Below are positions 1-40,557 of a stretch of DNA of 40,557 nucleotides, in pieces. The translations under genes were made by a program, and so were the position numbers. Position 1 is the stretch's first letter. Every line of letters begins with the position of its first letter. Origin of the DNA: Paracoccaceae bacterium (lineage in GTDB: Bacteria > Pseudomonadota > Alphaproteobacteria > Rhodobacterales > Rhodobacteraceae); contig CACLGX010000013.1 of the NCBI GenBank assembly GCA_902606585.1, forward strand, positions 1 through 40,557. The letters are read 5' to 3'. The notes below the pieces were generated by a model, which saw only the letters and a list, made by a program, of their open reading frames with translations, was not told the DNA's origin and did not search any database.

Positions 1-85
1 GCTCCTATTAGCTATAGACTTAGGAATATGGATTAACGATTTTCAATTTTAATAGCTGAGCGACCAGTTCTATCGATTATATTAA

Positions 86-214
86 AAAGAGGTTCTATAT
101 CCTAGATTAAGTGATAAAGGTCTTTTAATCATCGACGATTATGGACATTGGGAAGGCGCTAAGAAGGCAGTAGACGAATCTGATAGGTCGAGGCATATTT
201 GCCCGATATTCTGA
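86..214 (+). pseudogene. 3' remnant of a TylF/macrocin O-methyltransferase-family gene
   Basis: An open frame from 86 to the TGA at 212-214 encodes a tail containing LYPRLSDKGLLIIDDYGHWE followed by GAKKAVDE. This is the typical C-terminal signature of TylF-like sugar O-methyltransferases (known of the family from memory). An in-frame TAA at 83-85 and the lack of upstream homology in this frame show that only about 42 codons survive. The last codons diverge from the family before the stop, so the 3' end may be damaged too. It lies just upstream of pseB on the same strand, suggesting a once longer glycan cluster. It is not expected to make a working enzyme. Confidence 0.6.
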
Positions 215-264
215 GCTTATCTTTTGTAACCTTTCTTTAAAAATAAAAGCGTAAAAGGATAAAT

Positions 265-1260
265 ATGCGCAATTCAATAATATTAGTGACAGGTGGAACT
301 GGATCTTTTGGTCATAAATTCATTAGGATGACACTTGATAAGTATAACCCGAAGAAGGTTATCGTGTTTTCACGCGACGAAATGAAGCAGTGGGAAATGG
401 CTAAGCTTTGCCAAGGTGATGACCGCGTGAGGTTTTTCATTGGTGATGTTCGAGACCGCGACCGTTTGTATCGTGCGTTAGATGGTGTTGATTATGTAGT
501 TCATGCTGCTGCAACCAAAATCGTCCCGACAGCTGAATATAATCCATTTGAATGCATTAAAACAAATGTGAACGGTGCTATGAACGTCATTGACGCTGCA
601 ATTGATAAGGGTGTCAAAGGTGTGGTGGCGCTGTCGACAGACAAAGCAAGTAGCCCAATTAATCTTTACGGTGCCACCAAGTTGACATCTGATAAGTTGT
701 TTGTGGCTGCAAATGCTTATTCCGGAGAACATGGAACGAAATTTTCTGTCGTTCGTTATGGAAACGTCATGGGTTCACGCGGATCGGTCATTCCATTTTT
801 TGAGTCAATAAAGAGTAAGGGTATATTGCCAATCACAGATGAACGTATGACGCGTTTTATGATTACATTAGAGCAAGGCGTAGAACTCGTGTGGCAGGCA
901 TTCGAAGATATGGTTGGCGGTGAAATTTATGTAAAAAAGATCCCGTCGATGTCAGTTGTTGATTTAGCGACAGCGTTAGCACCAGAATGTAAATTAGAAA
1001 TTGTTGGTATTCGTCCTGGTGAAAAATTACATGAACAAATGATCGGTGAAGAAGATGCTTACTACACCTACGAATATCCGGAGCATTATAAAATCCTTCC
1101 TGCGATCAATAATTGGTCCACATCACCTGAACGGATCAAAGATGGCGTAAAAGTGGCTCAAGGTTTTACATACCGATCTGATAATAATGCGGAATGGATG
1201 ACTAAAAATGAATTGATTACTTGGGTTGACTCAAACCGTGATCATATTGGAAAAATATAA
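265..1260 (+). CDS. pseB: UDP-N-acetylglucosamine 4,6-dehydratase (inverting)
   Basis: First enzyme of the CMP-pseudaminic acid pathway: it converts UDP-GlcNAc to the 4-keto-6-deoxy-L-arabino sugar with C5 inversion, in the cytosol. The 331-residue length matches the family. The N-terminal Rossmann motif TGGTGSFG is at residues 9-16. The extended-SDR active-site region STDKASSPINLYGATK gives T125, D126, K127, Y135 and K139. An AAGGA ribosome site precedes the ATG by a few bases, so this start is secure. The stop shares one base with the pseC start (TAATG), indicating translational coupling. FlaA1/Cap-type dehydratases are close relatives, but adjacency to PseC-type and PseF-type genes favours PseB. 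Confidence 0.93.
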   Translation: MRNSIILVTGGTGSFGHKFIRMTLDKYNPKKVIVFSRDEMKQWEMAKLCQGDDRVRFFIGDVRDRDRLYRALDGVDYVVHAAATKIVPTAEYNPFECIKTNVNGAMNVIDAAIDKGVKGVVALSTDKASSPINLYGATKLTSDKLFVAANAYSGEHGTKFSVVRYGNVMGSRGSVIPFFESIKSKGILPITDERMTRFMITLEQGVELVWQAFEDMVGGEIYVKKIPSMSVVDLATALAPECKLEIVGIRPGEKLHEQMIGEEDAYYTYEYPEHYKILPAINNWSTSPERIKDGVKVAQGFTYRSDNNAEWMTKNELITWVDSNRDHIGKI

Positions 1261-2426
1261 TGGTATTGCCTTACGGACGCCAAGATATCCAAGATGGCGA
1301 CGTTGCTGCTGTACTGGAGGTACTGAAATCAGATTTTCTAACCCAAGGTCCTGCTGTCCCAATTTTTGAGCAAGCTGTAAGTGAATTTTGTGGTGCTAGG
1401 CATGCCGTTGCGGTGAATAGTGCAACCTCTGCACTGCATATTGCTTTAATGGCGTTGGGCGTTGCAGCTGGCGATACTGTTTGGACCTCTCCGAATACAT
1501 TCGTGGCATCATCAAACGCAGCATTGTATTGTGGGGCCGAGGTCGACTTTGTTGATATCGACTTAGAGACTTATAATATGTCGATATCTGCGCTGAAGGA
1601 AAAATTGGAGCAATCTGCAGCGTTAGGCGTATTGCCTAAGGTGGTAATCCCTGTTCATTTGACAGGGCAACCTTGTGACATGCAAGCGATACATGAGTTA
1701 GCTCAACATTACGGATTCAAAGTTGTGGAAGATGCATCACATGCGATTGGTGGACGATATCTAAAAAATGCTATAGGAAATTGTGATTATAGTGACATCA
1801 CGGTTTTTAGCTTTCATCCAGTGAAAATTGTAACCACTGCAGAAGGTGGGATGGCACTGACCAATGAGCCAGCTTTAGCTGAACAGATGGCACTTTTTCG
1901 TAGCCACGGAATAACTAGAGATCCATCACTGATGACACGGGTACCGGAAGGGGCCTGGTACTATGAACAAATTGCGCTGGGCTACAATTATCGCATGACC
2001 GATTTGCATGCCGCATTAGGTATCAGCCAAATGCAGCGGCTGCAGGGGTATATTGACCGGCGCCATGAGATAGCGGATCGATATTCGCGAGAGCTTTCTG
2101 ATTTACCGCTTATATTACCGGAACAGGCAGAGTTTGCGCATTCGGCGTATCATCTCTATGTCATTAGACTGGATTTAGATGTCATTAAACCATTAACCCA
2201 CGCAGAGGTTTTCCAAGCATTACGTGATCGCGATATCTTAGTCAATTTGCATTATATACCGGTTCATACTCAGCCTTATTATCAAAATATGGGGTTTAAG
2301 TGGGGTGACTTTCCAAACGCAGAGGCTTATTATAAATCGGCAATTTCTATACCAATGTTCCCTATTTTGAGTTGTGAAGCACAAACTAAAGTTATTTCTA
2401 CATTGCATGAGATTTTAGCAAAATGA
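1260..2426 (+). CDS. pseC: UDP-4-amino-4,6-dideoxy-N-acetyl-beta-L-altrosamine transaminase
   Basis: PLP-dependent aminotransferase of the DegT/DnrJ/EryC1 family. It adds the 4-amino group to the PseB product using glutamate. It has 388 residues. Visible family landmarks are the N-terminal LPYGRQDI start, EDASHA with the PLP-contacting D158, and FSFHPVKIVTTAEGG with the probable Schiff-base lysine K189. FSFHP.K..TT.EGG is the usual PseC form. The gene overlaps pseB by one base and pseF by four (ATGA), so the three are read as one operon. I see no lesion. A perosamine-type aminotransferase is the alternative, but neighbouring genes argue for PseC. Confidence 0.92.
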   Translation: MVLPYGRQDIQDGDVAAVLEVLKSDFLTQGPAVPIFEQAVSEFCGARHAVAVNSATSALHIALMALGVAAGDTVWTSPNTFVASSNAALYCGAEVDFVDIDLETYNMSISALKEKLEQSAALGVLPKVVIPVHLTGQPCDMQAIHELAQHYGFKVVEDASHAIGGRYLKNAIGNCDYSDITVFSFHPVKIVTTAEGGMALTNEPALAEQMALFRSHGITRDPSLMTRVPEGAWYYEQIALGYNYRMTDLHAALGISQMQRLQGYIDRRHEIADRYSRELSDLPLILPEQAEFAHSAYHLYVIRLDLDVIKPLTHAEVFQALRDRDILVNLHYIPVHTQPYYQNMGFKWGDFPNAEAYYKSAISIPMFPILSCEAQTKVISTLHEILAK

Positions 2427-3112
2427 AAATGGCGGTGATTCCAGCGCGCGGAGGATCAAAGCGTATTCCCCTTAAGAATATTAAATTATTTGGCGGCAAA
2501 CCAATGATTTCCTGGTCCATTGAAGCTGCGCAAAAAAGTGGCGTATTTGATCGCATTATTGTGAGTACCGATGACGCTGAAATTGCCGCTGTTGCGCTAG
2601 AATATGGGGCCGAAGTTCCATTTATGCGCCCAGCCGAATTGTCAGACGATCATACAGTTACTAGCCCAGTAATAGCGCATGCCATAGAATGGCATTTAGC
2701 TAATGGTTTTGAGCCAGAACAGATATGTTGCATTTACGCGACCGCTCCTTTTCTCCAAAGTATAGATATTATGCGTGGTATGAAAATTTTGGAACAGTTA
2801 GAAGCTGATTTTGCTTTTTCTATAACTTCATTTGCGTTTCCAATCCAACGCGCGATCAAGCTGCGAACGGATGGCCGAATTGAAATGTTTGATCGATCGC
2901 AATTCCAAATGCGCTCTCAGGATTTACCTGAAGCCTATCATGATGCAGGTCAATTTTATTGGGGAACAAAAGACGCCTGGCTATCTGGCGTACCTATTTT
3001 TGGTCCAAATTCAGTTCCCGTGCACTTACCACGATACCGCGTGCAAGATATCGACACCAAAGAGGATTGGAAGCATGCTGAATTAATGATGGAAGTCCTA
3101 AAGAAACATTAA
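2423..3112 (+). CDS. pseF: Pseudaminic acid cytidylyltransferase
   Basis: Activates pseudaminic acid with CTP to give the CMP-sugar donor for flagellin or surface-glycan glycosylation. The 229-residue protein begins with the nucleotide-binding signature of CMP-NeuAc synthetases, IPARGGSKRIPLKNIK at about residues 6-21. It also has the family segments STDD (about 49-52) and YATAPFL (about 104-110). The start overlaps the pseC stop as ATGA. The next gene on this strand, only 5 bases downstream, is the truncated pseG, the classical partner. A NeuA or LegF role is possible by sequence alone, but pseB and pseC upstream make PseF the best call. Confidence 0.9.
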   Translation: MKMAVIPARGGSKRIPLKNIKLFGGKPMISWSIEAAQKSGVFDRIIVSTDDAEIAAVALEYGAEVPFMRPAELSDDHTVTSPVIAHAIEWHLANGFEPEQICCIYATAPFLQSIDIMRGMKILEQLEADFAFSITSFAFPIQRAIKLRTDGRIEMFDRSQFQMRSQDLPEAYHDAGQFYWGTKDAWLSGVPIFGPNSVPVHLPRYRVQDIDTKEDWKHAELMMEVLKKH

Positions 3113-3117
3113 AGCAT

Positions 3118-3210
3118 ATGGCCGATCCCTTAACCATTATATTCCGAACGGATGCTTCACTCGAAATAGGCACGGATCATGTAATGCGGTGCATTACCTT
3201 GGGACTGGGC
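3118..3210 (+). pseudogene. pseG: pseG 5' fragment, truncated by the mobile-element remnant
   Basis: Starting at the ATG 5 bases after pseF, the frame encodes MADPLTIIFRTDASL and then EIGTDHVMRCITLGLG. This matches the N-terminus of the PseG UDP-sugar hydrolase family, whose glycine-rich GTGH.MRC.TLA motif is diagnostic; here GTGH reads GTDH. After about residue 31 the frame runs into sequence that is the reverse complement of the MNEW element ORF and stops near 3283. More than 90% of the gene is missing. PseG normally removes UDP to release the altrosamine sugar before PseI acts, so an intact copy would have to exist elsewhere. Confidence 0.72.
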
Positions 3211-3477
3211 TTGTCTTTAAGTTCTTCGCGTAGTTCAAGCTGTTCTTGCCACTCTGCTTCTATTGTGCGTATTCATCTTCGCTAAGCCACGTTTGTAGCT
3301 GACGGTTTTGCACGTTTTCTCCACGCTTAAGTTTTTCAGCTATTCCTTCTAACTTATTAAGCCGCTTGGTTTCTTCCGCAGTCAGTGTACGACGTGGATA
3401 GCCTTTTCAATCCGCTCTTGCAGCAACTTACGGAAGTTAACACATGTCTTCTTTTGGTTGTCGTACCACTCACTCAT
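3205..3477 (-). pseudogene. Decayed 5' copy of the MNEW coiled-coil element ORF
   Basis: Read on the minus strand from the ATG at 3475-3477, this starts MSEWYDNQKK and continues FRKLLQERI. It matches base for base over long runs the 5' part of the intact ORF at 6730-7431, down to the segment at about 7160 of that copy. Small indels break the frame, so it is non-coding. Its ATG shares one base with the TAA of the upstream YdcF-like gene (TAATG). Its far end joins directly onto the pseG fragment at about 3205-3210. This is one of several remnants of the same element in the window. Confidence 0.82.
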
Positions 3478-4049
3478 TAGTAAGAAATCTTAGGGTAGAT
3501 CTTACCATTATAGAATGGATGCTTTTCTGAAAGCGCTGAAAAAATTTCATGCCTAGATGAAAAATCAATTCCATCAAATGTTTGGCAGAAAGCATCAAGA
3601 GATTGTTGTTCATGCATTAAAATTTCTGAATCTAAATTCGCTACTGTTTCCACCCCATATACTTCTATAGAGACAGAGTTGTTAAACACACGATTGAAAA
3701 TGAATTTTGTTCTTTCAACGTGGTAGTCTGACGTGACTACAACCATTTTTTTTAATTTGGAGCTACGAAAATAATCTAAACAGTAGATCGCATCACCGAC
3801 AGTATCGCGCGACTCCCTCACTGCCATTACTGATGAATTATCAATATCTGAATTTTTAAATATGTAATCACTTACAACTTCAGCAATTGGCACATCGCAA
3901 TCAGCACGATAATCCCAACCAAGTGTCACTAATTTATCGTATTGGTCGCTCGAAAAAAGTTTAATAGCCATATCTGCTCGTGCGACTGACTCGTCACCTA
4001 GTTCGCAAGACTTCGACATTAAGTGGGCTAAAACAACTAACAGATTCAC
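3477..4049 (-). CDS. YdcF/ElyC/SanA-like (DUF218) protein
   Basis: A 190-residue protein with the DUF218 fold signatures: ESRDTVGDAIYC at about 79-90, where the S-x-x-T segment lines an anionic site in family members, and VVTSDYHVERTKFIF at about 103-117. The start is GTG, immediately after the pseI TAG, with an AGGGG ribosome site inside the pseI end, so it is coupled to pseI. There is no membrane anchor, unlike E. coli SanA or ElyC. The family is linked to envelope glycan metabolism but its chemistry is poorly known. Here it sits in a sialic-acid-type gene block. A role in handling the sugar intermediate is only a guess. Confidence 0.7.
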   Translation of the reverse strand: MNLLVVLAHLMSKSCELGDESVARADMAIKLFSSDQYDKLVTLGWDYRADCDVPIAEVVSDYIFKNSDIDNSSVMAVRESRDTVGDAIYCLDYFRSSKLKKMVVVTSDYHVERTKFIFNRVFNNSVSIEVYGVETVANLDSEILMHEQQSLDAFCQTFDGIDFSSRHEIFSALSEKHPFYNGKIYPKISY

Positions 4050-5114
4050 CTAGTCACCCCTCTTAGCGAAGTGCTGAATGGTAACTCTATCCCCTCTTTT
4101 AGCAGAAATAAGACATTTTGATCCTATTACGTGATCGAAGTACTTGGCTTCTAATCCGAAACCAGGACGAATTCTTCGAACGCTTTCATTGGTGATAACT
4201 TCTCCCTCTTCTACATCTTTTATAAAGTACAATGAGCGCCGAAAGACCTTATTGCCATCTTCAACAGAAGACCTACTGAATGATTTAGATCCTAATGCAT
4301 GGAAAGCCTCTTTCGTTTCCTTTACTAGCGCGTTCATTTCAGTTGGCTCAAGCGAAAAGCTACTATCTACACCTCCATCAGATCTGTTTATTGTGAAGTG
4401 TTTTTCGATTGCAGTTGCACCAATCGAAGTGGCAAGTACACTTGCTAAATTACCAATTGTATGATCAGAGAGCCCAACTTGGATATTAAATTCCTTTTGT
4501 AATATCGAAATCATATTCAGATTAGCTTCAGATAAAGGCGCGGGATAACTACTGATACAGTGAAACAACAAAATGTTTCCATTGCCAACTGACTTAGCCG
4601 CTTCTAGCGCCTCACCAATTTCATCATACGACGCCATCCCAGTTGACATGAGTATCGGTTTATTCTTTTTAGCTATGTACTTGATAAGAGGCAAATCGAC
4701 TACTTCAAAAGATGCAACCTTATATGCTGGCGCATCCAAGCTATCTAACAAATCTACTGCGGTTTCATCAAACGGCGAAGAAAATAGCGTAATTCCGATC
4801 TCGTTTGCACAATCGAACAGCTCCTTATGCCACTCAAATGGAGTGTAGGCTTCGCTATACAAATCATACAACGATCGCCCCTTCCATAGCCCATCGTCGA
4901 TAAGAAAATCTGACTTATGGACATCAATTGTCATTGTATCTGGCGTGTAAGTTTGGATTTTAACTGCATCTACTCCAGCATTACGAGCTGCGAGAATTGT
5001 TTCTTTAGCCCGTAATATCGAACCGTTGTGATTTGCTGACACCTCAGCAATTATGTATGGGGCATAATCACTGGAAATTTCTCTAGAGTTAATGACAAAG
5101 CTATTAGTTGTCAT
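4050..5114 (-). CDS. pseI: Pseudaminic acid synthase
   Basis: A NeuB-family synthase condensing PEP with the 6-deoxy-di-N-acylaltrosamine to give pseudaminic acid. It has 354 residues. The TIM barrel shows IIAEVSANHNGS (21-32) and KIQTYTPDTMT (52-62), and then a GRSLYDLYSEAYTPFEWH segment. The last two are typical of PseI rather than NeuB or LegI. A C-terminal SAF/antifreeze-like domain occupies about 290-350 (RRSLYF, RPGFGL). It is encoded on the opposite strand from pseBCF, inside the mobile-element mosaic. It overlaps the upstream formyltransferase by 11 bases and abuts the YdcF-like gene, so the three form one translationally linked cargo block. Confidence 0.88.
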   Translation of the reverse strand: MTTNSFVINSREISSDYAPYIIAEVSANHNGSILRAKETILAARNAGVDAVKIQTYTPDTMTIDVHKSDFLIDDGLWKGRSLYDLYSEAYTPFEWHKELFDCANEIGITLFSSPFDETAVDLLDSLDAPAYKVASFEVVDLPLIKYIAKKNKPILMSTGMASYDEIGEALEAAKSVGNGNILLFHCISSYPAPLSEANLNMISILQKEFNIQVGLSDHTIGNLASVLATSIGATAIEKHFTINRSDGGVDSSFSLEPTEMNALVKETKEAFHALGSKSFSRSSVEDGNKVFRRSLYFIKDVEEGEVITNESVRRIRPGFGLEAKYFDHVIGSKCLISAKRGDRVTIQHFAKRGD

Positions 5115-5715
5115 GCTTAAGTCCTTCAGAATCTAATCTTTCAAGTTCGTCTGATATCTTTGCATTCCATCCAGAAAAATTAGTTGGTAAATCTTTTACA
5201 TAATGAATAGTCCCATCACCCCTTTGCGGTTTTGCTGTCCAAGTGTCGGTTAGCAACGATGGAAGAAATTCGAGGAACAAATCCTCCATGCTTTTGATTA
5301 GGACAGAATACGTCTTTACAAACGTGTCATCCGATTCCTTAAAATTGACATATTTCTGTTTAACAATTGGCCCAGTATCAATTCCACTATCAATTAAGTG
5401 TATTGTTACACCACTTGGAGTGTTGTCATAAAACGACCAAAAGTTCGGATGAGCTCCACGGTTATAGGGCAGAAACGATATGTGCAGATTTAATACTGGA
5501 CACCCAAAACCATCAATTGTGCTTTGTTTGAGAATGTGTCTGTATCCATAGCTAATCACACAGTCATAGCCCTTGATTGCATCAATTTTATCTGCCGTAT
5601 GATCAACAGCACATTTGTTAGCAATCAGAGCATCGATTAGTGTTGTCTGTGTTTGATCATAGCCAAGAAATAAAATTCTTTTTTTTGGACTGTCAATTTG
5701 ATTGATACTTATCAT
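5104..5715 (-). CDS. Formyltransferase-fold enzyme, probable sugar N-formyltransferase
   Basis: About 203 residues from the ATG at 5713-5715. The formyltransferase catalytic triad is recognisable: N and H in LNLHISFLPYNRGAHPNFW and D in HLIDSGIDTGPIV, as in methionyl-tRNA and sugar formyltransferases that use N10-formyl-THF. The frame stays open upstream to 5832, but those codons are the integrase fragment read in another frame, so I reject that longer start. It overlaps pseI. By context it probably formylates an amino group of the sugar made by the neighbouring Pse enzymes, perhaps replacing the missing PseH acetylation. The exact substrate cannot be read from sequence. Confidence 0.75.
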   Translation of the reverse strand: MISINQIDSPKKRILFLGYDQTQTTLIDALIANKCAVDHTADKIDAIKGYDCVISYGYRHILKQSTIDGFGCPVLNLHISFLPYNRGAHPNFWSFYDNTPSGVTIHLIDSGIDTGPIVKQKYVNFKESDDTFVKTYSVLIKSMEDLFLEFLPSLLTDTWTAKPQRGDGTIHYVKDLPTNFSGWNAKISDELERLDSEGLKHDN

Positions 5716-5716
5716 T

Positions 5717-5854
5717 TCAACGGCTTTTACGTGCGTACTTGTTTTCTTTTGGTAACCACATACGAAATTGCCAATACTCACCTCGCTTGTAGATACAAGT
5801 TTCGTCAAATATTGGAATTTCGCCTTCAGCAAAGTGCTGTTTCTTCAGTGCCAA
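5717..5854 (-). pseudogene. Integrase N-terminal fragment (copy B)
   Basis: From a TTG at 5852-5854 the frame reads ALKKQHFAEGEI, then EYWQFRMWLPKENKYARKS, then TGA at 5717-5719, 45 codons in all. It is nearly identical to the start of the longer copy at 14877-15275 (RMWLPKENRYARKS). That copy looks like the N-terminal, DNA-binding part of a phage-type tyrosine recombinase. Only one base separates its stop from the formyltransferase ATG, so the cargo begins exactly where the integrase is cut. No catalytic domain remains. Confidence 0.65.
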
Positions 5855-6023
5855 TCTTAGTCTCTGAGTTACTACGAGTTTCAGTAGTCACACGTTTGTG
5901 CAACATTTTGTGTAACTGTAAGAAAAAAGACTAAGGAAATCAACGACTGATTGCTGAGTGTGAAAGTATATGAAAGTCACTAATACAATTAAAACAATGA
6001 CTTACACTAGAAAAACTACTCCC
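5720..6023. repeat. Integrase-end direct repeat (copy B)
   Basis: This segment is a direct repeat of 15141-15446. Similarity runs from the integrase codons through the upstream region, with shared blocks GTTACTACGAGTTTCAGTAG, AAAAAAGACT and GGAAATCAACGA. It ends at the shared AACTACTCCC (6014-6023 here, 15437-15446 in the other copy), after which the two sequences diverge. I read that point as one end of the mobile element. In this copy it is the boundary between two tandem elements. Confidence 0.7.
5868..5891. repeat. Core-site-like inverted repeat upstream of integrase copy B
   Basis: GTTACTAC, an 8-base spacer GAGTTTCA, then GTAGTCAC: 8-base arms with one mismatch. Two such arms around a 6-8 base spacer is the layout of a tyrosine-recombinase core site. 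It lies just 5' of the integrase fragment and is identical in the second copy at 15290-15313. It could equally be an operator for the integrase gene. Confidence 0.4.
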
Positions 6024-6118
6024 ACTCAGTAAAAACGCTGATAATTTCTTGTTTAAGATTAACCATTTACTACACCTGAAAAGTTAGTGTGTAACTAATG
6101 TGTAACTCAAACACCACT

Positions 6119-6236
6119 TTGCACGTTTTATTTGTGCTTATGCAATTATTGCAATTCAATAGTTTACACACTCACCACCTACACTGTGTAAGACGAAGAA
6201 CGTGCTTAATCCATACACGTTCTTCTGATCGTTTGT
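6119..6236. repeat. Element terminal repeat R1
   Basis: First of three related non-coding repeats (others at 12722-12848 and 13762-13842). Shared blocks are GCACGTTTT, CAATAGTTTA and GTGTAAGACGAAGAACGT. It contains a perfect 10-base inverted repeat, GAAGAACGTG (6195-6204) and CACGTTCTTC (6216-6225), with an 11-base loop. It follows the DUF6641 frame on the minus strand. The bases between it and copy B of the integrase end (about 6024-6118) hold no gene; the only structure seen is a tandem GTGTAACT at about 6090-6108. Confidence 0.65.
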
Positions 6237-6667
6237 TCATTTGTTCTTTTGTGTCACTCGTCTGCAAAACTGCGTTTGCTGTTCAATAAGTGCATCCAAC
6301 TCATCTAAATCAGCAGCTTCACGTACTTTACGCAGCACATCAGCCAATCTGCTTCAGTAGCTAGTTCGATAGCATTCTTACCTTTAGCAAACTCTAAAGG
6401 CTTGCTTACATAGCGCACTACAAGATTTATCTTTCCATCAACACTAGCAGTCCACCAACGCTTAACTTGTTTAGCAACTTCGACTTTGCGTTGGTTACCA
6501 TGTTCGTCAGTAACCCATTTGTGTTGCGTAGGTGTGTAGTCTTTATTTGATGCAAGTTGGATTTGTTCATCAATCTTTTCAATCAGCTTGCGACGATGAA
6601 CAGCGATAGGGTTGTTGTTTTGAAGTGGATTAAAAGCAACGAAATTTAACGTATCAAGTACAGTCAT
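6237..6667 (-). pseudogene. DUF6641-family protein gene with a one-base frameshift
   Basis: From the ATG at 6665-6667, with a strong AGGAGG ribosome site upstream, the protein begins MTVLDTLNFVAFNPLQ. It contains RRKLIEKIDEQIQLA and RWWTASVDGKINLVVRYVSK, which I recognise from memory as DUF6641, a small family of unknown function often near integrases. The annotated frame stops at 6305, but after about 6345 the family-like continuation (DVLRKVREAADLDELDALIE) runs in the neighbouring frame to a TGA at 6237-6239. The full span of 431 bases is one short of a whole number of codons, so a single-base deletion (or sequencing error) explains it. It lies downstream of the MNEW ORF. Confidence 0.65.
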
Positions 6668-6729
6668 AACAGCCTCCTAGTTAGCTAAAAGCATTGTGCT
6701 TTCAGAGCTTGGTGGCTGTCATCCAAAGA

Positions 6730-7431
6730 TTAGTCTTCAGTGTTCAGAAACTTATCTAACTTGGAAGCTGTATCTTTAGATGCTGGCACTGCGTCTCTGC
6801 CGATGTTGTACATTGCTAGTTCAACCACAGCTAACTTAACACACTGCTTGTTTGTAAGTCTGCTGTCATCACTTAGCTTTTCATGACTGCGCGATGTAAC
6901 TAGGCGAGGAAGCGAAACTATATCTGCGCTTAAGCCACTACCCATTTCAAAGCTAATATCCCTATCAAACCAAACGCGAAGATTACTGTCATAGTGCAGA
7001 ATTTCTTGCAGTAGCTCTAGCGCATCTTCACAAAGTCTTTCACTCTTGTTGTAAAACGTCTTAGCAGTATTGTGCTTACCTTTGCTGCTGTAGCCTTCTG
7101 CTCTGTTGTAGTTAAAGGTAGCTTGCTTCAGCTTCTCTTCATATCGCTTTAAGTCGCTTGGCTTGTCTTTAAGTTCTTCACGTAGCTCAAGCTGTTCTTG
7201 CCACTCTGCTTCTATCTGTGCGTACTCGTCTTCACTAAGCCACGTCTGCAGCTGACGATTTTGCACGTTTTCTCCACGCTTCAGTTTGTCAGCTATTGTC
7301 TCTAACTTCGCCAAGCGCCTGGCTTCTTCAGTAGTTAGTTTGCGACGCGGATTAGCTTTTTCAATTCGTTCTTGCAGCAACTTACGAAAGTTGCTGCTTT
7401 GCTTCTTTTGATTGTCGAGCCACTCATTCAT
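6730..7431 (-). CDS. MNEW element protein, coiled-coil, unknown function
   Basis: Unrecognised 233-residue protein and the only intact copy in the window. I start it at the ATG at 7429-7431 (MNEWLDNQKK) because the partial copies at 3477 and 13920 begin at the same codon; the longer frame from 7467 lies inside the upstream gene. Residues about 8-110 are highly charged and helical, with LTTEEARRLAKLETIADKLK and repeated E/K/L heptad-like stretches suggesting coiled coil. The C-terminal part is more globular (LRVWFDRDISFEM, LTNKQCVKLAVVELAMY). There is no signal peptide or membrane segment. It overlaps the DUF4910 gene by 8 bases and precedes the DUF6641 gene, so it is probably part of the mobile element's own gene set. 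Confidence 0.7.
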   Translation of the reverse strand: MNEWLDNQKKQSSNFRKLLQERIEKANPRRKLTTEEARRLAKLETIADKLKRGENVQNRQLQTWLSEDEYAQIEAEWQEQLELREELKDKPSDLKRYEEKLKQATFNYNRAEGYSSKGKHNTAKTFYNKSERLCEDALELLQEILHYDSNLRVWFDRDISFEMGSGLSADIVSLPRLVTSRSHEKLSDDSRLTNKQCVKLAVVELAMYNIGRDAVPASKDTASKLDKFLNTED

Positions 7432-8704
7432 TTGCTTGGAGTAGTTTGTGCTCAACAAGCTTATCAACTAGCTCATAAAGCTCCCAAATGGGAGTGCTCA
7501 AACTTTCCGCTATTTGCAAAAGAGTGTTTTCTCCATCACATAGACTTATGACATCCATCATCAATCTAACTTGCTCTCCAGATTTTTTTGTTGATAGCGT
7601 TGGATAAAGTCCACGCTTACCCATTTGAGGCTCACCAAGTACCGTAACGCGGTATTGTTTATTTCTCTCAATAGCCTCAATAGCTTTACGAATTGACCAA
7701 TAACCACCATCTAAGCCATTCGGTGTGACTACGTTATCTAAGTCATCAAGTGATGTATGGTATTCGGGATATTGTCCATACTTTGTACGCATGATCGATG
7801 CAATGGGAAGATCGATTCCGGGTGCACAATACTGGCGTTCATCACTGCCTCTATCTAGCCAAGTATATGATTTAAAGCCTGGATCAATATGTTTTAGAAC
7901 GTGTTTAGCAACATCATCACTTAATGTATTCCCATCACGCGATGGGAGATATGAGTATGCTCTATCATCTCCAACACAAGATACATTAAAGCCAGATATT
8001 ACTTTCTGCTTCATTTCATTATGATTTAAACTAAGATAAGTTATGGATCCTATAGTTTCGGGAATGAAAACAATTCTATATGTGTACTTGCGCTCACTTA
8101 GATCAGACAGCCACTTCGCCAAGAATGTAACGACTGTTGGGCCAGAAAGTTCGTTATTCGCCATTGAAGGATGGCAAATGTAGGTGCTCATGAATAATTC
8201 CTTCTGATTTTCACCAGGTATTATCAGCTCACCGTAGTTAAGCACGCCATCAAAGTGTTTAGCTTCTATTTTGACGTAATAGTCACCATCTTCTAACTGA
8301 TCAAATTGATTTTGGGAAAGACAGAAACCCCAGCGTTCTTTGTAATAACTTGTAATGTAAGGAATAGCTTCTGGTTGTTCATGTAAAGTGTATAAATGTT
8401 CCTTTAAGTCTTCTAATGTAATGTTTCCATCGAAGGATGTGCTGTAACCCAATAAATGAAGGTTGTTTACTTTAAAGTCACAGATTTTATCGCCACTGGG
8501 TGTGATAATGTAAGCTTCTGTAGGATGCCATTCTTTCGGCACAACCCAATCAAATACTTCTGTTCCAGAATGTACAGATTTGATTTCTAAGTCTGGCAAA
8601 TGCTGCTTTATCAGTTCGAGTGTTTTTCTTACTCCCTCACCAGTAATACTTCTGTTAATAGGCCAAAGTTCTTTTGCAAACTCATATAACTCCAGGCCTT
8701 TCAT
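7424..8704 (-). CDS. DUF4910/M28-like aminopeptidase-fold protein
   Basis: 426 residues. The layout matches the DUF4910 family: an N-terminal ELWPINRSITGEGVRKTL motif, a DUF2172-like insert at about 55-140 and an M28-type catalytic region. A C-terminal winged-helix-like tail follows (LLQIAESLSTPIWELYELVD). Candidate metal ligands are H and N in STYICHPSMANNELSG, the D/E residues in RGSDERQY, and H in YPEYHTSLDD. Such genes recur in surface-polysaccharide clusters, where their substrate is unknown; hydrolysis or transfer at an amide bond is inference. It is the last gene of the three-gene cargo block, its ATG sharing one base with the preceding stop (TAATG). Its final codons overlap the MNEW start, so the extreme C-terminus may have been set by that junction. 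Confidence 0.78.
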   Translation of the reverse strand: MKGLELYEFAKELWPINRSITGEGVRKTLELIKQHLPDLEIKSVHSGTEVFDWVVPKEWHPTEAYIITPSGDKICDFKVNNLHLLGYSTSFDGNITLEDLKEHLYTLHEQPEAIPYITSYYKERWGFCLSQNQFDQLEDGDYYVKIEAKHFDGVLNYGELIIPGENQKELFMSTYICHPSMANNELSGPTVVTFLAKWLSDLSERKYTYRIVFIPETIGSITYLSLNHNEMKQKVISGFNVSCVGDDRAYSYLPSRDGNTLSDDVAKHVLKHIDPGFKSYTWLDRGSDERQYCAPGIDLPIASIMRTKYGQYPEYHTSLDDLDNVVTPNGLDGGYWSIRKAIEAIERNKQYRVTVLGEPQMGKRGLYPTLSTKKSGEQVRLMMDVISLCDGENTLLQIAESLSTPIWELYELVDKLVEHKLLQANE

Positions 8705-10149
8705 TAAAAAGTCTCCTTAGTTGTCAAAGCTGTGAGAATACCGTTGTAAGTCTTAAGGCTTTCGAAATCTGCAGAGGAGAATTTCCGTTTAAAAAGTCTT
8801 TCCACTTCTAACATTATTTGGATTTGAGCTAATGAATCCCATCCAGGTGTTAATCCCATTCCTCCATTACGTATTTCTTTATTCGATGCATTGCGGAGAA
8901 TAGATTTAATACCTTTGACTAACTTTTCTTCGTTATCACCCTCAAAAATAAAAGATTCCCCTTCGTCACTTTTTGAGGCAGCGACACTCAATGGTGAACC
9001 TTCCTCCCCAGTACTAGACGGCACAAATCCGTATACCCCAGCCCCCGTCGAACCAATATACTGTACAGTCATGAAAGATGAAGCTGTAGTTAAAGCGTCA
9101 TATAGCTTCGATGCAACTTCTCCAGGAAGCAGAGATGGCGCACTGCCTCTTATCTCTTTTGAATACTCTGTAGCCACAAAATCTGGAGCGAACACATAGC
9201 CATTCACTCCGTATGCACTTAACCCTGCATCCAACCTCTTAAGGTAACTCGCCGCCATAGACTTAGAGGCTGCGTAATCCTCAAAACCTTCTATCAGCGA
9301 TAGCATAGCGGTGCTACCGATTGACATAATTTTGCCATATTGCTGTCTACACATTTGCGGAAGAACCGCGGTAGAAATAGATTTAAGTGCTGAATAATTT
9401 ATTTCAACGAGATCTCTTAGTGGGGCATTTAATGGTGGTGATGCTGTATGGATTACAGCACCAATGTCTCCCAAAATTTCAATCCTTTCAATTAGCTTTT
9501 CTAAACCTTTATTTGTACTTAAATCCGCATCAATAAGCTCCAGAGAACTGTTATCTTCGCTCATTAACGCATCTTCGTTTAGTTCCCGTTTCGACCTACT
9601 GTGAAGTAATAGAGACCATCCCTCTTCAGCAAACTTTCGAGCAATTGCAGAACCTATCGCGCCCGAAGATCCCGTAATTAGGACTCGTTTCTTCAAAGAG
9701 GCTTTGCTCACTTCACAATCTATTTCTTGATCCCATTCAAAACGCAATGCACGCGTATTCATCTCTGCATCAAAGATTACTCTGGCCCCTACAAGTCCTA
9801 AGACCCTAATTTTCATCACTCTCTTTGCAGGATTTAGGGCAATAATTTTGGCCGAATAAGTGATAGTCTCCCCATACTTCAATTGGCTCACAGCCCTTAC
9901 GCTGTGGCTTAAATACAGCGAAGGAGCGCCAGGAAAGTTCATGCCAGCTACTCGCGAGAGCGGTCCAATAATTAAGTGGAGCGGAACAATCAAATGATTA
10001 TTTGCATAATCCGCTGCGTATTCTGCGTCATGATGCAGAGGGTTTAGATCCCCACTTATATGCGCAAATTTTTCAAAGTCCTCTTGTTGAAATGTTTTTT
10101 CAAAATTAATTACATCGCCAACAGAAAACTGCTCAAAATTTAAATTCAT
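8704..10149 (-). CDS. MaoC-like hydratase / SDR reductase / acyl carrier protein fusion
   Basis: A 481-residue three-part protein. Residues about 1-138 are a MaoC/hot-dog hydratase domain with the GDLNPLHHD active-site loop (D34, H39). Residues about 153-375 are a short-chain reductase with TGSSGAIG (159-166), S279 and YAASK (Y292, K296). Residues about 405-475 are an acyl carrier domain with GWDSL, S439 being the expected phosphopantetheine site. This suggests a carrier-bound acyl chain that is hydrated or dehydrated and keto-reduced on one polypeptide. It overlaps the AAC(3)-HAD gene as ATGA, so the two are co-translated. The chain length and final acyl group cannot be read from sequence. 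Confidence 0.82.
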   Translation of the reverse strand: MNLNFEQFSVGDVINFEKTFQQEDFEKFAHISGDLNPLHHDAEYAADYANNHLIVPLHLIIGPLSRVAGMNFPGAPSLYLSHSVRAVSQLKYGETITYSAKIIALNPAKRVMKIRVLGLVGARVIFDAEMNTRALRFEWDQEIDCEVSKASLKKRVLITGSSGAIGSAIARKFAEEGWSLLLHSRSKRELNEDALMSEDNSSLELIDADLSTNKGLEKLIERIEILGDIGAVIHTASPPLNAPLRDLVEINYSALKSISTAVLPQMCRQQYGKIMSIGSTAMLSLIEGFEDYAASKSMAASYLKRLDAGLSAYGVNGYVFAPDFVATEYSKEIRGSAPSLLPGEVASKLYDALTTASSFMTVQYIGSTGAGVYGFVPSSTGEEGSPLSVAASKSDEGESFIFEGDNEEKLVKGIKSILRNASNKEIRNGGMGLTPGWDSLAQIQIMLEVERLFKRKFSSADFESLKTYNGILTALTTKETF

Positions 10150-12653
10150 GAAGGGTCATCCTTTTCAAATTTATATTCAACCCATTTCGGCACACTTATA
10201 TTTTTTGTCTCTAATTTCCAAAAAGTATCCGAAGTAGCTTTAGAAAAACCAGCTTCCTTGTAGACATCACGCACAGGAGTATTACGCTCAGTCTCAATTA
10301 TCTCAGCTTTCAAGATATCAACTCCCTTTTCAGCAACAAATTTAGCTACAATCTTTGGTATTGCTGCTTCAATGCCTCTTCCAAGCACACGGCAGGACAA
10401 AAGAAACAAATCTATGGTCGCTTTTCTTTTATCTTGATATTTAATAACTAAAATACCTATGTTTTCCGGTGCTGAAAACTTGTCTGTGTAATTAACAACC
10501 AACACCTCATGTCCGGCCTGCTTTAGAGCGAAAAGCTGTTTTTGATCATAGCGCCGAGTAGTTGTGTTAAATTGATTTGTCTTTTGACACAGTTGGGCTG
10601 CGCGCGACGCATTAATTGCGCTTATGCTGGTAAGGTTTAATGTAATGCCTAAAGAACAATAGTAGTCATCCAAGCTTACAGCATCTGTTTTGAGCGCTTT
10701 GCGTTTTTTACTTGCAGAAAAGTCTTTTAAACGTCCTAAATCTTCTTTAGTGATCATGACTGGTTGTAAATATGGTGATGACTTTAAAATTGAGACATAT
10801 TGTGCTGGATCATCTGTTAATGGCAAAACTTTTACATCTGGCAAATTGCGTATTACGGACTCGCGCTCGACGGGATTATCGTCTATTAACATAACTGAAC
10901 TTAAACCCAAATTTAACTCTGCTGCCATCCTCTGAATATTTTTCCATTTTGGTTCCCAGTTGATGCCATAAGTTTGAATATTTTGTGGACGAATAATCAT
11001 ATCTGGCATCTCCGAAATAGCATTCATAGCTAGATCTTCATCATTTTTTGATGCAATTCCTAAAGCAATACCTCTTTTATGATGTTCTAGCAATTCAACT
11101 TGAAAGGCTTTAAAGGCGTTTCCCGGATAATCTTCCCCAAGTTGTAATCCTTCTATTCCTTCTTCGCCCAGCACACCACCCCAGAGTGTATTATCCAAAT
11201 CGATAATTATTAATCGAACATCCTTACCCAGCATCGCTATAACAAATGAAACCCATCTGTGAGCCAGATAGGATGAGAAGCCATCACTGAAAGGAAATTT
11301 CCCAACAAACTCTAGTCTTGGATCGAAAGCCAAGCCGTCGTATGACGCGAGCTCTGCCCCAAGGTCTAAAAGTATGACTTGAGGCACGCTTTTTAGCTCA
11401 TCAGACAAAATTTCATTGCATTCGGCAATTAGCTTTGCATGCAGATGAGATTGATTTGCTGCAAGAGTAGGCAACTCCAGAGTGAATAGATGAACCACAC
11501 TCCACCCGCCCACCGTTTCATGAAAGTCTTTTATGGATTTAGCATATTGAGAAACTGCATTTAACGTTTTTTCTCTATCGGAAAAACTTACACCTGTCAG
11601 ATCTTTAAAACGATCTATAAAGATCTTGATAAATGGAGGCGAACGGTAGATGTCGCCAGTGTGATCAATTAAACTTCTATACATTTGACCGAATGGTATT
11701 TGGTGAATAAATGATTTTCGTTCGGGTATCAAACGGTCTAAAAACGACTTTAAATGTTGGTTAAAAATCTCAGTATTTTTGCTACTGAAGATGGAAATTG
11801 ATATTTCGTCTGCCCGGGTTCTTTCAGTTCGCTCGTTTATTTTTTTAACAACATAATTTTTATTAGAGACGAATGAAAATGGATCGCTTTGCAATAGCCT
11901 CAGGCAAACATCTTTTATATTGTTAACATAAGTGCACTGAATACTCGCACCAAAGATGCTTGCTTTATTTATGAGATGAGCGGCCTCCATTTCACTCACA
12001 GCTGATGTAAAATCATTTATAGGCTCCAAATCCAATGACCTAACAAACATAGAAGACACTGTAGAGATAGCTCCTTCTCCATAATCAGCTGTCCCCTCAA
12101 ACGTTTTAAACTCCCTATATTTAACAGCTGCTAATTCTTCATACCTATGAAATAGGGTGCAATATTTCCAATCACAACCTAACATCAAAACTTGAGCATT
12201 TTGCTTCTCAAGCCATTCGAAAACGCTGCCAAGACCGAAGGTTGTTTTGGGTAACAGGCTATTTATCGATGATGTTTTTTTACCCAAACTCACAAATGAA
12301 TAAATAGGCGCAGCAGTTCTTGTTGCATCAGGAAAGTTTAACAAGACTTTATCTGCAAGAATTCCAGTTTCTGATGGGGATTTCTTATATGAATAAAATT
12401 TTTCGGAGCAAAAGCTAAAGGTAAAAGAGGGAAAAAGAAGGGTCCAACCTTCATCAACTAACTCTCCAACCGCATAAAGAATGCTCCAAATAAAATCTTT
12501 ATCTTTTACCCTGAAGTTCGACAAGTCAGAATGAATAAGAGCTACACTTGGCTCTTTTGGTAACACTGAGCGAATTTGCTGGAGGAGTATCCCTCTCAGC
12601 GTATTATCTTCTTGTAATTCTGGAAAAGCTTTTCGAGCCTTCAGGTTCGTCAT
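10146..12653 (-). CDS. AAC(3)-like acyltransferase / FkbH-type HAD-IIIC / GNAT fusion
   Basis: 835 residues with several domains. About 20-265 resembles the aminoglycoside 3-N-acetyltransferase family (ALIHSDL, GWTLLFPSFTFSF, LGCDWKYCTLFHRYEE with candidate H169). About 280-475 resembles the N-terminal part of FkbH-like proteins. About 480-620 is a HAD-IIIC phosphatase domain with DLDNTLWGG (D485, D487), SKND (535-538) and DDNPVERE (591-598). About 640-810 is the GNAT-like C-terminus usual in FkbH. FkbH enzymes load a glyceryl unit from 1,3-bisphosphoglycerate onto an ACP, and the ACP is encoded immediately downstream. The extra AAC(3) domain could move the finished acyl group to an amino sugar; that step is inference. 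Confidence 0.82.
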   Translation of the reverse strand: MTNLKARKAFPELQEDNTLRGILLQQIRSVLPKEPSVALIHSDLSNFRVKDKDFIWSILYAVGELVDEGWTLLFPSFTFSFCSEKFYSYKKSPSETGILADKVLLNFPDATRTAAPIYSFVSLGKKTSSINSLLPKTTFGLGSVFEWLEKQNAQVLMLGCDWKYCTLFHRYEELAAVKYREFKTFEGTADYGEGAISTVSSMFVRSLDLEPINDFTSAVSEMEAAHLINKASIFGASIQCTYVNNIKDVCLRLLQSDPFSFVSNKNYVVKKINERTERTRADEISISIFSSKNTEIFNQHLKSFLDRLIPERKSFIHQIPFGQMYRSLIDHTGDIYRSPPFIKIFIDRFKDLTGVSFSDREKTLNAVSQYAKSIKDFHETVGGWSVVHLFTLELPTLAANQSHLHAKLIAECNEILSDELKSVPQVILLDLGAELASYDGLAFDPRLEFVGKFPFSDGFSSYLAHRWVSFVIAMLGKDVRLIIIDLDNTLWGGVLGEEGIEGLQLGEDYPGNAFKAFQVELLEHHKRGIALGIASKNDEDLAMNAISEMPDMIIRPQNIQTYGINWEPKWKNIQRMAAELNLGLSSVMLIDDNPVERESVIRNLPDVKVLPLTDDPAQYVSILKSSPYLQPVMITKEDLGRLKDFSASKKRKALKTDAVSLDDYYCSLGITLNLTSISAINASRAAQLCQKTNQFNTTTRRYDQKQLFALKQAGHEVLVVNYTDKFSAPENIGILVIKYQDKRKATIDLFLLSCRVLGRGIEAAIPKIVAKFVAEKGVDILKAEIIETERNTPVRDVYKEAGFSKATSDTFWKLETKNISVPKWVEYKFEKDDPS

Positions 12654-12721
12654 TAGATTTCATCTCACAAATTCATTGGTTCAGTATCAATATAATCTTA
12701 TAGATTTGTTAAGGGTATGAA

Positions 12722-12848
12722 CAGCACGTTTTTTCTACGCTTGCTGTAGCGTATTGTATTGTGGCAATTCAATAGTTTACGCAATCACTTGTTACACAGT
12801 GTAAGACGAAGAACGTGCTTAAACAAAACACTTTCGCCATTTAATTTG
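12722..12848. repeat. Element terminal repeat R2
   Basis: Second copy of the terminal repeat. It shares GCACGTTTTTT, GCAATTCAATAGTTTA and GTGTAAGACGAAGAACGTGCTTAA-like blocks with R1. The palindrome TTACACAGTGTAA lies at 12792-12804. The hairpin arms that are perfect in R1 are degenerate here (GAACGTG against CACTTTC). It lies between the small methyltransferase block and the AAC(3)-HAD gene. From 12654 to 12721 I see nothing beyond the leader of that gene. Confidence 0.65.
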
Positions 12849-12965
12849 TCACTTGTTCTTTTGTTTTACTCGTCTGCCAAACTGCGCTTGCTTCTCTATC
12901 AACACCTAACTTCTGTAAGTACTCCACCAAAGAAAACTGCTTTGTAAAAGTTTACGGCTTCGTTG
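12849..12965 (-). pseudogene. Deletion scar joining MNEW and DUF6641 remnants
   Basis: Directly after the methyltransferase stop, the minus strand encodes RKLLQ in a context matching MNEW codons FRKLLQ. Further on, 12849-12902 encodes LIEKQAQFGRRVKQKNK and a stop, the same tail seen for the DUF6641 frame beside R1 (LIEQQTQFCRRVTQKNK). The two genes are thus collapsed by an internal deletion to about 115 bases. The MNEW part is short and the match weak; the DUF6641 tail is clear. Confidence 0.55.
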
Positions 12966-13676
12966 TTATCTTCTACAAATCAAGTTGAATCGAAATTTTG
13001 AATTTCCATAACTTGAAACACAATGTGGAAAAAAATCAATATCCTTCATTCCAATAGATTTCAAAAAATTATATAAAGACCGTTTTTCATAAAAAAGATG
13101 ATTTAAATCTTTGTAATTAGACTCGTACTCTTCTAATGATCTGTATTCTTTGGACCTTTCGGAGTGATAGTTTGTCTCAAATTCAGCGTCATTAATATCT
13201 AACAGTACCAAAAAACCATTTTTTTTAATCTTACTGCACCAATTTTCTAACACTTTTTCCGAGTACTCTATTGAAGGAAAATACTGAAAAACACTGTGTG
13301 ATAAAACAAGATCAAATAAAATAGAACTAAAGTTTTTTTGGATTGCTTCATCAGCTATAAAATTACCATTAGGTATAGCTTTTTTAGCTACGTCTATTAA
13401 ACTATTACTGTAATCAATACCATAAAAATTTGCCTCTACAATCTCATTTATAGCATATAAAAATGCCCCACTCCCGCAACCGAGTTCTAAAATATTACTA
13501 TCGATAGTCAATGAAGTTCTTTGAAAAATGTCTGCAACCATTTCCCTCCATTCAAATAGATTATAGGAACCAACTCCTGTGTCAAAACCATCTGCTAAAA
13601 TGAGTTGCTCTAGTGAGATATTTGAATCATTTTTAATTGTTTTTTTTGACCAAATTTCTTTCCATTTATCAGCCAT
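12966..13676 (-). CDS. Class I SAM-dependent methyltransferase
   Basis: 236 residues with the class I SAM-binding motif LELGCGSGAFLYAI (about 62-75), acidic loop YGIDYSNSLIDVAKKA, and motif IV/post-I region FDLVLSHSVFQYFPS. The KKNGFLVLLDIND segment is strand 5 and following. The substrate is unknown. It is flanked by element repeats R3 (upstream) and the R2 scar (downstream), so it is a single-gene cargo block, probably methylating a sugar or a sugar-linked group. The start ATG lies 7 bases after an A-rich stretch without a strong ribosome site. It is notably AT-rich, with runs of A and T. Confidence 0.8.
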   Translation of the reverse strand: MADKWKEIWSKKTIKNDSNISLEQLILADGFDTGVGSYNLFEWREMVADIFQRTSLTIDSNILELGCGSGAFLYAINEIVEANFYGIDYSNSLIDVAKKAIPNGNFIADEAIQKNFSSILFDLVLSHSVFQYFPSIEYSEKVLENWCSKIKKNGFLVLLDINDAEFETNYHSERSKEYRSLEEYESNYKDLNHLFYEKRSLYNFLKSIGMKDIDFFPHCVSSYGNSKFRFNLICRR

Positions 13677-13761
13677 TTTTTTACTTTCTGTTGTAATACT
13701 TAATTCAACAATCTTACAAATTTTGTAACTTTATCACTATTAAGCCATTCTTTTATTTCCA

Positions 13762-13842
13762 CTGCATTCCAATAGTTTATGCACTCAGCAATTACACAGT
13801 GTAAGACGAAGAACGTTCTTAATCCATACACGTTATTCTGTT
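13762..13842. repeat. Element terminal repeat R3
   Basis: Third copy of the terminal repeat: CAATAGTTTA, the palindrome TTACACAGTGTAA at 13792-13804, then GACGAAGAACGTTCTTAATC and CATACACGTTATTC. The hairpin arms of R1 are present with one mismatch (GAAGAACGT against ACGTTATTC). It follows directly on a truncated MNEW start. Bases 13677-13761 are leader sequence of the methyltransferase with no other feature seen. Confidence 0.62.
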
Positions 13843-13920
13843 CGTTTTTTCGCTTCGTTTTTGTAAAAACTCGCGAAAAGCACCACTTACCTTTTTTTGA
13901 CTATCAAACTATTTGCTCAT
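13843..13920 (-). pseudogene. MNEW 5' fragment with a nonsense codon
   Basis: Read from the ATG at 13918-13920: MSK, a TAG, FDSQKKVSGAFREFLQKR, SEK. This aligns codon for codon with MNEWLDNQKKQSSNFRKLLQERIEK of the intact copy, the stop sitting where tryptophan 4 should be. About 26 codons remain before the sequence passes into R3. The ATG shares one base with the TAA that ends the restored FkbM frame (TAATG), the same junction form as at 3477. Confidence 0.7.
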
Positions 13921-14794
13921 TAAGATTTTGGGACGGCTAAAATCATGTCGTAAAAGGTTTTTCTAAATGATTTTACTTTTACAAAATCTAACCTTTCACC
14001 AAAGAGTGGTCTACATGCAAAGCAAACAAGTTTTGCAATCACACTATCACCACAATAAAAGTTCTTTTTAATGGTAAAGAATTCATAACCAAGTTCGTTT
14101 AAATATTCAATTACTGAAGAACTACCACCGATGATTTCTGCTCAAACAATATTGCTGGCACATGCGTTAAAATTGTATTTTTCGCACCCTTCAAAACATT
14201 TAACTCATGACCTTCCACATCAATCTTTATAAGAGCAATACTCGCATCTTTTAATTCATTTAATTGGTCAAGTGTTTTCACATTGATTTGTATTGAATCC
14301 TTAATGCTCTTATTATTTGCATCAATTATCCCTGCACCTCCTATATTTGATGGGTTTATGTGGAACGGTAAGCTACCTTCTATGTCGCTTAATCCAAAAT
14401 TTAATGGCACAACATTTTTATGTTCAGCGGCATGTTTGCAGTTAATTTTAAGTACCTCATAAGTCACAGGACTGGGCTCAAACGCATAAATATTTTTAAA
14501 TTTTTTCGCAAAGAATATAGAATGATTTCCAATATTTGCGCCAATATCCAGAGCAGTTTTATCTTTTGCGTTAGGAATTTTTTTGTCGATGAATTCTTCA
14601 ACTAACAAGAGGGAAGAGTTCTCATATCGTCCTTCTAAATTTAAAGAGAGTCCGATGTGATCAAACGAGAAAATTACAAGTTGGGGATTTGTTTCTATGT
14701 TTTTACGTGCGATTGAATGATTAATTCGATTCAATATTATTTTGAATATTTTGCTGCCAACTCTTATCTTCTGCCCTTGCACAAAAATTTTCAT
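13920..14794 (-). pseudogene. FkbM-family methyltransferase with a C-terminal frameshift
   Basis: The frame from 14794 gives 227 residues: SAM motif ALDIGANIGNHSIFF at about 79-93, FEPSPVTYEVLK, and the FkbM signature IKIDVEGHELNVLKGA. It stops early at 14111. The neighbouring frame then continues in the expected way (AEIIGGSSSVIEYLNELGYE, later CGDSVIAKL) to a TAA at 13920-13922. The complete span of 875 bases is one base short of whole codons, so a single-base deletion near 14140 breaks the gene unless it is a sequencing error. FkbM enzymes O-methylate sugars. Its ATG overlaps a preceding stop (ATGA). Confidence 0.75.
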
Positions 14795-15275
14795 TTCTTT
14801 TTCTTTCTCTCAGCTAGTGAGCCTTTCAGCATCCCAGCAGTAAAGCAAAACTCTTTGCAAATACGCTTCACTTCTTTCAGTGCGTTAGTAAGCCCGTTCT
14901 TCTTAGCTTAATGTCTTTGCCAATGTAGCTTAGAAAATGCTGCAGATGCGTTGCGATTGTTTTTTGTCGTCTTTTGACTAGGTGTCCAAGTTCAACGTCA
15001 CGCAGTCGAAAGCTAAGATATTTTTCTACACCTTCTTTTGTGGTTATGGAGAAGTAGCTTTTGCCTTGTTGTAGTTTGGCGTAAATCTCTACGTACGCAG
15101 CTTTACCCTTTTCAATTGCAGTCGCTTCACTGTGTGTAAGTAGGCTTTTACGTGCGTATCTGTTTTCTTTTGGTAACCACATTCGAAACAGCCAACACTC
15201 ACCTCGCCTGTAGATATAAGACTCGTCATATAATAGTATTTCGCCTTCAGCAAAGTGCTGTTTCTTAAGTGCCAA
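14791..15275 (-). pseudogene. Integrase N-terminal fragment with fused tail (copy A)
   Basis: From a TTG at 15273-15275 the frame encodes MALKKQHFAEGEILLY, RMWLPKENRYARKSLLTHSE and a helical region to about residue 125 (TIATHLQHFLSYIGKDIKLR), then stops at 14877. N-terminal arm plus SAM-like core-binding domain is the arrangement of phage tyrosine recombinases; the catalytic domain with R, H, R and Y is absent. From 14883 to 14791 another frame encodes ALKEVKRICKEFCF and ends GSLAERKKKK, stopping within the FkbM start. This is probably the 3' end of the same or the next element gene after an internal deletion. The copy is non-functional. Confidence 0.65.
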
Positions 15276-15446
15276 ATCTTAGTCTCTGAGTTACTACGAG
15301 TTTCAGTAGTCACACGCTTGTGTAACATTTTTAGTGACTGTATGAAAAAAGACTGAGGAAATCAACGATTGATTTCTTGTTGTGAAAGTAATGAGTAAGT
15401 AATTAATCGTTTAAAATCAATTACTAATACTTAAATAACTACTCCC
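15141..15446. repeat. Integrase-end direct repeat (copy A)
   Basis: Partner of 5720-6023. It includes the integrase start, the upstream leader and the shared end AACTACTCCC at 15437-15446. Just outside, at 15453, begins a different, GC-richer sequence. This is therefore the best candidate for the outer boundary of the whole mosaic on the right. Confidence 0.68.
15290..15313. repeat. Core-site-like inverted repeat upstream of integrase copy A
   Basis: Same GTTACTAC-8-GTAGTCAC arrangement as at 5868-5891, including an identical spacer GAGTTTCA. The spacer's conservation is expected for a strand-exchange region of a tyrosine recombinase, but the surrounding sequence is also conserved, so this alone does not prove the role. 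Confidence 0.4.
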
Positions 15447-15452
15447 TTTGAA

Positions 15453-15690
15453 TCATCTCCAAATAGTATGTTGGGAAAACCGCAAGTACCGCGAGACGGT
15501 ACTCGGATCTGACCAACCGCCGGCGCGCATCATTGCGGCGAGGTCTTAGCCCTTTGTCAGTAAATCTTGAGCAGCACCGACCCACAGGGAGTACCCCGAA
15601 ACCTCCAAATCATTGGCCGCTCGCATCTCTTCAACTTCAAGATGCTGCGTTTTATAATGTCATTGACGTTTCGGTCGCAGATGGTGCGGT
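15453..15690 (-). pseudogene. Decayed, GC-richer tyrosine-recombinase C-terminus
   Basis: The minus strand encodes, in pieces, RTICDRNVNDIIKR, then in a second frame MRAANDLEVSGYSLWVGAAQ and DLLTKG, a TAA, and then DLAAMMRAGGWSDPSTVSRY and LRFSQHTIWR before a TGA at 15453-15455. The last part is the C-terminal box of phage integrases with the nucleophilic tyrosine in VSRY. Where family members read HS.RVGAAQ this copy has YSLWVGAAQ, so both the catalytic histidine and arginine codons look changed by C-to-T mutations. One frameshift and one nonsense codon confirm decay. Its composition is unlike the AT-rich integrase pieces next to it, so it is probably an older, separate element. Confidence 0.65.
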
Positions 15691-15796
15691 CCTTACATTT
15701 CCTATGATTTATCGCGCAGAATACGGGCTTATTTTCCTGAGGCTTTAGCCTAAGCCACTTTCTGGCTAGCTACGCATTTTTTTCGGAGCCGAACAC

Positions 15797-15834
15797 AAGC
15801 CGACCCTTTCTGTATTGGTCGGTTTTACTTTTTC
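15797..15834 (+). terminator. Rho-independent terminator, plus strand
   Basis: CCGACC (15800-15805), 11-base loop, GGTCGG (15817-15822), then TTTTACTTTTT. The stem extends by a G-T and two A-T pairs. The T-run is only on the plus strand. No plus-strand gene is evident upstream: 15456-15790 is the decayed integrase on the other strand. The transcript it once ended may have been lost. Bases 15691-15988 otherwise show no gene. Confidence 0.6.
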
Positions 15835-15988
15835 TAATCATTTCCTTGAGCGCGCCGTCTGTTGTGAACTTAAGGTCATCACTTCTAATTGTAACGAGCT
15901 CGGAGCGGCGAGGGCGCAGCGCAGGAAAGCCCTCAAGTCCTGGTGCGCGTTTAACTGAGACGAGAGAACCCTAATTCCTGAAACGAAC

Positions 15989-16327
15989 TCAATGGGACCG
16001 GAGGCGTCGATAAATAAGGCCGCAGATAATACCGAGAACAACGCCAACAATGTCGGCGATCCAGTCGTTCACACCTGCGCTGCGGTTAAAGCTGGGCTGG
16101 ATGATTTCAATCATTCCTCCGAAGACGCTCGCCCCCACAAACACAAGGAGCAGTCCAAAGCGGCCAGTTCTGGAGAGGGGGAAGGAGAGTGCTGCAAAGG
16201 CAACGATGTGCACAAGTTTGTCGCTGCCGTCTGGCGCTGGCGGTGGTTGGTCTAGTGGCCAAAGCATGGCAATCGTCAGGATGGCGGTTACAATCAGCGT
16301 CAGAGGAATATCAAGATACTTACGCAT
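15989..16327 (-). CDS. VanZ-like small membrane protein
   Basis: 112 residues with three or four hydrophobic stretches: LDIPLTLIVTAILTIAMLWP, LVHIVAFAALSFPL, FGLLLVFVGASVFGGMIEI and IADIVGVVLGIICGLIY. The pattern DKLVHIVAFAALSF plus EIIQP..NR...VNDWIADIVG is typical of VanZ-family proteins in alphaproteobacteria. Function in this family is largely unknown outside glycopeptide resistance. The coding sequence is visibly GC-richer than the genes on either side. The ATG is at 16325-16327. It stands alone; neighbours are the decayed integrase and an FkbM gene. Confidence 0.75.
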   Translation of the reverse strand: MRKYLDIPLTLIVTAILTIAMLWPLDQPPPAPDGSDKLVHIVAFAALSFPLSRTGRFGLLLVFVGASVFGGMIEIIQPSFNRSAGVNDWIADIVGVVLGIICGLIYRRLRSH

Positions 16328-16497
16328 TATGCGAGGCTACTGGTCGTAGAGATTAAACGCAACAAGTGGTTATAAAAAGGAAGGATTATAAGAAAAATGG
16401 AAATTGTCTGCTTATCAAGCGTTTGTGGGTTCCGTTAAGCATAAAGTATTGGATTTTTTTTAAAGCTAAATATTTTAAAGAGATTTGATCTTTTTAA

Positions 16498-17295
16498 TTA
16501 AAATCGCTTATTGACAAAAAGGGCTCTACTCCATTTGAAATTTATAGAAACCATTTCAAAATTATTTCGTAATAAAAAATTGCAAGTTTTACTAAAGGTT
16601 TGATCATTGTTCTTGCCACGTTCATACCCTCCATCTATTGCTACATAGTTTATTAAGTGCAGCACTTCTTTGGCTCCTTCCAGTATTTCCGGTTCAAAAC
16701 CTTCGGCTTCCACTTTAAACAATTTTATATTTTTAATATTGTTTGATTTAACGTAATTTGACAGTGTGGTAGTCAAAACATCCACATAGTGAGTAAAGTT
16801 AAATGGTTCTATAAGGCTAGAGTCTGCATCTTCTTCATTTACATAAAAACGAGAATTCCCGACTGTATTACTTAGTCCTAGTTGATTGTGTACCCCGCCG
16901 GGGGCGTTTAATTTTGTGGATTTGCTTTCTAAAATGCCCGGCTCAAAAGTTATGTAAGACGTTTTGTTAATTTTTCCTTCTAAACTTAACCATAAATCTC
17001 CATAATTTGCACCACAATCAACAACGATATCGTTATCCTCAAAGTGAATATGCTTCAGCAGATAAGATTTGAAAATGTCCTCTGCTCTTTTCTTCAAACC
17101 CCTCTGGTATAGCCTATGACCTCTTACCAAATTACCAAAAAAATGGACTTTTTCTTTATCTTTAATTGAGAAAAGTTTTTCTTTTTGATTGTAAGAGATA
17201 CGTAAATTTGATCCCTTTAAAAGTAGTTTTAAATTGGCCATTGCCACTGCAATACTATACGTCCTAGTTTGCATTATTTTATAGCCAATTTTCAT
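16498..17295 (-). CDS. FkbM-family methyltransferase
   Basis: 265 residues. SAM-binding motif IVVDCGANYGDLWLSL is at about 94-109, FEPGILES follows, and the FkbM signature IKLFKVEAEGFEPEILEGAK is at about 190-209. This family O-methylates sugars in surface polysaccharides. The sequence is distinct from the frameshifted FkbM at 13920-14794. It is separated from the glycosyltransferase genes by a plus-strand methyltransferase and is very AT-rich. Upstream, 17296-17566 holds no gene and may carry divergent promoters, none of which I can define with confidence. Confidence 0.82.
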   Translation of the reverse strand: MKIGYKIMQTRTYSIAVAMANLKLLLKGSNLRISYNQKEKLFSIKDKEKVHFFGNLVRGHRLYQRGLKKRAEDIFKSYLLKHIHFEDNDIVVDCGANYGDLWLSLEGKINKTSYITFEPGILESKSTKLNAPGGVHNQLGLSNTVGNSRFYVNEEDADSSLIEPFNFTHYVDVLTTTLSNYVKSNNIKNIKLFKVEAEGFEPEILEGAKEVLHLINYVAIDGGYERGKNNDQTFSKTCNFLLRNNFEMVSINFKWSRALFVNKRF

Positions 17296-17566
17296 AATAA
17301 GATCCCACTTTCAAAATAAGCCTTGCATTCTATGATTTATTTCCACTAGTCGCAATCTTCAATGCTTATCTAGCTAAATAGAAGTTCTTATTCTGTTAAG
17401 GATGTTGAATTTTTGTCTTTTGGAAAAAATACTGAATTTTAACTATTTCCGCCTTTGTTTATTAAATTTCTTCCACTTGTTAACGTCCTTTGAAATCAAA
17501 TAAAATGATTGATACACAGAACAATTTAATGCATTGAGTGCTCATTAACTGCTTATAAAAAGGCGT

Positions 17567-18229
17567 TTGGGTATTTTATTGAAACAGCGCGGTAAAGATT
17601 TTTCATCTGAATGCACTCCCAAAGAGCTTTCGTGTATTTCTACGGCTATAAAAACACTTTCGAGTGGTGGCAATTTCCTCGAAATTGGGACTGCGGCTGG
17701 AGGAACATTAAAGGAAATCATAAACACCGCTGATAAACACAATTTATTGGCTAATTATTTTGTTCTCGACCCTCTTACTTATTTTCCAAACCAGTTGGAA
17801 AAAGTTCACCATAACTTGTTGAATTCGAACATTGATCCAACAAAAGTTAAATTTTGGGAGGGTACAACTGAGAGACATTTACCACCAGCAATCGAGAAAG
17901 GGCTCACGTTTAATTTTATATTTGTTGATGGTGACCACAAAGCTTTTCCGGTTATGCTTGATATCCAGTGGATGGAACTTTTGAGCGTTGGTGGAATCGC
18001 ATGTTTCCATGATTATAATGATAAGTTTCCAGGTGTGGTTTGGGCATTGAATCGCTTTTTGAAAAAAAATGATCAATTTAAAGTTATTTTGAGAGCTGAG
18101 AGTTTAATTGTTGTAAAACGTGACGGTAAGGCGATCCAGCCAGTGACGCAATTTGATCTTTTTTTGAGTAAGTTTATGCAAGTTTTACTACGCGTGCGCC
18201 GCAGCATTAAAAAACGGCTACCGAGATAA
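17567..18229 (+). CDS. Class I SAM-dependent methyltransferase (Methyltransf_24 type)
   Basis: 220 residues. The SAM motif FLEIGTAAGGTLKEI is at about 38-52, with FVLDPLTYFP and FNFIFVDGDHKAFPVMLDIQ as the post-I and acidic motifs of the CmcI/Methyltransf_24 group. The late GGIACFHDYNDKFPGVVWAL stretch (HDY) is also family-typical. A basic tail (RVRRSIKKRLPR) ends the protein. The start is TTG at 17567, with AAAAAGG just upstream; the TTG four codons later is an alternative. It lies alone on the plus strand among minus-strand glycan genes. The downstream gap to 18340 is AT-rich with no gene. Confidence 0.75.
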   Translation: MGILLKQRGKDFSSECTPKELSCISTAIKTLSSGGNFLEIGTAAGGTLKEIINTADKHNLLANYFVLDPLTYFPNQLEKVHHNLLNSNIDPTKVKFWEGTTERHLPPAIEKGLTFNFIFVDGDHKAFPVMLDIQWMELLSVGGIACFHDYNDKFPGVVWALNRFLKKNDQFKVILRAESLIVVKRDGKAIQPVTQFDLFLSKFMQVLLRVRRSIKKRLPR

Positions 18230-18340
18230 ATCTTGCATTTTAATTTTTGTTATAAAAAATAAAATTTTAAATTAAAAATTAGTGGCCTTATACCCAGCCA
18301 TTTAGATTGATCTATATGACCGTTTATATGGTGGCAAAGA

Positions 18341-19384
18341 TTAAATTAGTTTAACCATTCCATTCTTAATAAGGGTTTCTTCATTTTCGAAGTGGATAGA
18401 CCCTTCATAAGTAAGTCTTTTAGTTTCACTTTTACTAAAATAATCAAGCATCAGTTTGTACTCTCTATTGCCATCAAAATATTGGCCAGTATCTAGAGCC
18501 CCTTTTGAAATTTTTTTAACGTCTGCAAAAACCTTGAAATGAAGTAAAGCTCCGCAAACAGGAGCATGATTTCTATGAGTAGGCCAAGGAGAATGAATCG
18601 AGACACCCATCGAAGTATGATCATCCCAATAGATTAATGGGTACTTCATGAGTTCAACATCTGCATTCCATAATCGCTCTCGCGCACCCCCGTATAATTT
18701 TAAACCGCCCGCTCTTACAGTACCTGAATAACCCGCAGCATCAAAAAAATCACATATTTTCCAAGGGTCTGTATAATCGTCTAAAACTGCTTCATCTAAA
18801 CTTCCGCCAGGAACCATATCAATCATTGGGGCTGGTAATCGATAGATATCATTCACATAGAGATGGTTGGCATAGTCAGAAATACTCATTGTTGCGTTGC
18901 AACCTGTAAAAAGATATTCGTCCACATCTACGTTCAAATACCAACGGTTTTTACCATATAGAGCTGCTAAAAGCTCGCGCCAGGTCTTACTCCTAGCGGC
19001 TGCACCGTATCTAACGTTTGAAAAATGGACATCAACATCAGGTTCATTAAGGAGATATTGTGTTGTTCCATCAGTAGATTCGTCATCAACACAAAGGAAT
19101 TTAGTCACTCCAAGAGATCTGTAGTGCTTGAGAAAAGAAGGAAGAAATCGCCTTCCATTGTGGATAACAAAAATTAATGGGAAGTCCTTTTCTTTTAGAG
19201 GTACCATTTCTTTTTGTTCTGCAAGCCAAATTTTTACATTTTTATCCCTCTTTTTGGGTTGCTTTGATAAAAGTCTTCCAAATGAATTTTTTATTCTTAA
19301 GTTTATGGGAATATTCCAAATATTTTTAGTGCCTTTGGAAAACGGATAGTTAAAACTTTTGGTGGTTTTGTTTATTTTAGCCAA
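18341..19384 (-). CDS. Glycosyltransferase family 2-like (Glyco_tranf_2_4 type)
   Basis: 347 residues. From about 65 the fold is GT-A: FPLIFVIHNGRRFLPSFLKHYRSLGVTKFLCVDDESTDGT, with D-D-E as a nucleotide-binding edge. NVDVDEYLFTG at about 152-162 contains the DxD metal site. The central region CDFFDAAGYSGTVRAGGLKLYGGARER matches proteins of this type common in roseobacters. The C-terminal SPWPTHRNHAPVCGALLHFKVF carries further conserved histidines. The donor and acceptor are unknown. It lies downstream of a GT25 and a GT4 gene on the same strand. Confidence 0.8.
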   Translation of the reverse strand: MAKINKTTKSFNYPFSKGTKNIWNIPINLRIKNSFGRLLSKQPKKRDKNVKIWLAEQKEMVPLKEKDFPLIFVIHNGRRFLPSFLKHYRSLGVTKFLCVDDESTDGTTQYLLNEPDVDVHFSNVRYGAAARSKTWRELLAALYGKNRWYLNVDVDEYLFTGCNATMSISDYANHLYVNDIYRLPAPMIDMVPGGSLDEAVLDDYTDPWKICDFFDAAGYSGTVRAGGLKLYGGARERLWNADVELMKYPLIYWDDHTSMGVSIHSPWPTHRNHAPVCGALLHFKVFADVKKISKGALDTGQYFDGNREYKLMLDYFSKSETKRLTYEGSIHFENEETLIKNGMVKLI

Positions 19385-19429
19385 ATTTAGAGTCCAAATT
19401 TTTGTGGTTTTATTTAAATGAAACTACAT

Positions 19430-20239
19430 TTAGCTTGCGTTATCTTCAATTTGAATTTTTGCTGATAGTTTTTTGGTAAAAATCCATTTAATAGATGCTC
19501 GAATTGCCCGAAATTTGTCTCGGAAAATACGACGCTGCTTTACAAAGAAATAAAATTTACTTCGATTTTGTGTGGATCTCCGTTTGGAATGATTGCGAGC
19601 TTCAATATCACTTTCAATACCCGAAGAGTAAATTATTGGTGGCTGAATGCTAAATACTTGGTTCGTCCCGGAAAACAAGAAACGAAGAAAATTATCGTAA
19701 GGCATTGTGACGATGGACGCACTTTCTAGAAATGTTTTTGCTCCAGATCGGGTCCAAAGTACGCCAGTCGCTAACATTGGGAAACGGTGAGCGCATCGAA
19801 GCATGTTATTTTTAATTGTAAGACATCTGGAGCTATATTTAAAATCAACGGCTCCTAAATTAATGGCTGCTGTAAAGTGATTATTTTTTAAAAACTTTTC
19901 TACAATCTCCTCAATGGTATTTTTAAATTCATTATTTGGAATTGCGTCATCTTCAAACACTACAGCGTATTTTGCTTCTGTTGATAAAAATTTTTTAAGA
20001 GCTTTTTTATGACTTAGAAAGCAACCAACTTCACCCTTTTGAATACTTCTTCCCATTTCCTTTCGGCACATACTGTCATTTGAAAATGAATTTGTATCTA
20101 TAAAATGTCCGTCTATTGCTGGGATTCTTTCAACTGTGAGATTAGTTGCGCTAAATGCTGCGTTGAATTCATTCATACGTTTTTCACTCCGGTCCAGGTT
20201 AAGCACATAGTATAGAATTTTATTATCCACTGAAATCAC
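19430..20239 (-). CDS. Glycosyltransferase family 25 (LPS biosynthesis)
   Basis: 269 residues. GT25 landmarks are YYVLNLDRSEKRMNEF (10-25), GEVGCFLSHKKALKKF (69-84) and the acidic AVVFEDDAIP (92-101), the probable metal and donor site. The family transfers galactose or glucose onto LPS core or glycoproteins. The N-terminus overlaps the 3' end of the GT4 gene by 17 bases, so the two are coupled. The basic C-terminal region (RSKFYFFVKQRRIFRDK) could bind the membrane. Confidence 0.85.
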   Translation of the reverse strand: MISVDNKILYYVLNLDRSEKRMNEFNAAFSATNLTVERIPAIDGHFIDTNSFSNDSMCRKEMGRSIQKGEVGCFLSHKKALKKFLSTEAKYAVVFEDDAIPNNEFKNTIEEIVEKFLKNNHFTAAINLGAVDFKYSSRCLTIKNNMLRCAHRFPMLATGVLWTRSGAKTFLESASIVTMPYDNFLRFLFSGTNQVFSIQPPIIYSSGIESDIEARNHSKRRSTQNRSKFYFFVKQRRIFRDKFRAIRASIKWIFTKKLSAKIQIEDNAS

Positions 20240-21257
20240 CCTGAAATACTTTTATATAAGCATCGACCACAGCCTTCTCATCAAACATCTGTTTTAGACG
20301 GTCGGTGGCATTTTTAACATAGAATTCCTGCAAACTTTTATCATCTTGTAGATTTTTTAAAGCTAATGATATTTGATCCACGTCATCAATTTCGGTTAAT
20401 ATGCCATCTACTTTATCTCTCATATACCATGTTGGGCCTTCAGATTTTGTTGAAACCGTTGGCACTTTTGCCTGCCAAGCTTCTAATAGGGCATTACCTA
20501 ATGGTTCGTGACGCGATGGCATAACAAAAGCATTCGAAGCTTTTATATAATGTATGGGCTCTTCAACCCAACCAAGAAACTTTACTTTTTCTGAAATCCC
20601 TAAATCAGAAGAAATTTGAGAAAGCCTTTCTTTCTCTTGTCCCTCACCCATAAGCCAAAGTGTGACATTAGACAATTTTGCAACTGCCCTGATGAGGGTA
20701 TCAAAACCTTTTCTTGGTACAAATCTTCCACTGGCTGTTACGATAAAATCTTTCTCAGGAGTATTCTGAAGCGTTCTATCGATATCTTTGAAGTTTACAA
20801 CTCTTGAAAAATTCGAAATTGTAATGACTGGCTTTTTCCAGCCTAAGTCATAACAACGATTGGCAATTCCGGGGAGATTTCCTACTAAAACATCACAGTG
20901 TTTAAAATGTTTTAGATTGTTTGGAAAATCACCCATTCTTGCCAACTTAGTTGTATTTGGCCAGCGGCCTAGCAATCGGCCGGCTCGTGGCATCCAAGCC
21001 ATGACGGCGTCTGGCTTCCATTTTCTTACCAAAATATTTGCTTGCAGATGTGTTAACAGGCTAAAAGCAGATAGCCGTCTGAAATTTGATCTTGTTATTG
21101 GTCCAAGTTTAGCAATGTCTGGTTCCCAAGTTCGATTGGGTCGAATGAAAAACTGTTGTTCTATCCCGCGTCTTGAAAAAGCAGCAGCAAGATTGACAAA
21201 AAAACGTTCCGCGCCACCCTCTTTGCCAAAATGGAAATGCAGTATGCGTTGGGTCAT
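20223..21257 (-). CDS. Glycosyltransferase family 4
   Basis: 344 residues, GT-B fold. N-terminal domain begins ILHFHFGKEGGAERFFVNLA (5-24), a typical acceptor-side loop. The C-terminal domain has FIVTASGRFVPRKGFDTLIRA (about 170-190) and VKFLGWVEEPIHYIKASNAFVMPSRHEPLGNALLEAW (about 225-262), including the E-x7-E retaining-GT4 motif. It probably adds a sugar to core or O-chain lipopolysaccharide in the cytosol. It is the first gene of the three-gene minus-strand run. Upstream, 21258-21497 is a divergent region shared with galU. Confidence 0.88.
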   Translation of the reverse strand: MTQRILHFHFGKEGGAERFFVNLAAAFSRRGIEQQFFIRPNRTWEPDIAKLGPITRSNFRRLSAFSLLTHLQANILVRKWKPDAVMAWMPRAGRLLGRWPNTTKLARMGDFPNNLKHFKHCDVLVGNLPGIANRCYDLGWKKPVITISNFSRVVNFKDIDRTLQNTPEKDFIVTASGRFVPRKGFDTLIRAVAKLSNVTLWLMGEGQEKERLSQISSDLGISEKVKFLGWVEEPIHYIKASNAFVMPSRHEPLGNALLEAWQAKVPTVSTKSEGPTWYMRDKVDGILTEIDDVDQISLALKNLQDDKSLQEFYVKNATDRLKQMFDEKAVVDAYIKVFQGDFSG

Positions 21258-21497
21258 AGTAGAGCTTTCCCCAATATTATTTTATATAATTTTGCTTTTG
21301 GCATGAGTGCTATACCTCTTGCAACAGATTCTCTATGGCTTGTCGATTTAGCCTAGCATGCAAATGAGTTTCATATTTTGTATTAATTAGAAACCATGGA
21401 CCCTGAACGCTTAGTAAATTATTTCATGAATAGTTGTCCGAGAGAAGAAAATAGCTTAAGCAGCGTCTCATGATACTAATTAGCAAAGAAGTTTCTT

Positions 21498-22331
21498 TTG
21501 AGTGGTGAACAAATAATCAAAAAGGCAGTTTTTCCTGTGGCTGGATTTGGGACTAGGTTTTTGCCTGCAACCAAAGCTATGCCAAAAGAGCTTATTCCAA
21601 TCGTAAATAAACCCCTCATTCAATATGCTGCAGAAGAGGCGATTGCAGCCGGCATTGATACACTGATTTTTGTGACCGGTAGAAATAAGCGATCGATAGA
21701 AGATCATTTTGATGCAAACAAGGAATTAGAAATAGCGCTACACTCCGGAGGCAAGCGAGACCAAGCAGATATGGTGCGCAACATACTGCCGAAGGGAGTA
21801 GAGTGTATATTCGTCAGACAGCCAGATCAACTTGGTTTAGGCCACGCAGTTTTATGCGCGGAGCGAGCCGTTGGGAATAATGCATTTGCCGTACTGCTTG
21901 CAGACGATTTTCTTACGGATTATTTCCCTGGCGTTACCGCTGATCTAGTTAAAGCCTATGGATCAAGTGGAAAATCACAATTGTCTGTAATGGAAGTTGA
22001 TGGTCCAGAAATCTCTAAATATGGGGTAGTTGTCCCTGGTTCTAACAGTGCAGGCATTGTGGGTCTTGTTGAAAAGCCCACAATAGACAATGCGCCTTCT
22101 AATTTAGCCTCGATTGGCCGTTATGTACTCACTCCTGATATATTTGATCTTCTTCGTAAGTTGGGTCCAGACTCAGGTGGAGAAATTCAACTTGCAGATG
22201 CAATCAATTTGCAGGCGAACTTGGGAGCCGTAGACACTGTTAGGTTGAAGGGTAAACGATTTGATTGTGGATCTGTAACTGGATTTATTAATGCCACGAA
22301 TTTTGAATTTAAAAAAATGAAACTTTCTTAG
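21498..22331 (+). CDS. galU: UTP-glucose-1-phosphate uridylyltransferase
   Basis: Makes UDP-glucose, the glucosyl donor for LPS and other glycans. It is 277 residues, slightly short of E. coli GalU. The N-terminal AVFPVAGFGTRFLPATKAMPKE (10-31) is the nucleotidyl-transfer signature, followed by VNKPLIQYAAEEAIAAG. VEKP in the middle and KGKRFDCGSVTGFINA near the end are also GalU-typical. The start is TTG, with AAAGAAG upstream at 21486-21492. It is divergently oriented from the glycosyltransferase run and followed by a putative glycosyltransferase. Confidence 0.92.
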   Translation: MSGEQIIKKAVFPVAGFGTRFLPATKAMPKELIPIVNKPLIQYAAEEAIAAGIDTLIFVTGRNKRSIEDHFDANKELEIALHSGGKRDQADMVRNILPKGVECIFVRQPDQLGLGHAVLCAERAVGNNAFAVLLADDFLTDYFPGVTADLVKAYGSSGKSQLSVMEVDGPEISKYGVVVPGSNSAGIVGLVEKPTIDNAPSNLASIGRYVLTPDIFDLLRKLGPDSGGEIQLADAINLQANLGAVDTVRLKGKRFDCGSVTGFINATNFEFKKMKLS

Positions 22332-22416
22332 AAACAAGCATGAATATTACTTAGATCCAAAAGTAGACTTTAATTAAAATAAAAATTTTTTAAGATTAAA
22401 ATAAACAGGACTTTCT

Positions 22417-23142
22417 ATGTCGCTTAACGTAATCTGCATGAAGTGGGGGACAAAATATTCACCTGAATACGTGAACAAACTGTATTCAATGGTGGCAAGA
22501 CATTTAAGTTTGCCTTTTCGTTTTGTTTGTTTCACGGATGATGCAGATGGAATAAAAGATGGCGTTGAAATTTACAGTTTGCCTTCAGTTCAAATACCAG
22601 ACGGCTCCCCAGAAAGAGGGTGGCGTAAACTTACGGTTTTTGGAGAGACTGTAGCACAGCTTAAAGGAAAGTGTTTGTTTTTAGATTTAGATGTGATTAT
22701 TGTTGGGAGTTTAGATCAATTTTGCAAGATAGATTCTACTTTTTGTCTTGCGTTCGATGAAAAGAAGAAAAATTCAAAAATTGGAAATTCATCTGTCTTT
22801 CTATTTGATGCACTGACCCATAGCCCGATCCTAGAAAACTTTAATCAAAATGCCGAGGAGGTAATAAAGACTTATCGGAATGAGCAAGCATATTTATCAG
22901 CGCTAATGAACAAAAAAGGTGTCTTATCCTTCTTTCCGAAGGAGTGGTGTCCAAGTTTCAAATATCATTGTGTTCCTAAGTTTCCTCTGAACTTTCTATT
23001 TGCACCAAAAATACCAGTTAACTCAAAGATAATTCTTTTTCACGGCAATCCGGAACCTTTCGATGCCATTCATGGCCGAAGTAGGAGTTGGTACCGCTTT
23101 ATCAAAAAAACGCCGTGGATTGAAAAATTCTGGAGTGAATAA
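22417..23142 (+). CDS. GT8-like glycosyltransferase, putative
   Basis: 241 residues. It opens LNVICMKWGTKYSPEYVNKL and has FRFVCFTDDADGI at about 33-45. It contains GKCLFLDLDVIIVGSLD (about 87-103), whose DxD is the likely metal site, and NSSVFLFDA and NEQAYLSAL further on. The motif order fits a GT-A enzyme of the GT8 or capsule-related type. HGNPEPFDA near the C-terminus is also conserved in this group. The sugar is unknown. It lies between galU and lptD on the same strand, so a role in surface glycan assembly is likely. Confidence 0.65.
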   Translation: MSLNVICMKWGTKYSPEYVNKLYSMVARHLSLPFRFVCFTDDADGIKDGVEIYSLPSVQIPDGSPERGWRKLTVFGETVAQLKGKCLFLDLDVIIVGSLDQFCKIDSTFCLAFDEKKKNSKIGNSSVFLFDALTHSPILENFNQNAEEVIKTYRNEQAYLSALMNKKGVLSFFPKEWCPSFKYHCVPKFPLNFLFAPKIPVNSKIILFHGNPEPFDAIHGRSRSWYRFIKKTPWIEKFWSE

Positions 23143-23277
23143 TTTTGAGAAGTTAAATTTTATTTTGTATACTCCCATAAGAAGTTACCAAAAGCTTCAT
23201 CACTAAATTTTAATGAATCAAGTTGCTAAAATCGAGTATTGCATTTAAAAATTTTTTAGCTGTTACGGAAAAGTCAA

Positions 23278-25485
23278 TTGACCCTAAAACCACTCAAACA
23301 ACTCGTTGAGTTTTTTTTAATTTGTTTTTTTTTATTGATACCCGGGTTATCGTACTCCGAACAAACTGAAACAAAAATCTCTGCTGATACTGTCACAGTT
23401 AGTCCTGATGGCATGTTAAAGGCCTCAGGCAATGTGGTTGTGAAATATGGTCAAATTACTGTAAAAGCTGAAGCTTTGTCATTTAATCAAAAAATAAATT
23501 CTATTTCAGTTAAAGAAATTAGTGAATTTTATGATGGACAAGAAATAAAGTTTTCGGCTGATAAAGCCGACCTTGATGGAGAACTGTCAGAGGGCATAAT
23601 ATTTGCGGCCAGAATTTTGCTCGACGAAGCAATTAAAATAAGAGCAGAACAGGTTCGATTAGATAACAGTGGAATTTCTAGTGCCAAAGGAATTTCACGC
23701 GTAACATCTTGTGAAGAATGTGAAGATAAAGATCCTAATTGGTATTTGACGGCATCATCGGCGAAAAGAGATTTTGAGAACTCAAACATCATTTACAGAA
23801 ATGTGACACTTCGCGTAAAAGGTCTCCCAGTTGCTTATTTACCTTTTTTGAGGATGCCTGATCCCAGCGTTGATCGTGCCCAGGGTTTCCTAGTCCCAGA
23901 AGCAGCACTCACCTCAAATTTAGCTACTGGATTAAAATTACCTTATTTTGTACCTATAGGATTAAGCCGTGATATTCTTTTAACACCTTATTTTTCCACA
24001 AAAACTAATACTTTTGAGTACCGTTATAGGCAGAAATTTACGAATGGCGATTTAGTTTTAAACGGGTCTATTTCAAACGATGAATTGATTAAAAATAAGT
24101 GGAGATATTTTTCTAGAGCTGTTGGATCCTTTGACATGTTATACGATATTAATATCAAATTTGATCTAGGAAAAGTAGGGGATGATTCATATTTAGGGGA
24201 CTATGTATATTCTGAAGAAAGTGATTTTAACTCTGAAATCAACCTTGGCAAAACAGTTGTCAAAAAGCATCAGTTTTTTGATGGCAATTTGAGTTATCTT
24301 AAAGAAAAAGAGCAGGGCAGTGCTCTAGATGAATACTTTGCTCTCTCTGGATCTTATTCTAGAGATATATCTTTGGTTAAAATTCCTGGTAAATTAAGAT
24401 TATCTGCGAATCTAAATTCTTCACTAAATGTTAACGATGATAATAGCTTTTCCCGCCCTCCGAGTTCTGCTCAATTGGGAGCTAATTACGATCAGGTAAG
24501 TTTTGCTGGTCCTATCCAGTTTTCACAAAATGTTTTTGGAAATTATAACTCATTTGTTAATTCGGCTGATGCAGGTGTTGCAAATGAAGAATTCTCTTTT
24601 CAATATGGTGCCTCATCTTTAATGTCCATTCCGCTTTATAAGAAAGGGATTGGGGTGAATACTATATTCACCCCTAAATTTTCTGTTTCAGTCAATGGTC
24701 AAGAAAATGATATTATGGGAGATTTTTTTATAGGATCTGATGAGTTATCTTGGGGTAATGTATATTCTGGAAAAAAAATCTCGAGTTTATCAGAGAGTGA
24801 GGAGGGAGTGTCACTATCAATAGGCCTTGAGCATGAAGTTTTCTGGAAAAATAACCATAAATTGAAACTTTGGCTGGCTGCCGCAAAAATAGGTGGTCTT
24901 ACATACACTCCCATTTATGAAAATGGATTGGTGGATTCGAATTTCAATTATTTGGGTGCATTTTCTTACTCCAAAGGAAAAGCTAAAAACTTATCCTCAA
25001 ACATGTTGTTTTCAGCAAACGGTAATCTTCTGCATGGAGATTTTAGAGGTGCTTATGCTTATGAAAATATTGAACTCAAAGGCAATTATGAATATTTAAA
25101 TCACGCGATTGATAGTCGTTTACAAAAAGATTTAAAAACTTTTGATTTTATCTCTTCTTACAATTTTTTAGATTCTTTAAATGTTGATATTGGAGGCCTA
25201 TATGACGTTACTCTCGATAAAATGGCCAAAGCATCAATAGGGCTAGGTATCTCTTTAGGATACTGGCAGTATAATATTAATCAAGAATATTTGGAGGAAG
25301 AAAGTGACAAGTTTTCACTTTCAGCAATTTATGATGACGAGTGCACAAGATTGAATTTTTCATTTGAAAATCGTTATCAAGAGTTAGGGGCATCAGAACC
25401 AGTTAAGTCACTAACTTTTCGAGTTCAGTTAAAGCCGTTTGCTAATTTTGTTGTTTCCCAGGGAGCAGACCAAATCATTTTTTAA
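23278..25485 (+). CDS. lptD: LptD/OstA-like outer-membrane LPS assembly protein
   Basis: 735 residues with a signal peptide of about 27 residues (hydrophobic FFLICFFLLIPGLSYS). An OstA/LptA-like domain follows at about 30-140 (ISADTVTVSPDGMLKASGNV), then the LptD segment with DPNWYLTASSAKRDF and LPVAYLPFLRMPDPSVDRAQ. The rest is alternating beta-strand character ending in phenylalanine, as expected for a 26-strand barrel. Cysteines in CEEC and DDECTRL could form the inter-domain disulfides. The start is TTG with ACGGAAAAG upstream. LptD inserts LPS in the outer leaflet. In this order the essential lptD is, from memory, usually beside surA and pdxA; here it lies next to the glycan cluster, so this may be a second copy. 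Confidence 0.82.
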   Translation: MTLKPLKQLVEFFLICFFLLIPGLSYSEQTETKISADTVTVSPDGMLKASGNVVVKYGQITVKAEALSFNQKINSISVKEISEFYDGQEIKFSADKADLDGELSEGIIFAARILLDEAIKIRAEQVRLDNSGISSAKGISRVTSCEECEDKDPNWYLTASSAKRDFENSNIIYRNVTLRVKGLPVAYLPFLRMPDPSVDRAQGFLVPEAALTSNLATGLKLPYFVPIGLSRDILLTPYFSTKTNTFEYRYRQKFTNGDLVLNGSISNDELIKNKWRYFSRAVGSFDMLYDINIKFDLGKVGDDSYLGDYVYSEESDFNSEINLGKTVVKKHQFFDGNLSYLKEKEQGSALDEYFALSGSYSRDISLVKIPGKLRLSANLNSSLNVNDDNSFSRPPSSAQLGANYDQVSFAGPIQFSQNVFGNYNSFVNSADAGVANEEFSFQYGASSLMSIPLYKKGIGVNTIFTPKFSVSVNGQENDIMGDFFIGSDELSWGNVYSGKKISSLSESEEGVSLSIGLEHEVFWKNNHKLKLWLAAAKIGGLTYTPIYENGLVDSNFNYLGAFSYSKGKAKNLSSNMLFSANGNLLHGDFRGAYAYENIELKGNYEYLNHAIDSRLQKDLKTFDFISSYNFLDSLNVDIGGLYDVTLDKMAKASIGLGISLGYWQYNINQEYLEEESDKFSLSAIYDDECTRLNFSFENRYQELGASEPVKSLTFRVQLKPFANFVVSQGADQIIF

Positions 25486-25556
25486 ATTTTTTATTTATAT
25501 TTTTCCATTATACTGAGTTGTGACATTAATATTTAATATCGGTTTGACTTTTAATT

Positions 25557-26960
25557 ATGCTTAATCACCCGGACAGGCTTTTACCTGCTCAACCATTTAC
25601 ACGTGATATAGCACGTGAACTATTAACAACTGTTGAAGATTTACCGATAATTTCACCGCATGGGCACTGTGATCCAGGTTGGTTTGCTCACAACGTGAGA
25701 TTTCCAGATCCTGCCGAGTTGTTTGTCGTGCCAGATCACTATGTATTTCGCATGTTAGCTAGCCAGGGGATTGGATTGGATGAACTAGGCGTAAATACTT
25801 TAGATAACACCCCATTTCAAAAAAAACCCCAAAAAATATGGAAAAAATTTAGTGAAAATTATAACTTATTTCGTGGGACACCAACCGCAATGTGGCTAGA
25901 TTATTCATTTGAAAAAGTTTTCGGATTAACTGAACCCCTTACATCAGAAAACTGCGATTTCTATTTTAATCATATTGAGGGAAAACTATCGAAGCCTGAA
26001 TTTTTACCTCAAGCACTTTTTGAAAGGTTCAATATCGAAGTTCTAGCGACAACTGATGCAGCTGTTAGCGAATTAAAAGAGCATGAGAGCATAAAAAATG
26101 GTGATTGGCGTGGAAGAATTATTCCCACCTATCGTCCAGATGCCGTAATCGATCCAGAGAACAGAGATTTTAAGCGAAGTCTATTGAAGATGGGCGAATT
26201 AACCGATGAAGATGTAAACTCGTGGCTTGGATATCTCAATGCGCATAAAACACGGCGATTATATTTTAAAAAGCTAGGTGCAACAGCCACTGATCATGGT
26301 CACCCATCAGCACGCACCGAAAATTTATCACAAAATGAAGCTGAAAAATTATTTAAGTTGATTTTGACGGGTAATTTTACAAGAGATGATGCAGATAAGT
26401 TCAGAGGCCAGATGCTAACTGAAATGGCCAAGATGAGTTGTGACGATGGATTGGTCATGCAAATTCATCCTGGTTCTATACGAAATCATTCAAATAAAAT
26501 TTTTAACCAATTTGGTTTAGATAAAGGTTTTGATATTCCTGGATCGACTAACTATGTCTCAGCGCTTAAACCACTATTAGATCAGGTGGGATTGAGGACC
26601 GACCTGACAATAATTTTATTTACTCTGGACGAAACTAGCTATTCTAGGGAACTTGCTCCATTGGCTGGAGTTTATCCTGCCTTAAAACTTGGTCCACCCT
26701 GGTGGTTTTTTGATAGCTATGAAGGAATGAAGCGATTTCGTGAGACCACAACGGAGACTTGTGGATTTTACAATACAGTTGGATTTAATGACGATACTAG
26801 GGCGTTCTGTTCAATACCAGCTCGCCATGACGTTGCACGTAGAGTAGACTGTGGCTATTTGGCAGAGTTGATATCTACTGGGCGTTTGAGAGAAAATGAG
26901 GCCTATGAACTGGCTTATGATCTCGCTTACGGTCTTGCAAAAAGTGCATACAATTTATGA
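25557..26960 (+). CDS. uxaC: Glucuronate (uronate) isomerase
   Basis: Interconverts D-glucuronate and D-fructuronate (or galacturonate and tagaturonate), the first step of uronate degradation. 467 residues, near the family length. The N-terminal ISPHGHCDPGWFA (33-45) holds the metal-binding histidines. Further landmarks are PTAMWLDYSFEKVFGL, TTDAAVSEL, and MQIHPGSIRNHSN with another histidine. It overlaps the next gene by 4 bases (ATGA). There is no uxuA or kdgK in the window, so the pathway must be completed elsewhere. Confidence 0.92.
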   Translation: MLNHPDRLLPAQPFTRDIARELLTTVEDLPIISPHGHCDPGWFAHNVRFPDPAELFVVPDHYVFRMLASQGIGLDELGVNTLDNTPFQKKPQKIWKKFSENYNLFRGTPTAMWLDYSFEKVFGLTEPLTSENCDFYFNHIEGKLSKPEFLPQALFERFNIEVLATTDAAVSELKEHESIKNGDWRGRIIPTYRPDAVIDPENRDFKRSLLKMGELTDEDVNSWLGYLNAHKTRRLYFKKLGATATDHGHPSARTENLSQNEAEKLFKLILTGNFTRDDADKFRGQMLTEMAKMSCDDGLVMQIHPGSIRNHSNKIFNQFGLDKGFDIPGSTNYVSALKPLLDQVGLRTDLTIILFTLDETSYSRELAPLAGVYPALKLGPPWWFFDSYEGMKRFRETTTETCGFYNTVGFNDDTRAFCSIPARHDVARRVDCGYLAELISTGRLRENEAYELAYDLAYGLAKSAYNL

Positions 26961-28432
26961 ACTCTTCTATCATCGAAACAGATTTAAAAAAACTTCCAAG
27001 GCCAACACGTAATAAGCCTAAATTGGCCCCTAAAATTATGCACTTTGGGCCCGGGGCTTTCTTTCGTTCATTTGTTGCCTCATTAATAGATGAAGTTCAT
27101 AAAGAGAGCGTAGAAAAGTGGGGAATTATAGCTGTCTCACTCAGAAGCAAAACTACCTTTGATAAACTAGTGATGCAAGATTTTGTGTTCAACTCTTTAG
27201 CAGTGTCTAGCTTGTCAAAAGAGGTTCAGCAGATTTCCTCAATAAGTGAATTTTTGGTTGCTCAAAAAAATAGCCAGGCTGTTTTAGATGCATTATCAGA
27301 TGAGAAAATAGAAATTGTTTCACTAACAATTACCGAAAAGGGATATCATTATAATTCGGACAAAAAAGAACTAGATTTTTTCAACCAAAATATAATTGAT
27401 GATCTGGAAAATCTAGAAAAGCCTAAGACAGCAGTTGGCTTTATTGTTGCAGGACTAAAAGAACGCTATCTGAAGGGGAAATCACCATTTACAGTTTTAA
27501 GTTGTGACAATCTACCAAGTAATGGTGCTGTTGTTAAAAAAATCGTTTTAGATTTTGCGCAAAAAATCGACCCCTTTTTAGCAAAATGGATATCAGAAGA
27601 GGTATGTTTTCCATCTTCTATGGTCGATCGGATTACGCCTGCAACTAAAGACCAAGATATTATCAATTTCGCTGAAGATTATGGCACGTTTGATCCAGCT
27701 CTTGTTATTCATGAAGAGTTTTTTCAGTGGGTTATTGAAGATAAATTTTCTGTGGGAAGACCAAATTTTGAATTAGCTGGAATTCAAATGGTTTCAAACG
27801 TTGAGCTTCATGAAAAAATGAAACTGCGTTGTTTAAACGGAACCCATTCTTCATTAGCTTATTTGGGGTACTTAGCTGGTTTTAATACAATAGCTGAATG
27901 TATTTCTCACGATATTATGGTCAAATACATTCAGTATTTGTGGGAAAAAGAAATTATTCCAACCCTGGAAGCGCCCGAGGGAGAAGATTTAAATGACTAT
28001 TGTAACGAGTTATTGGGACGTTATCAAAACCCCGAAATAGAGCATAGAACATGGCAGATTGCGATGGATGGAAGCCAGAAATTGCCGCAGAGAATACTTG
28101 AAACAGTTGATGATCTTCTTAGACGTCGAAGGAGTTTTCAGGGTTTGGCTTTGGCTATTGCTGCATGGATAAAATATGCAACTGGGGTAGATTTAAATGG
28201 GGCGACCATAGATGTTCGTGATCCTTTGGCAAATGATTTTGCCATTATTGCCAAAAAATCAAAAACAAGTGAGCATTACGTCGACTCTATTTTGGATCTA
28301 AGTAAAGTTTTCCCTGAAAATTTAAGAAAAAGCTCAATTTTCAGAGAAGCGATACAAAATTCTCATAAGTTGTTGGAACAATATGGCAGTCTTGATTCAA
28401 TCAAAAAACTGATGGTTGCTGTAGAAAAATGA
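26957..28432 (+). CDS. uxuB: Mannitol dehydrogenase-family protein, probable fructuronate reductase
   Basis: 491 residues. NAD-binding start IMHFGPGAFFRSFVA (28-42), the central MVDRITPAT and QWVIEDKF segments and the MKLRCLNGTHSSLAYLGYLAG motif with the catalytic lysine (K in EKMKLR) are all typical of long-chain mannitol dehydrogenases. UxuB, MtlK and related enzymes share these. The four-base overlap with uxaC supports fructuronate reductase, reducing fructuronate to mannonate. Substrate choice is by context rather than by residue. Confidence 0.8.
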   Translation: MNSSIIETDLKKLPRPTRNKPKLAPKIMHFGPGAFFRSFVASLIDEVHKESVEKWGIIAVSLRSKTTFDKLVMQDFVFNSLAVSSLSKEVQQISSISEFLVAQKNSQAVLDALSDEKIEIVSLTITEKGYHYNSDKKELDFFNQNIIDDLENLEKPKTAVGFIVAGLKERYLKGKSPFTVLSCDNLPSNGAVVKKIVLDFAQKIDPFLAKWISEEVCFPSSMVDRITPATKDQDIINFAEDYGTFDPALVIHEEFFQWVIEDKFSVGRPNFELAGIQMVSNVELHEKMKLRCLNGTHSSLAYLGYLAGFNTIAECISHDIMVKYIQYLWEKEIIPTLEAPEGEDLNDYCNELLGRYQNPEIEHRTWQIAMDGSQKLPQRILETVDDLLRRRRSFQGLALAIAAWIKYATGVDLNGATIDVRDPLANDFAIIAKKSKTSEHYVDSILDLSKVFPENLRKSSIFREAIQNSHKLLEQYGSLDSIKKLMVAVEK

Positions 28433-28443
28433 TTTCGTTGGAA

Positions 28444-28459
28444 ACGACATTATTGTCGT
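28444..28459. promoter_or_regulatory. Perfect inverted repeat upstream of the dddQ-like gene
   Basis: ACGACA-TTAT-TGTCGT, a perfect 6-base repeat with a 4-base spacer, 69 bases before the ATG. A second TTTCGTTG block (28434 and about 28480) repeats nearby. No T-run follows, so an operator is more likely than a terminator. No regulator is encoded next to it. Confidence 0.3.
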
Positions 28460-28527
28460 GAATCGATGCGAAAAAATTTCGTTGAAAGTTTTGTTTAAAA
28501 CAGTTGAAATTTTTTTAGAGTCTGCTG

Positions 28528-29121
28528 ATGAATGACCCTTGGGAAAAACTGCTTGAAACAGCTAAAAAAGTCCATTTGGCCAACGGTAAATTACAAGACT
28601 TTTGTCCCTTTCCTAAAGATATAAAAAAGCAGGAGTTCCATCCCTTTCATATTCCCGCAAGTGATTTAATCCAAAATGAAACTAACTTGCTAACAGAAGA
28701 CTATGCTGAACTGCGAGACGCATTTATTTCGGCAAGTCCTCATGCACACTGGCGTCAAACTTATAAAGGGACCATTATTGGTCAGAGGTTTCTCAATGAA
28801 TTTGGCTGTTACGGTTTGATTGGGCCCGAAAGCCCTTTTCAAAGTGAAAAAATCCGCGCATGGGTTGTGTATATGCCAATGAAGTTTTATTATCCTTGGC
28901 ATCATCATCCTGCCGAAGAGATGTATCTTTGTTTGGCTGGGGAGGCGGTTTTTCGTCGGGAAAATTATCCTGATGTTCGACTTAGTTCGGGTGGCATAAT
29001 TGAACATTCAGCCAACCAACCTCACTCTATGGAGACTGTGGAACATCCAATAATGGCTTACGTTGTATGGCGAAATGAATTTGGTACCAAGCCTGTCCTG
29101 ACTTTTGAAGATGCTCGGTAA
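28528..29121 (+). CDS. dddQ: DMSP lyase DddQ-family cupin, probable
   Basis: 197 residues, the DddQ size. The cupin core has YPWHHHPAEEMYLCLAGEA (122-140; H125, H127, E131 as candidate metal ligands, Y133 nearby) and SANQPHSMET (161-170; H166). The C-terminal MAYVVWRNEFGTKPVLTF is also as I remember for DMSP-lyase-family cupins. DddQ cleaves dimethylsulfoniopropionate to dimethyl sulfide and acrylate. Other cupins with this scaffold act on different substrates, so the reaction is not certain. It follows the uronate genes after a 95-base gap with an inverted repeat and converges on the VOC gene. Confidence 0.68.
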   Translation: MNDPWEKLLETAKKVHLANGKLQDFCPFPKDIKKQEFHPFHIPASDLIQNETNLLTEDYAELRDAFISASPHAHWRQTYKGTIIGQRFLNEFGCYGLIGPESPFQSEKIRAWVVYMPMKFYYPWHHHPAEEMYLCLAGEAVFRRENYPDVRLSSGGIIEHSANQPHSMETVEHPIMAYVVWRNEFGTKPVLTFEDAR

Positions 29122-29128
29122 GCTGGTA

Positions 29129-29695
29129 TTATTTTGACAGACTCGGTCTAATAGTTTTACTTAATTTTTCTATCGCGAGCGCAAGGTGTTTTTGGTTGAT
29201 ATTGTAGTCACCAAGCTTCAACCTAATTAAATGAGCTGCCCTCAATACATCTGAATGTGTGGATCCAATCGGTGGAATAAATCGATAAGATGCTATTTCA
29301 ATAAGGAGCCCCAATGGATCTCGGAAATATATAGAATCCATGAATCCGCGGTCTTTGGCTCCGGAATGAGCTATCTTTCGTTTTTCCAAACGCTCAATAA
29401 TTTGGGAGAAACTCGCACTGCTAACATCGAACGCAATGTGGTGAACTGACCCAATTTCGGTTCCTACTTTTGACTTGTCTGGTGAACGTTTTTCGTCGGT
29501 AAATATAGTAACTAAACGGCTGTCACCTGGATCAAAGTACAGATGGTTTTCATCAGGATTGTCCAAGTTGGGTTGCTCAAAAATAAATGGCATACCGAGG
29601 ACACCCTCCCAGAAGTCGATAGAGGTTTTTTTATCTGCTCCATTAAGTGTTATGTGATGCAGGCCCTGTGATTGGACAACGGGTGAGGCTACCAT
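29129..29695 (-). CDS. VOC-superfamily glyoxalase/dioxygenase-like protein
   Basis: 188 residues. Two beta-alpha-beta-beta-beta modules are visible: GLHHITLNGADKKTSIDFWEGVLGMPFI at about 11-38 and VHHIAFDVSSASFSQIIERL at about 83-102. YFRDPLGLLIEIA closes the second. Candidate metal ligands are H13 or H14, H84 or H85 and E in IEIA. The C-terminal helical tail is an addition. The substrate is unknown. It is convergent with the dddQ-like gene and divergent from glpD, the 152-base gap to 29847 carrying both starts' control regions. Confidence 0.75.
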   Translation of the reverse strand: MVASPVVQSQGLHHITLNGADKKTSIDFWEGVLGMPFIFEQPNLDNPDENHLYFDPGDSRLVTIFTDEKRSPDKSKVGTEIGSVHHIAFDVSSASFSQIIERLEKRKIAHSGAKDRGFMDSIYFRDPLGLLIEIASYRFIPPIGSTHSDVLRAAHLIRLKLGDYNINQKHLALAIEKLSKTIRPSLSK

Positions 29696-29847
29696 TAGAC
29701 TACTCCTTTTATTTAATAATGATTTAGTATTTTGTTTTGAGATTTGAATAAGAAAGTAAAAATAATCTCTTTGACCGTGCTTTACCTGATATTCCTATTT
29801 TAAAATTTAAATTTTATGTTTATTGAAATCCTGTTGAGGAACTTCAC

Positions 29848-31419
29848 GTGAGCAAATCAAAAACAAAAGAGGTAGACCTGTTCGTTATCGGAGGCGGTAT
29901 CAATGGATGTGGTATTGCCCGCGATGCGGTTGGCCGCGGCTTATCTGTGACTTTGGCGGAAATGAATGATATTGGAGGAGCAACATCGTCTTCATCTACC
30001 AAGCTGTTCCACGGAGGCTTACGTTATCTAGAGTACTTTGAATTTCGACTAGTACGGGAGTCTCTCATTGAGCGCGAAGTTCTTTTAAGAATGATGCCTC
30101 ATATTTCTTGGCCAATGCGTTTTGTTCTGCCGCTAAGCTCTGAAATGCGATTTGAAAATTCTACCCCAACATCTCGGTTGCTAAATGTTTTAATGCCATG
30201 GGCTAAAGGGAAACGGCCGGCCTGGCTGATTCGACTAGGGCTTTTTTTGTATGATAATTTAGGTGGACGAAAAATTTTGCCTGGTACGTCAAGTATTTCA
30301 CTGGGTAAGGACTTGGCGGGAAATGCCTTAAAAAAGAAATTTAAAAAAGCTTTTGAATATTCAGACTGTTGGATTGAAGATAACAAACTCGTTACACTAA
30401 ATGCACTTGATGCCAAAAACCGTGGAGCAAAAATATTAACGCGTACAAAAGTCATTGAAGCTAAACGCATTGAAGATTTTTGGAAGATTATTGTGGAGAA
30501 CCAGCTAACGCATGAGGTTGAAGAGCATCACGCCAAGGTTCTCATTAATGCGGCGGGACCTTGGGTTGCTGATATTATCAATACCAAACTTCAGTTGAAC
30601 TCTAAAGATAACACACGTTTAGTTAGGGGCAGCCACATAGTGGTCCCTAAATTGTATGATCATGATAAATGCTATTTCTTTCAAGGAACAGACGGTCGGA
30701 TAATTTTTTCCATTCCATATGAGTATGAATTTACATTAATCGGTACAACCGACGCTGATCATGATGGTATTGAAACGAAACCAACTTGTAGTGAAGCTGA
30801 AAGAGATTACCTCATCAATTTTACGTCGCAGTATTTCGCGAAAGAAGTAACCCCAAAAGATGTTGTTTGGAGTTATTCGGGTGTTCGTCCACTTTATGAT
30901 GATGGAACGGAAAATGCCGTGGCAGCAACACGCGATTATGTTCTAAAATTAGAGCACAGTGCCGGTATTGCACCGCTTCTGAATATATTTGGGGGAAAGA
31001 TCACAACGTATAGAAAATTAGCAGAGGCTGCTATTTTGGAGATTGCTAAATTTTTTCCTGATTTGAAGGGGTCTTGGACAGCAAACTCTTCTTTACCCGG
31101 AGGAAATTTTCCAGTTCAGGATGTGGCTAAACTCATTAAAAAGCTTCAGTCTGATTTTAATTTCTTAACCGAAATAAGAGCAAAAAGGCTCTTTCGAGCC
31201 TATGGTCTAAACGCTTGGGAACTTTTGAAAGGTGCTTCAAAGTTAGAAGATTTAGGCGAACAATTTGGTGAGTTCTTAACTCAGAGAGAAGTTGAATACT
31301 TAAGGAAGAACGAGTTTGCAATGGAGACTGACGATATTATCTGGAGGCGTACCAAGCTAGGTCTTAAAATGTCGGCGCAAGATAAAAAACGGCTAAGTGA
31401 ATATCTAAAGATATCATAA
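29848..31419 (+). CDS. glpD: Aerobic glycerol-3-phosphate dehydrogenase
   Basis: Oxidises glycerol-3-phosphate to dihydroxyacetone phosphate at the inner membrane, feeding the quinone pool. 523 residues. FAD-binding GGGINGCG (15-22) is followed by SSSTKLFHGGLRYLEYFEFRLV, the GlpD signature. INAAGPWV and LNIFGGKITTYRKLAEAA complete the dehydrogenase core. The C-terminal DAO_C domain follows. The start is GTG after GAGGAAC. It leads the glp run glpD-glpK; no glpR repressor or glpF is in the window. Confidence 0.93.
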   Translation: MSKSKTKEVDLFVIGGGINGCGIARDAVGRGLSVTLAEMNDIGGATSSSSTKLFHGGLRYLEYFEFRLVRESLIEREVLLRMMPHISWPMRFVLPLSSEMRFENSTPTSRLLNVLMPWAKGKRPAWLIRLGLFLYDNLGGRKILPGTSSISLGKDLAGNALKKKFKKAFEYSDCWIEDNKLVTLNALDAKNRGAKILTRTKVIEAKRIEDFWKIIVENQLTHEVEEHHAKVLINAAGPWVADIINTKLQLNSKDNTRLVRGSHIVVPKLYDHDKCYFFQGTDGRIIFSIPYEYEFTLIGTTDADHDGIETKPTCSEAERDYLINFTSQYFAKEVTPKDVVWSYSGVRPLYDDGTENAVAATRDYVLKLEHSAGIAPLLNIFGGKITTYRKLAEAAILEIAKFFPDLKGSWTANSSLPGGNFPVQDVAKLIKKLQSDFNFLTEIRAKRLFRAYGLNAWELLKGASKLEDLGEQFGEFLTQREVEYLRKNEFAMETDDIIWRRTKLGLKMSAQDKKRLSEYLKIS

Positions 31420-31473
31420 AACTTGCAAGATATTTTTCTTTATCGTTAAGTTCTACCAAATTTTGGAGTAACA

Positions 31474-32967
31474 ATGTCTTTTATCTTAGCAATCGATCAA
31501 GGAACGACTTCTAGCCGGTCAATTATTTTTGATAAAAACCTCAAAATAATTGGATCAGCACAAGAAGAATTTTCTCAGCATTTTCCTCAGAGCGGTTGGG
31601 TCGAGCACAATCCAAAAGATTTATTAAATACCACCATCGATACTTGCAAATCAGCATTAAATCAAAAGTCTATTAACCCAAAAAAAATAGCGGCAATTGG
31701 GATTACAAACCAGCGCGAAACAACCTTAGTTTGGGATAAAAATACGGGTAAATCTGTCTACAACGCGATTGTTTGGCAAGATCGAAGGACAGCGTCTCAT
31801 TGTGAAGAGCTTCGCAAAAAGGGATATGAAAAGAAAGTTACAGATATTACTGGTTTGTTGTTAGACCCTTACTTTTCTTCAACGAAATTAGCTTGGGTCC
31901 TTGATAATGTTGAAGGCGTAAGATCGAGAGCAGAGGCGGGCAATCTGCTCTTTGGGACTGTCGATAGTTACCTGATTTGGCATCTTACAGGACGTCAAAG
32001 TCATGTAACCGACGCAACCAATGCTGCCAGGACAATGCTCTATGATATTAGAAATGGTGCTTGGAGCACAGAGATGTGTGATATGTTAAATATTCCGATT
32101 AAAATGTTGCCCGAAGTGTGTGACTGCGCTGCAGAATTTGGATTAACATCACAAGAAATTTTTGGGGTATCTATCCCTATTAAGGGTGTCGCTGGGGATC
32201 AACATGCTGCAACACTTGGACAGGCTTGTTTCGAGCCTGGAATGATGAAATCAACTTATGGTACGGGTTGTTTTGCGCTGCTGAACACTGGTGATACAAT
32301 AGTCAGTTCTCATAACCGAATGTTAACCACAATAGGCTACCAACTTGATGGAAAAATAACTTACGCGCTTGAAGGATCTATCTTTATTGCGGGAGCTGTT
32401 GTTCAGTGGTTGAGGGACGGATTGAAAATCTTGGCTAAAGCCTCTGAATCTGGTGATTTGGCAAAATTATCAGACAATAGTCAAAACCTAATTTTAGTGC
32501 CTGCATTTACAGGTTTGGGTGCACCCTACTGGAATGCTGAGTGTCGGGGTGCTGTATATGGTTTGACACGAAATTCTGGTCCAGCTGAGTTTTCCAGGGC
32601 GGCTTTAGAAAGTGTTGGCTTTCAAACGCGAGACTTACTTGAAGCAATGATTTCAGACTGGCAAGGTGGTGCAAAGGGCGGAGTTCTACGCGTAGATGGA
32701 GGCATGTCAGCATCTGATTGGACGATGCAATTTTTATCAAATATTCTTAATGCACCTGTCGATAGACCCGAAATCTTAGAAACGACGGCTATGGGAGCGG
32801 CTTGGTTGGCAGGGATGCGCGTTGGCCTTTATCCTGAACAAAGTGAGTTTGCAAAATCCTGGTCACTGGAAAAACGATTTCAACCTGACATGGATGATGA
32901 GTTAAGGGAGCAGCGATATAAAGACTGGAAGTCGGCAGTCGCCGCAACTTTAGAGGTGAGGACTTAA
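31474..32967 (+). CDS. glpK: Glycerol kinase
   Basis: Phosphorylates glycerol with ATP. 497 residues, the family length. [15 protein letters not shown] (6-20) is the phosphate-binding motif, followed by [12 protein letters not shown] and the IVWQDRRTA substrate loop. The FGGY-type C-terminal region shows TGLGAPYWN and the conserved [17 protein letters not shown]. It follows glpD after 54 bases with GGAG before the ATG. It is separated from the next gene by only 2 bases, so the three genes are probably cotranscribed. Confidence 0.95.
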
Positions 32968-32969
32968 AA

Positions 32970-33671
32970 ATGATTGAAGAACCCAAACCACTGACCATAA
33001 AAAAAAGTTGGGAAAGACCCTCAAAAAATCAATTAAAAGCATTTGAGAATATACCAACTGGATTTGTAACGGACGCTTTAGATGGGGTGGGAACATTATC
33101 AATCGATATTAAACCTGTTGGTGATGGAAGAGATATAAATTGTGTTGTTGTTGGAGCAGCTGTTACTGCTGGCAATAATGCGGCGGATATCATGGGTACA
33201 TTGGCGGCTTTAAATTTCATTCAAGAAGATGATGTTTTAGTAGCTTCAGTTTCAGGGCATCAAGGTTGCGCTGCAGCTGGCGATAGGGTGATGGGTATGC
33301 TCAAAAACTGCGGTGGTGTGGGCTTTGTCACTGACGGCCCTATGCGCGATTATGCTGGGTTAGTTGAGGTAGGTTTACCAGCATGGTGTACTGGGTTAAC
33401 GCCTGCATCTCCTTTTACTAAAGGTCCAGCAAATGTAGGTTTGCCTATTAATATTGGTGGACAGAAAATAGAAAGTGGCGATGTTATTGTTGCAGATAGA
33501 GACGGGGTAGTTGTCGTCCCTCATGGCAGGATAGATCTTGTTATAAATCGTCTCTCCCAGGTTGCTGATTTGGAGTATTCTTTGGATGCAGAAGTGCGTG
33601 GAGGTCTTAAAATACCTGACCCAGTTAAAGAAATGATTTTAGATGATAATGTTAAATTCGTGGATGATTAA
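32970..33671 (+). CDS. RraA/HMG-aldolase-family protein
   Basis: 233 residues. The RraA fold is visible from TGFVTDALDGVGTLS, with GNNAADIMGTLAALNFI, AAAGDRVMGMLKNCGGVGFVTDGPMRD and DVIVADRDGVVVVPH. The G-R/D motif (ctgac-encoded TDGPMRD) is the pyruvate-type aldolase metal site rather than the RNase E inhibitor form, so 4-hydroxy-4-methyl-2-oxoglutarate aldolase or oxaloacetate decarboxylase activity is more likely. It is next to glpK on the same strand. Its 3' end overlaps the convergent RNA methyltransferase gene by 20 bases. Confidence 0.78.
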   Translation: MIEEPKPLTIKKSWERPSKNQLKAFENIPTGFVTDALDGVGTLSIDIKPVGDGRDINCVVVGAAVTAGNNAADIMGTLAALNFIQEDDVLVASVSGHQGCAAAGDRVMGMLKNCGGVGFVTDGPMRDYAGLVEVGLPAWCTGLTPASPFTKGPANVGLPINIGGQKIESGDVIVADRDGVVVVPHGRIDLVINRLSQVADLEYSLDAEVRGGLKIPDPVKEMILDDNVKFVDD

Positions 33672-34782
33672 TTTTAGTCTCGTGGAGTTGCACTTTGATC
33701 CCACCACTATCCACAGTGCTCGAAATATTCAAAAATTTTAATCCAGTTGCTTTGGCAAGCCCTGGATCGCTTGTGATAATACCGACCTGCCAACCAACAA
33801 ATTTTTCTGACAAGGTTTGGCCCAGTGACCTGTACAAAGCGAATAGGTTTTTACGATTTCCAACGCGTTTTCCATACGGAGGATTCACTAGTACAATACC
33901 CGGCTCTTGAGTCGGAGGTGTTGCTCCAGTTATAGAACTGGTTTCGAATTGACAGATTGCTTCAACATTTGCTTTTTTTGCATTCTTAATAGAATTTATA
34001 ATAGCGCCATTATCCCGATCGGATCCAAAAAATTTAAGTTTGTTCTTTTTGGGTTCAACTTTTGTCAGCTCTTTGTATTCATTTCTTTTAAATGAGGGTA
34101 GCTCCATAAAAGCGAAACTTCTTTGCCTGCCAGCAGGCAAACCTAATGCAATTTCTGCCGCTTCAATAACAATTGTTCCTGAGCCGCACATAGGATCATA
34201 AACGACTTGAGAACCATCGAACTTCATTTTGCGAAGAAATAACGCGGCTAATGTTTCACGAATTGGGGCTTTCCCAGTTGCAATTTTATAACCGCGTTTA
34301 TGTAAGCCTTCTCCAGAGGTATCTAGGCTGATTGTGCAGAGGTCTGAGGCAATTCGTGCCTTCACCATTATCATGGCATTAGGGTCTTCTTTTGCATTAA
34401 GTTTGTCACTTATAGCTTTAGAAATACGCTCAGAAGCTGCTTTAGAGTGATAAATTTTACTTTTTCGGCAAACTGTTTCAACTTTAAATGGTTTTCTAAA
34501 GTTGAGAAGTTTTCCCCAATCTAACTTACGAGAACGCTTATCAAGCTGTGAAAGGTGAATGGCTCGAAATGATGCAAAACGTAAGAGTACTTTGGTTGCT
34601 CCTCTCAAGTTTAAGTTTGCGCGCCAGACATCATGCCAGCCTCCAACGATTTGAATGCCTCCAGATGTTAGTGTGGTGTTTTTGAGACCAAATTCTTGAG
34701 CTTCGTTTAAAAGCTCATTTTCAAGACCGGGAACACAAGTTATGAAAATCTCAAATTTTTCTGGCCTCATTTTAGGTATCAA
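33652..34782 (-). CDS. THUMP-domain class I RNA methyltransferase (RlmL/RlmK N2-guanine type)
   Basis: 376 residues. An N-terminal THUMP region at about 40-150 precedes a Rossmann methyltransferase with YDPMCGSGTIVIEAAEIALG (SAM motif I, about 200-219), GSDRD, and the catalytic NPPYG at about 297-301. NPPYG denotes exocyclic amino-group methylation, as for RlmL acting on 23S rRNA. Related TrmN/Trm14 enzymes act on tRNA, so the RNA target is not certain. It follows rppH after 3 bases, completing the minus-strand run. The start is ATG preceded by TTTTGATACC, without a clear ribosome site. Confidence 0.8.
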   Translation of the reverse strand: MIPKMRPEKFEIFITCVPGLENELLNEAQEFGLKNTTLTSGGIQIVGGWHDVWRANLNLRGATKVLLRFASFRAIHLSQLDKRSRKLDWGKLLNFRKPFKVETVCRKSKIYHSKAASERISKAISDKLNAKEDPNAMIMVKARIASDLCTISLDTSGEGLHKRGYKIATGKAPIRETLAALFLRKMKFDGSQVVYDPMCGSGTIVIEAAEIALGLPAGRQRSFAFMELPSFKRNEYKELTKVEPKKNKLKFFGSDRDNGAIINSIKNAKKANVEAICQFETSSITGATPPTQEPGIVLVNPPYGKRVGNRKNLFALYRSLGQTLSEKFVGWQVGIITSDPGLAKATGLKFLNISSTVDSGGIKVQLHETKINHPRI

Positions 34783-34785
34783 AAG

Positions 34786-35271
34786 TCATTTAACAAAGTG
34801 GCCCAGTTCCAAAAACACTCTTTTGTAGACTTCTAATTTGAAGGGGACTATCGATGATAGAAGGTTATCTTTCGATTTCCAGGCCCATTCGGAAAATTCA
34901 GGCTCTTCAGTAATTATGTTTATATCTGAATCTTTTCCGAGAAATTCGAAGGCAAACCACTTTTGCCGTTGGCCTCGATATCTTCCGCCCCAAAGTTTAG
35001 AAATTAGATCAACTGGGATGTCATAAGATAACCAGTCTTTGGTTTTACCTAAAAGACGAGCTTTGCTGTGATGTATGCCCGTTTCTTCAGATAATTCTCG
35101 GTAAGCGGCTGCTTCTGGAGTTTCTCCTTCATCAATACCCCCCTGAGGCATTTGCCAGGCATCAGTATTGTTGTCTATTCTTTTCCCAGCAAAAATATGT
35201 CCCTCAACATTAATGAGAATCATACCCACATTTTCTCGATATTCTAATTTTGAAATATCAATGAAATTCAT
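34786..35271 (-). CDS. rppH: RNA pyrophosphohydrolase
   Basis: Nudix hydrolase removing pyrophosphate from mRNA 5' ends and so starting decay. 161 residues. The Nudix box is complete: G44, E50, R58, E59, E62, E63 and G65. WQMPQGGIDEGE upstream and the W-A-F-E region KWFAFEFLG are typical of RppH. It is located 22 bases downstream of ctpA, as usual in roseobacter-type genomes. Confidence 0.9.
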   Translation of the reverse strand: MNFIDISKLEYRENVGMILINVEGHIFAGKRIDNNTDAWQMPQGGIDEGETPEAAAYRELSEETGIHHSKARLLGKTKDWLSYDIPVDLISKLWGGRYRGQRQKWFAFEFLGKDSDINIITEEPEFSEWAWKSKDNLLSSIVPFKLEVYKRVFLELGHFVK

Positions 35272-35293
35272 TCTAAAAGCCCTTAACGTTAAT

Positions 35294-36622
35294 CTAATTT
35301 TTTGGTCCTAAGGCATTAAGGCCTGTGAGAATATCTATCGCATAGGCAAGCTGATAATCGGCATTTCGAAGTTTAGCGGATTCTTCCGCTTTGGCTCTGT
35401 CTTCTTCGATCTGTTGAATTTCATCCTCTGATAAACTGTCATTAGATAGTGACCCACGTAGATCAGCCTCTGATCTAAATTGAAAACCTGTTTCCTCCTC
35501 AGTACTAGTCCTACGACGTGGCTGCTCGACAATTATGTCAGGCGTTACGCCCAAGTTTTGAATTGAACGACCTGATGGAGAGTAATATCGAGCCGTTGTC
35601 AATCTCATCGCACTTTGCTTCCTTAAAGGCATGACTGTTTGAACAGAACCTTTGCCAAAGCTTTTTGTTCCGACAACGATCCCTCTCCTGTGATCCTTTA
35701 AAGCTGCAGCTACAATTTCTGATGCGGAGGCAGATCCACCATTAATAAGAACAACAATTGGTTTTCCATCAATTAAATCTCCTGGTGTCGCATTATACCT
35801 ATCTCCCTCTTCAGGGTTTCTGCCTCGCGTGGAAACGATCTCTCCCTTCTCTAAAAAGGCATCTGAAACACGTATCGCTTGGGAGAGTAAACCACCTGGA
35901 TTATTGCGTAAGTCAATTACAACTCCGTTAATGTTTTCTAAACCGTCTGCTTTTTCTAACTCTTTGTCCAACCCGTCTTTGATATTATCAAAGGTATTAT
36001 CATTAAATGTAGTGACGCGGACAACAACGCTTTTGCCCTCTGTTCGTACTCTTGCTGCAGTAAGCTTTATGAAGTCACGTATTATGGTAACGTCAAAAGG
36101 CTCGTCCTCTCCCTCCCGAACAACGGTTATAATTATTTCAGACCCAACGGGCCCCCGCATGCGTTCAACAGCTTCATTTAAAGTTAAGCCAAGAACGCTT
36201 TCACCGTCTACGTGTGTTATGAAATCTCCAGCTTCCATTCCTGCTTCATCGGCAGGAGTTCCATCAATTGGAGAGACAACTTTAACAAATCCCTCTTCTT
36301 GAGTGACTTCAATTCCAAGGCCTCCAAATTCTCCGCGAGTTTGTTCCCGCATTTTTTCTGCATCAACAGGTGGAAGGTAGCCAGAGTGAGGATCCAATGA
36401 GGTAAGCATGCCATTGATAGCGGCTTCTATGAGTTCTTTTGCATCCACTTCTTCTACGTATTCTGATCTTATGCGATCGAATATATCGCCAAATAAATCA
36501 AGCTGCTCATAAACATCAGCTTTGTCTGTGTTGTTTTCAGCTAAAACAGGACCAGCCAATTTAACAGCTGAAAATATTCCTAAAGCTCCACCTAGAAATG
36601 CCGCTAAGACTATTTTTTTCAT
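35294..36622 (-). CDS. ctpA: S41 C-terminal processing peptidase
   Basis: Periplasmic serine protease. 442 residues. An N-terminal signal anchor (MKKIVLAAFLGGALGIFSAV) is followed by a helical region, a PDZ domain at about 95-170 (GGLGIEVTQEEGF, MEAGDFITHVDGE) and the S41 catalytic domain. INGGSASASEIVAAAL contains the nucleophilic serine, and GTKSFGKGSVQT its lysine partner. The C-terminal tail is acidic and helical. It is 15 bases after the EnvC-like gene; in known species such peptidases trim cell-wall hydrolase partners, which fits the pairing. Confidence 0.92.
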   Translation of the reverse strand: MKKIVLAAFLGGALGIFSAVKLAGPVLAENNTDKADVYEQLDLFGDIFDRIRSEYVEEVDAKELIEAAINGMLTSLDPHSGYLPPVDAEKMREQTRGEFGGLGIEVTQEEGFVKVVSPIDGTPADEAGMEAGDFITHVDGESVLGLTLNEAVERMRGPVGSEIIITVVREGEDEPFDVTIIRDFIKLTAARVRTEGKSVVVRVTTFNDNTFDNIKDGLDKELEKADGLENINGVVIDLRNNPGGLLSQAIRVSDAFLEKGEIVSTRGRNPEEGDRYNATPGDLIDGKPIVVLINGGSASASEIVAAALKDHRRGIVVGTKSFGKGSVQTVMPLRKQSAMRLTTARYYSPSGRSIQNLGVTPDIIVEQPRRRTSTEEETGFQFRSEADLRGSLSNDSLSEDEIQQIEEDRAKAEESAKLRNADYQLAYAIDILTGLNALGPKN

Positions 36623-36637
36623 ATTCCTGTTCCTTGT

Positions 36638-37780
36638 TTATTTGAACCAATCCAAGGGATTTTCAGATATAGAACCAGATCTTACTTCTACATAAAGCGT
36701 TTCAGATAATTTCCCAGAGTAAATATCAGCACCAGTCTTAAAAATTTTGTCAAATTCATCCATTTGGCGGGGCATCAATCCTATTGGTGATAAAGCTGGG
36801 ATAACCTGACCTATTTCCCCGTAGAGCGTTTCCATTCCAGCAAAAACGAATAATAAACCGTTTTCGGGTTCTAAAATAGCTACATTTCCGTAATCTAATA
36901 GAGGACCTAAATATCTAATTGTGGCGGCTGTTGGAGATATGACAATGGCTCTAGGATCTGTAGCTAAAATTACTCCAGACCGCCTTACTCCAGCCGCATC
37001 AGCTTCTTTGAATTTGCGCAAAATTTTACCTCGTACGGGTAAATTTAGACTTCCCTTCCTTTCGCGCACAGAGGGCAAAGAAACAGAGGGTTCATTGATC
37101 GCAATAGTTTGTACTGACTCTGCAAAAGTCTCTAGATCTTTTGAAGCTTTTAGCAGTAATTCTAGTTTTTTCGGATCTGCGCTGAAACGTTTAGGCAAGG
37201 CTTCCCGGTTTGCTATTGCTCGTCCTAAGTTCGTATGGGCTTTTTGAAGTTCTGATAAACCTGTTTGAAGAGAATTTTGTGCCTTAAATTGAGTATCTGA
37301 TAATTTTTCTAAAGTGGTGATTTGATCTCTGAGTTGTTCAACATTTTCTTGCAATATGGGGACAACATCTGAAATAATCATTCCACTTCGTGCTGTCGCG
37401 AGCGGGCCTCCAGGATGCAGCATTTGACCTGCTATAGGCGCTTTTTGAAACGTTGCCAAAACGCCGAGTAATTGCATTACTTCACTTTCATTATTATTTA
37501 AAACATTTTGGAGTTGGGTTTGTTGCAAACTTAAATCACGAATAGAAATTCTTAAAATGGCCAATGTCTCCTCATAGCTTTGAATGGCCTGACTGAGAGA
37601 TTTTACTCTTTTTTTGGCATTATTTGCATTTTTGAGGTCTGCCGTAGCGACTTCCAATGCCTCTATAGCGAAAATTGTTTCTAGTGCTTTTGAAGACTGA
37701 GATAAGACCGAATTTGAATAAAAGGCTCCAATCAATATTATAAAAGCTAACAAGATATTATTTTTTATTTTGCCAGTCAT
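36638..37780 (-). CDS. envC: EnvC/murein hydrolase activator-like protein
   Basis: 380 residues. A signal anchor (NILLAFIILIGAFYSNSVLS) leads into long coiled coils at about 45-215, then a LytM/M23-like domain at about 245-360 starting LPVRGKILRKF. The catalytic histidines (HxxxD and HxH) of active M23 enzymes are not present: the expected sites read VILATD and FVFAGME. It should therefore activate an amidase rather than cleave murein itself, as EnvC does. It overlaps gpmI by 4 bases (ATGA). It is adjacent to ctpA, the usual order. Confidence 0.82.
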   Translation of the reverse strand: MTGKIKNNILLAFIILIGAFYSNSVLSQSSKALETIFAIEALEVATADLKNANNAKKRVKSLSQAIQSYEETLAILRISIRDLSLQQTQLQNVLNNNESEVMQLLGVLATFQKAPIAGQMLHPGGPLATARSGMIISDVVPILQENVEQLRDQITTLEKLSDTQFKAQNSLQTGLSELQKAHTNLGRAIANREALPKRFSADPKKLELLLKASKDLETFAESVQTIAINEPSVSLPSVRERKGSLNLPVRGKILRKFKEADAAGVRRSGVILATDPRAIVISPTAATIRYLGPLLDYGNVAILEPENGLLFVFAGMETLYGEIGQVIPALSPIGLMPRQMDEFDKIFKTGADIYSGKLSETLYVEVRSGSISENPLDWFK

Positions 37781-39291
37781 GATAATAATGATTTTCCTGT
37801 CATTTCGGGTGGGGCTTTTAAATCCATAAGTTCTAAAATTGTAGGAGCAATATCAGAAAGCCGACCGCCATCATTTAGGGATTTGTTTTTGGGACCATTA
37901 AACAAAATGGCAGGCACAGGGTTTAATGTATGAGATGTGTGAGGATTTCCAGTAACAGGGTCGATCATAGTTTCACAGTTACCATGGTCAGCTGTTAAAA
38001 ACAAAGTACCATCTACTTTACCCAAGGCATCTACTAAACGCCCAATTCCTATATCAACAGCCTCGCAAGCTTTGACTGCGGCATGTAAATCTCCAGTATG
38101 CCCCACCATATCTGGGTTGGCATAATTTGTAACTATAAGGTCGTAATGACTTTCAATGGCCTCAACCAAAGCATAAGTCACGGCCTCGGAAGACATCTCG
38201 GGTTTCAAATCATAAGTGGCTACTTTAGGCGAATGAGGCATGTTTCGATCTTCTCTGTTAAGAGGTTTTTCAGACCCACCGTTTAAAAAAAATGTGACAT
38301 GGGGGTACTTTTCAGTTTCAGCAAGTCGAAATTGTGTTTTCTTTGCCAGTGAAACCCATTCGCCTAATGTGTTTTTGATTTTTGGTTTCGGATAGCAAGT
38401 AGACATGAACGTACTATGATGATCAGAGTATTCAATCATTCCCACTAAATTGATTAAATTGGGTCTATTTTTTATTTTTATTTCTGAAAAACTTGGATCA
38501 CCAATTGCACTCAATATTTGCCTGACACGGTCGGCGCGAAAGTTTAAACAGAAAAAACCATCATTTTGTTTTATTCCTGAGTATCCCTCGATTACGGTTG
38601 GCAGTATAAATTCGTCTGAAATGCCAGCTATATAAGCATTGGCAATAGCCCTTTTAACGTCAGGTGTCTCCAGATCACTATCTCCAAATACCATCGCGTT
38701 GTAAGCTAACTCTATACGGTCCCATCGATTGTCACGATCCATTGCATAATAGCGTCCCATGACTGTTCCAACTTGAACATCAGCGCTTAATTGTGGGGTA
38801 ATTTTATAAACAAATTCTATAGCCGATCCTGGTGCGACATCACGGCCATCGGTTATAAGATGTAGCGTGATAGGGATGTCATGAGACTTGAACAACTTTA
38901 TTGATGCCAGTAAGTGATTGATGTGGCCATGCACGCCACCATCTGAAAGAAGGCTCATTAAGTGGGCGCGACCCTTGTTATTTTTGATGTTTTTGATCTG
39001 GTTCAGAAGTATTTCATTTTTGAAAAAATTCTTGTTTTCTATTTCTAAATCTATTTGACCTAAATCCATGGAGACTATTCTGCCTGCACCAATATTCATG
39101 TGCCCTACTTCTGAATTTCCCATTTGGCCAGGTGGTAATCCAACATCTATACCATGCGTTAGAAGTGTGGTTTTTGGGCAAGTTGTCCATAAATGATCAA
39201 AATTTGGTGTTTTCGCTAATTCTGGGGCACTACTATTTTTATCTTTGGACAAACCCCATCCATCTAAGATGCATAAAACCACAGGCGGCAT
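37777..39291 (-). CDS. gpmI: 2,3-bisphosphoglycerate-independent phosphoglycerate mutase
   Basis: Interconverts 3- and 2-phosphoglycerate in glycolysis. 504 residues. DGWG (D10) and QMGNSEVGHMNIGAGR with catalytic S60 are visible, then DGGVHGH and ITDGRDV, and FLTADHGNCETM with metal ligands near the C-terminus. All expected Mn-binding blocks appear, so I judge it intact. The 153 bases upstream to rlmH hold no gene. Confidence 0.95.
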   Translation of the reverse strand: MPPVVLCILDGWGLSKDKNSSAPELAKTPNFDHLWTTCPKTTLLTHGIDVGLPPGQMGNSEVGHMNIGAGRIVSMDLGQIDLEIENKNFFKNEILLNQIKNIKNNKGRAHLMSLLSDGGVHGHINHLLASIKLFKSHDIPITLHLITDGRDVAPGSAIEFVYKITPQLSADVQVGTVMGRYYAMDRDNRWDRIELAYNAMVFGDSDLETPDVKRAIANAYIAGISDEFILPTVIEGYSGIKQNDGFFCLNFRADRVRQILSAIGDPSFSEIKIKNRPNLINLVGMIEYSDHHSTFMSTCYPKPKIKNTLGEWVSLAKKTQFRLAETEKYPHVTFFLNGGSEKPLNREDRNMPHSPKVATYDLKPEMSSEAVTYALVEAIESHYDLIVTNYANPDMVGHTGDLHAAVKACEAVDIGIGRLVDALGKVDGTLFLTADHGNCETMIDPVTGNPHTSHTLNPVPAILFNGPKNKSLNDGGRLSDIAPTILELMDLKAPPEMTGKSLLS

Positions 39292-39444
39292 AAATTTTAC
39301 CCTAACAAATATAAATTCAATCTTTAGTTCCGGCTGTGGGTTTTCTCAACAGCATTCTAGTATCTTTTACATGAATGGAACAAATGGGACGTCACATGAT
39401 CCCAAAATTGAAGTGATTAAAATTAAGAACAAGATACGCATTGA

Positions 39445-39915
39445 TTACTCCCTATGGTATGGACTTCCAGCAAGAATAGTTGCTGCGCGATATAATTGCT
39501 CAGCTAACATGACACGGACAAGCATGTGTGGCCAGACCATTTTGCCGAAAGACAGTTTTAAATTTGATTTTTCCAATATAGTTGTATCTAATCCATCAGC
39601 GCCGCCAATAACTAGGTGGCAATGCCCTATACCATCAGCTACCCAGTTTGAAAGATAGTCTGAGAAATCTATTGAGGATAAAGATATGCCCCTTTCATCA
39701 AGAGCGATGATTTTTGAGTTCTTCTGAAAGTGTTTTGTTAGCAATTGTGCTTCAGCCTTAGGTCCGCCGCCTTTTTTATCTTCAATTTCAATAATTGGAT
39801 TTAAAGAAAGACCAAAAGGTTTTGCTAGCTTTGAAAATCTTGACAAATAATCATCAATTAATTCTTTTTCTGGTGATTTACGAAGCCGCCCAATTGCGCT
39901 TATGGAAATTTTCAT
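39445..39915 (-). CDS. rlmH: 23S rRNA (pseudouridine1915-N3)-methyltransferase
   Basis: SPOUT-fold enzyme that methylates pseudouridine 1915 in helix 69. 156 residues, the usual length. LDERGISLSSIDFSDYL, IGGADGLD and the C-terminal basic AGSPYHRE with H-R-E are all diagnostic. It is preceded by rsfS with a 14-base gap, the standard pairing in many bacteria. Confidence 0.93.
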   Translation of the reverse strand: MKISISAIGRLRKSPEKELIDDYLSRFSKLAKPFGLSLNPIIEIEDKKGGGPKAEAQLLTKHFQKNSKIIALDERGISLSSIDFSDYLSNWVADGIGHCHLVIGGADGLDTTILEKSNLKLSFGKMVWPHMLVRVMLAEQLYRAATILAGSPYHRE

Positions 39916-39929
39916 AAAAACTTCTCAGA

Positions 39930-40247
39930 TTATTTTGTCAAAGGCTGCCACATTTTTTCTAATTGGTAAAATTCACGCACTTCGGGCCTAAAAACATGAA
40001 CGATTACATCACCCGTATCAATCAAAACCCAGTCACCAGCGTTTTTTCCTTCGACCCTGCTTGGACGGCCAAAGTCTTTTTTTATGTTGTCGACTAGTTT
40101 TTCAGAAATTGCTGTTACTTGCCTTGAAGATCGTCCAGAGGCAATAATCATATAATCACCAATGGAAGATTTGCCTCGCAAATCAATCTGCACAATATCT
40201 TCTGCTTTATCTTTTTTAAGTGAGATTAGAATTCGATCCAACAGCAA
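39930..40247 (-). CDS. rsfS: Ribosome silencing factor
   Basis: Binds L14 on the large subunit and blocks subunit joining in starvation. 105 residues from a TTG at 40245-40247. DKAEDIVQIDLRGKSSIGDYMII, SGRSSRQVTAISEKL and EVREFYQLEKMW are the RsfS signatures. The frame is open upstream to about 40326, and a strong GAGGGGG site at 40334-40340 lies just before an in-frame ATT (40326-40328) and CTG (40323-40325). The true start may therefore be one of those, adding 26 or 27 residues. No ATG, GTG or TTG fits that ribosome site. Confidence 0.9.
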   Translation of the reverse strand: MLLDRILISLKKDKAEDIVQIDLRGKSSIGDYMIIASGRSSRQVTAISEKLVDNIKKDFGRPSRVEGKNAGDWVLIDTGDVIVHVFRPEVREFYQLEKMWQPLTK

Positions 40248-40333
40248 TTCGCTTGTTTTTTCTTCGGCTGACTTTTGAGCCTTCGGCTGTATCGCAGTAT
40301 TAACTACGCCAACAGTAAGTGTCAGAATATTAT

Positions 40334-40340
40334 CCCCCTC
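40334..40340 (-). promoter_or_regulatory. Strong ribosome-binding site of rsfS
   Basis: GAGGGGG on the minus strand, 5 bases before ATT and 8 before CTG, both in frame with rsfS. It has no ATG nearby in that frame. It is the main evidence for a longer rsfS with a rare start codon. Confidence 0.45.
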
Positions 40341-40468
40341 GTTTATAGTTATTCATCTTACCTTTCGGTTATTTTAGCATGCGTTCAAATGCGGCGTCAA
40401 CGAGGACGTATTAATATTTAAAATTTTACTGACTTGATAGTTGTTTACTAAAAGCTTAATCAACTTAC

Positions 40469-40557
40469 ATGATGCAAATTTTTGATATTGATGATCATGC
40501 TCGGCTTCCGCGGCGCTTTTTTAGTGTCATACAAAATATGCGTTGTTATTATCAAAA
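40469..40557 (+). CDS. Partial ORF leaving the window, unrecognised
   Basis: ATGATG at 40469-40474 opens a frame reading MQIFDIDDHARLPRRFFSVI and on to the window edge without a stop. No ribosome site is obvious. I do not recognise the protein. It is divergent from rsfS, with 40341-40468 holding no gene that I can see. Confidence 0.3.
   Translation, partial: MMQIFDIDDHARLPRRFFSVIQNMRCYYQ

Follow-up and report, generated by a model that had tools for sequence, protein, structure and literature searches.

Genomic islands inserted at the 3' end of guaA are the closest described systems to the DNA analysed here. The guaA-island passages of the reports on GIsul2 (PMC9376610) and ICERspD18B (PMC7775301), which cite Harmer 2017 and Song 2012, describe a demonstrated integrase encoded beside guaA, direct repeats at both ends with the core 5'-GAGTGGGA-3', and resistance cargo. 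For GIsul2 the passages report excision and integration by the integrase as well as secondary plasmid sites reduced to GGGA (PMC9376610), and ICERspD18B is described there with a P4-type integrase, alpA and conjugation genes (PMC7775301). We analysed a window of 40,557 nucleotides from a Paracoccaceae bacterium and compared it with loci (L numbers) in other genomes (G numbers). The islands found at these loci share with the described ones the insertion at the guaA 3' end, an integrase gene beside guaA and GAGTGGGA repeated at both ends, although not in the window array itself. They differ in that their cargo, mostly glycan genes, occupies a fixed slot from sORF58 to MNEW that is apparently coupled in translation. 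In contrast to the P4-type enzyme in the ICERspD18B passage, the integrases of L096, L074 and L066 matched Phage_integrase, those of L096 and L066 also weakly DUF6538, and no other integrase-domain model scored above cutoff for the three. No AlpA-like hit was obtained among the backbone ORFs scanned, a subset of all ORFs, and no conjugation gene or relaxase among the L096 and L074 backbone ORFs scanned with Pfam; one L074 ORF of 178 aa belongs to no family.

In integrons, promoterless-looking cargo has a set place close to an integrase, and units form arrays. The islands resemble them in both respects, yet their core bounds whole islands and not single genes. The L096 integrase did not hit the integron integrase model TIGR02249, the second recombinase of the island reached 36.5 bits against a cutoff of 265, and a sequence alignment of 18 copies revealed no attC-like conserved site at the cargo ends, in that similarity in the 60 nt before MNEW did not exceed background. 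Phage satellites and Gamma-Mobile-Trio elements combine a conserved backbone with cargo exchangeable at set positions, as the islands do. In contrast to phage-satellite hot spots, no phage-like relatives were found for the island; the GmtY model gave 27.7 bits with the second recombinase (cutoff 340) and no hit with the integrase. Tycheposons, integrase-bearing islands that alter the flexible genome of streamlined marine bacteria, target tRNA genes. The present islands are likewise integrase-bearing and found in marine bacteria, but their target is guaA, one remnant in G002 adjoining tRNA-Met.

Results

Next to a pseudaminic-acid locus the window carries about four cargo units in a collapsed array (Table 1). 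An earlier note on this DNA had described a cassette-like array of glycan genes that alternate with copies or remnants of one module: integrase N-terminus, MNEW ORF, DUF6641 gene and terminal repeat. The repeats are real: within the window, 3205-3478 matches 7157-7432 (81-95%), 5722-5968 matches 15143-15390 (89-90%), and 6150-6249 matches both 12763-12862 and 13763-13862 (74-83%). Because the same architecture recurs in other genomes, it is not due to chance. The one exact core, at 6027-6020(-), was not named in the earlier note; a right end lies on one side of it, and on the other a left arm with one mismatch to that of L066 in the next 25 bases. The GGGA that opens the left arm at 15276..15446(-) is the sole core remainder there, the L066 core GAGTGGGA standing at 9223-9230. 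Apart from this core and this GGGA, the window array contains neither guaA nor a complete integrase.

Table 1. Features of the island array in the window
Feature	Position	Strand	Evidence
Left end arm of island	15276..15446	-	15446-14877 aligns with L066 9227-9789, 83%
Integrase N-terminal fragment, ~125 residues, fused to sORF58 tail	14901..15275	-	83% identity, residues 1-125 of 411-aa L096 integrase
sORF58 tail	14791..14909	-	DNA identity 75-86% to L066, L067, L038, L072
Cargo: FkbM-type methyltransferase	13920..14794	-	PF05050, E 1.6e-17
MNEW 5' fragment (early stop) and right-end remnant, joined	13763..13920	-	sequence comparison
Methyltransferase between two right-end scars, without slot borders	12966..13676	-	PF13847, E 4.4e-15
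DUF6641 3' scar and right-end region	12763..12965	-	12892-12724 vs L038 right end, 78%
sORF58 leader with 21-nt motif, running into FkbH start	12631..12762	-	86% to L077 5426-5555
Cargo operon: FkbH-domain enzyme, SDR/MaoC-like protein, DUF4910 protein	7424..12653	-	TIGR01686, PF00106, PF16254
MNEW ORF, 233 aa, sole intact copy in window	6733..7431	-	relatives found by sequence search
DUF6641 gene, model matched to position 123 of 143	6305..6667	-	PF20346, E 1.7e-20
Right-end region with stem-loop-like inverted repeat (by eye)	6150..6304	-	member of 6150-6249 repeat family
Core GAGTGGGA, joint of two tandem islands	6020..6027	-	exact match
Left end arm and integrase N-terminal fragment of next island	5722..6019	-	6031-5722 vs L066 9219-9530, 92% identity
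Cargo operon: formyltransferase, PseI, DUF218 protein	3477..5715	-	PF00551; TIGR03586 above cutoff; PF02698
MNEW 5' fragment, cut at 3205 beside pseF	3205..3477	-	84% to intact MNEW

Three cargo blocks end at MNEW starts, as the earlier note had stated. The formyltransferase/PseI/DUF218 operon ends in a TAATG with 1-nt overlap at 3477, and the FkbH/SDR/DUF4910 operon 8 nt inside the MNEW ORF that starts at 7431. The FkbM gene is an ORF from 14794 to 14111, frameshifted beyond, and the stop TAA of its last register overlaps the MNEW ATG at 13920 (TAATG). This block had been taken to begin near 14791 at a cut integrase; its start lies instead at the sORF58 stop TGA (14793-14791), which overlaps the cargo ATG. 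Since an sORF58 leader and first codons precede FkbH, the block at 12653 is in the same slot; the 21-nt motif at 12744-12724(-) has 0 mismatches. A fourth block, said to end at 12965, does adjoin a scar, but this methyltransferase gene has neither slot border. The PseI in the operon ending at 3477 is the only PseI match in the source genome, which is 73% complete.

MNEW, DUF6641 and the integrase N-terminus are parts of one family of integrative islands, inserted at the guaA 3' end with GAGTGGGA as core. The intact 7.2-kb island L096 has the order guaA, core, integrase, second tyrosine recombinase, DUF6626, ORF94, sORF58, cargo, MNEW, DUF6641, core, and both L096 and L074 have a complete integrase in an island bounded by two cores. 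We compared 17 loci outside the window, 13 from one search plus L038, L066, L067 and L096. guaA lies upstream in 10 of the 17, and four of the other seven have less than 3 kb of upstream sequence; guaA and both GAGTGGGA cores were read in L038, L066, L072, L074, L081 and L096. A tblastn search located the integrase in 6 of these 17 (L066, L070, L072, L074, L078, L096), and DUF6641 was present in 9, so that most copies are incomplete. A complete integrase, beside which the earlier note proposed to look for MNEW and DUF6641, adjoins the fixed cargo position in L096 and L074. Neither of the findings that the note had named as refuting it was made as such: MNEW did not turn up among ordinary core genes, and the junctions are not scattered. 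Several units stand in a row in the window, L067, L072 and probably L078, with tandem joints at window 6027, L067 14558 and probably L078 11351. The second recombinase of L096 and L074 consists of a catalytic domain only, and it is missing between integrase and sORF58 in L066 and L072. L096 and L066 share 94% identity in their integrases against 53% in their guaA proteins; the island appears to cross between Alpha- and Gammaproteobacteria.

Phage, plasmid and viral collections contained no match to MNEW or the integrase, and carriage by a phage, satellite or plasmid was rejected on these searches. DUF6641 was rejected as a marker of guaA islands, with guaA in 3 of 20 DUF6641 stretches (4.6-20 kb). 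A regular-expression search for recombinases beside DUF6641 was discarded because it missed the known integrase of L046.

In most islands the cargo occupies a single slot between sORF58 and MNEW. At the left border the cargo start codon overlaps the sORF58 stop by 4 nt (ATGA/GTGA) in 10 of 14 loci; the overlap is 1 nt in one, and three loci, all with the same cargo, are at +42. The background of 4-nt overlaps was 34 of 242 gene pairs (binomial 1.7e-6). At the right border, 18 of 19 copies have a cargo end that falls between 8 nt inside and 59 nt before the MNEW start. At this start codon the similarity between islands steps up from background, reaching 0.77: mean pairwise identity per 10-nt block was 0.26-0.31 in the 60 nt before it and 0.50-0.77 in the 60 nt after it (18 copies). 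The same right border is found with differing cargo at 15 loci outside the window, which bears out the proposal of a fixed cargo position ending at the MNEW start. The companion claim that cargo lies between integrase and MNEW is right as to a fixed slot, but on the left this slot is bordered by the stop codon of sORF58 and not by the integrase.

The junction counts leave out L097, L098 and L102 (distant or partial MNEW), L099 (a scrap), L075, whose contig starts 37 nt before MNEW, and the second L078 copy, in which homology begins at an ACG start codon and the FkbM cargo stops 24 nt upstream of it. As L068 and L079 are one record, and likewise L082 and L101, each pair was counted once. L068 (aligned start codon ACG), the broken MNEW at window 13920 and the first L078 copy, with ATA as start and an ATG 3 nt upstream, were counted. 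MNEW hits inside longer ORFs of G778 (34% identity) and G1057 (25-29%) are probably unrelated and were not.

As exceptions, L070 (with an FkbM gene) and L080 have cargo-like genes on the left side of sORF58 too, and the MNEW start is lost in L038, L080 and the first L072 copy. By eye, the L099 slot region holds an opposite-strand sulfatase-like gene. No empty slot was found with one exact pattern across 115 loci or met by reading. The pse genes of the relatives G002, G007 and G011 lie on one strand with pseI within the cluster, and no island protein matched there; because the matched pieces are only 66-81% identical, an exact empty site at the pse locus cannot be placed.

The cargo mostly concerns surface-glycan modification, sometimes restriction-modification. 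Its types comprise FkbM, AT3-SGNH acyltransferase, formyltransferases, DUF4910, methyltransferases, SASA esterase, GNAT, SDR plus AMP-ligase, PseI, and an Eco57I-type methylase plus ResIII protein. Between L067 and L038, whose cargo differs, the right arms are 85% alike, while the figure is 74-78% for L067 and L066, which carry the same cargo. Three AT3-SGNH cargos match in 40-49 of every 50 positions over the first 300 alignment columns and in 1-24 per 50 over the rest. In the same-cargo pairs L076/L077 and L068/L077 the cargo has diverged about as much as MNEW, so exchange would not be frequent.

MNEW (6733-7431) matched no Pfam or NCBIfam family. Its L067 relative is predicted to be mostly helical, and AlphaFold2 models of L067 MNEW and DUF6641 had mean pLDDT values of 80.0 and 83.6 with no PDB fold match at E <= 0.001; neither family gave a functional annotation or a solved fold relative. 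sORF58, which by its look we had presumed to be akin to a truncated H-NS, received no support for this from Pfam, NCBIfam or PDB sequence searches, and the idea was dropped. It carries in-frame stops in L070, L071, L077 and L080. Thus any coupling there cannot need translation of the whole sORF58.

Discussion

We favor the view, with a probability of roughly three in four, that the window region is a decayed tandem array of guaA-targeting islands with an exchangeable, coupled cargo slot whose contents are swapped by homologous recombination. Each island would integrate at GAGTGGGA through its own tyrosine integrase and carry one exchangeable gene or operon between the sORF58 stop codon and the MNEW start codon. 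Translation of the cargo would be coupled with that of its neighbours through ATGA/GTGA on the left and often TAATG or 8-nt overlaps on the right, and selection for this coupling may maintain the tight start/stop fusion. Successive islands would join end to end at the core, and recombination between repeated arms could then remove backbone and leave cargo operons in series. Replacement of cargo would proceed by homologous recombination between arms, that is the leader/sORF58, shared 5' parts of the cargo, and MNEW/DUF6641. Capture of cassettes by the integrase, as the earlier note suggested, is unsupported because GAGTGGGA stands at the two outer ends of whole islands and not at cargo borders. 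The alternative it mentioned, homologous recombination, is the better supported process because relatives exchange cargo between conserved arms.

The sharp DNA borders for many cargo types could also arise if an island recombinase, the main integrase or the second one of L096 and L074, captured cargo genes singly at the sORF58 stop and MNEW start. Both ahead of sORF58 and behind DUF6641 there is a 21-nt motif, equally oriented at the two places and repeated more weakly within MNEW; it would fit such a cassette system, as would GAGTGG within the MNEW start in 8 of 18 copies, the two cargo-MNEW units of L072, and MNEW following PseI in L077 and PseI-DUF218 in the window. However, the left border has neither core nor shared motif, the motif is two-sided in only 4 of 23 scanned sequences, L066 and L072 do without the second recombinase at its place, and free or empty cassettes were not seen. 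GAGTGG varies as Glu-Trp codons do under coding constraint (GAATGG, also GAGCGG), and we do not claim the MNEW start as a disguised core site. We therefore consider single-gene capture by these recombinases quite unlikely. A broader version, in which the island offers a natural expression site and a dedicated non-integron process places promoterless host chromosomal genes precisely into it, their start codon on the sORF58 stop and their stop codon on the MNEW start, and so builds new glycan operons in marine bacteria, is unlikely as well; the second recombinase, paired 21-nt repeats or MNEW itself might be its agent.

One could also take MNEW-DUF6641 for an independent module that inserts at gene 3' ends, the cargo being whatever gene precedes. 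This would suit homology that begins at the MNEW ATG even in L069, where an orphan MNEW 5' end has no gene on its strand in the preceding 555 nt, and the interruptions of PseI-DUF218, which fall at one gene end in L077 and at another in the window. Such a module leaves unexplained both the equally tight border at the sORF58 stop and the island backbone common to both sides, and we regard it as very improbable. Least credible of all is ordinary decay throughout, in which deletions shuffled island remnants and glycan genes at random and no position is special to cargo. The slot contradicts it: 15 outside loci have the same right border with differing cargo, and in two of these a pair of cores encloses a complete integrase. 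Yet such decay still describes parts of the window, which is heavily decayed, has a complete integrase in none of its units and includes the methyltransferase block without slot borders.

Which phages can attach to a cell depends on its surface glycans, and to our knowledge it is an open question how marine bacteria change them so fast. Islands with swappable sugar genes suggest one way in which marine bacteria gain new surface coats, plausibly against phage or grazers. A small island that brings one glycan gene or operon into an apparently coupled slot, followed by stacking and collapse into multi-gene operons, is a testable route, and MNEW, sORF58, DUF6641 and GAGTGGGA are markers for a census of the process. 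MNEW/DUF6641 has a GC content of 38-45%, against 30-59% for the hosts, and in all 10 islands measured the cargo was lower in GC than MNEW/DUF6641.

Backbone of the islands

The island was intact from guaA to the second core in L096 (genome G1006, 99% complete; see table), core being the short integration sequence at the guaA 3' end that is repeated at both outer island ends. The backbone of L074 (Halomonas sp. QHL1) is the same; its cargo is GNAT, and it had no match to sORF58, the small leader ORF left of the cargo. Both cores were read in L038, L066, L072, L074, L081 and L096. In 17 loci outside the window, i.e. the 13 loci confirmed by a pattern search plus L038, L066, L067 and L096, guaA was located upstream in ten (L038, L066, L070, L071, L072, L074, L078, L080, L081, L096); four of the other seven (L075, L076, L079, L082) have less than 3 kb upstream. 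The integrase was detected in six of the 17 (L066, L070, L072, L074, L078, L096), sORF58 in twelve and DUF6641 in nine. Thus, many island copies have decayed. The architecture claimed in the earlier note, with cargo between integrase and the 233-aa ORF MNEW, is real and recurs in other loci. Its proposal that the integrase captures single cargo genes found no support.

The islands share their core at guaA with GIsul2, which is also reported to use GGGA at a secondary site on a plasmid (PMC9376610). The literature searched, outside subscription journals, yielded no mention of DUF6641 or DUF6626 and, among the papers listed for guaA and glycan islands, no account of a slot between sORF58 and MNEW. 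An ORF of 178 aa in L074 (8107-7571, minus strand) carries a THIHFF stretch that by eye resembles an HUH motif; it had no Pfam or PHROG match and might act in replication or mobilisation.

Coordinates of island features in the window and in three compared loci (L096 as flipped locus)
Locus	Feature	Position	Strand	Basis
Window	pseB, pseC, pseF-like genes	265-3112	+	labels by look
Window	island array	15446 to 3205	-
Window	DUF6641 gene	6305-6667	-	Pfam/NCBIfam search
L096	core, guaA side	7768
L096	integrase	7943-9178	+
L096	second tyrosine recombinase	9744-9175	-
L096	DUF6626, then ORF94 homologue	between second recombinase and sORF58
L096	sORF58	11417-11599	+
L096	AT3-SGNH acyltransferase (cargo)	11642-13576	+
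L096	MNEW	13576-14277	+
L096	DUF6641	14340-14771	+
L096	second core	14981
L066	AT3-SGNH acyltransferase	11239-13170
L067	AT3-SGNH acyltransferase	11218-13152

Borders of the slot

The right border was analysed in 19 MNEW copies with an alignable 5' end and preceding sequence. In 18 copies a same-strand upstream ORF stopped at most 8 nt inside MNEW or at most 59 nt short of its start; the nineteenth, L069, was an orphan. Overlaps amounted to 8 nt in five copies, 4 nt in one and 1 nt in three; the nine gaps were 1, 2, 9, 17, 18, 24, 25, 32 and 59 nt. At window position 13920 the frameshifted FkbM gene was counted in its final register. Over the 60 nt before the start the mean pairwise identity of 18 copies was 0.26-0.31 per 10-nt block, and it was 0.77 in the first 10 nt from the start. 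The start was lost in L038 and L080 as well as in the first copy of L072; the second L078 copy, with an ACG at the start position, was excluded.

At the left border 14 loci had a legible sORF58 stop and cargo start, L073, whose sORF58 is distant (146 nt), and L074, which has none, being excluded. Ten of them showed a 4-nt overlap of cargo start and sORF58 stop (window 14794, L007, L038, L070, L071, L072, L078 twice, L080, L081), with a GTG start in L070 and L080. The overlap was 1 nt in L077, and the cargo began 42 nt past the stop in the three AT3-SGNH islands. As a background, 34 of 242 same-strand neighbour ORF pairs in 31 loci, islands included, allow a 4-nt overlap, giving P = 1.7e-6 for at least 10 of 14, to be read with caution as the ten cargos include four of FkbM type and the rows are not wholly independent. 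Ahead of the cargo start, the tail of sORF58 has a purine-rich stretch of GAAGG type that, from its sequence, could be a ribosome site. In L070, L071, L077 and L080 sORF58 contained in-frame stops, yet its tail and stop codon were conserved.

An FkbM gene left of sORF58 in L070 (6675-7568) may be cargo. L080 has several genes between guaA and sORF58 (5072-7988), one of which by eye resembles the SASA-type esterase of the slot. From L080, cargo may accumulate left of sORF58 as well.

Cargo and signs of its exchange

The slot held FkbM methyltransferases, AT3-SGNH acyltransferase, formyltransferases, DUF4910 proteins, other methyltransferases, SASA acetylesterase, GNAT, PseI, and SDR plus AMP-ligase with hexapeptide or GNAT transferases. 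L078 carried an Eco57I-type methylase plus a ResIII/T5orf172 protein, as did L073 by DNA similarity (63%); a 475-aa cargo of L072 matched no family. The GC of the cargo was below that of MNEW/DUF6641 in all ten islands measured.

L067 has its cargo in common with L066 and L096. Its right arm was closest to that of L038 (85% over 1377 nt), where the cargo is FkbM; the left arms of the two were among the least similar (79%). The three AT3-SGNH cargos were 80-98% identical by block in the first 300 alignment columns and 2-48% in the remainder. The 3' part, which adjoins MNEW, has been replaced or has diverged very fast. The AT3 parts of the three proteins are almost identical and their C-terminal parts mostly unlike; they are possibly natural domain swaps that may alter acyl specificity. 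L068/L079, L076 and L077 had the SDR-ligase part in common (77-86% DNA identity), followed by unlike genes up to MNEW. Cargo exchange is not frequent, because MNEW and the common cargo diverge similarly in these pairs.

The array of the window

The window is contig C13 of the draft genome G000 (1.81 Mb, 73% complete). The repeats that the earlier note had read in its array were confirmed by sequence comparison. MNEW at 6733-7431 (minus strand) matched no Pfam or NCBIfam model. In our model, read from the left end, island A would consist of left arm, integrase N-terminus, sORF58 tail, FkbM, MNEW scrap and right-end scrap, followed by a methyltransferase with a DUF6641 scar; island C of sORF58 leader, FkbH-SDR-DUF4910, MNEW, DUF6641, right end and core; and island D of left arm, integrase scrap, formyltransferase-PseI-DUF218 and MNEW scrap, terminating beside pseF. 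We take the plus-strand genes there to be pseB/pseC/pseF-like pathway genes. The cargo copy of PseI was the sole match in the incomplete genome G000. The SAR116 locus L077, also in a pse locus, had the convergent layout of the window: PseI is its cargo, what is left of a DUF218 gene comes directly past the right end, and farther on lie pseF, pseC and pseB; it terminates in GAGTGGAA, one base different from the core. Of the core, the window array keeps only GGGA (15446-15443) at its left end, outside guaA, which would fit a secondary insertion. Directly outside this end lies what by eye is a decayed C-terminal region of another tyrosine recombinase (15457-15900, minus strand), reading ...DLAAMMRAGGWSDPSTVSRYL....

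At 6027-6020 the window core joins a right end to a left arm, and the same joint was found in L067 at 14558. L078 probably has a similar tandem joint at 11351, the left arm picking up only some 300 nt later. In L072 two cargo-MNEW units would have fused when the 3' part of the first MNEW was lost together with DUF6641 and the left end that followed. At window 12763-12744 a right end runs straight into an sORF58 leader, near the 21-nt motif GCAAGCGTAGAAAAAACGTGC. In 23 sequences scanned with up to 4 mismatches, the motif stood both ahead of sORF58 and behind DUF6641 in L066, L067, L077 and L096; L080, L038 and L081 had it on a single side, and other sequences had a weak match (4 mismatches) within MNEW. 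Matches at this level can be chance, because L077 had a 4-mismatch match on the opposite strand. The motif is possibly a site of recombination or binding. The MNEW codons for KRGENVQN (e.g. window 7283-7263, minus strand), among its most conserved stretches, resemble it with 4 mismatches; this may reflect a role at the DNA level or be chance.

Distribution

DUF6641 was found in 17 of 398 genomes of the phylum at E 0.001, 16 of them above the family cutoff. MNEW was found, in overlapping genome sets, in 2 of 101 relatives (own genome included), 5 of 385 genomes of the class (own genome included, one probably unrelated), 6 of 293 of the order of G341 (one probably unrelated), 5 of 112 of the family of G771 and 1 of 28 of the family of G1006. 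Searches of plasmid, phage and viral-contig collections matched no relatives. The pattern search of genome contigs reduced 157 stretches to the 13 confirmed loci, with hosts from SAR116/Puniceispirillum, Rhodospirillaceae, Yoonia, Halomonas, Porticoccaceae, Litorivicinus and Haliea and other MAGs, one labelled Cephaloticoccus.

The 1.7-Mb genome G333 has four DUF6641 genes (L041, L043, L046, L048); guaA, followed by a 420-aa integrase, was seen in the L046 stretch only, where by eye R-M-like genes lie between integrase and DUF6641. L016 (G130, same class) has an integrase fragment of the same family (10157-9357, minus strand; 47% identity) adjoining a guaA-like gene by eye. Distant MNEW-like ORFs in L097 (164-1612) and L102 (47-1615) each start inside the last part of a large ORF upstream, which in L097 is a TPR plus 2OG-Fe(II) oxygenase, and are followed by GAGTGGGA; they are possibly a second branch of the MNEW family. 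In L014 (G002, same genus) a tRNA-Met precedes what remains of an MNEW 5' end and then FkbM (14240-14316, 14481-15236), a slot remnant adjoining a tRNA gene, not guaA.
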